Assembly (NCBI GenBank): GCA_025451535.1
Contig: JANWKE010000069.1
Location: 1 to 49,298 of the forward strand
Direction of reading: 5' to 3'
DNA from: Verrucomicrobiia bacterium
GTDB taxonomy: Bacteria > Verrucomicrobiota > Verrucomicrobiia > Limisphaerales > UBA11358
DNA: 49,298 bases
Part shown: one piece after another, positions 1 to 49,298 of the stretch
Position numbering within the stretch: the stretch's first letter is position 1
How the letters are laid out: each line of letters opens with the position of its first letter
Program-made: the position numbers and the translations under genes
The notes under the pieces: generated by a model
What the model was told of the DNA's origin: nothing
Databases searched by the model: none
Seen by the model: only the letters and a program-made list of their open reading frames with translations

Positions 1-1100
1 GCGCGCCAGGTTTGCAGGAAAATGATGACCACCAACACCACCAGCAGCAGCGCCTCGAACAGCGTATGCACCACCGCCGCAATCGAATGGCGGACGAAGA
101 CCGTCGGGTCATAGACCACCGAGTAGTCGATGCCTTCGGGAAAGTTCTTCTTCAATTCCTCCATCGTGCGGCGGACATCCCGCGACAGTTGCAACGCATT
201 GGCGCCGGGGGTTTGAAAGATGGGCAAGGCCACCGCCGTCTTGTTGTTCAACAACGAACGCAGCGAATAATCGCCCGCACCCAGCTCGATACGGGCCACA
301 TCTTTGAGCAATGTCTTTTCACCATCGGCCCCGGTCTTCACGATGATGTTGCCGAATTCCTCCGGGGTGGCCAGGCGGCCCTTGACGTTGACCAACAGTT
401 CAAAATTCACCGGATTGCGGACGGGCGGCTGGCCGATGATGCCGCCGGCGACCTGCACATTCTGTTCGCGGATGGCGGCAACCACATCGCTGGCGGTCAG
501 GTTGCGGGCCGCCAGCTTGTCCGGGTTGAGCCAGACGCGCATGGCGTAATCACCTGAACCGAATACCAATACATCGCCGGCGCCGGGTATGCGCGCCAGG
601 GCGTCCTTGACTTGCAACGTTGCATAGTTGCGGACATAAACCTCGTCATAACGGTTATTCGGTGAGAACAAGTGAACCACCATGGTGAGGTCCGGCGACT
701 GTTTGGTGGTGGTGACGCCGAGGGCGCGAACCTCCTCCGGCAACTTAGGCAGCGCTTGCTGAACACGGTTCTCCACCTGCACCTGCGCCTTGTCCGGGTC
801 CGTGCCCAGCTTGAAAGTCACCGTCAGGTTCAAAACACCGTCGGGGGTTGCCTGCGAAAACATATAGAGCGAGCCTTCCACGCCGTTGACGGCCTGTTCG
901 AGCGGCGAGGCGACGGTCTCGGCGATGGTCCGCGGAGTCGCGCCCGGATAGGTCGCGCGCACGACAATCGTGGGCGGCACCACCTCCGGGTATTCGGCGA
1001 TGGGGAGCCGGAACATCGCCAGCAAACCCATGATGAAAACAGCAATGGACAACACGCCGGCAAAAATCGGGCGGCGGATGAAGAAATGGGCAAAGTTCAT
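1..1100 (-). CDS. RND efflux pump inner-membrane permease, N-terminal part (runs off window)
   Basis: The minus strand is open from an ATG at 1100 to the window edge, about 366 codons. The protein begins MNFAHFFIRRPIFAGVLS, the typical N-terminus of HAE1-family RND permeases (AcrB/MexB), with TM1 at about residues 10-30. A periplasmic porter-type region follows (for example GATPRTIAETVASPLEQAVN and ITASDVVAAIREQNVQVAGG-like segments), and the second TM starts near residue 340 (VVHTLFEALLLVVLVVIIFL). Family members are about 1040 residues, so roughly the first third is present. The enzyme would exchange protons for drugs or other hydrophobic compounds together with the adaptor gene located 33 nt upstream. 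A TolC-like outer-membrane factor may follow beyond the window. The substrate cannot be told from sequence. Confidence 0.93.
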   Translation of the reverse strand, partial: MNFAHFFIRRPIFAGVLSIAVFIMGLLAMFRLPIAEYPEVVPPTIVVRATYPGATPRTIAETVASPLEQAVNGVEGSLYMFSQATPDGVLNLTVTFKLGTDPDKAQVQVENRVQQALPKLPEEVRALGVTTTKQSPDLTMVVHLFSPNNRYDEVYVRNYATLQVKDALARIPGAGDVLVFGSGDYAMRVWLNPDKLAARNLTASDVVAAIREQNVQVAGGIIGQPPVRNPVNFELLVNVKGRLATPEEFGNIIVKTGADGEKTLLKDVARIELGAGDYSLRSLLNNKTAVALPIFQTPGANALQLSRDVRRTMEELKKNFPEGIDYSVVYDPTVFVRHSIAAVVHTLFEALLLVVLVVIIFLQTWR

Positions 1101-1133
1101 GTCCTTGGAATAAGTTGGTCAGTTGACACGGGG

Positions 1134-2273
1134 TTAACGGCTGGCGGTTTGCCGTCCGGCTCCGGAAGCATTCAACGTTTCCTTGTCCGCGGTCACCGGC
1201 ATGCCCGGCCGGACCCTTTCCAGGCCGTTGACGACGATCTCTTCGCCGGCCTGCAAACCGGAGCGGATGATGCGCTGGCCCTCAACCAGGGGTCCCAGTT
1301 GCACCGGCTGATAGGCAACGGTGTTCGTTCGTGTCAGGGTAAGCACGAATTTCTGCGACTGGTCGGTCCCGATGGCGCGGTCATCCACGAGCAAGGCGGA
1401 ATGCCGGTCGCTCAAGGGAATGCGAATCCGCGCGAACAAACCGGGGGTAATGTTGCTGTCGTCATTCCGAAAGACCGCGCGCAGCAGGATGCTGCCGGTA
1501 TCCGGATTCAGATGGTTGTCGAACGACTCGATGTGTCCCGTGTGCGGATAACCCTGTTCGTCGGCCAACTCCATTTTCACCGGGATTTGGCCGCCGTCGT
1601 CATCGCCCAGTTTTTTGGCGCGGACCAGGTCGCTGAACTTAAGATACGAATCCTCATCCACGTCGGCATAGACATAAACCGGATTCACCGAGACGATGGT
1701 GGTCAGCAACGAGGCCGAACCGGCGACGCCGCTGACGTAATTGCCTTGGGTCAGGAGCGCACGGCTCACCCGGCCGTCAATCGGCGCGCGCACCTGCGTG
1801 TATTCGAGGTCCAGTCGCGCGGAGTCGAGCGCCGCCCTGGCCTCGTCATAGCGGGCCTTCCGCGCGTCCGCTTCCTCGGTTGAGATGGCCTGGTTGGCCA
1901 GCAATTGTGCCGTGCGTGCTTCTTCACGCCGGGCCTGTTCGTATTCGGCCTGGCGCTGATCGAACACGGCCTGGTTCCAGCGCGGGTCAATGACGAACAA
2001 CACGTCGCCTTTTTTCACCAGTTGCCCTGACTGGAAGCGCACTTCCTGGATATAACCGGAAACGCGCGGCCGCACCTCCACCGAGTCCACGGGTTCCACC
2101 CGGCCGGTGAATTCACTCCATTCGATAATTTCTTTCTGGACCACCGGTGCCACGGTCACCGCGGGCGGTGGCAGGGACTGCTGGGCGGCTCCGCGCTGAC
2201 AGCCGGTGATCACTCCGGCCGCAACGGCCGGCAAAATTGACAACAAAACGGACCGAATAAATTTCTTGTTCAT
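1134..2273 (-). CDS. RND efflux periplasmic adaptor lipoprotein (MFP/HlyD type)
   Basis: This 379-residue protein has a lipoprotein signal (hydrophobic residues 9-21, then VITGC with Cys25 as likely lipidation site). A barrel-sandwich/lipoyl segment follows (VRPRVSGYIQEVRFQSGQLV, about residues 67-86), then an alpha-helical hairpin rich in Ala, Glu and Arg, a second lipoyl half (VRAPIDGRVSRALLTQGNYV) and beta-barrel and membrane-proximal domains. Order and length fit AcrA/MexA adaptors, which link the inner-membrane pump to the outer-membrane channel. It is the gene just upstream of the permease in the same operon. The last residues (GRQTASR) are low complexity. Confidence 0.93.
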   Translation of the reverse strand: MNKKFIRSVLLSILPAVAAGVITGCQRGAAQQSLPPPAVTVAPVVQKEIIEWSEFTGRVEPVDSVEVRPRVSGYIQEVRFQSGQLVKKGDVLFVIDPRWNQAVFDQRQAEYEQARREEARTAQLLANQAISTEEADARKARYDEARAALDSARLDLEYTQVRAPIDGRVSRALLTQGNYVSGVAGSASLLTTIVSVNPVYVYADVDEDSYLKFSDLVRAKKLGDDDGGQIPVKMELADEQGYPHTGHIESFDNHLNPDTGSILLRAVFRNDDSNITPGLFARIRIPLSDRHSALLVDDRAIGTDQSQKFVLTLTRTNTVAYQPVQLGPLVEGQRIIRSGLQAGEEIVVNGLERVRPGMPVTADKETLNASGAGRQTASR

Positions 2274-2321
2274 AAATCTCCTCTTTAAGTTAACGACGAA
2301 CGGCTGCAGTTCAGTTGGACA

Positions 2322-2627
2322 TCAGGCGACCAGATTTTTTTGACGCAAGAATTTCTGCCGCGCATTCCAACCGGCGGCAGCCTGAACCTTTTCCAATGCC
2401 AGCGCCGGAAAAACCAGCTGCGGATACCCGGTCTGCCATGCCACCGCCTCGGCCTCGTTTAAAGCCAGTTGGAATAATTTTTCCGGCACTTCCAAAGTTC
2501 CCTGCAACTCGGCCAGGAAATTTCCTTTCAGCTGTTCGATTTGGGCCGCCAATCTCTGGCAGGATTCGATGCAAACATTCGCTGCTGTCTTGATGGCACT
2601 CTCCTTTGCTCCTTGGTATGTATTCAT
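2322..2627 (-). CDS. Small hypothetical protein in TetR-RND operon
   Basis: This 101-residue protein, MNTYQGAKESAIKTAANVC..., has a good ribosome site (AAAGGAGAG) about 5 nt ahead of the ATG, which decides this frame over a longer overlapping one. It is mostly amphipathic helix, with no signal peptide, TM segment or family I recognise. It sits between the TetR gene (53 nt upstream) and the adaptor gene (48 nt downstream). A second copy of the putative TetR operator lies just ahead of it, so it and the pump genes could be transcribed from their own repressed promoter. Function unknown; a cytosolic partner of the pump or a helical coiled protein is possible. Confidence 0.75.
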   Translation of the reverse strand: MNTYQGAKESAIKTAANVCIESCQRLAAQIEQLKGNFLAELQGTLEVPEKLFQLALNEAEAVAWQTGYPQLVFPALALEKVQAAAGWNARQKFLRQKNLVA

Positions 2628-2643
2628 TTTTCTCTCCTTTTGT

Positions 2644-2663
2644 AGTTGAATGTTTAGTCAAAT
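2644..2663 (-). promoter_or_regulatory. Putative TetR operator, copy 2 (internal to operon)
   Basis: On the minus strand this reads ATTTGACTAAACATTCAACT. It matches the dyad pattern AGT-NN-ACTA-NN-TAGT-NN-ACT of the site at 3357-3376 in 11 of the 14 defined positions. It lies in the gap between tetR and the small gene, which would let the regulator control the pump genes independently of itself. Operator function is inferred from repetition and location. Confidence 0.5.
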
Positions 2664-2680
2664 AAATGTTCAAAAAAATT

Positions 2681-3295
2681 TCAGGCGACGGCACCTTCAG
2701 TTTCTTTCACCCCCAGCATTGCAAAAATTCCACCGACGGTATCGCGCAGGACATCCACGTCGTTTTGAATGCGGGCCTGGGTCAGCAGACCCTCGTAATA
2801 GGCCAGAATCATCCCGGCCTTGTGCGCCGGATCGGGTGCCTTGATCAGTCCCGCCGCATGGGCATCGCGGATGGCTGATTCGAGATATTTGCGTTTGTAG
2901 TCCAGAATTTCCTGAATTTTTTTCTGCAACCGGTCTTCCTGGGTACAAATTTCGGATCCCAGGGTGAACTGCGGGCAACCCAGCACCCGGCCATATTGTT
3001 CCTTGATTTCACGCTGGAATTTATAGCTGAATTCACAGTATTTCCGAATTCGATCCAGGGGCGGAACCATCGGCGAAAAAATCCTGTCCAACTCCGCCTG
3101 CTTGGATTTCCAACCGGCCTCAAGCGCTTCTGCTGCCAATTCGGATTTGGAATCAAAAAAGTAATAAAAACTGCCCTTCTTTACCCCTGCTTTTTCACAG
3201 ATATGGTCAATGGTCGTGCTGCCGTAGGAACCGCTCCAAATCAGTTCCGATACGGCATTCATCAATCTCTCTTTGGCATCACTGACACGACCCAT
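2681..3295 (-). CDS. TetR/AcrR-family transcriptional regulator
   Basis: This 204-residue protein has an N-terminal TetR_N helix-turn-helix at about residues 8-55 (SYGSTTIDHICEKAGVKKGS followed by FYYFFDSKSELAAEAL). The TT-IDHICEKAGV-KG-FYYFF pattern is typical of the family. The C-terminal part (residues 60-200) is all helical and would form the ligand-binding and dimer domain; its ligand is unknown. It is the first gene of the operon with the RND adaptor and permease, so repression of efflux relieved by an effector is the expected role. A dyad lies 62 nt upstream of the start codon and another just downstream of the gene. Confidence 0.92.
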   Translation of the reverse strand: MGRVSDAKERLMNAVSELIWSGSYGSTTIDHICEKAGVKKGSFYYFFDSKSELAAEALEAGWKSKQAELDRIFSPMVPPLDRIRKYCEFSYKFQREIKEQYGRVLGCPQFTLGSEICTQEDRLQKKIQEILDYKRKYLESAIRDAHAAGLIKAPDPAHKAGMILAYYEGLLTQARIQNDVDVLRDTVGGIFAMLGVKETEGAVA

Positions 3296-3356
3296 ATTAT
3301 CTCTCTTTCAACTAATCTCGACTCGGGACCGCCGAGTCACGTGGCCACTCTAACAT

Positions 3357-3376
3357 AGTGAACTAAATAGTCAACT
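3357..3376 (-). promoter_or_regulatory. Putative TetR operator and promoter region, copy 1
   Basis: The minus strand reads AGTTGACTATTTAGTTCACT, a 20-bp dyad AGT-NN-ACTA-NN-TAGT-NN-ACT in which all 7 outer base pairs are symmetric. It contains TTGACT, which could serve as a -35 box. A related site occurs at 2644-2663. Autorepression by the adjacent TetR protein is the natural inference. Confidence 0.6.
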
Positions 3377-4132
3377 ATTATTTTAAACTTATTTTTTGGG
3401 GGGGTATTGGCACCGGGCGATATCAGCTTACACAGCAGGGGGAGCCGTCCCGCGGAACTTCCGCATCCCATTTTCGCAAGCTTTGGCGAAGCGTCCCGAT
3501 GCTAAGTAAAATCGTTTACTCGGGATTTGCTCCGTCAACCCCGATCAGAGGTCGCAGAGTCATCTCAATCTCTCACTCGAAATACCGAACGCGATAATCC
3601 TCCACTAAAAATCCAACGAGTCAGTAAACAACCAAAGACGACGCCGGCGAGCATCAATGGCGCGAGCATGAACGAGGCAACCTCGCTCGCGCTTCCATGT
3701 AACTGGTGCAGCACTACGCTTATCTTCGTGAATGTATCCTGATCCATAAGCCGACGCAGCTTAACGATCCAATTCCCGTATGGCGAGGTTATCCGTCTTC
3801 GCTCCGAAACTTCCGCCTTCGTTGGACTTCGGCGCGACGAGCCGACGGGACAGGCGGCCGGCCTGCTCATGACTGCCATCTGGACTCTCAACTTTCATCG
3901 CCCAACTATCCGTCCTCGGTCGTCGGTTACCTCGACCCACGGCGTTCGACCCTTTTAATGCCAGGGCGGGGTTAGACTACACTGTCTCACTGCTTTTCAA
4001 CGGTTTAATCTTTCAGCCGTGTCCAGAGGACTTTACAATGCAAGGTCGTGCGAAATCAATCGACATCCATTTTGTTCCAACGGCACAGACGGAAATTGAT
4101 TTACCCTATCCACCATCTACCAGCGTTTTGCG
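3377..4132. other. Intergenic region between efflux operon and glycan locus
   Basis: This 756-bp stretch separates two divergent blocks. It contains no gene I can name and no copy of the locus dyad. One short minus-strand reading frame (3565-3747) is listed separately. The remaining frames on both strands are short and show no signal peptide or family motif. Confidence 0.5.
3565..3747 (-). CDS. Possible small membrane protein (doubtful)
   Basis: From the ATG at 3747 the minus strand encodes 60 residues beginning MDQDTFTKISVVLHQLHGS. A single good TM segment follows (FMLAPLMLAGVVFGCLLTRW) and the end is basic. There is no clear ribosome site and no recognisable family. The frame continues upstream to 3891, but that extension is basic and low in hydrophobic residues. 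The hydrophobic core is the only argument for a real protein. Confidence 0.22.
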   Translation of the reverse strand: MDQDTFTKISVVLHQLHGSASEVASFMLAPLMLAGVVFGCLLTRWIFSGGLSRSVFRVRD

Positions 4133-6976
4133 ATGCTCGATAAATTGCTTCTCCCGCTCGCGGCCATTGCGGTGGCCGGTCAATTCTCAATCTGTGCGGC
4201 GCCGGTTCCACCCGAAAAATCGGATGACGGTGTCCTTTTTCATGTCGGCGACCACCTGCTGAAACTTGAAGTTTGCGCGGACAACATTATCCGGGTGGCT
4301 TTTGCGAAAGACGCCGCCTTTTTCACGCGCAAGACCCTGGCGGCAGGGGTCCGGCATGACGCTCGCACCTCGTGGTCGCTGAAAACCGGGAACGGCGAGG
4401 CAATTCTGGCCACGGACAAATTGCAGGCGCACGTGGACCTCGTTTCCGGCGCGGTTTCTTTTTCGGATGCTGCCGGCCACCCGATTCTTGCCGAGAGCAA
4501 AGCTGGCCGCACTTTGGCCCCGGCGGTGGTGCAGGGCGATCTTACCTTTCATGTGCGTCAACAATGGCAGTCCGACCCCGGTGAAGCGCTGTACGGCCTC
4601 GGCCAGCACCAATTGGGGCTGATGAACCTCAAAGGTTATCCGCTCGATCTGTGGCAGCACAACGGCACCGTGGCCATTCCGTTCCTCGTTTCCAGCAAAG
4701 GTTATGGGATTTTGTGGGACAATACCTCTTACACGCGCTTTGGGGACTTGGCTCAGCCGGAACCGATTCCCGCCGATGAGTTGTTTGATACCAATGGCCA
4801 TCCCGGCGGTTTAACCGGTTCCTATTTTGCGGGCGAGAGTTTCGAACGGTTCATTACCAACCGGGTCGATCCGGGAATTAACATTGCCGTGCCGGCCGAC
4901 GCGAAGAATCCGAACCGGTTCATTAATCCCGCGCTGCCGCCGACCGGCAACGTGAGCATCCGTTGGGAAGGCGAGGTCCAGCCGGACGAGACCGGCGATT
5001 ACATCCTCGAAACCTTTTCCAACAACGGCATCAAAGTATGGGTGGACGGCCAGCTGGTCAGTTCCCATTGGCGGCAGGGCTGGCTGCCCTGGTGGAGCGT
5101 CGCCCGGGTCCATTTTGAGGCGGGGCATCGCTATCACCTGAAACTGGAATGGACGAAGGAGCAGGGGATGGAAACGATGCACTTGTTCTGGAAAGAGCCA
5201 GCGCCTGACCCCGACACGTCGCTGTGGTCCGAGGTCGGCGACGGCCTCGATTATTATTTTGTTTACGGACCGGAATTGGACGACGTCATCGCCGGTTACC
5301 GCCAGATTACCGGGCCGGCGCCGATGATGCCGGAATGGGCCTTTGGCCTCTGGCAATGCCGGCAGCGTTACCAGACCCAGCAGGAAAGCCTGGACGTGCT
5401 GGCCGGTTACCGCCAACGCGGTATTCCTATCGACAACATCGTGCAGGACTGGTTTTACTGGAAGGAAGACCAATGGGGGTCACACCAATTCGACCCGGCG
5501 CGTTTTCCCGACCCGGTCGGCTGGATCCGCGATATTCATGATAAATACCACGCCCATTTGATGATTTCCGTCTGGCCGAAATTTTATCCCACCACGACCA
5601 ATTTCCAAATCATGCGCTCGCATCATTACCTCTACGAGCCGAATCTGGGTGAGGATGTCATCGATTGGACCGGCCATCCGGACACGTTTTACGACGCCTT
5701 CAATCCGGGGGCGCGGGAACTGTTCTGGTCAGAAATCAAGCAGGCGTTGTTCGACAAAGGCGTGGACGCCTGGTGGATGGATGCGAGTGAACCGGAAATG
5801 ACGGCAGCGGTGACGGTGGCGAGCCAGCGGTCCCACATGCACCCGACGGCAATGGGCACGGGCGCGCGGATGTTGAATGCCTATCCCCTGGTCAACAGCG
5901 AGGCGATTTATGAAGGCCAGCGGCAGGCCGCGCCCCATCAACGCGTGTTCATCCTGACGCGTTCCGGTTTTGCCGGGGAACAGCGTTACGCCGCGGCGGT
6001 CTGGTCCGGAGACACTTCCGCCACCTGGACGGCGATGCGCGCCCAAATCACGGCGGGCCTTGGTTTTTGTCTCTCCGGCCTGCCGTATTGGACGATGGAC
6101 ACCGGCGGTTTTACACCGCCGGCCCGTTTTTCCAGTCAGAATCGAAAACCCGAAGATGCGGAGGAATGGAATGAGTTGAATGCGCGCTGGTTTGAGTTCG
6201 GGACGTTCGTTCCGCTCCTGCGTGTCCATGGCGAATATCCTTACCGCGAAATGTGGGAGTTTGGCGGCAAGGGCAGCCCGGCCTATGAAGCCGAATTGAA
6301 GTTCGATCGCATCCGTTACCGGTTATTGCCATACATTTACTCGCTCGCCGGGGCGGTGACGCGTGAAGGCGGCACGATCATGCGGGGGCTCGTCATGGAT
6401 TTTTCCGCTGATACCAATATTTTCAACATGGGTGACGAATACATGTTTGGCCCGGCGCTGTTGGTCAATCCGGTGACGACGTATCAGGCCCGGACCCGGC
6501 CGGTTTATCTACCGGCGACCGCGGGCGGCTGGTACGATTTTTGGAACGGTCAATGGCTGGGAGGTGCGCAAACGATCGACGCGCCGGCGCCCTACGATGC
6601 GATTCCCATTTATGTGCGGGCCGGCTCCATCGTTCCCACCGGACCTGAAATTCAATACACCGGCGAAAAACCCGCTGATCCCATCACGCTCTATATTTAC
6701 GCAGGTGCGAATGGCAGGTTCACACTCTACGAGGACGACGGGCTGACGTACGGCTACGAACACGGCGCGTTCGCCCGGATTCCAATACTTTGGGATGACG
6801 CCAGTCACACGCTGACCCTCGGCAAACGTGAAGGCACGTTCAAAGGCATGTTGAAAGAGCACACGTTCAATTTAGTGCTCGTTACCAAAGCCAAACCGGC
6901 AGGGTTCTCCTTTGCCCCAACGCCCGAACGTTCGATAAAATACAATGGCAAACCGGTTCAATTGAAGATTGATTAA
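4133..6976 (+). CDS. GH31 alpha-xylosidase with inserted PA14 domain
   Basis: This 947-residue secreted enzyme has a signal peptide at residues 1-22 (ends SICAA). The GH31 N-terminal beta-sandwich is interrupted at about residues 222-356 by a PA14 domain (starts GGLTGSYFAGESF). The catalytic barrel follows: nucleophile Asp550 in WWMDASEPEM and probable acid/base Asp627 in WSGDTSATW. A C-terminal beta domain closes the protein. A PA14 insertion at this place is known from the xyloglucan alpha-xylosidase CjXyl31A of Cellvibrio japonicus, of similar length (established family knowledge). It should remove the alpha-1,6-xylose from the non-reducing end of xyloglucan oligosaccharides. It faces the GH74 gene at 7168-9597 tail to tail. 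Unlike most locus genes it has no good copy of the dyad upstream. Confidence 0.9.
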   Translation: MLDKLLLPLAAIAVAGQFSICAAPVPPEKSDDGVLFHVGDHLLKLEVCADNIIRVAFAKDAAFFTRKTLAAGVRHDARTSWSLKTGNGEAILATDKLQAHVDLVSGAVSFSDAAGHPILAESKAGRTLAPAVVQGDLTFHVRQQWQSDPGEALYGLGQHQLGLMNLKGYPLDLWQHNGTVAIPFLVSSKGYGILWDNTSYTRFGDLAQPEPIPADELFDTNGHPGGLTGSYFAGESFERFITNRVDPGINIAVPADAKNPNRFINPALPPTGNVSIRWEGEVQPDETGDYILETFSNNGIKVWVDGQLVSSHWRQGWLPWWSVARVHFEAGHRYHLKLEWTKEQGMETMHLFWKEPAPDPDTSLWSEVGDGLDYYFVYGPELDDVIAGYRQITGPAPMMPEWAFGLWQCRQRYQTQQESLDVLAGYRQRGIPIDNIVQDWFYWKEDQWGSHQFDPARFPDPVGWIRDIHDKYHAHLMISVWPKFYPTTTNFQIMRSHHYLYEPNLGEDVIDWTGHPDTFYDAFNPGARELFWSEIKQALFDKGVDAWWMDASEPEMTAAVTVASQRSHMHPTAMGTGARMLNAYPLVNSEAIYEGQRQAAPHQRVFILTRSGFAGEQRYAAAVWSGDTSATWTAMRAQITAGLGFCLSGLPYWTMDTGGFTPPARFSSQNRKPEDAEEWNELNARWFEFGTFVPLLRVHGEYPYREMWEFGGKGSPAYEAELKFDRIRYRLLPYIYSLAGAVTREGGTIMRGLVMDFSADTNIFNMGDEYMFGPALLVNPVTTYQARTRPVYLPATAGGWYDFWNGQWLGGAQTIDAPAPYDAIPIYVRAGSIVPTGPEIQYTGEKPADPITLYIYAGANGRFTLYEDDGLTYGYEHGAFARIPILWDDASHTLTLGKREGTFKGMLKEHTFNLVLVTKAKPAGFSFAPTPERSIKYNGKPVQLKID

Positions 6977-7012
6977 GCGATGCCAAATCTGCGCTTCAAT
7001 CAAGGAGCGCGG

Positions 7013-7063
7013 TCATTTAGGGTCTGGAACCGGGTCACCGTAAATGATGCCGCGGCCATCAGT
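7013..7063 (-). pseudogene. Relic of the 3' end of a third GH74 gene
   Basis: The minus strand reads TDGRGIIYGDPVPDPK followed by a stop. GRGIIYGDP is the C-terminal signature of the two complete GH74 genes of this locus (GGRGIIYGDPE in 9901-12147, EGRGIIYGEP in 7168-9597). At DNA level about 24 of 27 bases match the end of the 9901-12147 gene. Homology stops abruptly upstream of TDGRG. The piece lies between GH31 and the GH74 gene, as expected if an adjacent GH74 copy was deleted leaving its terminus. Confidence 0.7.
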
Positions 7064-7126
7064 ATCTGATCGCGCGGCAATGGACGGTCTGCCGGAACAA
7101 CTTCCGCAGCGACCGATCGGCGTTAT

Positions 7127-7161
7127 CAAAGAATGATCCGCGTTACGCCGCTCGTTCTTTG
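7127..7161. terminator. Stem-loop between convergent genes, possible terminator
   Basis: CAAAGAATGA (7127-7136) pairs with TCGTTCTTTG (7152-7161) over ten positions with one G-U pair, around a GC-rich 15-nt loop. It lies between the convergent GH31 and GH74 genes. No strong T-run follows on either strand, so intrinsic termination is uncertain. Confidence 0.3.
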
Positions 7162-7167
7162 AACAAA

Positions 7168-9597
7168 TCACTGCGAAGCCAGTCGGAAAAATACACTGGC
7201 ATTGGCTGTGTCAACAGTCACGGTCACCCGGTTCGTGGATGTGGAATTGAGCACGTCGGTCCAATTAGTGCCGAGCCCTTCACCGGGCGCGTTGGTTTGC
7301 ATTTGCAACTGCCAGCCGATGTAGCCTTGAGGCCATTCAAGCTGAAGTTGATTGCCGGGCAGGGTTGTGAGGGTGATCTCGGGCGAAGGCAGGGACGCCG
7401 GCTCGCCGTAAATGATGCCGCGACCTTCGGTTCCGAAGTAAACCCGGCCATAAACCCGTGGATCCGCACAGAAACAATGGACCCACGAAAGGCCGAACTG
7501 ATGTTGATCGTCGTTGATACGCGTCCAGGAAGCGCCCTGATCATCTGAACGGAAGATTCCCGTCACGCCGCCGACTTGTCCGATGATGAAAACCGCCGGA
7601 TAGCTCTGTCCGGTGGCGGCCCGGCCGAATGCGACATAGGTCGCCTGTTGGACGGTCGCCAACGTTGAAAAGCTTGAACCCGAATCCGTCGAGCGCGCCA
7701 GCCCGCCGGTGCCGCGAGGAAGCCAGAGGTCGCCCTCGTGGCTGAAAACGGCGTGCGGTACCAGACTGGATGAGCTGGCAGAGATGACCGCGCCCGCGCT
7801 GAAACTCGCGCCGCCGTCAGCGCTGACGTACATTCGGCCGCCGGAACTGCTGGTATAGATGTAGAACTTATTGCCGTTGACGCGATCGGATACCGGCGAC
7901 CGGGTTCCACTGGGGCCTCCGGTGGAAGCTGTCCAGGTGGCGCCGTTGTTGGCGGAGTAATAGAAAGCGGAGGCACCGGCGGGTTTCCAAACAATACGGC
8001 TGCCATCGGCGGAAACAGCAATGTTTCCCGGGCCGGTCGTGCCGGGCGGAGTGCTGGCGAAATCGTTCCAGGTGGTGCCGCCATCGAGCGAGTAACCGCC
8101 GTAGGGAGCGTCTGAAAAAAGACGGACGATGATGTCGGGATTGTTCTCGGCGAAGTCAATCCCATAGGACGTGCCGCGATGAGTGGAAAAATAATCGGCC
8201 ACGGGCGGCGACACATCCAAATTGAAATGCCGGAATCCGCCCTGGTCGCCTACCTGGCTCAATAAATACGGGCCGGTGGGCGGACTGGCCAGCCCCAATG
8301 GCACCATCTCCTCCAGGCCATCGCTGGTAAACGTCCAATGCACGGTTCCGTTCGAATCGGCGGCGGTGAGGTTGGTGCAACTGAAAATTCCATAGCCGGT
8401 GACGTACCAGGCGCGATCAGAATTGAAGGGATCAATTTGAACGCTTTCGCACCAATGCGGGGTCCGCGCGACAGTCCAGGGTGCATCGCCGGTTCCGGGC
8501 AGCGACAGGGCGGTGGTTTTCCACGAGGCGCCGCCATTGGTACTGCGATAGATCTGGTCATAAGGCGACGGCCACCAGCGATCCAGCGTGCTGACCACCA
8601 GTGTGGTCGGATGCTGCGCGTCCACCGACACGCCGCCCCATCCGCCCTGTTCACCCGGCTGTTTGACCGGCGAAACGTCGGACGACGCGAGAGTTAACAG
8701 ATTAAGTTTGCAGACCGCGCCGGCCGCCACGTTGTCGTTCGGGCCACAGGTGTCGTCAAAGGTGATGTACAGGTTGCCCGAACCGTCCTGCGCGGCGTGG
8801 TTCGGCATGTACGACGCCGAATCCACGGTGGAAACGACCGACCAGGTGGCACCGCCATCGGTGCTGCGATACAGGTTGTTGCCGGTTTGAGAGACGCCCG
8901 CCAAAATGACCGGTGTCGCCGCGCCGGGCGTGCCACTGCTTTGAACAAACTGGACAAACACGATCCCGACCGTGTTTGCCGTTGTGCTCACCGGAAAGGT
9001 GGCTACCGGCGACCAGGTGGCTCCATAATCAACGCTCTTATAAAGCCCCTGGCCCCGGGTGCCGTAGAACAAAATACTCCCCAGGTTCGGATCTACCGCC
9101 ATCCGTTCTCCACCGCCACGGCCCCGGGCATTTCCATCCAGCGCAAACGGCGGCGTAAACGACGAAAAGGTTGTTCCTTGGTTTGTCGAAACGAAGATCC
9201 ACTTCAGCGTGGATGAGGCCCGGCTGGCGGCGATATACAGGCGATTGCTATCGGACGGATCAAGCGCCACACTTTCGATGCCATACGTGTTGGCGTCCGC
9301 GGCAAAATCGAGCAGAGGAATCCAGGAATTGTCTGCCGGGTTCCAGCGATACGCACCGCCGATGTCCGTGCGGGCGTAAACCACACCCGGAGCATCGGGG
9401 TGTGTGATGAGTCCCGAAACGAATCCACCTCCGCCAAGGACGACATTCTTCCAGGTATAGGTTTCAGCCCGGGCCGATGTCGCCAGGAGCACGCATGCCA
9501 GCACCAAGCCAATGCGAGACACCGCCGCGGCCGATTTAGACATTCGTTGTTCGGGCTTCTTAATCACCAACCGATCCGCATATTTCATATTTTTCAC
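7168..9597 (-). CDS. GH74 xyloglucanase with C-terminal tail domain
   Basis: This 809-residue secreted endo-glucanase uses a GTG start at 9597 preceded by GGAGAA; an alternative ATG at 9543 would give a cleaner signal peptide (MSKSAAAVSRIGLVLACV, ends ATSARA). The double seven-bladed propeller begins NVVLGGGGFVSGL and carries many BNR-like STDGGATW/SxDxGxSF repeats. The two catalytic Asp of GH74 are visible: Asp78 in YARTDIGGAYRW and Asp451 in QVGDQGGF. The propeller closes with GRVYFGTEGRGIIYGEP near residue 735. About 70 residues follow as a beta-rich tail (LQLEWPQGY... VFFRLASQ) of the type seen on several secreted proteins here. It should cleave the xyloglucan backbone. It forms its own unit with a dyad and -10 box about 150-190 nt upstream. 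Confidence 0.93.
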   Translation of the reverse strand: MKNMKYADRLVIKKPEQRMSKSAAAVSRIGLVLACVLLATSARAETYTWKNVVLGGGGFVSGLITHPDAPGVVYARTDIGGAYRWNPADNSWIPLLDFAADANTYGIESVALDPSDSNRLYIAASRASSTLKWIFVSTNQGTTFSSFTPPFALDGNARGRGGGERMAVDPNLGSILFYGTRGQGLYKSVDYGATWSPVATFPVSTTANTVGIVFVQFVQSSGTPGAATPVILAGVSQTGNNLYRSTDGGATWSVVSTVDSASYMPNHAAQDGSGNLYITFDDTCGPNDNVAAGAVCKLNLLTLASSDVSPVKQPGEQGGWGGVSVDAQHPTTLVVSTLDRWWPSPYDQIYRSTNGGASWKTTALSLPGTGDAPWTVARTPHWCESVQIDPFNSDRAWYVTGYGIFSCTNLTAADSNGTVHWTFTSDGLEEMVPLGLASPPTGPYLLSQVGDQGGFRHFNLDVSPPVADYFSTHRGTSYGIDFAENNPDIIVRLFSDAPYGGYSLDGGTTWNDFASTPPGTTGPGNIAVSADGSRIVWKPAGASAFYYSANNGATWTASTGGPSGTRSPVSDRVNGNKFYIYTSSSGGRMYVSADGGASFSAGAVISASSSSLVPHAVFSHEGDLWLPRGTGGLARSTDSGSSFSTLATVQQATYVAFGRAATGQSYPAVFIIGQVGGVTGIFRSDDQGASWTRINDDQHQFGLSWVHCFCADPRVYGRVYFGTEGRGIIYGEPASLPSPEITLTTLPGNQLQLEWPQGYIGWQLQMQTNAPGEGLGTNWTDVLNSTSTNRVTVTVDTANASVFFRLASQ

Positions 9598-9742
9598 AGT
9601 TCTCCGCCAACGTGAGGGCGTCGGGCCTGACGAACTTCACAGACGCCGGGGCGGGGCGATTCCTGCATTGGTCACCTCAAGCAAACAGGCCAAAGGTTGG
9701 TCGGCGACTCTTCAACGTTTCAAGATAAACAGGAATGTTCCA

Positions 9743-9789
9743 TTTATATCAAAAATAAGTACCGGGTGATAGTCGTTAGTATGCATGAC
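9743..9789 (-). promoter_or_regulatory. Locus dyad L with -10 box, promoter of GH74 (7168-9597)
   Basis: On the minus strand, dyad GTCATGCATACTAACGACTA (9789-9770) is followed by exactly 21 nt and TATAAA (9748-9743). Predicted start of transcription is about 9736, leaving a 139-nt leader. This is one of twelve dyads of the pattern GTCRT-N8-AYGAC in the locus. Confidence 0.75.
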
Positions 9790-9900
9790 ACGAAACGCAA
9801 GAGGTGATGCCCGGAGCCTGCCCCGGATATTTTATATGGGTTCGTTGCTTCAACTGTCTGACGGCCGTGCCGGTGAACGTCTGGGATTCCGCCGACCAAA

Positions 9901-12147
9901 CTATTCAGGGTCACCGTAAATGATGCCACGCCCGCCGGTGCCAAAGTAAACCCGGCCGTAAATGCGCGGGTCGCCGGTGACATGATTGATCCAGCCGAAT
10001 TGGTGTTGGTCGTCGTTGATGCGCACCCAGGTTCGTCCGGCGTCGTTGGATCGGAAGAGGGCCTGGAGCTGGTCCACTTTGCCAGCCAGATAGAGGGAGG
10101 GGTAATTTTCCCCCGGTGCCGCTTTGCCAAAGCCCAGGGAGTTTGCTTCCTGGACTGCTTCCACTTTGGTGAATTTCATGCCGCCGTCGACGGAATGGTA
10201 GAGGCCACTGGTGCGGAAGGCGATCCACAGATCGCCTTCGCGGCCGGGAGTGGAATAGAGGGTGGCGCCCGCTTCTCCACCGCCGCCAAAGCCGGCGCCA
10301 AAGACTTCCGCGGCCGGCAGAGTCGCTCCGGAAACCGGGAAATCAGCGGCGCCGTTGGTGCTGGCCAGGAGCCTGCCAGTGTGGGAGTCGTAAGCGTAAA
10401 ATCGACCCGGATTGATCGTATCGGCAACCACTTGAAAGCCGGGTGTAAGGCCTTGACAGGTTATCCAGTTGGTTCCGTAATTCACCGTGTAGTACGAGGG
10501 ATTACGGCGGGGAGTCCAGACGAACGTTGTTCCATCGGCCGAAATCGTAATGCTGCCTGCGGTCGGATCCTCAGCCGGGTTGTCGGCAAAAGCCGTCCAC
10601 GTTTTGCCATCGTCGGACGAATAGGCGGCGCACACTTCGGGGTCATGTCCGTTACTGGTGCCGGTACGAGCAAGGACCTGCGGTTTATTCCAGGCAAATG
10701 ACAGGGCTTCGGTGTTGCCGAAGTGCGGGCCGGTGAACACTTCCGCCGGCGAGTCGGTAAGGCTGTCGTGTTGAAAACCATCAATGTCGCCCACTCCGCT
10801 CAGGAGATGTGCGCCTTCCGGGGGGCTGATCAACGCGAGTGGCACCGTTTCTTCAAGTCCCTGATCGAGGAAAATCCAGCGTGTCGGTTTACCTGAGTCA
10901 GCAGCGGTCGCATCGACGCAGCTCCAGATGCCATAACCGGTGGTGAACAGCACCTGATCCGGGTTAAACGGATTTATTTCAATGACTCCCATCCAGTGCG
11001 GATTTCGAGATTTGGTATAAGGCGCGCTGGAGTGGTCCCATTCCGTGTTATCGTCCCAAAGTTGCGTCCAGGTGGCGCCGCCATCGGTGCTGCGGAAAAT
11101 CTCGTCGTGCGGTTTCCAATGACAAAACGTCGTGGCCATGATGGTCGAGGGATGCTCCGCGTCCACCGCAACGGCTCCATAACCAAACGTTTGATCGCTG
11201 TTTGCCGGCCTGACCGGCGTGATGTCGGTCCAGACATCGTCTTTTGGGTTGTACTTCCAAACGGCGCCGTCGGTCATGAGGTTGGGGCCCGGTTCCTTGC
11301 CGTAGCTGAGGTAAAGCCATCCATCCGACGAGCGGACGAGGTGATTGGGGCGCAGTCCTACCGGCTGGTTGGGCACGGCTTGCCAGGTTATTCCTCCGTC
11401 GGTGCTGCGGTACAGATTGGTTTCAATCGTAGACACAGCCGCGTACATCCGTGGAGTGGGCCGGCCGGGACGACTGCTCGCCGGGTCAAACAGCACGCAC
11501 ACAATTCCGACCGGTTCCGGACGAAACCGGGACCAACGAGGTGAGCGGTCGGCCAATTCCGGCTCCGGCTTGAGGTTCGGAAAACCTGCCACTTTCTGCC
11601 AGGTAACTCCCCGGTCAATGCTCTTCCATAAGCCGTCCTCCCGCGATCCGAAGAAAAGGATTTTGCCGTCATTCGGATCCACGGCCAGACGCTCGCCATT
11701 AAAGCGGCCGGTTTCATTGGCGCCCATGTTGAAAGGTACATCCGCCCGCTGAAAGGTCCGGCCTTTGTCATCCGAGCGCAGAATCGCCGCTGCGTTACGG
11801 GTGTACGTGCCCGCTGCCAGATAAACGCGGTTTGGGTCTGAAGCATCCACCGCCAGACTTTCAATGCCGGTGAGATTCACGTCCGCGGGGCCAATCCAAT
11901 CCGTAAGGGGAATCCAATGCCGGGTGGTATCATCCCAGCGATAGGCGCCGCCGACGTCGGTGCGGGCATATATCAGGCCTTTCTGGCGGGGATGAAAAAC
12001 GATGCCGGTCACGAATCCGCCGCCGCCGATGACGACGTTGTGCCAGGCATAGGGTTCCATCGACGTCGGTTGTGCTTCAATCGTTGAATGGCGGCACAAC
12101 AGCACGAGAGCCACGGCGCCGGTCCTAAATCGTTTTCCAATATGCAT
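9901..12147 (-). CDS. GH74 xyloglucanase, single-domain
   Basis: This 748-residue protein has a signal peptide (RTGAVALVLLCRHSTIEA). The GH74 start NVVIGGGGFVTGIVFHP is followed by catalytic Asp64 in YARTDVGGAYRW, repeated SxDGG(I/A)TW propeller motifs, and the second catalytic Asp454 in GVGDIDGF. It ends at GGRGIIYGDPE, so unlike its paralogue it has no C-terminal tail. It follows the GH31 gene by 19 nt in one operon, so an endo-xyloglucanase and an alpha-xylosidase are made together. The two GH74 copies differ widely along their length, which suggests different cutting modes (endo-processive versus exo or oligosaccharide-releasing); this cannot be decided by eye. Confidence 0.93.
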   Translation of the reverse strand: MHIGKRFRTGAVALVLLCRHSTIEAQPTSMEPYAWHNVVIGGGGFVTGIVFHPRQKGLIYARTDVGGAYRWDDTTRHWIPLTDWIGPADVNLTGIESLAVDASDPNRVYLAAGTYTRNAAAILRSDDKGRTFQRADVPFNMGANETGRFNGERLAVDPNDGKILFFGSREDGLWKSIDRGVTWQKVAGFPNLKPEPELADRSPRWSRFRPEPVGIVCVLFDPASSRPGRPTPRMYAAVSTIETNLYRSTDGGITWQAVPNQPVGLRPNHLVRSSDGWLYLSYGKEPGPNLMTDGAVWKYNPKDDVWTDITPVRPANSDQTFGYGAVAVDAEHPSTIMATTFCHWKPHDEIFRSTDGGATWTQLWDDNTEWDHSSAPYTKSRNPHWMGVIEINPFNPDQVLFTTGYGIWSCVDATAADSGKPTRWIFLDQGLEETVPLALISPPEGAHLLSGVGDIDGFQHDSLTDSPAEVFTGPHFGNTEALSFAWNKPQVLARTGTSNGHDPEVCAAYSSDDGKTWTAFADNPAEDPTAGSITISADGTTFVWTPRRNPSYYTVNYGTNWITCQGLTPGFQVVADTINPGRFYAYDSHTGRLLASTNGAADFPVSGATLPAAEVFGAGFGGGGEAGATLYSTPGREGDLWIAFRTSGLYHSVDGGMKFTKVEAVQEANSLGFGKAAPGENYPSLYLAGKVDQLQALFRSNDAGRTWVRINDDQHQFGWINHVTGDPRIYGRVYFGTGGRGIIYGDPE

Positions 12148-12166
12148 TCAACATCCTTCCATCAAA

Positions 12167-14587
12167 CTATCGGGCGTTTTCAGCCTGCGTAATTTTCCAG
12201 GTCACCTTGCCTGCCAAAGGATCGCTTTCCAGTTTGAACGTGTTGCCTTCCCTGGTCAGGGACAGTGCCTGCAACTCGTTATTCGACGGCAGGCAAACCA
12301 AACCGGTCGCAGTTTGCGCAGCTTTGGCGAAGACGACGAGTTCGAGGTGCGACCAATCCATGTCTTTCGTCGATTGCGCGAGCTTGATCCGCGGGATCAC
12401 TGTACCCTCCCGCACGAGCATAACGACCGGCAATTGCCCTGCCTCGATATGATGCCAGCCGCCGGCATACGATTTGCCGGTTTGGTAATCAATCCATGTT
12501 CCCGGCGGGAGGTAAACGTCGCGTCCGGTCGCGTTTTCATGCAGCAACGGTGCGACCAACATGCTCGAACCGAACAGATATTCATCGTCCACCAGCCAGG
12601 AGCCGGGATCGTCCGGATACTCGATAAACAGGGCACGCACCATCGGCAGGCCATGTTCGGAACAATCCTCGGCCTGCGCATAAACGTAGGGCATGAGTTC
12701 GTATTTCAAATCGTCAATCTGGCGGAATTTATCCATGAAGGCCTGGCCGTAATTCCAGGGTTCCTTGGGGGCGATGCCGTGGCACCGGCTGTGCGAACTC
12801 AACATGCCGAAGGCCAGCCAGCGGGCAAACAGGTTCTTGTCCATGTTCTCCACGGAATTCGCCGTAAATCCGCCGACGTCATGACTCCAGAATGAAAAGC
12901 CGGAAAGACCAAACGAGAGGCCGCCGCGCAATTCGGCGGCCATGCCGTCATCGGTACTTTCGGCGTCGCCGCCCCAGTGAACCGGATAGCGCTGGCTGCC
13001 CGCCCAGGCGCTGCGTGCCCAGATGATGTGCTCGCCGGTGGTCTTCAAGGTGATGTCCGCCACGGCTTGGTTGTACCGCAACGGATATAAGTTATGTTCG
13101 TAAAACCCGGTCCGGCCGTCGGCGTAAAGGCCGTCCGCCGGCGCCGCTTCGCCGAAGTCCACCTTGATGGCGCCGACACCCAGCTTCAGGAGATTGGCCA
13201 GCTTGCCTTGATACCATTCGACAGTTTTGGGATTGGAGAAATCCAGCACGGCGTCTTCATAAGGCAAATTGCCCTTGGCATCGCGGACGACGAGGCCCTT
13301 TTCCACCAGTTCCGGAAACAATTTGTTCCTGGGCACAAAGTAAGGCAGTTGCCAAAGCGAGATGTGAAAACCCTCCTGTTTCAAGTCATCAATCATCTTT
13401 TGCGGATTGGTGAAGCGTGAGGTGGAAAACTGGTAATCGCAGCGCCAGTCGGTTTCGAACCACCCGGTGTCAAGGTGAAGCACATCGCAGGGAATTTTGT
13501 TTTCACGCAGCCGAGTGGCGATATCGCGGACCTGTTTTTCGGCATTGTAAGTGCAGCGGCTCATCCACAGGCCGAACGACCAGAGCGGTGGCAATGGCGA
13601 TTTGCCGGTCAACTGAGTGTATTCATTCAAAATTTCCTTCGGCGAACCCAGAAAGACAAACAGATCGAGTGCGTCATCGCCAATCATCAGGGAATTCACG
13701 CCGCTGAAATCATGTCCGAAATCGCAGGTAATGGGCGTGCTGGTGTGCAGGAACATGCCGTAACCGCGGCTGCTCATGAAAAACGGGATGGGCTTGTACA
13801 TGCCCTGATTCTGAATGCCGTTGGCGTCATCAGTCCACAGCACCAGTTTTTGACCGCGTTTGTTCAGGCCGGTAAACGATTCGCCGCAACCGAAAATTTT
13901 CTCGCCCGGTGAGAGCGTAAACGCGGCGTTCACGCTCCGCGAATAATCCGCCGCCCGCCGCACAAAGGAAAAGGGCATGATGGGTGTGAAGGTGGTGGTA
14001 TTGTCCGACGCCTGATCGGTTTCGGTCAGCAAGCGACCCTGCGCATCTCGAAATTCAATCTTCCACGGATTTTCCAGAATCGTGACCGAGCCGAACTGGC
14101 CGGTGTAACGGTAGCCGCGTTCGATTTTTTCGTATTTCCACGAATGGTCCTGGGGCACCGGCCCTGCGAGCATCAGCTCGGGTTGCGGCTGGGCCGCCGC
14201 CGGCCCGGTCTGAAGGCGAATTCGCACGGTTCGCGGTGAAACGAATTCAACCGAAAACGGCAGGGTGGGATTGGCCGCATATTCGTTTTCCGGGAATTCA
14301 TTCGGGTCGACCGGCTTGATAGTGGCCAGCATGTTATCGAAGGCCTGCCGGGTAAAATATTCGGAACGCTGGTAGGTGATTTTCCCTTTGCCCGTGGCCG
14401 GATCAAAATCGGCGAGTTTGTCGGCCAGATAATAGAGATTGGCGAAGTTGTGGAAATCGCCGCTGATATCCACCGGATCATTCAACAGCCGCGGCGGATT
14501 GGCGGCGGCCAATTGGGGAGGTTCACTGAGCCATAAGCCTGCACCAAGGCAGGACACCATCGCTATTGCGAATCGTTTATTGTTCAT
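12167..14587 (-). CDS. GH31 alpha-xylosidase (YicI-like)
   Basis: From ATG 14587 (GAAGG 8 nt upstream) the protein has 806 residues. An upstream ATG at 14635 would add 16 residues before a clear signal peptide (MNNKRFAIAMVSCLGAGLW, ending in LAAAN), so 14587 is preferred. The GH31 barrel carries the nucleophile Asp477 in AIKVDFGEAAPADG and the acid/base Asp541 in HWGGDAEST, the arrangement of the YicI alpha-xylosidase subgroup. It has no PA14 insert, unlike the GH31 at 4133, so the two may act on different sizes or decorations of xyloglucan oligosaccharide. It is first in the operon with GH74 (9901-12147). Its promoter probably uses the shared dyad at 14769-14790. Confidence 0.92.
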   Translation of the reverse strand: MNNKRFAIAMVSCLGAGLWLSEPPQLAAANPPRLLNDPVDISGDFHNFANLYYLADKLADFDPATGKGKITYQRSEYFTRQAFDNMLATIKPVDPNEFPENEYAANPTLPFSVEFVSPRTVRIRLQTGPAAAQPQPELMLAGPVPQDHSWKYEKIERGYRYTGQFGSVTILENPWKIEFRDAQGRLLTETDQASDNTTTFTPIMPFSFVRRAADYSRSVNAAFTLSPGEKIFGCGESFTGLNKRGQKLVLWTDDANGIQNQGMYKPIPFFMSSRGYGMFLHTSTPITCDFGHDFSGVNSLMIGDDALDLFVFLGSPKEILNEYTQLTGKSPLPPLWSFGLWMSRCTYNAEKQVRDIATRLRENKIPCDVLHLDTGWFETDWRCDYQFSTSRFTNPQKMIDDLKQEGFHISLWQLPYFVPRNKLFPELVEKGLVVRDAKGNLPYEDAVLDFSNPKTVEWYQGKLANLLKLGVGAIKVDFGEAAPADGLYADGRTGFYEHNLYPLRYNQAVADITLKTTGEHIIWARSAWAGSQRYPVHWGGDAESTDDGMAAELRGGLSFGLSGFSFWSHDVGGFTANSVENMDKNLFARWLAFGMLSSHSRCHGIAPKEPWNYGQAFMDKFRQIDDLKYELMPYVYAQAEDCSEHGLPMVRALFIEYPDDPGSWLVDDEYLFGSSMLVAPLLHENATGRDVYLPPGTWIDYQTGKSYAGGWHHIEAGQLPVVMLVREGTVIPRIKLAQSTKDMDWSHLELVVFAKAAQTATGLVCLPSNNELQALSLTREGNTFKLESDPLAGKVTWKITQAENAR

Positions 14588-14741
14588 GATTGAAGCCTTC
14601 AATTTTAAGTGACTGGCTGGCGGATTAAATGGCATCGCACGAAAGCAAACCTGTTCGAGGGTAACCCGATATCACAACCCGGGGCAAACAATATGATTTT
14701 TTGCGCGTCACGATTTCCGGAGATTTGTTGATTTTCTAATA

Positions 14742-14817
14742 ATTCTGCTTTTTTTTAGTGCAATTGTCTTGTCATCAAAATCAACGAGTCGAAAAACTTG
14801 CTTTTTTTTGATAGCCT
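14742..14817. promoter_or_regulatory. Locus dyad J: two-way promoter between GH31 operon and sensor kinase
   Basis: The dyad at 14769-14790 reads GTCAT-CAAAATCA-ACGAG on the plus strand and CTCGT-TGATTTTG-ATGAC-AA on the minus strand. Exactly 21 nt away lies TAGCCT (14812-14817) on the plus side and CAGAAT (14747-14742) on the minus side. Both hexamers keep the important A2 and T6 of a -10 box. One activator site could therefore fire the kinase gene rightward and GH31-GH74 leftward. Confidence 0.55.
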
Positions 14818-14909
14818 CTCTACGGATGGCTGTTCCAAACCGGCTTTTGCGCATAAACCCAGAGAAATTGTCCTTGCGGGTTGTCTGGCCAGGCGGACAA
14901 AATTTGTCC

Positions 14910-17900
14910 ATGCTGCGCCGGAATCCGTTTGTCTTATGCCCTGCCTGGGTCATTCTGGCGACGGCCTGGTGGTTGGCGGGCAATGAATTTTCCGCGTCGG
15001 TTTCCGCCTCCCCCAACTACTTCGTCCGCTCGTGGCAGGCCGAACAAGGTCTGCCGCAAAACAAAGTCACGGCCATCGTACAGGATCACGATGGTTATTT
15101 GTGGGTGGGCACCTACAGCGGCTTGGCGCGATTTGACGGAGTGCGTTTTACCACGTTCGACGAGAACAACACACCGGCACTGCGCAGCAGTCGGATAACC
15201 AGTCTGTTTGAAACGGCGGATGGCGTGCTTTGGATTGGGGATGAGAGCGGCCAGATCACCCAATACAAAGACGGGCAATTCAAGACGGTGGAATTTCATC
15301 CAGCCTGGAGCGGCGGCAAGATTTACGATATTACATCCGATGGATCGGGCGACGTTTGGTTGTTGAACGAATCAGGCCAGTTGGCCCGTGTGAGCGATGG
15401 GCGGGTTTTGACTCCCGAAGCCGGCTCGGTGGCCAAATTGATCGATATGGCCCGATCTACGGTAGGAAAGATCTGGGTCGCGCGCGAGGGGCGGGTTTCC
15501 GTGCTGGACCAGGGCCGGGTACACGCACCGCATGTCGAATGGGCCGATAGCGGAGCTTACCCGTATGTTCAGGGGATTGGCGCCAGCCGGGACGGTGGAC
15601 TTTGGGTGGCCAGTGACGGACGCATTCGGAAATGGAAGGATGACCAATGGGTTGAAGACCTCGGAAATGCCCCTTGGGGTGGCAGTCCGGTCACCCGCCT
15701 GTTGGAAACCCGAAATGGCGTCCTGGCGGCCGGAACGGCTGATGGCGGTCTTTTTCTGATGTTTCCGGGTCTAAACGAAAAGCCGTTGCACTTTGACCAT
15801 GCCAGTGGTTTTCCTTCAGACTGGATTACTTCCGTGTACGAAGACCGGGAAGGAAATCTTTGGGTAGGCACGGGTGGCGGCGGGCTTGTGATTCTGCGCC
15901 CGAATAATATTGAAGCGGTTTCGCCGCCGGACCAGTGGCAGGGTCGCGCCGTGCTGTCAGTTTGTCCCGGTCAGGAGGGTGCGCTCTGGATTGGAACCGA
16001 GGGTGCGGGTTTGTATCGGCTTCAAGACGGCAACTGGACGAATTTCGCCACCGCCCAGGGAATCCGCAATACCTACGTTTGGTCGTTGGCCGAGGACACC
16101 GAAGGCCGGTTATGGGCGGGTACCTGGGGTGGGGGCCTGTTTATGCGGAATGACGATCACTTCGAATACGCACCGGGAATGACTAATGTTAACATGCCGA
16201 TGCCCGCTCTCTTAAAGGCCCGCGACGGCGGCCTGTGGATTGGCACCGCCATCGGGCTGCTGCGTTATGAGGCGGGCAGGACCAATTGGTTCTCCGCGAG
16301 CGATGGGCAGCCGTTACGCGATGTGCGCACGGTGGCGGAAGACAACCAGGGTGCCGTGTGGTTCGGCATGGCGGGAGACGGGCTCGCCTGCCTGAAAAAT
16401 CATCTCATCGGGCAATTCCGGACAACCGATGGGCTTTCCAGCGATTTCATTGAATGCCTGCACTTCGACAAGGAGGGGGTGCTGTGGATCGGGACGTTTG
16501 GCGGTGGTTTGGACCGGCTTAAAAACGGGCATTTCGCTGTGATTAATCGCAAACAGGGATTGCCCAACAGCGTTATTGGCGACATTGAGGAGGATGACCG
16601 GGGTTTTTTTTGGATGAGTTCGCACGACGGCATCATTCGGGTCAGCGAGGCGGAATTGAATCGGTGTGCAGACGGAGCGATCAACGAGATCCATTGCCAG
16701 GCTTACGGCATCAACGACGGAATGCCGACCATCGAATGTTCCGAAGGATTGCAGCCGGCGGGATGCAAAACGCCCGACGGCCGATTGTGGTTTCCCACCA
16801 GCAAGGGGCTGGTGGCGGTGAACCCGTTGGATGTGGAGACCAATCTCCTCCCGCCACCGGTCCAGATCGAAACCATGCAGGTGGATGACCGTCCGGTTGC
16901 CCAGGTAACGTCTGGAGAGCCGATCAAGGTACCCCCGGGGCGGCATCGGTTCGAATTTCAATACACGGGTTTGAGTTTTGTTGATCCGGAGAAAGTGCAG
17001 TTTAAATGCCGCTTAAACGGTTTCGAGCCCGACTGGATCAACACGGGCACCAAGCGCACGTATAATTACAATTACATTCCACCGGGTAATTACTCGTTTC
17101 AGGTGATCGCCTGCAACAACGATGGCGTTTGGAATGAGAACGGCGCAAGCATCGCCTTCAGTGTGCAGCCCTATTTCTGGCAGACGTTATGGTTCCGCAT
17201 TTTGGCCTGGGTTGCTATCATCACGGCCAGCGGCGGATTGGTCTGGTTCGACACGCGCCGCCGAATGCGGCGAAAACTCGAACGCCTTGAATGGCAGCGG
17301 GCGGTGGAACACGAGCGCGCGCGAATTGCGCATGACATTCATGACGACCTGGGTGCCCATCTGACGCGCATCAGCATGCTGAGCGAATCGGCCCGCGCGG
17401 AGCTGGACAATCCGGAACTGGCCATGGCCGGCCTTGATCAGATTTATGATACGGCCCGTGGCTTGACGCGGGCCATGGATGAAATCGTCTGGGCAGTCAA
17501 TCCCCGGCATGACACCCTGGAGGGTCTGGCCAGTTATCTGGAGAAATTCGCCCAGGATTTGCTGGCGGCGGCCGGGATCCGTTGCCGGCTGGACATGCCC
17601 ATGGAATTGCCTGACTGGCGGCTGACGGCCGATGTGCGCCACAACTTGTTTCTCGCCTTTAAAGAAGCTTTGCACAATGTGGTCAAACATTCCGGGGCGA
17701 CGGAGACTTCCATCCGGCTCGCCACTGGGGCCACTTCCTTTGAGCTGATTGTCGAGGACAATGGCTGCGGTTTCGCGCCGGGCGCAACCCGGAAAACCCT
17801 GCTTGACGATTCAATCCGCCTTTCAACCGGAAATGGTTTGGAAAACATACGGCGCCGGCTGGCGGAGATTCACGGAATCTGCAGCATTGAATCCGTGCCG

Positions 17901-17954
17901 GGACGAGGCACCAAGGTCATCTTCAGCATGCCGCTCAAAACGGTCGCCGCGTAG
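14910..17954 (+). CDS. Two-component sensor histidine kinase with beta-propeller sensor
   Basis: From ATG 14910 the protein has 1014 residues; the frame opens upstream at a TTG (14769) and an ATG (14826), but these lie in or just past the operator/promoter, so 14910 is preferred. Layout: signal/anchor (WVILATAWWLAGNEFSASVS), then a long run of Reg_prop propeller repeats (LWVGT.GGGL, LWIGTFGGGL) to about residue 590. A Y_Y_Y domain follows at 680-752 (RFEFQYTGLSFVDPEKVQFK...NYIPPGNYSF), then one TM at about 758-778 and a HisKA_3 dimerisation domain with phospho-acceptor His811 in IAHDIHDDLGAHL. The protein ends with an HATPase_c domain (VEDNGCGFAPG, GNGLENIRRRL). It would sense a glycan fragment in the periplasm, as do related HTCS sensors, but has no receiver or output domain of its own; the NarL-type regulator at 25491 is the obvious partner. 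Confidence 0.9.
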   Translation: MLRRNPFVLCPAWVILATAWWLAGNEFSASVSASPNYFVRSWQAEQGLPQNKVTAIVQDHDGYLWVGTYSGLARFDGVRFTTFDENNTPALRSSRITSLFETADGVLWIGDESGQITQYKDGQFKTVEFHPAWSGGKIYDITSDGSGDVWLLNESGQLARVSDGRVLTPEAGSVAKLIDMARSTVGKIWVAREGRVSVLDQGRVHAPHVEWADSGAYPYVQGIGASRDGGLWVASDGRIRKWKDDQWVEDLGNAPWGGSPVTRLLETRNGVLAAGTADGGLFLMFPGLNEKPLHFDHASGFPSDWITSVYEDREGNLWVGTGGGGLVILRPNNIEAVSPPDQWQGRAVLSVCPGQEGALWIGTEGAGLYRLQDGNWTNFATAQGIRNTYVWSLAEDTEGRLWAGTWGGGLFMRNDDHFEYAPGMTNVNMPMPALLKARDGGLWIGTAIGLLRYEAGRTNWFSASDGQPLRDVRTVAEDNQGAVWFGMAGDGLACLKNHLIGQFRTTDGLSSDFIECLHFDKEGVLWIGTFGGGLDRLKNGHFAVINRKQGLPNSVIGDIEEDDRGFFWMSSHDGIIRVSEAELNRCADGAINEIHCQAYGINDGMPTIECSEGLQPAGCKTPDGRLWFPTSKGLVAVNPLDVETNLLPPPVQIETMQVDDRPVAQVTSGEPIKVPPGRHRFEFQYTGLSFVDPEKVQFKCRLNGFEPDWINTGTKRTYNYNYIPPGNYSFQVIACNNDGVWNENGASIAFSVQPYFWQTLWFRILAWVAIITASGGLVWFDTRRRMRRKLERLEWQRAVEHERARIAHDIHDDLGAHLTRISMLSESARAELDNPELAMAGLDQIYDTARGLTRAMDEIVWAVNPRHDTLEGLASYLEKFAQDLLAAAGIRCRLDMPMELPDWRLTADVRHNLFLAFKEALHNVVKHSGATETSIRLATGATSFELIVEDNGCGFAPGATRKTLLDDSIRLSTGNGLENIRRRLAEIHGICSIESVPGRGTKVIFSMPLKTVAA

Positions 17955-17979
17955 AAACTTCCTTTCAGGGCAAGCAGAT

Positions 17980-18026
17980 GTCGTGATTATTGACGACATT
18001 CGTTCCGCTAAAAATTGCGTTATCTT
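17980..18026 (+). promoter_or_regulatory. Locus dyad A with -10 box, promoter of the 18078 glycosidase
   Basis: Dyad GTCGTGATTATTGACGACAT (17980-17999) is followed by exactly 21 nt and TATCTT (18021-18026). Predicted transcription start is about 18033. A further half-site, ATGTCGTCAAT (18033-18043), the exact reverse complement of the right half, lies on the predicted start. The first 22 bases are identical to those of dyad B. Confidence 0.8.
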
Positions 18027-18077
18027 TGCACGATGTCGTCAATGCCCTGCCAACGTTTCTAACCACCGGGAAGTTCT

Positions 18078-20942
18078 ATGTCACACCTTTTTTTGAAGCA
18101 TCATTTTGGCGGCAAGTGGTTCCGCCACCTTTTTATGAAGGTATCAAGTATTACCTGCCCCCATAAACTCGCGAGATTTTTTTGCCTGGTTTCAATGCTA
18201 CTGCCGGTGGCTGGAACGGCTTGGGCGGCTTTGCCACCAGGATGGAGCGATGCGGACATTGGGTCGCCGGGTTTGGCCGGCGCGGCCACCTATATCAACG
18301 GCCTGTGGACCGTGACCGGCGGCGGCGCGGACATCTGGAATACCGCCGACCAGTTTAATTTCGCCAGCACCAACTACACCGGTGACGGCACGATGATTGT
18401 GCGCGTGATCAATTTGCAGAACAGCGATCCGGGTTCGGGCTGGTCGAAAGCCGGACTCATGTTCCGTAATGACAGCACGGCGGGTTCGGTCAACGTGAGC
18501 ATCGTCGCCACGGCGACTCAGGGAGTCAGTTTCCAATGGCGGAGCACGGCTGGAGGCTCCAGTTCTTTCAGCCAGCAGAGCGGAGTCACTGCGCCGGTTT
18601 GGTTGAAATTGGTCCGTTCCAGCGGGAACTTCACCGGCTATTACAGCACGGATGGCAGCAACTGGGTGCAGGTCAGCAGCCAGACGGTGACCATGAACAA
18701 CACTGTCATGGCTGGGCTCGATGTGACCGCTCACAATAACTCGGTGCTGAACACCGCCACGTTCACAAACTTCAGCCTGGGCTTTGTCGCCACGCCGCCG
18801 GTCAATGTTCTCATTAATGCGACCAATGTAATTAACACGGTGCCGACCAATGCTTTCGGAATCTTCATGGCCGTCTGGGACACGTGGGGGGGCAGTACGC
18901 CTGCCCAGCTCAAGCAGGCGGGCGTCACGGCCATGCGCTATCCGGGCGGTGGCTATGCGGATAATTACCATTGGAGCTCATATCTCATGACCCCGTTCGA
19001 TGGCCAGGCCGGCAACTTAGGCTACCTGTCAGGGGGTACGGACATGGGACATTTTATCCAACTGATGTCCAACGCGCAGGCGCAGGCGGTGATCTCGGTT
19101 GATTGGGGCTCCGGTTTTTTATGGAACTCGAATAAGACGGCGATGGCCATTCCCAGCACGAACGGCTCGCCGCAGGAAGCCGCCGCCTGGGTGGCCTACG
19201 CCAACGCCAGCACCAACATCTATGGCACCACGAATGATGTCACCATTGGTGTGGATGCCGAGGGCAATGACTGGCAAACGGCGGGTTATTGGGCAATGAT
19301 ACGCGCCGCCAGCCCGCTGGCCCCAAACGACGGCTACAATTTTCTACGCATCAATCACCCCGCGCCCGTCCACATCCAATATTGGGAGGTCGGCAACGAA
19401 CCTTACGGTAACGCCTATTATAGCACCGGCACCGACGGTTATGAGTGTGATTACGCCGTTCCCTTCCCCTACACCAGCTATCCCCGTTACGGCAACGCGC
19501 TCCTCTCTCCGGCGGCTTATGGTCAGGCGGTCAAGGCATTTGCGATAGCCATGAAAGCGGTTGATCCCACCATCAAGGTGGGGGCCTATTCCAGCACGCC
19601 GCCGGGCGACTACAGTTGGGACTACATCAACGGCGTCAACAACGGCCAGCATTGGACCCCGCAAGTATTGGCGCAATGCGGCAGCAATATAGATTTTGTC
19701 ATTGTCCACTGGTATCCTAACTTTTCAGACAACGTCGGCAGCAGCCTTTTGTCGGAAGCGGGCTCGATCATCCCGGTGATGATCAACGGCACCGGCGCCT
19801 ACCCCCACACGGGAACGAATTCGGGCTTGGAAGATTGGATCACCAATTACTGCCCCAACCCCGCCAACGTCCAGATTCTCGTCACCGAGTTTGGTGCCGA
19901 CAACTACCCCTATCTGGTCAATGGCACCAATGGGATGCCGATTCTCGGGCCGGTCGAGGCGCTATTCGCGGCGGATTGTTATTCCACCTGGCTGAACTAC
20001 CCTGCCTTTGCCAATGCGGACTGGCTGGATTTCGACGCGAATTCATTTCTCGGGAGCGGCAATGGCCCGGTGGTTTATGCCATGCAAATGCTGCGGCACC
20101 TGTGCAATCCCGGCGATGCCTTTGTCAAAGCGACCTCGGACATCAGCAACTTGCGGGTGCAGGGGGTCGTGCGGCAGGATGGCAACCTGGGAATCCTGCT
20201 GATCAATGAAAGTATGAACAGCAGCCAAACGGTGAACGTGACGGTCACAAATGCAAACCTGAACACCACCGGCACCATCTATCAGTTTGGAACCAACAAT
20301 TGGACCAGCTTTAATGAAGTGCCGGCGACGGGGCTTGGCAGCAACAGCATTTCGGGTGTCGGCAGTACGTTCAGTGTCACCCTGCCCGCCTACACGATGG
20401 ACGTGCTGGTGATTCCGGTTTTGGGCAACACGCCGCCGGTGCTGGCGGCGATTTCCAATTACACCGTGAACGCGGGCCAGACGGTTGGCTTTACCGTCAG
20501 CGCCACGGACAGCAACCAGCCGCCACCGACCCTGACCTTCAGCCTGTTGAGCGCCCCGACCAACGCAACTTTGGATCCCAACAGCGGCGCCTTCTCGTTC
20601 CGGCCATTGGCCACCCAGGCGAATTCAATCAATCCGATCAGCCTGAAGGTGACCGACAGCGGGACTCCGCCGTTGAGCGCCACGCAAAGTTTCACGGTCA
20701 CGGTCAATCCGCTGACGCAGCCGCAATTCTCGTCAGCAGGCTGGAGCAACGGACAATTCGTCCTGCAGGTCAGCGGCCAGGCCGGGCCGGATTATGCGGT
20801 ATTGGGTTCAACCAATTTGATGAACTGGAGCGTTTTGTTTGAAACCAATTCACCGCCCATGCCGTTTGTGTGGGTGGAGACCAACGCCGCCACGTTGCCG
20901 GCGCAATTTTATCGCATCCAGGCCGGCCCGCCGCTGCCGTGA
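18078..20942 (+). CDS. Secreted clan GH-A glycosidase (GH51/GH39/GH44-like), multidomain
   Basis: This 954-residue protein starts at ATG 18078 with GGGAAG 4 nt upstream; a later ATG (18135) would trim a long N-region of the signal peptide. Residues about 50-230 form a LamG/DUF1349-like beta-sandwich (ADIWNTADQF, WSKAGLMFRND). The catalytic barrel follows, with RYPGGGYADNYHW, acid/base Glu441 in YWEVGNEPYG and nucleophile Glu604 in LVTEFGAD. RYPGG-YADNYHW recalls GH51 alpha-L-arabinofuranosidases, but the nucleophile motif differs from the usual one, so the family stays open; arabinofuranosidase or endo-glucanase activity would both fit. Then come a cadherin-like Ig domain (ISNYTVNAGQTVGF) and the tail ending FYRIQAGPPLP, shared with both GH5 genes. 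A pilin relic follows. Confidence 0.8.
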   Translation: MSHLFLKHHFGGKWFRHLFMKVSSITCPHKLARFFCLVSMLLPVAGTAWAALPPGWSDADIGSPGLAGAATYINGLWTVTGGGADIWNTADQFNFASTNYTGDGTMIVRVINLQNSDPGSGWSKAGLMFRNDSTAGSVNVSIVATATQGVSFQWRSTAGGSSSFSQQSGVTAPVWLKLVRSSGNFTGYYSTDGSNWVQVSSQTVTMNNTVMAGLDVTAHNNSVLNTATFTNFSLGFVATPPVNVLINATNVINTVPTNAFGIFMAVWDTWGGSTPAQLKQAGVTAMRYPGGGYADNYHWSSYLMTPFDGQAGNLGYLSGGTDMGHFIQLMSNAQAQAVISVDWGSGFLWNSNKTAMAIPSTNGSPQEAAAWVAYANASTNIYGTTNDVTIGVDAEGNDWQTAGYWAMIRAASPLAPNDGYNFLRINHPAPVHIQYWEVGNEPYGNAYYSTGTDGYECDYAVPFPYTSYPRYGNALLSPAAYGQAVKAFAIAMKAVDPTIKVGAYSSTPPGDYSWDYINGVNNGQHWTPQVLAQCGSNIDFVIVHWYPNFSDNVGSSLLSEAGSIIPVMINGTGAYPHTGTNSGLEDWITNYCPNPANVQILVTEFGADNYPYLVNGTNGMPILGPVEALFAADCYSTWLNYPAFANADWLDFDANSFLGSGNGPVVYAMQMLRHLCNPGDAFVKATSDISNLRVQGVVRQDGNLGILLINESMNSSQTVNVTVTNANLNTTGTIYQFGTNNWTSFNEVPATGLGSNSISGVGSTFSVTLPAYTMDVLVIPVLGNTPPVLAAISNYTVNAGQTVGFTVSATDSNQPPPTLTFSLLSAPTNATLDPNSGAFSFRPLATQANSINPISLKVTDSGTPPLSATQSFTVTVNPLTQPQFSSAGWSNGQFVLQVSGQAGPDYAVLGSTNLMNWSVLFETNSPPMPFVWVETNAATLPAQFYRIQAGPPLP

Positions 20943-20998
20943 CTCAACGGCAGGCCGTTCAAACGCAGCCAACGAAGACAGCTCCTGAAACCAAATGG

Positions 20999-21154
20999 AT
21001 GGAAAAGTCGAACTTCGAGGGCCAAGCCTTCACGCTCCACGAACTTCTGGCCGTCATGGCCATCGGCGCTCATTTCAACTTTCGGAAATTTGGATGTCTT
21101 TCGGCCTTCGGGTTTCGGATTACGGATTTCAGCCTGCTCTGTCGTGATTATTGA
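20999..21154 (+). pseudogene. Relic of a prepilin-like gene
   Basis: The frame reads MEKSNFEGQAFTLHELLA and continues VMAIGAHF before losing all similarity. This is a damaged copy of the prepilin cleavage/methylation motif seen intact in the locus ([15 protein letters not shown]): Ile-to-His, Val-to-Ala and Ile-to-Met/Gly changes are visible. It starts 56 nt after the upstream glycosidase, the same relation as in the other enzyme-pilin units. Its end overlaps dyad B, so the rest of the gene was lost. Confidence 0.7.
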
Positions 21155-21187
21155 CGACATTCATGGAGCTGAAAATGGGGGTATTCT
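21141..21187 (+). promoter_or_regulatory. Locus dyad B with -10 box, promoter of GH5-pilin-pilin unit
   Basis: Dyad GTCGTGATTATTGACGACAT (21141-21160) is followed by exactly 21 nt and TATTCT (21182-21187). Predicted start is about 21194, some 80 nt before the GH5 ATG. Confidence 0.8.
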
Positions 21188-21272
21188 TATCGGATGTCAT
21201 TAATGAGAAACTGTCATTTCTCAACTGCTGCTTTTGGAACGAAAAGCGGGTGTGGGAATTGAAAGCAGAAAA

Positions 21273-22703
21273 ATGAATGGTCAATGGAATAAATTAAATG
21301 CTTCACTTATTGCGGTCGCGTGTCTGCTGACGCTTCCGTTGTGCGCGTCCGCGCAGTTGCCATCGCCGGCCTATGGGTGGAATCTCGGAAACACGATGGA
21401 GCCGCCCTGTGGCGTGGGCTGCTGGGGCCCGCCGCCAACCCAGGCGCTGATCAACGCGGTCGCAAACGCCGGGTTCAACACCATCCGTATCCCCTGCGCG
21501 TGGGACAGTCACGCCAACCAGTCCACGTACCAGATTGATCCCACCTATATGGCGCAGGTCAAACAGGTGGTTGACTGGTGCGTCGCTGACAACCTGTACG
21601 TCATTATCAACGACCACTGGGATGATGGCTGGCTGGAAAATAATATTGGGACATCTGTGGACCCGACGATTAACGCGAAGATGAACTCGTACTGGTCACA
21701 GATCGCGACCACCTTTGCTGGTTACAACAACCACTTGCTGTTTGCGGGTGCGAATGAACCAAACGCCAGTACTGCCGCACAGGTGTCCACGTTGACGGCT
21801 TACTACAACACTTTCATCAGCGCGGTTCGCAACACGGGCGGCAACAACACCTCTCGCTGGCTGGTGGTCCAGGGGCCAAGCACCGATATCGACACAACCT
21901 ATAACTTGATGAATACCTTGCCCACGGACCCGACGCCTGGTCGCCTGATGGTCGAAGTACACTATTATACCCCGTGGAACTTTTGCGGGCTGACCAGCGA
22001 TCAGTCCTGGGGGAATATGTTCTACTTTTGGGGCCAGGCTTATCATTCCACCTCCGATCCCTCTCGCAACGCCACCTGGGGCGAAGAAGCTTATTTGGAC
22101 GCGGAATTCCAGAAGATGACCGACAAGTTCGTAAGCCAGGGAATCCCCGTGATGATTGGCGAGTTCGGGGCTATGAAGCGCACGAGTCTTTCTGAACCGG
22201 AACTTGACTTGCATCTCGCTTCGAGGACCTATTTCCATAAGTACGTCGCCGATTCCGCCCGCCGCCACGGGATCAGTCCCTTCTACTGGGACACCCCCGG
22301 GGGGGGGCAATTGTTCGACTGGAACACAGGTGCGGTCAGTGACCCGGACAACCTGGCTGCATTGACGGGAGGCCCGGCGCTGCCGCCCCCGGGCAGCGGT
22401 CCGCCGCCCGTGCCGCTTCCCTGGATGACGCAGGACATAGGCACGGTGGGACTCTCGGGCACCGCGGGTTTCACCAACAATGTGTTTACGCTGGTCGGGG
22501 CCGGAGGGGACATTCAAGGCACGGCCGATGCGTTCCGCTATGTCTATGTGACCGCGACGGGAGATTGCACCATCATTGCCCGCGTGGTCTCCGTGCAGAA
22601 CATTAACTCGTGGTCCAAAGCCGGTGTCATGATCCGCGCGAGCCTGGATCCCGGCGCGGCCAACGCCTTTGCTGCCGTGACTCCGGGCAATGGCGTGACC
22701 TAG
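21273..22703 (+). CDS. GH5 endo-glucanase/xyloglucanase, ended by an in-frame amber codon
   Basis: From ATG 21273 there are 476 residues before TAG (22701-22703). Signal peptide MNGQWNKLNASLIAVACLL ends ASAQ. The GH5 barrel spans about residues 30-370: YGWNLGNTMEP, HWDDGWLENN, acid/base Glu162 in GANEPN, and nucleophile Glu297 in MIGEFGA. A Pro/Gly linker leads into a LamG/DUF1349-like domain (DIGTVGLSGTAGF... WSKAGVMIRA), which is cut halfway by the stop. The reading frame continues without break to 23483, giving the domains expected from the 18078 and 38375 genes. The catalytic part is complete, so the short product could be active. Upstream of two pilin genes in one unit under dyad B. Confidence 0.88.
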   Translation: MNGQWNKLNASLIAVACLLTLPLCASAQLPSPAYGWNLGNTMEPPCGVGCWGPPPTQALINAVANAGFNTIRIPCAWDSHANQSTYQIDPTYMAQVKQVVDWCVADNLYVIINDHWDDGWLENNIGTSVDPTINAKMNSYWSQIATTFAGYNNHLLFAGANEPNASTAAQVSTLTAYYNTFISAVRNTGGNNTSRWLVVQGPSTDIDTTYNLMNTLPTDPTPGRLMVEVHYYTPWNFCGLTSDQSWGNMFYFWGQAYHSTSDPSRNATWGEEAYLDAEFQKMTDKFVSQGIPVMIGEFGAMKRTSLSEPELDLHLASRTYFHKYVADSARRHGISPFYWDTPGGGQLFDWNTGAVSDPDNLAALTGGPALPPPGSGPPPVPLPWMTQDIGTVGLSGTAGFTNNVFTLVGAGGDIQGTADAFRYVYVTATGDCTIIARVVSVQNINSWSKAGVMIRASLDPGAANAFAAVTPGNGVT

Positions 22704-23483
22704 CAATACCGTTCGAGCACCAACGGCAGCACCAGTTGGAACAACACAACCGGCCTGAGCGCACCCTGCTGGGTCATGCTGGTGCGGAGCGGAAGTGCCT
22801 TCACTGGATATCGTTCCTCCGATGGCACGAACTGGACGCAGCAAGGAACCACGAACATTACCATGTCGTCCAACGTGTACGTTGGTTTGGCCCTGACCAG
22901 TCACAACAGTTCGAGCCTCGGTACCGCCACATTTGACAACGTAACGGTCCCCGGCTGGCCGGCTTCAACTCCGCCGGTGCTGGCGGCTATTTCCAATTAC
23001 ACCGTGAACGTCGGCCAGACGGTGGCCTTCACCGCCAGTGCCACGGACACCAACCAGCCGCCGCCGACACTGACATTCAACCTGTTGACGGCGCCGACCA
23101 ATGCGACTTTAACTGCGACCACAGGTGCCTTTTCGTGGCGGCCGTTGGTTACACAGGCCAATTCGACGAACAAATTCACGCTGAAAGTCTCGGACAACGG
23201 CACGCCCAGCCTGAGCGCGACACAGAGTTTCATGGTGGCGGTGAATCCCCTGACAGCGCCATTGCTGACGCCGACGAACTGGAATAACGGGCAACTGACG
23301 CTTCAAGTCAGCGGCGAATCCGGCCCGGATTACGCGGTGTTGGGCTCAACCAATCTGATTGACTGGGTCACATTATTTACAACCAATTCGCCGCCGATGC
23401 CGTTTAATTGGGTTGTCACAACTAATACCGCTGCGTTACCGATGCAATTTTATCGCATAAAAGTCGGCCCACCGTTGCCGTGA
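22704..23483 (+). pseudogene. Distal part of the GH5 gene beyond the amber codon
   Basis: In the same frame as the GH5 gene, directly after TAG, the sequence reads QYRSSTNGSTSWNN and completes the beta-sandwich. It then has a cadherin-like domain (AAISNYTVNVGQTVAF) and the common tail ending [11 protein letters not shown]. In the homologous domain of the 18078 protein the equivalent stretch is GVSFQWRS, here GVT-stop-QYRS. It is either expressed by readthrough or suppression, or decaying, or the stop is a sequence error. The frame is otherwise undamaged over 260 codons. Confidence 0.85.
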
Positions 23484-23524
23484 TGGCTTGGCTCCAACGG
23501 CGTGGACGAGATGAACGAACAGTT

Positions 23525-24403
23525 ATGAAACCGAACAGTTTGACAAATGAAAGGCCAGACAAAACCGCCTTTACCTTGATCGAGCTGCTGGTCGTCATCG
23601 CCATTATCGCCGTTCTGGCCGCGATGCTCCTGCCGGCGTTGGGTGCGGCCAAATTGAGGTCATGGACCGTCACTTGCGCGTCCAACCTCCACCAGATTGA
23701 CTTGGCCGGACTTATGTACATGAACGACAATAATTCATGCATCACCTACGCCGAAGGAGACAACATCGCCGGTACTCAGTATCAATATAATTGGATGACA
23801 ACGCTGATAGACAATATCGGACATAATGCATCGGTTCGGCTATGTCCGGCGGCCAAGCAACCTCTCCCGAATGCCAATCCCCCACCACTCTGGGGAGGGG
23901 ACGTTTCTCATTGCTGGGTGACCAGGCAGCCGGTCGTTGTGACAAACGAAGGCAGCTATGCCCTCAACGGCTGGCTTTATGATCCTGGCAGTTTAATGGC
24001 GGCCCTCGGAAACAATCGTTTTCCCGGTTACTCGACCGGCAGCGGACCGCGGGGAGCACAGGCGTTGTACGGCAGTCCTTTTGGGAAGCCTGGCAGGGTC
24101 CAGCATCCGTCTTATACTCCTTTTTTTGCAGACGGCTGGTGGCCGGATACGTGGCCTTGTGCCGGGCAAACCGTGAGCGGCGGAAACCTCGGAGGCCAGT
24201 CCTTCGAGATCGACGTGCTCCTCCTGGCGCGCCATGGTGGAAGTCCGCCCTATTCCCCGCCAATGAAATCGCCGTTGAACAACATCCCCAACGGAATCAA
24301 TGTCGCCTTTGTGGACGGCCATGTGAAATGGCAGAAACTCGGCGACCTCCTCAACCTGGACATCTGGAATGTTGGATGGTTTCCGCCAAATCCAGCCCAG
24401 TAA
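23525..24403 (+). CDS. Prepilin-like protein (H-X9-DG type), tandem copy 1
   Basis: From ATG 23525 the protein has 292 residues. A short basic leader precedes the class III prepilin motif [20 protein letters not shown], then helix [20 protein letters not shown] and a globular domain. Near the end is [20 protein letters not shown], the C-terminal H-X9-DG signature of the DUF1559-related pilin family common in Planctomycetes and Verrucomicrobia. It should be processed by prepilin peptidase and assembled in a pilus or pseudopilus. It follows the GH5 frame by 41 nt. DVSHCWV and [11 protein letters not shown] are shared with the next gene. Confidence 0.88.
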
Positions 24404-24425
24404 CTGAAGATACTACAAAAAATAA

Positions 24426-25334
<909 letters not shown>

Positions 25335-25396
25335 TGAACGAAGCTTCGCGACCACGAACACGACTTGGCACGGGTGATGTCCCGTTTCCAGAGGGA

Positions 25397-25438
25397 CGCC
25401 TCGCGCTGCGAGGCGTGTCCGGTCGCGGCGCGACCGGA
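25397..25438. repeat. Two adjacent perfect GC-rich hairpins (REP-like or terminator)
   Basis: CGCCTCGC-GCT-GCGAGGCG (25397-25415) is directly followed by TCCGGTCGC-GGC-GCGACCGGA (25418-25438). Both are perfect stems of 8 and 9 bp with 3-nt loops. No T-run follows. They separate the pilin genes from the response regulator and may insulate it or be a dispersed palindromic element. Confidence 0.6.
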
Positions 25439-25490
25439 TCCTGCGATTTGAACCTGCAGACATAAATTGCGATTAGCCACAATTTGAATT

Positions 25491-26198
25491 ATGGTAGAAG
25501 AACTTAAAAGCATTGACGAAGTGAGCATCACGGTTTCCATCGTTGAAGACGATGCCCCGGCGAGGGGCATGCTTGCCAACTGGATTCACCGGGCGTCGGG
25601 TTTCCGGTGCGCGGGCCGATACAGCAGCGCAGAGGCCGCTTTGGCCGCCCTGCCCGCCGAAAAGCCGGCGGTGGTTTTGATGGACATCAACTTGCCGGGC
25701 ATTAGTGGCATCGAATGTGTGCGCCAGCTCAAACCAATGCTGCCGAACACACAGTTTGTAATGCTCACCGTCTATGAAGACGCCGATCATATTTTCAATG
25801 CGCTGGCTGTTGGCGCCAGCGGTTATTTATTGAAGCGGGTGTCCCGCGGGGAATTATTGGAAGCCCTCCTGGACGTTCATGCCGGCGGTTCGCCCATGAG
25901 CAGCAATATTGCGCGTAAAGTCGTTCAATCGTTTCTAAGACCGGCCCTGCAATCTTCTGAAGCGGTGGAACTTTCTCCCCGCGAACGGGAGGTTTTGGAA
26001 TTGCTGGCCCGGGGTTATCTCTACAAGGAAATAGCTGAATCGCTCCGAATCAGCATTCCGACCGTAAATACCTACATCCGACGAATTTACGAAAAATTGC
26101 ATGTCCGCTCCCGTTCCCAGGCTGTAGCTAAATTTACCCATGTTCCGGGTGTCGCTGAGGCCGGGGCGGCGCGAGGTACCCCTGAAAAACGGTCATAA
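25491..26198 (+). CDS. NarL/FixJ-family response regulator, likely activator of the locus
   Basis: This 235-residue protein has a receiver domain at about 11-130: acidic VEDD, phospho-acceptor Asp65 in VLMDINLPGISG, switch residue Thr in MLTVYED, and Lys in YLLKRVS. A LuxR-type HTH follows at about 160-215 (LSPREREVLELLARGYLYKE, IAESLRISIPTVNTYIRRIY). It lies inside the glycan locus 7.5 kb from the only sensor kinase, whose HisKA_3 core is the type that pairs with NarL regulators. Dimeric HTH proteins of this class bind short dyads, so it is the best candidate for the twelve GTCRT-N8-AYGAC sites. No such site precedes its own gene, suggesting constitutive or separate control. Confidence 0.92.
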   Translation: MVEELKSIDEVSITVSIVEDDAPARGMLANWIHRASGFRCAGRYSSAEAALAALPAEKPAVVLMDINLPGISGIECVRQLKPMLPNTQFVMLTVYEDADHIFNALAVGASGYLLKRVSRGELLEALLDVHAGGSPMSSNIARKVVQSFLRPALQSSEAVELSPREREVLELLARGYLYKEIAESLRISIPTVNTYIRRIYEKLHVRSRSQAVAKFTHVPGVAEAGAARGTPEKRS

Positions 26199-26208
26199 TT
26201 GAGGGCTT

Positions 26209-26255
26209 GTCGTTACTTTTCATGACATGACTGGAAACGCCTGATGGAGTATCCT
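26209..26255 (+). promoter_or_regulatory. Locus dyad I with -10 box, promoter of PEP-CTERM gene
   Basis: Dyad GTCGTTACTTTTCATGACAT (26209-26228) is followed by exactly 21 nt and TATCCT (26250-26255). Predicted start is about 26262, leaving a leader of about 49 nt before ATG 26311. Confidence 0.78.
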
Positions 26256-26310
26256 CCAGCCAGCGAAAGCAATCAGCCTAAACCAACAAAAAAACGTAAG
26301 TCTTATCTGT

Positions 26311-27066
26311 ATGAAAAAACTTGTATGCTTATCAATCGGAATGCTGGCATTTGCGTTGCAACCCTTTGCAAATGCCCAAAGTCTTCCTGCACCTACCACG
26401 TTGTTCACCACCTACGACGACTTTTCGACATTTTCAGCGGGTTGGGGAGCCGCCCCGACGGCTGTTAATACCTTCAGCACGGATGCCAGCACCGTCAACG
26501 GTATTGCCAATCCCACGGCCCCTGGTGGAGCCGGCACATCAGGCGCCCTCTTGATTAACGCAGGCGTCGGTGCCACCGGTGGTCTTTGGACAGACGCAGC
26601 CACTGCTCCCAGCCCCAGCGGATTTGCGGCAGTAAATGCCTTTGATCCTGGATATGATTCAGTTAACGGCCTGACGAGCGCTGCTCACGGCGAATTCTAT
26701 ATTGACTACTCTCTGCCGGACAACGAAGGCGGCACCTATTTCGGAGTGGGCGTTCTTGTCCAATACGCCGGGAACGGCTATTTTGGAACGTGGTTTCAAA
26801 ATTCAGCGGTGGATTTGGGCTACACTGAACCTACTTACGGCGAGGAAGTCTATCGGGCCACAATTCCGTACACGGTTACCGCGGGCGGCGGCATCGGTGG
26901 GTATGGTTTTGGCGTCATGTTGAGCACCGATTATCAATCCGCGCTGCCCTTCTATGTGGACAATATTTCGGTTGCGGCGGTTCAAGACACTCCCGAGCCC
27001 GGTACCATCGCGCTGATCAGTCTGGGTTTGGCGGGTTTAACCATAATTCGTCGTCGGCAAAGTTGA
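26311..27066 (+). CDS. PEP-CTERM sorted exported protein, unknown function
   Basis: This 251-residue protein has a signal peptide (MKKLVCLSIGMLAFALQPFA, cleavage after ANA). Its middle is a low-complexity-free beta-rich domain with YDDFSTFSAGW and FYVDNISVAAVQ, resembling jelly-roll carbohydrate-binding folds. The C-terminal sorting signal has PEPGT, a hydrophobic stretch (IALISLGLAGLTII) and RRR. PEP-CTERM proteins are processed by exosortase and are linked to exopolysaccharide in known systems (established knowledge). Membership in the dyad regulon suggests a role at the surface during glycan use. A good terminator follows. Confidence 0.82.
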   Translation: MKKLVCLSIGMLAFALQPFANAQSLPAPTTLFTTYDDFSTFSAGWGAAPTAVNTFSTDASTVNGIANPTAPGGAGTSGALLINAGVGATGGLWTDAATAPSPSGFAAVNAFDPGYDSVNGLTSAAHGEFYIDYSLPDNEGGTYFGVGVLVQYAGNGYFGTWFQNSAVDLGYTEPTYGEEVYRATIPYTVTAGGGIGGYGFGVMLSTDYQSALPFYVDNISVAAVQDTPEPGTIALISLGLAGLTIIRRRQS

Positions 27067-27091
27067 CTCATTTTGATTGTTTGATCGGGGC

Positions 27092-27136
27092 ACGGGCAAG
27101 GTCGAAGGAACAACCTTGCCCGTTCCTGCTTTTATA
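27092..27136 (+). terminator. Rho-independent terminator after PEP-CTERM gene
   Basis: ACGGGCAAGGT (27092-27102) pairs perfectly with ACCTTGCCCGT (27113-27123) around a 10-nt loop, followed by the T-rich TCCTGCTTTTAT. It lies 25 nt after the stop codon. Confidence 0.8.
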
Positions 27137-27285
27137 ATGGAAAGTCAGGTCCAGGTGAGAAGAGGGCTTGGGAACAGGCTGATGGCGGCCGAGTCGGTTT
27201 TGGTTGAAGCGGGCATCCGACGGCAACGATCAGTCTGCGAAACCCGGGCGTGAGACGGGAGAAAAGGGTCCGGCCTCCGCCAACC

Positions 27286-27331
27286 GTCATCATTTTTGAT
27301 GACATGTAATTTTATGAGATACTGATAAAGT
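27286..27331 (+). promoter_or_regulatory. Locus dyad F with -10 box, promoter of LamG-pilin unit
   Basis: Dyad GTCATCATTTTTGATGACAT (27286-27305) is the most symmetric copy of the set. TAAAGT starts 20 nt later (27326-27331). Predicted start is about 27338, ahead of ATG 27360. Confidence 0.7.
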
Positions 27332-27359
27332 GATTCACCATTCAACCTGAACACAAAAC

Positions 27360-30092
27360 ATGAAACGAATCATCGCAATCGCCTTTTTGACCGTTGCCAC
27401 GGCAGTCCCATCCCGCGCCACTGTGTTGGTGAGGGAGCTTTGGGACAATGTCACCAACGGCACTCCGATAGATGCACTGAATTATCCATTGCAAGGCCAG
27501 GGCAACGGAACAACCACGGCCGGACTCCTTGGAGTATGGAACGTCAATGCATCCGATTCGGCTCTTACCAACGAGAACGTGCTGGAGGTCGCCAGCGGCA
27601 CGGGTGGTCAGGATGTCTGGGATTTTTATACCAGCCTTTACGGCTACCTGCCTGAGCAATGGACCGCGCCTGCCTCGTTGGCTTTGAGATCGAACAACAC
27701 CAACGGTTGGGATTCGGGAACCTGGGCCACCCGGCTGATGGCGACCAGCTCGTGGATTAAACCCAATTCCAACAGCACGAATTATTTCAGCTTCCGCTGG
27801 GTCAAACGTTCGTTTTTCTATTCAGTCAACGGCACCAACGGTTACGGCGCCGACGATGCGGGGTTTGGCGTTGGTTTTTCCGCTGGCGCCGTGTCCAATT
27901 CCGCGTTTGTTGGCATTGGCGTCACCCGGAGCGTGGCCAAATACACTTTTGCCGGCACCGGCTATACCAACCTCGCCGGCACGGCGGACATCGGCGATAC
28001 GCCTTATATCACCTCGGGTGTCCTGGGCCAACCCGGCTATCCGGGACATCCCGGCGATTCAGGCGGGCCCTATTACGTACAGGCTTATGCGGGTGATGGA
28101 AGCGGTTCGGGTGTGCCCAATCAATGCGAAGGTTATCTCGGCGGCTATCCCATATCAACCAATACGGCTAATCAATATATGTGGGGCGGGTGTCTGGTGG
28201 GCCGGATCGTCACGAGCACAGGCGGAAATGTGGAAATTGATGTCAAAAATTATTCCGGCTCCGATCCGGGGGCCAATGCCATTGATAATACCAGCACTCC
28301 GGCGACAGGGTGGGACGCTGTTTATCACACCACCACCAGCGCAGCCAATTTGAATTATCTCATGGTCTGGATGTACGGGCAAAATTTCGCCAACCCGTGC
28401 CAGATGGACGCCATCCGTGTGGCGAGCACATGGGCGGAAGCCCTCGGACAGGAGGCCCAGACGCCAATTATCATCCCGAGCGGCCCGACCAATCCCACCA
28501 ACACCTATTTCCAGGGCTCGCCGCTCACGCTGACCAATACTTCTGAGATAGATAACTCAACTCCTCTTGCCGGCTGGTATGAATGGTTGTACAACAGCAA
28601 TGCCACGCTTAACGTGACGGGCATCGGCAGCAATGCCATGACCATGCCGAATCCACTGATTGCCAACAGCGGCTATTACAGCCTGGTGTTCTCGAACGGC
28701 TGGGAATCCGGATCAACTCTGCTGGTCACCAGCCCGCCGGTGCATCTGATCATCATTGCTCCCAGCGCGCCGCAGATTACCGGACAGCCCCAGCCGGGTG
28801 CGCGGTATTCGACGGCCGGCGCGGCTTCATTCGCCTTTAATGTGAGTGCCGTCGGAACTCTGCCGTTCTCCTATTTTTGGTATCAAATCTCTGGCGGCAC
28901 CACCAATTTGGTGCAAGCCGTCAGCCCTACCAATAGCGTCAACAGCAGCTATACGATGACCGCCCCGATCTCACCCAGTGCGGCCGGGAACTACTTCGTC
29001 ATCGTTTCCAATTACCTGGGGACCGCCACTTCCGCCATTGCCAACTTCAGCGTCATGGTGCCGACCCCGGGCAGCTATGCCGCCCAGGTCCTGGCCAATA
29101 CTCCCTGGGCCTATTGGAAGCTGGATGAGAACTACGGGACGACCAACCTGCACGACTATTATGGTGGCCATGATGGATGGCTGGATCCCACCAATACGGG
29201 CATCGACGGCACCAACACCTTTACTTGGGGTGTTTATCAGCAGCAACCGGCCGCGCAACTGCCGGGTTTCCCGGCCAATCACGTGGGTATCAATGTGGCA
29301 CACAATACCTATGAGGCCCACGCCAACGTGACAGGAGTGGGGAATTACGCCACCAACATGACTTGGATGTGCTGGGTCTATGCGCCGGATCCGTCGGCGG
29401 CGAATAATCTGGGCGAGCACGCCGAAATCCTCTTGAATCGCGATAATGGCAATAACGGCGGGTACGGCAACGCATTTGGCCTAAACTATTACCAATATGT
29501 AGCCGGGGGCGTGACTAACTCCAACGAATTGGGCTATCGCTGGGGTGGTGGCGCCGAAAATCCAAGCGCGTCGTTCGAAGGCTATATTTTCCCTAGCGGC
29601 CTGTATGCGCCGACCAATAGCTGGTACTTTTTGGCCGTGGTCTGGAGTACGGCGAACAATGCCACGCTGTATGTAGGTTCTCCAAACGGTCCTTTGACCT
29701 CCGCCACCGCCACCCTGCCGGCGAGCTTGGATCCCAATTATCCGGGCACGAGCTACTCGAATTCGTATTCGATCCTGCTCGGCCGCGGCGGTTATCCTTG
29801 GTCTGAGGGGATAAATAACGCGAATGACCAAACCGGCGTTTCTTTGAGCGACGTGGCCATATTCGCCAGTGCGCTGTCGTCCAACGCTATCTATCGAATC
29901 TATTTCGCGGCGACCAGCCAGTTGATTACCGTGACCAATTCGGCCGGGAACCCGGTGTTAAGCTGGCCGCAGGGCACGTTGCTGTCTTCGACCAATGTTT
30001 CAGGGCCGTACACGCCGGTCGCCGGCAACCCTTCGTCACCCTATACGGTGCCCAAGACGGTGCCGAAACAGTTCTTCCGTGTTCAAAATTAA
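27360..30092 (+). CDS. Large secreted LamG/Ig-like protein, candidate glycan-binding protein
   Basis: This 910-residue protein has signal peptide [20 protein letters not shown]. Residues about 20-360 form an unassigned domain unusually rich in Asn, Gly, Thr and Tyr. Ig-like domains follow at about 375-565 ([22 protein letters not shown]), then a LamG/concanavalin-like domain from about 580 ([37 protein letters not shown]). It ends in a short tail ([20 protein letters not shown], ending FFRVQN) of the same style as the enzyme tails. I see no catalytic motif. As the first gene of a dyad-controlled unit with a pilin gene 10 nt downstream, a surface glycan-binding role is a reasonable guess. Confidence 0.8.
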
Positions 30093-30102
30093 AAGTAAAG
30101 AA

Positions 30103-31023
30103 ATGCGAACATTCAAAGTCTCCAAGCTGCGCCTGACTCCGGGCGCAGCCTGGATAACTCGTGGGTTTACGTTGATTGAATTGCTGGTGGTCATCGCCAT
30201 CATCGCCATTCTGGCTGCCATGTTGTTGCCGACGCTGGCCAAGGCAAAGCTGTCCGCCCAGCGCGCCTCATGCATAAACAACCAGCATCAGCTGACGCTG
30301 GCATGGATGATGTACCCGGATGATAACCATGGCCAACTCGTCCCGAATTATTCAATCAGTGTGCCCGAGTTTAACACACCGGGTTGGGATGGTAAGGCGA
30401 ATAATATGTGGTGGGGCACCGTTCCCATGAACACCACCGGCTGGCTTCTGGTCACCAATGGCGATGGGCTGTTTGGTGGATATTTGAGTCGTCAGTCCCG
30501 GGTCTTTCAATGCCCGGGCGACAGAACTGCGGAACGGAATGGGAGTATCCGGGTACGGAGTATTTCCATGAATGGGATGATGAATGGTTATGACTCATCG
30601 CAGTATCTCAATGGCGTTATACGCAACCAGGGAACTGGGCCACGCGGAGGAACCACCAGCGGCTATCGACTTTATGATACGTACAGTTCGATCATCAACC
30701 CGCGGCCTTCCATGGCTTGGGTTTTCATTGATGAGCATGGCAATTCGATAAATGACGGGTTCTTTTGTGTTGAGTTGCTGGGTAATTTGCCTAATGGTTC
30801 CGGGGGGTATGCCGGGATAGGGTGGTATGATTTGCCAGCCAGTTATCATGGCGCATCCGGGGTCTTGTCTTTTGCCGACGGCCATGCAGAGGTTCATGTG
30901 TGGACCGACCCTTGGGTCCGCGATCATCCCGTCACCCCATATGGGCCGGGCAGCGGCTTCCATACCGGCAACGGCTACCCTGACCTGGCTTGGTTGCAGG
31001 CGCGCACCACTGCCCTGCACTGA
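30103..31023 (+). CDS. Prepilin-like protein (H-X9-DG type)
   Basis: From ATG 30103, 10 nt after the LamG gene, the protein has 306 residues; an in-frame start at 29995 would overlap that gene and is rejected. The motif [20 protein letters not shown] lies at about residues 23-42, then helix [20 protein letters not shown]. Near the end is [20 protein letters not shown], the H-X9-DG motif. Family members are processed pilin-like proteins whose globular part faces outward. It differs from the tandem pair at 23525-25334 in its whole globular part, so it was not copied from them recently. Confidence 0.88.
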
Positions 31024-31112
31024 CGCTTGAACTTCCATCGTGGGACCCCGCCGCAATCGTTGACTGGCGGCCGGGGCGCGGAGCGCAATTCCTCCAGGAG
31101 CGATCTGAAGCC

Positions 31113-31159
31113 GTCGTAGATTTTGACGACATGGATTCTTCGGTTCGGTTCTATATTCT
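31113..31159 (+). promoter_or_regulatory. Locus dyad D with -10 box, ahead of GH2 relic
   Basis: Dyad GTCGTAGATTTTGACGACAT (31113-31132) is followed by exactly 21 nt and TATTCT (31154-31159). It is intact although the gene it served is now only a 5' fragment. Confidence 0.78.
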
Positions 31160-31167
31160 GTGAGTTT

Positions 31168-31365
31168 ATGAAATCTCCGCTGATCTCGGCAGTCGTCGCG
31201 TTGTTGTTTTGCGCAAACGGAAAATGAAAACTAATTCACTGTCCCGCGCTCTCTTCGCCGTTGCGTGCGCCGCGTTGTTGACTACGCAGCTTGCCGTCGC
31301 TGATTCGCCGCGTGAACACCTCTCGCTCGACGCGGACTGGAAATTTCATCTCGGCGACGATTGGC
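31168..31365 (+). pseudogene. Relic: 5' end of a second GH2 beta-galactosidase gene
   Basis: ATG 31168 encodes MKSPLISAVVALLFCANGK and then stops at TGA, which overlaps ATG 31224 in another frame. That second frame reads ALFAVACAALLTTQLAVADS, then PREHLSLDADWKFHLGDDW, almost identical to LREHLSLDANWKFHLGDDW at the start of the intact GH2 gene (33592). Homology ends abruptly after GDDW at 31364. The relic retains its dyad, its -10 box and the same very short distance from -10 to ATG as the intact gene. Confidence 0.85.
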
Positions 31366-31560
31366 ATTTTTCAAACCGAAGAACAGCCAGTTTTCTTTGC
31401 CAAGTGGCCCGGATCGCGTTCTCAACCAGTGGTTGTCTGTCCCCACTTGGCTGTGTTCCAGGAAGCGTTGCAGCTCCGGCACTGGTTTAATGTATAGTCC
31501 AACACGAGGAAAGCCTATGTTCGTGTCCGGAAAAGTGGGGAGAGGAATCAAATCAGTAAC
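31366..31560 (-). mobile_element. Degenerate IS66-type transposase C-terminal fragment
   Basis: The minus strand reads PVPELQRFLEHSQVGTDNHW, then LRTRSGPLGKENWLFFGLKN. This matches the C-terminal end of IS66 TnpC, where W-L-RFL-...-NN-E-RP-LG-KNWLF-G is conserved; the Glu of the usual ENS/ERA motif is missing, so it is not active. It abuts the point where the GH2 relic stops, so an insertion followed by deletion probably truncated that gene. No terminal repeats were recognised. Confidence 0.6.
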
Positions 31561-31565
31561 CAGGC

Positions 31566-32537
31566 TTACGGTCCATTTACGGTCCACATTCCTGCAGGAT
31601 TGGCCAAGGTTCCGCTGCCGACGGTGTCTTCGATGGCGAAGGCTTGGACGTGGCCGTCGCAGAACAGATAGTTGAACCGGTTGCCTTGCGCCTTGTACAA
31701 CAGATTCCCTTGATTGGGGTCTGTTACCGATCCGCGTGGGCTTGCTTGGGTTTTATCGGTCTGGTAAAGCTCATTCGGACTTTGGGAATAAGGTCCCAGG
31801 CAAACGCAGGTCCAGACGTTGCCTTCGAACTGCTGATTATGAGTATTCTCCACAAGCAACAAACCGGAAGAGGGATGACGGACCACAGAAGTCGGATAGC
31901 CGGGCGCATTCCAATCGATCGTCTTTTTGCTGGTCCAGTAGATGCCCACGCCATGGGCGCCAGGCTGGCTCAAACTGGGCAAGGAGTAACCGTTATCGGC
32001 GGATACCTGCCATTGGCTGCCCCAACCCGGCCCCACGCCATTCATGGCATAGGATCTCAAACCGAGCGCCACTGTTGGGATCCATTGCAGTTTGGGAAAT
32101 CGGTCGGCGGGACAGGCCAGAACCTTGAGTGCCGGCGCAAGACTATACTCTGCGGCCAGCCCCGGGTCTTGCACATAAACGCCGGACATCAGCTCGGACT
32201 GCGGCATATTGGCGCCGCCTACGTAATTATAAATCCAGGTGTCCCAGCTTAACTGCCCGTCGGCGGCCGCAAGGCCGGCGGCCGGGTATCGGTTGTGGTG
32301 GTCACCAGGAAACATGTTCAAAGCCAGTCCCAGTTGGCGCATATTGGAGGCGTCTTGAATCCGCAACGCCTTGGCCTTGGCCGCCGCGAGCGCCGGGAGC
32401 AGCAGGGCGGCCAATATGGCAATAATGGCAATGACCACCAGAAGCTCAATCAAGGTAAATCCCGTCTCATTGCGGCACCCGCTTGTCAGACCTTCGGCAA
32501 CTTCAGCAACGCTTGTTTTTGGATTTGCAGTTTTCAT
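31566..32537 (-). CDS. Prepilin-like protein (H-X9-DG type)
   Basis: This 323-residue protein has a 26-residue hydrophilic leader, then [20 protein letters not shown], then helix [20 protein letters not shown]. The C-terminal motif is [18 protein letters not shown]. It is second in a minus-strand unit, 7 nt after the small Pro-rich gene at 32545-32952, under dyad K. As with the other three intact pilin genes it is the distal partner of an exported protein. The leader before the cleavage Gly is long but within the range of pseudopilins of this phylum. Confidence 0.88.
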
Positions 32538-32544
32538 GGCACCT

Positions 32545-32952
32545 TTATCGGTTCTCCAGGCTCACGAGTCCTCTGCTATCAATGATGTATTTTCTACCTG
32601 GCGGCGGCGGCGGAATCTGAAAGCCGGCGCTGGCGGCAAATTCTTCAAAACTGGAAGGCTGCCGCCGATTGTGGACACTCCAAATGATCAGCGCCCGGTT
32701 TATCGCGCGCAAATCCGGCGCCGCATTCGTGGCGGTGGCCGGCGCCGGCATTGAAGCGATGATCGGCGGTGTCGGCGCCGCAGAGGTTGGTGCGGCAGCC
32801 TGCGGCGTGGCTGGCAGGGTGGTTGCCGCGGTGTCGTTTTTCCTGCTGCAACTGCCACAAAGCAGCGGTAGCGCCAGAGCCAGTGCCACACCCGTCGCGA
32901 GGAGGTCAAATCGCCAACCTGCGGACCGGCGAAAGTCCGAAATTAGTTTCAT
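32545..32952 (-). CDS. Small exported Pro/Ala-rich protein, possible lipoprotein
   Basis: From ATG 32952 (AAGGG 5-9 nt upstream) the protein has 135 residues; a start at 32973 would lie inside the -10 box and is rejected. It has a hydrophobic signal ([19 protein letters not shown], weak lipobox), an Ala/Pro/Thr linker of about 45 residues and a compact C-terminal domain ([20 protein letters not shown] ... [15 protein letters not shown]). The end domain resembles short modules seen in other Verrucomicrobiota exported proteins, in my recollection, but I cannot name a family. It lies directly upstream of a pilin gene in the dyad K unit, so it may help assemble or anchor the pilin. Confidence 0.72.
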
Positions 32953-32971
32953 GCCCTTACAGATTTGATTC

Positions 32972-33020
32972 AAAATAGACCTTAGTGGCTGAACTTAAAA
33001 GTAGTCAAAAGTAACGACAT
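32972..33020 (-). promoter_or_regulatory. Locus dyad K with -10 box, promoter of lipoprotein-pilin unit
   Basis: The minus-strand dyad GTCGTTACTTTTGACTAC (33018-33001, plus TT) is followed by exactly 21 nt and TATTTT (32977-32972). Predicted start is about 32965, leaving a 13-nt leader with AAGGG before ATG 32952. Confidence 0.7.
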
Positions 33021-33537
33021 GGGACGCAAGACCGTTGTTGCCACATTGTCGAATTGGCTGGAAGGCAGAAAAATCCCGGTAATCGAACATGGGGACGAGA
33101 TACCGTGAAACTTTGCATAACCAGGCCGCCCGAGCGATGGTCGGCCGGTGGGGGACGCAAGTTCCCCAAGCCGCTCATTCGTTGAGCGTTGAGAACAAAA
33201 GATGCCATGCTTGAAACAAGTAACGCTGAACTGGCCAATCAATACCGGGCCGCTGCGGGGTCCAGTCGGAGCGGCTCGTTGGGCCGAACGTTTGCAGGTG
33301 CTGGAGCGGGACATGGTTCTCCAAGACCATGTTCAATCCGTCGCGGATTGGGTGACTGAGCAGTGAGCCGATCCAGCGTTGCACATTGGCGCTCAAACGA
33401 ATTTCCCGGCATAAGCCAGCTAGGTTCAAAATTCCCCTGCAGCGTCGGCCAATTCAATGGCACCGTTGCGGTTTTGAGAAGAGTCGCTTCCTTGCCCAAA
33501 TGGGAATTCGCCATCTGCAATCCGCAATTTGGAACGT
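33021..33537. other. Intergenic region between dyads K and E
   Basis: This stretch separates the minus-strand lipoprotein-pilin unit from the GH2 unit. All frames on both strands are short, mutually contradictory and rich in Arg and Pro. None shows a signal peptide or family motif. It may hold a dispersed intergenic element, but I cannot prove this. Confidence 0.4.
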
Positions 33538-33584
33538 GTCATGGATTTTAAGGACATGGATTCTCCGGGTTCCTGCCTTATCCT
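33538..33584 (+). promoter_or_regulatory. Locus dyad E with -10 box, promoter of GH2-GH29 unit
   Basis: Dyad GTCATGGATTTTAAGGACAT (33538-33557) is followed by exactly 21 nt and TATCCT (33579-33584). The GH2 ATG begins at 33592, only 7 nt after the hexamer, so the message would be leaderless or nearly so. This dyad is less symmetric than A-D. Confidence 0.72.
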
Positions 33585-33591
33585 GTTGCTC

Positions 33592-36498
33592 ATGAAAGAT
33601 CCCCTGTTGTCGCCATTTGCCAGGTCGCTGGTCCGCACTCTGGTCGCGGGTGCATGCGCCATGTTTCTGGTCACCCAGGTTTTTGCCGCCGACTCGCTGC
33701 GCGAACATCTCTCGCTCGACGCGAACTGGAAATTCCATCTCGGCGACGACTGGCCGGACGCGCTGCATCTGGAAAACTCCGGCACCGGTTCCGGGCCGGC
33801 GTCGGAAAGATTCTCAGACGCTTACTGGCGCGTGGTCAATCTGCCGCACGATTGGGCGGTTGAATTGCCATTCGACCAATCTGCCGATGGCAGTCATGGT
33901 TTCAAGGCTCTGGGAGTGAAATATCCGACGAACAGCATCGCCTGGTACCGCCGTACATTCGAGTTGCCGAAGGCGGGTGAGGGCAGACGCATCTGGCTGA
34001 CGTTCGACGGGGTGTTTCGCGACGCGACGGTGTGGGTCAACGGCTGGTGCGTCAGACATCACGAGGGCGGTTACTATCCATTCCGCGAGGACATTACCGA
34101 TGTGGTGCATTTCGGCGGGCAGAACACGATTTCCGTGCGCGTGGACGCGACGAAAACCGAGGGCTGGTTTTACGAGGGTGCGGGCATCTACCGCCATGTC
34201 TGGCTGGACGAGACCGCGCCGGTGGCCATCGCCCCGGACGGGATTTTTGTGTCGCCGCATTTTGAAAAAAACATTCCGCAAGGCAGTCCTGAAATCGCAG
34301 TCGAAGTCCGCCTGCTCAACACCACCACCCACGCGGCGAAAGCCACGGTGGATTGCGAAATCATTTCGCCCGACGGCAAATCGTTGAAAAATTTCTCCGA
34401 ATCGACAGATTTAAAACGCGAATCGAAAGGCGCGGTAAAATTGGAATCGAAACTTTTCCGGCCCGTCCTTTGGTCGCCGGAATCGCCCAACCTCTACCAG
34501 CTGGTCACGACGGTTTTCGTCGCGGACAAACTCGTTGACCAGGAGAAAACACCCTTTGGCATCCGCACCGTGGGCTTTGACCCGGCGAACGGCTTTTTGT
34601 TGAACGGCAGGCATTACGAACTTTACGGCACCTGCAATCATCAGGACCACGCCGGCGTCGGCGCGGCCATCCCGGATGCGTTGCAGGAATTCCGCGTGGA
34701 GCAACTGAAGAAATTTGGCTGCAACGCCATCCGCACCTCGCACAATCCGCCCACGCCGGAATTGCTCGACGCCTGCGACCGGCTCGGCATGTTGGTGATG
34801 AACGAGAGCCGGTTGATGGGCGGCGATTCGGAGAACATGAAAAAGTGGGACAGCCAGATCCGCCGCGACCGCAATCATCCGAGCGTCGCGATCTGGAGCA
34901 TCGCCAACGAGCAATTCATGGTGCAGGACACGCCGCAGGCCGCCAACGTCGCGCGCACGATGCAGGATTACGCCAAACAACTCGACCCGACGCGGCCCGT
35001 CACTTACGCGTCGCCGGAAGACGACGTGTTTCGTGGCATCAATTCGGTCATCGAAGTGCGCGGCTGGAATTACCACTACGGTCCCCGAATGGACAGGTAT
35101 CACGCCGAGCATCCGGACCAGCCGAACGTCGGCACCGAGCAGGCCAGCGTCGTCGGCGACCGCGGCATTTACGCGAATGATCAGGAACACGGTTACGTCG
35201 CCGCCTACGATGTGGTCTGGCCGGGCTGGACGACGACCGCCGAGAGCTGGTGGAGCTTCTTCGCCGTGCGTCCCTGGCTTTCCGGCGCCTTCGTGTGGAC
35301 CGGCTTTGATTATCGGGGCGAGCCGACGCCCTATTGGTGGCCGTGCGTCAACTCGCACTTCGGCATCCTCGACACTTGCGGTTTCCCGAAGGACGTTTTT
35401 TACTACTACAAATCGTGGTGGACGACGAACACCGTGCTGCACCTGTTGCCGCATTGGAACTGGCCCGGCCGGGAAGGGCAGGACATCCTCGTCCAGGTCT
35501 TCAGCAATTGCAAACAGGTGGAACTCGTTTTGAACGGCCTGTCGCTCGGCAAACAGACAATGAAACCGAATTCGAAATTGAGCTGGCATGTGAGATATGA
35601 GCCCGGAACATTGAGTGCGAAAGGTTTTGACGGCGCCGGCAACGTCGTTGCCGAAACGAAAGTGGAAACCACCGGCGAGGCCACGCAAATTCAACTCACG
35701 CCCGACCGCAAGACCATCAACGCCGACGGCGAGGATGTGAGCGTGTTTACCGTGGCCGCGCTGGACGCGCAAGGCCGCGTGGTGCCGGTGGCGCAAAACA
35801 AAATCAATTTCAGCCTCGAAGGCGCCGGCAGGATCCTGGGCGTGGGCAACGGCGACCCCAGTTGCCATGAGCCGGACACGTTCGTCCCGAACGTGCCGGA
35901 GCGCAATGTCGCCCTGAACGACTGGCGCTGGCAGCTGGCAAAAGTCCCGCACAACCGCAGCGTCCTGCCGGAATACGCGGATGATTTTGACGACTCGGCG
36001 TGGACAAATGTGAACGCCCAAACCAGCGGCGGCGAATTGACGATCAAAGCGCCGGACACCACGGCGATTTACCGCGCTCATTTCACGCTGACGGACGAAG
36101 ACTTGAAAGGTGAAGGCGTGCAAATCTGCTTCTCAGGCTGCGACGACGAGGGCTGGTATTTTGTGAACGGCGAGTTTGTTGGGGAATCGCATGACTGGCA
36201 GGCGCGACCGATTTTCGACATTAAAAAATTTGTCCACGCCGGCGACAACGTTGTTGCTGTGGGGGTCTACAACGGCGTGGGCTCCGGCGGTTTGAATCCC
36301 AATGTGAACGTCAAAACCTTTGGGAACGCCGGCGTTCCGCCGTGGTCCCGCAGCCTGTTCAACGGCCTGGCGCAAATCATTGTGCAATCCACACGTGAGG
36401 CCGGCGAATTCAAATTGACCGCCAGTTCCGAGAGTCTCAAACCGGCCACGGCAACGCTGCAAACGCAACCGTGCGCGCCGCGTCCGGCTGTGCCGTGA
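33592..36498 (+). CDS. GH2 beta-galactosidase-type enzyme
   Basis: From ATG 33592 the protein has 968 residues; the frame is open upstream to 33529, but that would cross the promoter. The signal peptide begins MKDPLLSPFARSLVRTL and ends VFAAD. A GH2 sugar-binding domain (LREHLSLDANWKFHLGDDW, NLPHDWAVELPF) and Ig-like domain precede the barrel, with acid/base Glu440 in SIANEQF and probable nucleophile Glu516 in GTEQAS. A DUF4982-like Ig module follows, then a galactose-binding-like insert at about 770-920 (DDFDDSAWTNVN, WYFVNGEFVGES), then the closing REAGEFKLTASSESL. It would remove beta-1,2-galactose from xyloglucan side chains. First gene of the unit with GH29. Confidence 0.9.
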   Translation: MKDPLLSPFARSLVRTLVAGACAMFLVTQVFAADSLREHLSLDANWKFHLGDDWPDALHLENSGTGSGPASERFSDAYWRVVNLPHDWAVELPFDQSADGSHGFKALGVKYPTNSIAWYRRTFELPKAGEGRRIWLTFDGVFRDATVWVNGWCVRHHEGGYYPFREDITDVVHFGGQNTISVRVDATKTEGWFYEGAGIYRHVWLDETAPVAIAPDGIFVSPHFEKNIPQGSPEIAVEVRLLNTTTHAAKATVDCEIISPDGKSLKNFSESTDLKRESKGAVKLESKLFRPVLWSPESPNLYQLVTTVFVADKLVDQEKTPFGIRTVGFDPANGFLLNGRHYELYGTCNHQDHAGVGAAIPDALQEFRVEQLKKFGCNAIRTSHNPPTPELLDACDRLGMLVMNESRLMGGDSENMKKWDSQIRRDRNHPSVAIWSIANEQFMVQDTPQAANVARTMQDYAKQLDPTRPVTYASPEDDVFRGINSVIEVRGWNYHYGPRMDRYHAEHPDQPNVGTEQASVVGDRGIYANDQEHGYVAAYDVVWPGWTTTAESWWSFFAVRPWLSGAFVWTGFDYRGEPTPYWWPCVNSHFGILDTCGFPKDVFYYYKSWWTTNTVLHLLPHWNWPGREGQDILVQVFSNCKQVELVLNGLSLGKQTMKPNSKLSWHVRYEPGTLSAKGFDGAGNVVAETKVETTGEATQIQLTPDRKTINADGEDVSVFTVAALDAQGRVVPVAQNKINFSLEGAGRILGVGNGDPSCHEPDTFVPNVPERNVALNDWRWQLAKVPHNRSVLPEYADDFDDSAWTNVNAQTSGGELTIKAPDTTAIYRAHFTLTDEDLKGEGVQICFSGCDDEGWYFVNGEFVGESHDWQARPIFDIKKFVHAGDNVVAVGVYNGVGSGGLNPNVNVKTFGNAGVPPWSRSLFNGLAQIIVQSTREAGEFKLTASSESLKPATATLQTQPCAPRPAVP

Positions 36499-36599
36499 CT
36501 TGCGGGAATTGATAACGGACGAATCAGCCGGTTTCAATGGCGCGATGGGTAGCGCACGCGGACGGGCTGGCCAACTGCACCATCAGCGCAGGAACTTTC

Positions 36600-38024
36600 A
36601 TGAAACTGAATCGAATCACACTGGCTCTGTTGGCGTTCACGGTTTTTACGGCCGCCGCGCGCGAACCGCGAACGGACATGGGCATCCGCCAGCAGAGCGA
36701 CGCCGCGATGAAATGGTGGCGCGACGCAAAGTTCGGGATGTTCATTCACTGGGGGCTTTACGCCGTGCCTGCCAAGGGTGAGTGGTATATGGAGCAGGCT
36801 GCCATCCCTATTGACGCCTACCGCAAATATGCCTTTGACCAGGGCGATGGTGTCTATTTTGACGCGAAGGATTATCATCCCGCCGAGTGGGCGCAACTCG
36901 CCAAAGACGCGGGCATGAAATACATGTGCCTCACCGCGCGGCATCACGACGGGTTTGCGCTGTTCGACAGCCATTTCACCAACGCCTTCACGAGCGTGCA
37001 GACTCTGCACCGCGACCTTTTTGGCGAATATGTCAAGGCGTGCCGCACGGCGGGATTGCGGGTGGGCGTTTACTACTCGCCGATTGACTGGCGTTACCCG
37101 GGTTACTACGACGTGACTGGGACAAATTGCGCGCCCAACACATGGGGCTACAAAACGGCGGCATGGCACAAGGAAAACGCCGACGTGATGAAAAATGAAG
37201 TCTATGAGGAGGTGCGCACGCTGTTCCGGAACTATGGGAAAATGGACTTTCTTTTTTGGGACGGCGGCTGGCTGGCGCAACAAGGTTCGGATCGGGACGC
37301 GGCGTTCCTCTGGGAGCCGGGCAAATATCGAGATCCACACAACGCCTGGCCGGTGACGCCGGAGAACAGCTATTACGACAAGTCCGGCCGGGCGCTCGGA
37401 CTCATGGGCATCGTCCGAAAATACTCGCCAAAGGTCATCTGCAACAGCCGCTCAGGCTGGATCGGCGATTTCGATTCCGTGGAAGGCGGCGCGGAAATCA
37501 AAGGCCCGGTGCGCGCCGAGCCGTGGGAGAAATGCCTGAACGTAAACCAAGTCACCTGGGGCTACAACACCCGGCAAAATCTGATGACCGAAACCCAGCT
37601 TACACGCTATCTCGTGGACGCGGTCGTGCGCAACGGGAACCTGCTGCTGAACGTCGGACCGGACCGGCATGGAACCATTCCAGAAACGCACGCGGCGTTG
37701 CTGCGGAAATTCGGCGCCTGGCTGCGCATCGTGGGCGACAGCATTTACGGCACGCGCGGCGGTCCGTGGAATCCGGCGGATGGCCAATATGGCTTCACGT
37801 CCAAACCGGGAAAAATTTTCATCCATCTTCTGCCGGGATACGCCGGAACGGAATTTACCACGCCGTCGGTCGCGCAAAAAGTCACGGACTGCGCGGACGT
37901 TTTGACAAAAAAACCGGTCGCTTGGAAGCAGGCATCCGCCGGGTCGGTTCACATCATGAGCATTGACCGCGAAAGCCATCCGGCGGACACCGTGATCTGC
38001 CTGCGGACAGCGCACAACAATTGA
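36600..38024 (+). CDS. GH29 alpha-L-fucosidase
   Basis: From ATG 36600 (AGGA 6 nt upstream) the protein has 474 residues and a signal peptide MKLNRITLALLAFTVFTAAA. The GH29 barrel shows WWRDAKFGMFIHWGLYAVPA, CLTARHHDGFALFDS and nucleophile Asp221 in FLFWDGGW. Then TRYLVDAVVRNGNLLLNVGP leads into a short C-terminal beta domain. It should remove alpha-1,2-fucose from galactosyl side chains, the step before the GH2 enzyme. It lies 101 nt after GH2, likely the same message. Its stop codon overlaps the start of an esterase relic. Confidence 0.92.
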   Translation: MKLNRITLALLAFTVFTAAAREPRTDMGIRQQSDAAMKWWRDAKFGMFIHWGLYAVPAKGEWYMEQAAIPIDAYRKYAFDQGDGVYFDAKDYHPAEWAQLAKDAGMKYMCLTARHHDGFALFDSHFTNAFTSVQTLHRDLFGEYVKACRTAGLRVGVYYSPIDWRYPGYYDVTGTNCAPNTWGYKTAAWHKENADVMKNEVYEEVRTLFRNYGKMDFLFWDGGWLAQQGSDRDAAFLWEPGKYRDPHNAWPVTPENSYYDKSGRALGLMGIVRKYSPKVICNSRSGWIGDFDSVEGGAEIKGPVRAEPWEKCLNVNQVTWGYNTRQNLMTETQLTRYLVDAVVRNGNLLLNVGPDRHGTIPETHAALLRKFGAWLRIVGDSIYGTRGGPWNPADGQYGFTSKPGKIFIHLLPGYAGTEFTTPSVAQKVTDCADVLTKKPVAWKQASAGSVHIMSIDRESHPADTVICLRTAHNN

Positions 38025-38190
38025 AGTACACAACATTATTGACGCTGGCCTGGCAACCGGATGTTTTGCCGCCCGTGTCCACACGAATCAGCCGGCCGAC
38101 GATTGGAAGCCGGCGCCCTCCAACATGCCGGGACAGGAGTATCCCCACGTCAAATCAGAAAGCTGCGTCCGGGCGCGTCGTCAATTTTAA
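38021..38190 (+). pseudogene. Relic: 5' end of an esterase gene (CE1-like)
   Basis: A TTG at 38021 overlaps the GH29 stop and starts MKYTTLLTLA (signal-like). A frameshift follows, after which the other frame reads GLATGCFAARVHTNQPADDW and then KPAPSNMPGQEYPHVKSE, SCVRAR. DDWKPAPSN-PG-EYP-V-SE is the start of the E-set domain of secreted CE1/feruloyl-esterase-like enzymes as I recall it. Homology stops at dyad H. The gene was once the third member of the GH2-GH29 unit. Confidence 0.55.
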
Positions 38191-38196
38191 CGACAC
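38177..38196 (+). promoter_or_regulatory. Locus dyad H (orphan copy)
   Basis: GTCGTCAATTTTAACGACAC fits the dyad pattern. At 21 nt lies only TTAATT (38218-38223), a poor -10 box. It sits 114 bp upstream of dyad C and directly at the break of the esterase relic, so it may be left from a removed gene or act as a second site for the GH5 unit. Confidence 0.55.
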
Positions 38197-38290
38197 AAGC
38201 GAATTCATGTAGAGCTCTTAATTGTAGTCTTTTCTTAACATGTGATCTGGATTTGTGAATCGGGCGCCCGCGACGGCAATTGTCATCAGT

Positions 38291-38336
38291 GTCGTGGTTT
38301 TTGACGACATTCATTTCAGTAAAAAGGGTGTATCTT
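38291..38336 (+). promoter_or_regulatory. Locus dyad C with -10 box, promoter of GH5-GH3-GH27 unit
   Basis: Dyad GTCGTGGTTTTTGACGACAT (38291-38310) is followed by 20 nt and TATCTT (38331-38336). Predicted start is about 38343, leaving about 32 nt before ATG 38375. Confidence 0.78.
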
Positions 38337-38374
38337 TTGTCGAATTAATATCGCACATCCTCTTGAGTAAAATC

Positions 38375-41059
38375 ATGAACGCCATCATTCGCAGCGTTTT
38401 ATTCCAATTTCTCATCGCCGGCCTGGCCGGCGGTTTATCCGCCCAAACTACCCAAGGCAACACGAACATTCCCGATTCGATGCCGCTCCCGATACCCACC
38501 TACGGATGGAATCTGGGAAACACATTGGAAGCCACTTGGGGAGTGCCGAGTTGGACTGCGGCGGTGTTCAACACGGCCGCCGGCGCCGGGTTCAACGCCG
38601 TTCGCATCCCGTGCGCCTGGGATTTCAATTCCACCACTAACATCAGCGGCGGAGTCACCAATTACGTGATTAACCCCGCTTTCATGGCGCAGGTCAAACA
38701 GGCCGTTGACGACGCGATCGCGGACGGAATGTATGTCGTCGTCATCGACCACTGGGACGACGGCTGGCTGGAGAACAACATCGGCACCAATGTGAATCCC
38801 GTCATCAACGCGAAGATGAAGTCCTATTGGACGCAGATCGCCACCAATTTTGCCGGCTACGACAACCACTTGCTTTTTGCCGCGGCGAACGAACCAAACG
38901 TGAACAATACTGCGGAAGAGGTCACGTTGATGTATTATTATCAGACGTTCGTCAATGCGGTCCGCGCCACCGGTGGCAACAACACCAATCGCTGGCTGGT
39001 GCTGCAAAGCGTATCGGACCCGACGTGGCTGAACGCCTTGCCAACGGACACGGTTTCCAACCGACTGATGGTCGAATATCATCAGTATACGCCTTCTCTG
39101 TTTACGATCATTCACACCGATCAAACGTGGGGCACTGCGATTTACTTCTGGGGGCCGGCTTACCATTATTCGGGAGACCCAACCCGCAATGCCACCTGGG
39201 GTGAAGAATATGACATAGATTCGTTCTTTCAACAGCTGACCGACTTGTATGTCAGCAGAGGCATTCCGGTCATGATCGGCGAATTCGGGGCGTATACGTC
39301 GCCTCTGACCGGAACGGAGGCGACGTGGAATAGTGATTCCGTGTATTATTGGAACAAGTATGTGGCCGAATCCGCCCGCGGCCACGGACTCAGTCCCTTC
39401 TATTGGAGCACACCGAACAGTCCGTTCGACTGGACCTCGGGCGCCGTCACTGACGCACGACTTATTTCCGTATTGACTGGCGGAGCCGCGCCTCCGCCGC
39501 CCAACGGTGCTCCGTATGCCGCATCTGGTCTTACCGCGACGGGAGGCACGAGCCAGGTAATTTTATCCTGGACTGCCGGCAGCGGAGCGACCAGCTACAA
39601 TCTTTACCGCGCGACACAGAGCGGTTCTGAGAGTTCGATCTCACCCGTCGTTACTGGCATCACCGGCACATCCTATACCAATACCAGCCTCAACAGTGGC
39701 ACCACCTATTACTATCAGGTCGCCGCCGTCAACGGTTCCGGCTCGTCAGGTTTTTCGCCTGAAGCTCACGCGACGACGTCCGGCGTCATCGCCGACCCGG
39801 CGCAATTCAACTTCGAATCCAGTTCGCAAGGTTGGACCGGGGGCGGCGGCATCGTTTCCGGCGTCGCGACTTCAACCGTCCAGCATTATGCCGGCAATCA
39901 GTCGCTGGCCGTGAACTTCAATGGCTCATCCGCGGGCACCGCGTCTCCGTCCGTGGGCAACGTGGCTGTCGTGCCGGGCACGACAATTACCTTTCATGTC
40001 TGGATTCCCAGCGGCAGCAAGGTGACGGCGCTCCAACCGTATCTGCAAGACCACAACTGGACGTGGACTAGCAGCTGGTATCCAAGTCTGACGGCTAATG
40101 CGTGGAACACGATTACCGTAACCGTGCCGACGAACGCCGCCTCACCATTACAGGCTCTCGGCGTTCAATTTATCACGAGCGCCGGCTGGACGGGCACCTG
40201 TTACATTGATTCCGTTTCATATAGCAACCCCGTGCCGGACTTCAACCTGGCGGCGAATCCCACCAGCCTGACAGTGAACGGCGGAACGAACGGCGCAAGC
40301 ATCATCACGGTGACTCCAACCGATGGCTTGAACGCTTGCTATACGTTGAGCGCAAGTAATCTCCCAGCCGGAGTTACAACCGCGTTTGCCGCGAATCCAA
40401 CCACCGGCGGTGACACCGCGCTGACGCTCACGGCATCCAATACCGTAACTTCCGGCACATCGAATGTGACCGTCATCGTCACCGCAGGATTGATTAGTCA
40501 TACGACGACCATCGCCCTCACGCTGAACGCGGTCACGCCGCCCAACACGCCGCCCACGCTGGCGCCTATTGGCAACCAGACCGTGAACGTCGGCCAGGCG
40601 GTTGCGTTTACCGCCAGCGCCACCGACACCAACCAGCCGCCGCAGACGCTGACGTTCGCATTACTTGCCGGTGCGACGAATGCCACGCTCAACTCCAGCA
40701 GCGGCGCGTTCTCATTCCGCCCGCTTGTAACACAGGCGAATTCGACAAATAATTTCACTTTGGAAGTTTCCGACAACGGCACGCCGCCTCTCAGCGCCAC
40801 GCAGAGTTTCTCGATCATGGTGAATCCGCTTACTGCGCCGACGGTCAGCAATGTTTCAGCCGCAGGCGGACTGTTCGGTTTCAGCGTCAGCGGACAGAAC
40901 GGACCGGATTACGCGGTGGAAACCTCGACCAATCTCACGCAATGGAGCACCGTCTTCGTCACCAATTCGCCCACGCTGCCGTTCAATTGGACGGATACGA
41001 ATTCACCTGCCGCATCGCAGCGATTCTACCGCGTCAAACTCGGTCCACCGCTGCCGTAA
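38375..41059 (+). CDS. GH5 endo-glucanase/xyloglucanase, multidomain
   Basis: From ATG 38375 the protein has 894 residues; in-frame upstream codons would cross the promoter. Signal peptide MNAIIRSVLFQFLIAGLAGG. The GH5 barrel has YGWNLGNTLEATWG, HWDDGWLENN, acid/base Glu173 in AANEPN, and nucleophile Glu303 in MIGEFGA. Then FN3 (about 375-465, SYNLYRATQSGSESS), a carbohydrate-binding-like jelly roll (about 470-610, FNFESSSQGWTGGG ... CYIDSVSY), an Ig-like domain, a cadherin-like domain (IGNQTVNVGQAVAF) and the tail ending FYRVKLGPPLP. The barrel is closely related to the amber-stopped GH5 at 21273, but the linked binding domains differ, so the pair may target different forms of the glycan. 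Confidence 0.92.
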   Translation: MNAIIRSVLFQFLIAGLAGGLSAQTTQGNTNIPDSMPLPIPTYGWNLGNTLEATWGVPSWTAAVFNTAAGAGFNAVRIPCAWDFNSTTNISGGVTNYVINPAFMAQVKQAVDDAIADGMYVVVIDHWDDGWLENNIGTNVNPVINAKMKSYWTQIATNFAGYDNHLLFAAANEPNVNNTAEEVTLMYYYQTFVNAVRATGGNNTNRWLVLQSVSDPTWLNALPTDTVSNRLMVEYHQYTPSLFTIIHTDQTWGTAIYFWGPAYHYSGDPTRNATWGEEYDIDSFFQQLTDLYVSRGIPVMIGEFGAYTSPLTGTEATWNSDSVYYWNKYVAESARGHGLSPFYWSTPNSPFDWTSGAVTDARLISVLTGGAAPPPPNGAPYAASGLTATGGTSQVILSWTAGSGATSYNLYRATQSGSESSISPVVTGITGTSYTNTSLNSGTTYYYQVAAVNGSGSSGFSPEAHATTSGVIADPAQFNFESSSQGWTGGGGIVSGVATSTVQHYAGNQSLAVNFNGSSAGTASPSVGNVAVVPGTTITFHVWIPSGSKVTALQPYLQDHNWTWTSSWYPSLTANAWNTITVTVPTNAASPLQALGVQFITSAGWTGTCYIDSVSYSNPVPDFNLAANPTSLTVNGGTNGASIITVTPTDGLNACYTLSASNLPAGVTTAFAANPTTGGDTALTLTASNTVTSGTSNVTVIVTAGLISHTTTIALTLNAVTPPNTPPTLAPIGNQTVNVGQAVAFTASATDTNQPPQTLTFALLAGATNATLNSSSGAFSFRPLVTQANSTNNFTLEVSDNGTPPLSATQSFSIMVNPLTAPTVSNVSAAGGLFGFSVSGQNGPDYAVETSTNLTQWSTVFVTNSPTLPFNWTDTNSPAASQRFYRVKLGPPLP

Positions 41060-41082
41060 AATGCCGACATTGTCGGAATCCC

Positions 41083-41124
41083 GCTGGCGAATTCAAACTG
41101 ACGGCGACCGCCGGAGGCCTCTAG
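41083..41124 (+). pseudogene. Relic: 3' end of a GH2 gene
   Basis: The frame AGEFKLTATAGGL-stop matches the AGEFKLTASSESL at the end of the intact GH2 gene; 20 of the first 24 bases agree. The rest of the gene is absent. It lies between GH5 and GH3, indicating that a further GH2 copy once stood in this unit. Confidence 0.5.
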
Positions 41125-41194
41125 CCCGCCACACAATCATGCACACTTTCCTTGTGCATCCCGCCCGTCTCTGCCATAAGAAGCCGAATTTCAA

Positions 41195-43948
41195 TTGAAG
41201 CCTCGACTCAAGAAAACCGCCTTTGATCGAACCGGGTCTCTGGCAATCGTGTCCCTCGGGTGCATCGCGAGCCTGTGGCTGTCCGTTCCCGCCGCATTTG
41301 CGGCCGACGAAATCTGCGTCACTTGCGGACAGGCGGTAAGCATCAGCGGCGACTTTGCCCATCGCAAGGACGATGCGTCAGTCGCCATCGGGGGCGCCAC
41401 CAACAATGCGGCGGCGTTTCGGGAAGAAATGAACGGAACAAATTTCACCGTCAGCATGGCGCATTTGCCGGCAGGCAGATACACGATTGCGATTGGCGAA
41501 GTGGAGACGGTGGCTGACGCGCCTGGCGAAAGACAATTTGACGTAATGTCAGGCGATACCGTGCTCGCCACTAATTTCGACATTTTTACCACGGCGGTTG
41601 GTGCGCGAAAGGTCTGTTTCATCACCGGCGAGGTCGAGCATGAAGATGACTCGATTCGCGGCCCGCTGAAAGTCTCGTTCTCGGCAAGCAAGGGCACGGC
41701 CAAGTTCAACACGTTTGAGGTGAAGGATGCCTCGGGCGCATCAGTCGTTGCTTTCAATGCTTCAGAGTTGGCGGAACCTTTTTCAGCCGCGGCGACTCGG
41801 ATACCGGAAATCAGCGAGCCGCCGATCTGGCGGGACCCGTCGCAGCCATTGGCGGCCCGCGAAAATGATCTGATCCGCCGCATGTCGCTGGCTGAGAAGG
41901 TTGCACAGTTGCAGAACGATGCGCCGGCGATTCCGCGACTCAATCTGCCGGCCTATAATTATTGGAACGAAGCGTTGCACGGTGTCGCCAATGACGGCAT
42001 CGCCACCGTGTTCCCGGAACCTGTCGGCATGGCGTCCACCTGGGATCCCTCCTTGCTTCACCAGGAAGGACACGTCATCGGCGTAGAAGGCCGGGCGAAA
42101 TTCAACGATTACGCCTCGAAACATAACGGCAACTCCAAATGGTGGAACGGCCTGACGTTCTGGACGCCAAACATCAACATTTTCCGCGACCCGCGTTGGG
42201 GCCGCGGCCAGGAAACTTACGGGGAAGACCCCTTCCTGGCGGGCACGCTCGCCGTGCCGTTCATTAAAGGAATACAAGGCGACGACCCGAACTACATGCT
42301 GGCGATGGCCTGCGCCAAACATTATGCGGTCCACAACGGCCCGGAGTCGGAGCGTCACCGGTTCAATGCCGCACCGCCCGAACGCGATTTATATGAAACT
42401 TACCTGCCACAATTCGAGATGGCAGTGCGCGAGGGGCACGTGGGTGGTGTCATGGGCGCTTACAGCGCACTTTATGGCGTGCCGGATTGCGCCAGTTCCT
42501 TTCTGCTCATCGATCTGTTGCGCAAGCAATGGGGATTTGACGGTTACGTTGTCTCGGATTGCGGCGCCATCGGCGATATTTGGAGCCAACACCACTACGT
42601 GAACACGCCGGAGAAAGCCGCCGCCGATGCGGTGAAGGCCGGCTGCGATCTCTGTTGCGGCGGAGATTACAACGCTTTGGTAAAGGCGGTTCAACAACGA
42701 CGGGTCGCCGAGCAGGAAATTGACCAGGCCTTATATTATACGTTATGGACGCGCTTTAAACTCGGTTTGTTCGATCCGCCTGAAGATTGTCCGTATTCCA
42801 AAATCGGCCTTGACCAGAACGACACGCCTCAACACCGTGCGCTGGCGCTCAAGATTGCCGAAGAATCCATCGTGCTGCTGAAGAACGACGGCATCCTCCC
42901 CCTCAACCGCACAAAAATCAAGCGCATCGCCGTCATCGGCCCCAATGGCAACTCGATATCCATGTTGTATGGCAATTACCATGGGTCAGCTTCGCGCCCG
43001 GTCTCAATTCTAAACGGCGTCAGGCGATTGGCCGGGACAAACCTCGAAGTCACTTTTGCACAAGGTTGTCCGATCACCACCGAAACCAATCGGGGGATTG
43101 CCGCGTGGAGCCGCCAGGATAACGATACGACCCGTCCTTTGGCGGAACTCAACGCGGAAGCCCTCAGCAAAGCGGCGAATGCTGACGTGATCATTTACGT
43201 CGGCGGCATCACTCCGGCGCAGGAAGGCGAAGGATTTGATCGTGATGCGATTGAACTGCCCGAAGTGCAGCAAAAACTCATCCAGGCGCTCTACGCCACC
43301 GGCAAGCCGGTGGTCATGGTCAACTGCAGCGGGTCGGCGATCGCAATGCCGTGGGAGGCGGAGCATCTGCCGGCGATTCTGCAGGCGTGGTATCCCGGTG
43401 AGAAGGGTGGACTCGCTGTTGCCAACGTTTTGTTCGGCGATGTCAATCCCAGCGGCCATTTGCCGATCACGTTCTACCGGTCCACGGCGGACCTGCCCGA
43501 TTTCACTGATTATTCGATGAGCAACCGCACCTACCGTTACTTCAACCGCCAACCGCTCTACGCGTTCGGTCACGGCCTGAGCTACACAACGTTCTCGTTC
43601 CGCCATGGGAGTTTGGATTCGAAGAGAATAGCTCCGGCCGAAACGGTGAAGGTATCATTCACAGTGAAAAATACGGGCAAACGCGACGGCGACGAAGTCG
43701 CACAGGTCTATTTCCGCCACGTCCATTCCAGCGTTCCACAACCAAAACTCGCGCTGTGCGGTTTTGCCCGGGCACATTTGAAGCGCGGCGAATCAAGACG
43801 TGTCACGGTCGAAGTGCCTGCCGACCGGCTTCGCTACTGGGACATGCAGAGGAAGCAATACGTCGTTGAACCGGGGAAATATGAGTTCCTCATCGGCGCG
43901 GCGTCGGACGATATCCCGCTGAAATTGCCAATGACCATCACCGACTAG
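41195..43948 (+). CDS. GH3 beta-glycosidase (beta-xylosidase/beta-glucosidase type)
   Basis: This 917-residue protein has a probable TTG start (AAGAAG upstream) and signal peptide (GSLAIVSLGCIASLWLSVPA, AFAAD). Residues about 40-190 form a malectin-like domain. The GH3 N-terminal barrel (YNYWNEALHGVAN, FWTPNINIFRDPRWGRGQE) holds the nucleophile Asp455 in VVSDCGAIGD. The alpha/beta sandwich and a C-terminal FnIII-like domain (VKVSFTVKNTGKRDGDEVAQ) follow. SDC at the nucleophile and the ETYGEDP context place it near the XylA-type beta-xylosidase/arabinofuranosidase clade, but removal of glucose from trimmed xyloglucan is also possible. It is followed after 25 nt by GH27. Confidence 0.9.
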   Translation: MKPRLKKTAFDRTGSLAIVSLGCIASLWLSVPAAFAADEICVTCGQAVSISGDFAHRKDDASVAIGGATNNAAAFREEMNGTNFTVSMAHLPAGRYTIAIGEVETVADAPGERQFDVMSGDTVLATNFDIFTTAVGARKVCFITGEVEHEDDSIRGPLKVSFSASKGTAKFNTFEVKDASGASVVAFNASELAEPFSAAATRIPEISEPPIWRDPSQPLAARENDLIRRMSLAEKVAQLQNDAPAIPRLNLPAYNYWNEALHGVANDGIATVFPEPVGMASTWDPSLLHQEGHVIGVEGRAKFNDYASKHNGNSKWWNGLTFWTPNINIFRDPRWGRGQETYGEDPFLAGTLAVPFIKGIQGDDPNYMLAMACAKHYAVHNGPESERHRFNAAPPERDLYETYLPQFEMAVREGHVGGVMGAYSALYGVPDCASSFLLIDLLRKQWGFDGYVVSDCGAIGDIWSQHHYVNTPEKAAADAVKAGCDLCCGGDYNALVKAVQQRRVAEQEIDQALYYTLWTRFKLGLFDPPEDCPYSKIGLDQNDTPQHRALALKIAEESIVLLKNDGILPLNRTKIKRIAVIGPNGNSISMLYGNYHGSASRPVSILNGVRRLAGTNLEVTFAQGCPITTETNRGIAAWSRQDNDTTRPLAELNAEALSKAANADVIIYVGGITPAQEGEGFDRDAIELPEVQQKLIQALYATGKPVVMVNCSGSAIAMPWEAEHLPAILQAWYPGEKGGLAVANVLFGDVNPSGHLPITFYRSTADLPDFTDYSMSNRTYRYFNRQPLYAFGHGLSYTTFSFRHGSLDSKRIAPAETVKVSFTVKNTGKRDGDEVAQVYFRHVHSSVPQPKLALCGFARAHLKRGESRRVTVEVPADRLRYWDMQRKQYVVEPGKYEFLIGAASDDIPLKLPMTITD

Positions 43949-43973
43949 CGAGGCACACCACATTTCTGCGGCC

Positions 43974-45296
43974 ATGGTAAATAAGAACATTCAAAACCTG
44001 TTGTTCGCCGCAGTGGTTTTGTCCGCGTTTCCTGTCGTTTTGTGCGCGGATTCGCCAGTTGCGAATCCGTCCTGTTGGAAATGGGCGTCAACGCCGCCGA
44101 TGGGCTGGAACAGCTACGACGCCTGGGGATCGAGCGTCACCGAGAAGGAGGTGTTGGCCAATGCCCGTTACCTGCGGGAGCATCTTCTGGCTCACGGCTG
44201 GAAGTATATTGTGACTGATTTCCGTTGGTATGACTCGGTCTCGCCCGATGACGACCGGGACATCACCCGGGAACGAACGGGCGCGAAACTCTTTGCGGAC
44301 GACTATGGCCGCCTGCTGCCAGCGACGAACCGCTTTCCGTCGGCGGTTGGCGGCAAAGGTTTCAAGCCGCTCGCCGACCAAATTCACGCAACGGGGTTGA
44401 AGTTCGGCATTCACATGATGCGCGGGATTCCGCGGCAAGCGGTATATGCCAGGAGCCCCATCGAAGGCGGCAGCTTCACTGCGGCGGACGCCGGCAACAC
44501 GAATGACACCTGCGGTTGGTGCCCCGATATGTTCGGCGTACGCGACAATGCCGCCGGACAGGCTTGGTACGACTCGTGCGCCCGCTTGTGGGTCTCGTGG
44601 GGAGTTGACTTCGTGAAGGTGGACGATCTTTCAAACCCGTATCACTCACATGAAATTGAAATGATCCGCAAAGCCATTGATCCGTGCGGACGCCCGATAG
44701 TTTTCAGCACGTCGCCCGGGCCGACGGCCCCTGCCCGTGCCAATCACATCAGCCGGATGGCGAATATGTGGCGCATCTCCGGCGATTTTTGGGATCGCTG
44801 GCCGGATCTAAACCGTGCTTTCGATTTGTTCGCCAGATGGCAGGGGGTCGGCGGGCCGGGCCACTGGCCTGACTTGGACATGATTCCCTTTGGACACATC
44901 GGCATCAAGTGCACCATTGCCGGACCCGAACGCCAGACGCGATTCTCAAAAAACGAACAGGTGATGCTAATGTCGCTCTGGGCGCTGGCGCCGTCGCCGC
45001 TCATGCTCGGCGCAAATCTGCCGGATCTGGACGGATGGAGGTTATCTTTGCTCACCAATGACGAAGTGCTCGCCGTGAATCAAGACCCGCTGGGCAACCC
45101 GGCGCGACGGGTAATGCAAACCAACGGCGTGGAAATCTGGGTGAAGGACCTGAAGGACGGCAGCAAGGCCATCGGTTTGTTCAATCGCGGCCCGGCAGCG
45201 CAAGATGTCACGTTGGGCTGGAAGGACGCGGGACTGACCGGCCAACAAACGCTGCGTGATCTCTGGTCGCAAAAAATGTGGGGGTGTTCAAAGTGA
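43974..45296 (+). CDS. GH27 alpha-galactosidase, C-terminus changed by frameshift
   Basis: This 440-residue protein has a signal peptide (NLLFAAVVLSAFPVVLCA). The GH27 barrel begins STPPMGWNSYDAWG and shows nucleophile Asp217 in FVKVDDLSN and acid/base Asp271 in RISGDFWDRW. The C-terminal beta domain runs to DLWSQK, then ends MWGCSK. Normal family members continue DLW-QK-LGVF...PSHGVVLL, and exactly that continuation (NVGVFKVMYSTQVPSHGVVL) is present in the frame shifted at the A6 run 45271-45276. The enzyme would remove alpha-galactose, a side activity for galactomannan or galactosylated glycan. It lies in the unit of GH5 and GH3. Confidence 0.9.
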   Translation: MVNKNIQNLLFAAVVLSAFPVVLCADSPVANPSCWKWASTPPMGWNSYDAWGSSVTEKEVLANARYLREHLLAHGWKYIVTDFRWYDSVSPDDDRDITRERTGAKLFADDYGRLLPATNRFPSAVGGKGFKPLADQIHATGLKFGIHMMRGIPRQAVYARSPIEGGSFTAADAGNTNDTCGWCPDMFGVRDNAAGQAWYDSCARLWVSWGVDFVKVDDLSNPYHSHEIEMIRKAIDPCGRPIVFSTSPGPTAPARANHISRMANMWRISGDFWDRWPDLNRAFDLFARWQGVGGPGHWPDLDMIPFGHIGIKCTIAGPERQTRFSKNEQVMLMSLWALAPSPLMLGANLPDLDGWRLSLLTNDEVLAVNQDPLGNPARRVMQTNGVEIWVKDLKDGSKAIGLFNRGPAAQDVTLGWKDAGLTGQQTLRDLWSQKMWGCSK

Positions 45297-45421
45297 TGTA
45301 TTCCACGCAAGTTCCTTCGCACGGAGTTGTACTCTTGCGAACCATCCGGCATTCGGTGCGAACCCCTGACCATGGAGCAGTTCTTCTGCGCTCGTCCAAA
45401 TACCTGACAACGAACCCCTGA
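45277..45421 (+). pseudogene. Displaced C-terminal codons of the GH27 gene
   Basis: In the frame reached by one extra base in the A6 run, the sequence reads NVGVFKVMYSTQVPSHGVVL, LRTIRHSVRTPDHGAVLL and RSSKYLTTNP, ending at TGA 45419-45421. PSHGVVLLR is the normal end of the GH27 C-terminal beta domain. The run of about 30 residues beyond it has no clear counterpart. Confidence 0.7.
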
Positions 45422-45672
45422 CTGCATTGCGATATGATCAGCCTGGCATGAATAAAATCGAAAAATGAGGCAATCGAATCGAACCAGGTTGGACCTGTCA
45501 ACCCCTCCAATTTACCCACAACTCTCGACACCACCTGGCCCTGATCCACGATGCCGCTCTTCCAGCCGTGTCGTTAAAAGTCACGACAAGGGCAACATTT
45601 ACATCACCAGGTTTTGCAGTAGATTAGGAACAATTAACACCTGGTTAAACTCGCAAATCCGTTCCAGGAAGC
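45297..45672. other. Intergenic region between GH27 and the last clan GH-A gene
   Basis: It contains the displaced GH27 end (to 45421) and dyad G. No other coding frame is supported. No clear terminator was seen. Confidence 0.5.
45570..45625 (+). promoter_or_regulatory. Locus dyad G, promoter region of the 45673 glycosidase
   Basis: Dyad GTCGTTAAAAGTCACGACAA (45570-45589) is nearly perfect. At 21 nt lies only GTTTTG; the best -10 box is TAGATT (45620-45625), 30 nt from the dyad, about one helical turn further than in the other sites. Transcription would start about 40 nt before the ATG. Confidence 0.6.
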
Positions 45673-47844
45673 ATGACTATCAAACCGCTCTCCTTCCGTG
45701 CCGTCCCGCTCCTGTGGTTCCTGGCCCTTGCGTCGCCCGCACTCGCAAACGATGACATGTCAATCTTTTCCGGGGTGACCCAACTGAGCGAAAACAATGG
45801 ATGGGGGGATTGGGGCTGGGTGCCGCATTACATCACCAACAGCCCCGCCTGGAACGGCCACTATACGATGGTGATTGCCGCCAGTGGCGGAAATCAGGCG
45901 TGGTACATCCATCATGATTTGATTGATACGACGATCTACAGCAGCATCAGCTTCTGGCTGAACGGCGGCTCCAGCGGCGGGCAAGCTGTCGGGCTGCAGG
46001 CGCAGCAAGGTTCCGATTCAGGGCCTTGGGGTCCACGGATCAACGTCACCGCGCCCACCAATAGCTGGCAGCAATTCACATTTTCGCTCTCCGCGCTCGG
46101 CGTGAACAACACCAACTTGCAGGCGATTCAGATTTGGGGCACCGGCACGGCGCAACCCAGGTTCTACCTCGCCGATGTCCGGCTGGTGGCGGCGCCCGCC
46201 CCGGCCACGGTGCATGTGAGCGTTGGGTTGTCGCAAGCCCGGCAAACGGTCAATCCGGACATGCTCGGCGTCAACCAGGTCGCGTGGGATGGGGCCATAG
46301 CCACGCCAACGACCATCAGTCTGTTAAATGCCATGGGCAATCCCTGTCTGCGCTGGCCGGGCGGCAGTTGGGGTGATGGTTATCATTGGACCAATGAAGC
46401 GTGGAGTTACGGGAACACCAGCCCGCGCAACTGGGGATCGTTCTCCACCAACTTTATCCAGGTTGCCACGAACATACATGCCCAGGCTTTTATTATTGTC
46501 AATTACGGAACCAGTAGCCCCGAGGAAGCCGCCTGGGGCGTGCGCATGTTCAACCTTACGAACCACTGCAATTTCAAATACTGGGAGATTGGCAACGAAG
46601 TCGGCGGCAGTTGGGAGGTGGACAACAACACTAATTCGCCCTGGAAACCGCACGATCCCTGGACCTACGCCATGCGGTTCACGAATTATTACGCGCAAAT
46701 GAAAGCGGCGGACCCGACCATCCAGATCGGCGCAGTCGCCGACGTTACCGAGGACGGCACCTCGAATTACAATGATCATCCTGTCATCAACCCGCGCACG
46801 GGCGCGAAGCACTATGGTTGGACGCCCGTGATGTTGACCTATATGCGCAGCAACGATTGCCTTCCGGATTTCCTGATCGAACACATCTACGGGCCGGCCG
46901 ACGGCGACACGCAGGACCTGCTTTGGTACAGCAAGATTCAACCGGACGCCGTCAGCCTGCGCCAAATGCTGACAGATTACCTGGGCAGCGCGGGAAGCAA
47001 TGTCACCCTTGAATGCACCGAATGCGGTCTGGGCGGCGACCGGCAGACCGGCAGCCTCGTGGGCGGCCTGACCTATCTGGACAGCCTCGGCGAATTTTTG
47101 CAGACCGAGTTCCAGTCGCATATCTGGTGGGACTTCCGGAACGGACAAAGCGCTCTCAGCAGTTCGGACCCGTCTTACTATGGCTGGCGGACCAACTCCA
47201 GCGGCGCTTACATTGCTGACGGAGGCATCGTGGGCGGCTTGGGAGATGTCCCGAGTTCCTGTTACCCCACATATTATTGCGACAAGCTGGTGCCGCACTT
47301 TGTCAGTGGCGGCGACACAGTAGTCGCGGCCACGAGCGATTACCTGTTACTCGCCACCTACGCCGTGCGCCGGATGGACGGTGCCTTGAGCCTGCTGGTT
47401 ATCAACAAGAGCAGCTACACGAACCTGACAGTCGCCTTCAACCTGGCCGGCTACGTGCCTTCACCCGGCGCCACCACCTGGTCGTACGGCATCCCGCAGG
47501 ACAACGCGGCCGCAACCGGGATAGGCTCTTGCGATATCGCCCAGGGCAACTTCTCGAGCGCGGCGGCCAGCTTCAACTACACGTTCGCGCCTTTCTCCGC
47601 GACCGCCATCAATCTCGTGCCGACAGCGCCGGGGCTCACCGTGCTTCCGAGTCCATCCTCCGGCCAGTTCAGTTACCAATTACAGGGCTTGTCCGGTGTG
47701 CCGTACGTGATTCAATCGGCCACGGACCTGACTGCGGGAAACTGGATCCCGATCTCGACCAACACGCTCATCACTGCCACCCTGAATTTCACGAACAACA
47801 CATCGTCGTCAGCCGCATTTTATCGGGCTGTGTGGCAGCCGTAG
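45673..47844 (+). CDS. Secreted clan GH-A glycosidase (GH51/GH39/GH44-like)
   Basis: This 723-residue protein has signal peptide FRAVPLLWFLALASPALA. Residues 25-175 form a carbohydrate-binding-like jelly roll (WYIHHDLIDTTIYSSISFWL ... FYLADVRLV). A barrel follows with LRWPGGSWGDGYHW, acid/base Glu309 in KYWEIGNEVGG and a nucleophile Glu in LECTECGLGG (Glu450, or Glu447). A beta domain and a tail (YVIQSATDLTAGNWIPISTN, ending FYRAVWQP) close the protein. RWPGG and WEIGNE recall GH51/GH44-type enzymes; the TEC nucleophile context is unusual. It shares its general plan with the 18078 enzyme but is clearly diverged. Under dyad G, last gene of the locus. Confidence 0.78.
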   Translation: MTIKPLSFRAVPLLWFLALASPALANDDMSIFSGVTQLSENNGWGDWGWVPHYITNSPAWNGHYTMVIAASGGNQAWYIHHDLIDTTIYSSISFWLNGGSSGGQAVGLQAQQGSDSGPWGPRINVTAPTNSWQQFTFSLSALGVNNTNLQAIQIWGTGTAQPRFYLADVRLVAAPAPATVHVSVGLSQARQTVNPDMLGVNQVAWDGAIATPTTISLLNAMGNPCLRWPGGSWGDGYHWTNEAWSYGNTSPRNWGSFSTNFIQVATNIHAQAFIIVNYGTSSPEEAAWGVRMFNLTNHCNFKYWEIGNEVGGSWEVDNNTNSPWKPHDPWTYAMRFTNYYAQMKAADPTIQIGAVADVTEDGTSNYNDHPVINPRTGAKHYGWTPVMLTYMRSNDCLPDFLIEHIYGPADGDTQDLLWYSKIQPDAVSLRQMLTDYLGSAGSNVTLECTECGLGGDRQTGSLVGGLTYLDSLGEFLQTEFQSHIWWDFRNGQSALSSSDPSYYGWRTNSSGAYIADGGIVGGLGDVPSSCYPTYYCDKLVPHFVSGGDTVVAATSDYLLLATYAVRRMDGALSLLVINKSSYTNLTVAFNLAGYVPSPGATTWSYGIPQDNAAATGIGSCDIAQGNFSSAAASFNYTFAPFSATAINLVPTAPGLTVLPSPSSGQFSYQLQGLSGVPYVIQSATDLTAGNWIPISTNTLITATLNFTNNTSSSAAFYRAVWQP

Positions 47845-48554
47845 GACCGTACGGGTTTAAAATGGGTAAAGCTAAATAGTGAAGGATTTAATTGAAATTG
47901 CTCAGGAAAATGTGCAGTTTTTGCACGAAAGACGGGCATTAGTCGTCCGATTTCAACCTCCGCCTCCTTTGAGACGTCAACGATCTCAAACTTCTTGTTG
48001 CAAAAAATATTTTGGCAAACTTACCTTTTCAAGGGTCAGGCACTGTCAGTAAAAGTGTCAGTAGATTGTATAGCCAAGTTAAGCAAAATTCTAGGGGAGT
48101 ATAGTTGAATTGTTCGGCGAACTGGTTAATATAGGCCCAGAAAATGGCGATTTTGGGCACGAATCCCACCCCTTCCGCCATCTCAATAGAATCAATGTGT
48201 TTATGATATTTTGTTGTTGGTAACAACATCCAGTAACAACAAGTTCAAACCTGTTCAACGTTGCCACTGCTGTCCATCTGTGTCACTTTGCGTCTCTGGT
48301 GCGCGTGCTGAATCATGGTCATTCCTACGCTTTTGACTCGTTTCGCCACGTCTGGCTGGATGCTGGCACGCTAAATAAAAACCAGAAATGGTTTTGGAAT
48401 CCCGAACTATGCCTCTCTCCCGACACAACAATTTTGAAATCTGAGCGGTGGCATAAATTTCTGTCTTGCAGCGGACAAGCTTTCGAGAAAATAAAGTTGT
48501 TTCATCAATTTGGTGGTGATCTAATCCTGCCTGCGAATAAACCTCAATAAGATT
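47845..48554. other. Low-coding stretch after the locus
   Basis: AT content is higher than in the locus. A GTG frame at 47879 (VKDLIEIAQENVQFLHERRA...) and two frames at 48029-48229 (minus) and 48299-48550 (plus) are open, but none has a ribosome site or family motif I recognise. I see no locus dyad here, which marks the right edge of the regulon. Confidence 0.45.
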
Positions 48555-48764
48555 ATGGCTGGACTTTCGCAATTCCTAAAACCGATCAAAGTCAAACTTG
48601 ATGACCTTTTGCTCGACCTAAACAATCCGCGTTTTGCAGAACTCGGCCAAGCGATTGACGCGATATCCCACACAACAATTTTCAAATCCGCTCACAATTC
48701 CTATTTGATCAAGACGAATCACTTGGATCGGGCCTGTCATTTTGGAAACCAAGACTGCCAATAG
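48555..48764 (+). pseudogene. Fragment of a ParB-like nuclease-domain gene
   Basis: The first part, MAGLSQFLKPIKVKLDDLLL followed by DLNNPRFAELGQAIDAI, has the LxDLLLDxxNPRF pattern that begins ParB/Srx-type domains in many phage-defence and DNA-modification proteins. After about 45 residues similarity ends and the frame closes at 69 residues, far below a usable size. It is probably the remnant of a larger gene. Confidence 0.4.
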
Positions 48765-48807
48765 TTGAATCAGCCCGACCCGAATTCGGTGTTTGCGGCA
48801 AACGCAT

Positions 48808-49298
48808 TCATTCCAGCGGCGGCGGTTTCAATCTCCGCAAATCCTTCAGTTGTGCCGGCGCAAGAAAAGTCATCCCGACTTCAAACGAGGCATTCATCCA
48901 GCCGAAACCTTCCGTGGCGATGTAGGAAAACTTCGTGCCGACGTTGCCGTATTCGACGAACACGTCGTGCGAGCCGGTTACGACGTTGTATTTTTCGGGA
49001 ACCATGCCGTTGTAGTCGTGCGCGTTTTTGACAATGGCGTAGAGCCAGCGGTAAGCCAGCCGTCCGGCGTCGGCCTCGAGGCCGTAATTCTTGAATCCCT
49101 GCCAGGCGAGCATCTGGTGCGGCGCCCAGCCGTAGGGATAATCCCATTGCCGCCCATCGTGGCGGCGGGCCGACTCGACGGATTCCTGCGCGGTCGCGGA
49201 AAGGCCGGTGAACTGTTCGAGTTTTTCGCAGGCGAAGGCGGCGGCTCTGTGGGCGCGTTTCATTTCCGCCGGACTGTTGGTATCGAGCCGTTTTGCCC
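48808..49298 (-). CDS. GH37 trehalase-type enzyme, C-terminal part (runs off window)
   Basis: The minus strand is open from the window edge to the stop near 48808, about 163 codons. It reads AKRLDTNSPAEMKRAHRAAA, then the GH37 hallmark QWDYPYGWAPHQMLAWQGFK, YNGMVPEKYNVV, EYGNVGTKFSYIATEGFGWM, and NASFEVGM. The QWD-P-GWAP signature and the GFGW-N end are those of alpha,alpha-trehalases. It would hydrolyse trehalose or a related glucoside. The start lies outside the window. No locus dyad is nearby, so it may be an independent gene. Confidence 0.88.
   Translation of the reverse strand, partial: AKRLDTNSPAEMKRAHRAAAFACEKLEQFTGLSATAQESVESARRHDGRQWDYPYGWAPHQMLAWQGFKNYGLEADAGRLAYRWLYAIVKNAHDYNGMVPEKYNVVTGSHDVFVEYGNVGTKFSYIATEGFGWMNASFEVGMTFLAPAQLKDLRRLKPPPLE

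Follow-up and report, generated by a model that had tools for sequence, protein, structure and literature searches.

What is the promoter of a glycoside hydrolase gene doing, with its operator and its first codons, in front of no complete gene? At one place in the genome of a Verrucomicrobiia bacterium the 5' end of a GH2 gene stops abruptly beside a fragment of an IS66-family transposase gene, and an intact GH2 gene with a similar upstream region lies nearby. The truncated copy may have been copied from its neighbour, with the operator carried along, or it may be what is left of a second gene that once stood there.

The cluster and the truncated gene

The window (the whole stretch of 49,298 nucleotides analysed here) corresponds to contig C69 in a draft assembly of 4.4 Mb and 188 contigs, 97.89% complete with a contamination estimate of 4.76%. 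This genome is labelled G000, and comparisons were run across 59 genomes, its own included. By Pfam, the cluster encodes two GH31 and two GH5 enzymes, one each of GH29, GH2, GH3 and GH27, a Reg_prop/Y_Y_Y histidine kinase, a NarL/LuxR response regulator and several prepilin-like genes; two BNR/sortilin-type proteins can be read as probable GH74. The cluster would thus serve carbohydrate degradation, and its enzyme set fits xyloglucan, a substrate suggested by gene content. Xyloglucan utilisation loci of Bacteroidota are presumably similar, having in common with it GH31, GH5, GH2, GH3, GH29, a probable GH74 and a Reg_prop/Y_Y_Y sensor. Unlike in those loci, Pfam gave no SusC/SusD match in the 25 ORFs of the window that were scanned, the sensor and the response regulator are separate genes, and several prepilin-like genes are present. 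Three frames (18078-20942, 22776-23483 and 38255-41059) have in common a module of some 180-200 aa at the C terminus, with cross-matches at one place in the relative G022; we would guess that it is a secretion or anchoring tail.

Features of the window that bear on the truncated GH2 gene
Feature	Position	Strand	Evidence
Reg_prop/Y_Y_Y sensor histidine kinase	14769..17954	+	Pfam
NarL/LuxR-type response regulator	25491..26198	+	Response_reg E 1.8e-22, GerE E 7.1e-18
Putative operator palindrome of remnant, CGTCGTAGATTTTGACGACA	31112..31131	+	matrix score 21.0, outside the 7 training sites
-10-like box TATTCT, 22 bp past palindrome	31154..31159	+	TANNNT offset peak at 22
19-codon frame MKSPLISAVVALLFCANGK	31168..31227	+	first codons align with first codons of intact gene
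First 47 codons of GH2 (GalA type): signal peptide and mature N terminus	31224..31364	+	DNA homology to intact GH2
IS66 TnpC fragment, internal, frameshifted, around LVENAIR...GKENWLFFG	31375..31502	-	nhmmer E 1.2e-15
Prepilin-type gene (N_methyl, DUF1559), convergent, downstream of remnant	31566..32537	-	Pfam E 5.2e-9, 1.8e-6
Palindrome of intact GH2, one arm imperfect (TGTCAT/AGGACA)	33537..33556	+	matrix score 20.0; G022 counterpart 20.0
Intact GH2, beta-galactosidase GalA type, 968 aa	33592..36498	+	NF041462, Pfam GH2 domains

The intact GH2 clears the curated NF041462 cut-off (1043.4 bits against 900). Of the other copy there is a 5' end. A sequence-only reading of this DNA had described a dyad, a -10 box and the start of a GH2 gene, and all of these are found at 31112-31364: the palindrome, the 22 bp, TATTCT and 47 GH2 codons. 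The residues that it quoted as the first codons are really codons 26-45, which come after the signal peptide. They belong to an 88-aa frame (31224-31490) whose residues 1-47 are GH2, ending ADSPREHLSLDADWKFHLGDDW, and whose remainder is unrelated sequence. The stop of the preceding short frame, MKSPLISAVVALLFCANGK, overlaps the GH2 start at 31224 (ATGA); the intact GH2 has no such frame. That reading also placed an intact GH2 at a distance of 2.4 kb, with much the same 5' arrangement, and this is borne out: the two palindromes are 2425 bp apart, the DNA is 77% identical over 130 bp (33625-33754 in the intact gene, E 1.6e-21) and the promoter regions are 71% identical over 79 bp.

Among the matches listed to the GH2 genes of relatives, homology breaks off at 31359-31368, mostly at 31365. 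The truncated copy is without the GH2 sugar-binding and catalytic domains, since homology ceases past codon 47. In all, 30900-31650 has matches in 25 of the 59 genomes (own included); GH2 5' ends make up most of the matches listed, and some cover only flanking prepilin sequence. On its sequence, then, 31112-31364 is a gene remnant and not a GH2 enzyme.

The first ATG lies 7-8 bases past the -10-like box both in the intact GH2 (33579-33594) and in the remnant (31154-31170). If that box is used, a leaderless or near-leaderless message would follow for both. On another contig, the 3' part of a GH2 gene, 59% identical, runs off the contig end (G000:C23:3958-5259) and represents a further paralog. 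As it stops at the contig edge, it could conceivably be the missing body of the remnant, but nothing links the two.

The palindrome and its -10 box

A matrix was built from seven palindromes of the window, with neither GH2 site in the training set. At a score of 14.8 or above it finds 12 sites in the window, the seven training sites and five others (31112, 33537, 33000, 14770 and 9771); at a cut of 9 it finds 15, against a mean of 1.96 and a maximum of 7 in 50 block-shuffled windows. Apart from the two GH2 sites, palindromic 20-mers stand near most genes of the cluster (9771, 14770, 17979, 21140, 26208, 27285, 33000, 38176, 38290 and 45569). The arms are perfect in the remnant and imperfect in the intact GH2.

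Eight of the 12 sites have counterparts in G022 when paired by orthologous gene: those at the kinase/GH31 divergence, at GH5 21234, at 26311 and 27360, at the divergent 32545-32973, at GH2, at GH5 38255 and at 45673. The four without a counterpart are 31112 and 17979, where the DNA or the gene is absent from G022, one of 38176/38290, and 9771. Of five sites in a second relative, G020, four precede its homologs of the response regulator, 26311, 27360 and 32545-32973; the fifth, which is weaker, lies between the kinase and GH31 genes. In the window itself no scored palindrome stands directly before the response regulator gene. The gene at 26311-27066, whose palindrome is kept in both relatives, encodes a short protein with a PEP-CTERM motif.

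At several palindromes of the cluster a -10-like box follows 22 bp downstream. Among 50 sites scoring at least 16 in the loci compared, some of them homologous to one another and chance sites included, TANNNT occurs at an offset of 22 in 23 of 100 flanks, at 21 in eight, and elsewhere in four at most. The exact combination of palindrome, 22 bp and TANNNT is met five times in the genome, with none in the reversed control; four of the five are in the window, the remnant's among them. Over the 59 genomes there are 18 matches, in 11 genomes, against three in the reversed control. The intact GH2 site misses the exact pattern because one of its arms is imperfect. With its many sites, its conservation in relatives and its fixed spacing to the -10 box, the dyad looks real as a sequence pattern. 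The one exact match of the genome beyond the window is at G000:C158:5863-5909.

Two other definitions of the motif were tried and rejected. The exact string GACATGGATTC has three matches in the genome, of which the third is on a different contig, immediately beyond a frame on the minus strand that resembles a prepilin gene; the palindrome is the unit. The bare pattern GTCRTN8AYGAC, taken as a genome-wide regulon, gives 58 matches against 15 in the reversed control. Nine of the 58 are in the window, and many of those listed outside it have GC-rich centres.

A scan of 31000-31700 for promoters of the sigma-70 type found none, and therefore the -10 box has no consensus -35 partner; no terminator-like site was found in the same interval. 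If TATTCT is the -10 box, the centre of the palindrome would lie near -45, a typical place for activators that touch RNA polymerase. The response regulator at 25491-26198 is a candidate for the protein that binds there, the two being linked by co-occurrence. A limited literature search met no description of an operator of this kind (20-bp palindrome, 22 bp, -10 box). Paralogous pairs of kinase and response regulator are found at G000:C61:2999-6715 (L139) and G022:C22:3540-7230 (L134), with identities of 54-55% and 68-70%. A weaker palindrome precedes the regulator gene in both pairs, and the G022 pair adjoins genes related to 31566 and 32545 of the window.

Descent of the two genes and of the IS66 scrap

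From the palindrome to 31180, the remnant and the intact GH2 align with a score of 38, and the best of 500 mononucleotide shuffles reaches 23. Past the palindrome alone (31131-31223), the score is 28 against a shuffle maximum of 26; again none of 500 reaches it. Upstream of the palindrome no similarity is detectable, 168 of 500 shuffles reaching the observed score. Descent from a common ancestor of operator, promoter and 5' end together is thus supported, and to this extent we agree with the sequence-only reading, which held that operator and 5' end were duplicated together.

That the neighbour was a recent source is not supported. A tree built from 24 GH2 5' ends pairs the intact gene with its G022 ortholog at a support of 0.993. 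The remnant falls outside, beside the G010 sequence at a support of 0.53 only, a position drawn from 141 bases with few sites. The 5'-end identities are 87.6% for the intact gene and G022, 77.3% for the remnant and G010, 76.7% for the remnant and the intact gene, and 69.5% for the remnant and G022. The GH2 start of the remnant lines up with the starts in G010, G026, G032, G008 and G021. That ATG is missing from the intact gene and from G022, both of which begin at the ATG next after the promoter; the remnant has both ATGs. Separation of the two lines before the split of G000 and G022 is thereby supported. Gene conversion of the intact GH2 is a possible way in which an old split might be mimicked.

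Over the last 22 codons the remnant and the intact gene differ by six synonymous and two amino-acid changes, a pattern suggesting that both genes were working during most of their separation. Over all 47 codons, aligned ungapped with the signal peptide included, there are 16 amino-acid and 12 synonymous changes, so that the pattern is no more than suggestive.

The sequence-only reading proposed to look for the uninterrupted locus in relatives. G022 is collinear on both sides (30449-31012 at 67%, 31484-33050 at 78% and 33454-36498 at 82%), but holds no GH2 at this place. The gap between the first two blocks is 471 bp in the window and 226 bp in G022. Neither a GH2 remnant nor, by nhmmer, IS66 is detectable in the G022 gap, and 216 bp of it have no match at E <= 0.05 among the other sequences fetched. 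Since G022 is collinear without a GH2 remnant and the remnant stands outside the pair of intact gene and G022 ortholog, a second GH2 probably predated the split of the two species and afterwards disappeared, apart from its 5' end.

A full GH2 at the exact position of the remnant was not found in the relatives compared. In G020 the gene order follows the window up to the prepilin gene, then comes a p18078-like gene and no GH2; its Ig-like protein is 63-64% identical to the window's. In G008, G026 and G032 a palindrome and a large Ig-like protein are followed by GH2, with three prepilin-like genes before the GH2 in G008. From this the remnant might mark the ancestral position of GH2. The order in these three looks like that of the window, but their Ig-like proteins share only 27-29% identity with the one encoded there, and G020 has no GH2.

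The scrap beside the remnant had been described as a degenerate IS66 transposase end on the opposite strand. Family, strand and degeneracy hold, but the piece is internal to TnpC. A model of the TnpC region, built from seven relatives' regions (seven of 20 fetched IS66 loci had a usable stretch), finds the scrap at E 1.2e-15 and has its next match in the window at E 1.4, and blastn against the 20 loci gives a best E of 9e-5, with 71% over 77 columns. Like IS66-family TnpC (PF03050), the scrap carries, in some 130 bases of similar DNA, the region of the conserved NLVENAIRP..GKKNWLF stretch; unlike it, the scrap is an internal, frameshifted piece without IS ends and is not a transposase. Gaps shift the frame, so that parts read in three minus frames and no transposase frame is open, and the translated scrap has no match above the reporting limits of Pfam or NCBIfam. 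IS ends are not to be expected because the fragment is internal to tnpC, and neither these nor a target-site duplication remain to mark an insertion. The genome itself has no PF03050 match at E <= 0.001, and 26 of the 59 genomes have one. In the plasmid collection neither the scrap nor the G022 interval was matched. G022 has in common with the window a stretch that takes in the outer 19 bp of the scrap (31484-31502), and therefore an IS66 insertion predating the species split is possible.

Did the regulon spread by such joint copying, as had been suggested? The evidence for this is weak. The flanks of seven other palindromes of the window align with the remnant's at scores of 11-17, with shuffle means of 12-14; none is clearly alike, as 14 to 193 of 200 shuffles reach the scores (the nearest is 27285, with 14 of 200). 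No scored palindrome stands directly before the GH2 orthologs of G010, G026, G032 and G008. In the last three a scored palindrome sits before a gene upstream of GH2, and the GH2 of G021 has a palindrome with a different flank. Operators have therefore also been gained, lost or kept apart from the GH2 5' end. Copying of the operator jointly with the gene would be one route, seen once and not established as general.

Probable loss of a second gene, or copying of a fragment

We think it quite likely that 31112-31364 represents what is left, at the 5' end, of a second GalA-type GH2 which split from the intact line before G000 and G022 parted and whose body was then lost. As the scrap alone would suggest, an IS66 element probably inserted in or beside this second gene. 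A deletion would then have run from GH2 codon 48 into tnpC, and the rest of the GH2 would have gone with it, as would the right end of the IS66. With palindrome and 22-bp spacing kept, the orphan promoter may still respond to the two-component regulator of the cluster; if active, it would give rise to a short transcript that heads for the convergent prepilin gene (31566-32537) but yields no enzyme.

The absence of any trace of a GH2 body beside the remnant, and of a GH2 at this place in G022, would suit a partial duplication, in which only the front part of the intact GH2, promoter included, was copied to this place and a second full gene never existed. The copy would have to be an old one, as the remnant lies outside the well-supported pair of intact gene and G022 ortholog and differs from the intact gene at 23% of its DNA; so old a dead copy should be more damaged than this one, whose 47 codons are open and whose last 22 show the six-to-two pattern. 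We regard such a duplication as unlikely. Much less probable still is an artefact of assembly, by which the GH2 5' end of a foreign strain or species was joined into the contig. The number of contigs in the draft and its contamination estimate make one think of it, but both flanks are collinear with G022, the contig continues for 31 kb on the left and for 18 kb on the right, and no donor is found, the best full-length match in the 59 genomes being 78% over 146 bp (72-bp parts reach 90%).

It could also be argued that the remnant has been kept for use, as a sugar-inducible transcript or an 88-aa secreted peptide that tunes the convergent prepilin gene from its 3' side. Perfect palindrome arms, an exact promoter layout, a signal peptide on the 88-aa frame and the lack of a terminator-like site at 31000-31700 speak in its favour. 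Yet the remnant is missing from G022, the one collinear relative, and a recent break accounts equally well for its good state, so we give this idea a very small chance. The loss of a second gene remains our preferred reading, and what it leaves is an ordinary decayed paralog with a promoter that may still work.

Decayed paralogs beside IS scraps are known in bacterial genomes. The remnant resembles them in that the 5' end of a gene is cut off beside a degenerate transposase fragment; it differs in that its promoter survives with the exact spacing of the regulon. In itself it is ordinary: sugar-degrading clusters gain and lose paralogs, and the breaks are often marked by scraps of transposase genes. 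It is useful as a marker in two ways. It points to a GH2 paralog that arose before two species split and has since been lost, and it points to an operator (the 20-bp palindrome, 22 bp and -10 box) that accompanies a two-component pair in a lineage not yet cultured. The operator is a more useful lead than the remnant. Should the two-component pair indeed bind this operator, both the regulon and the sugar to which it responds would be directly testable.
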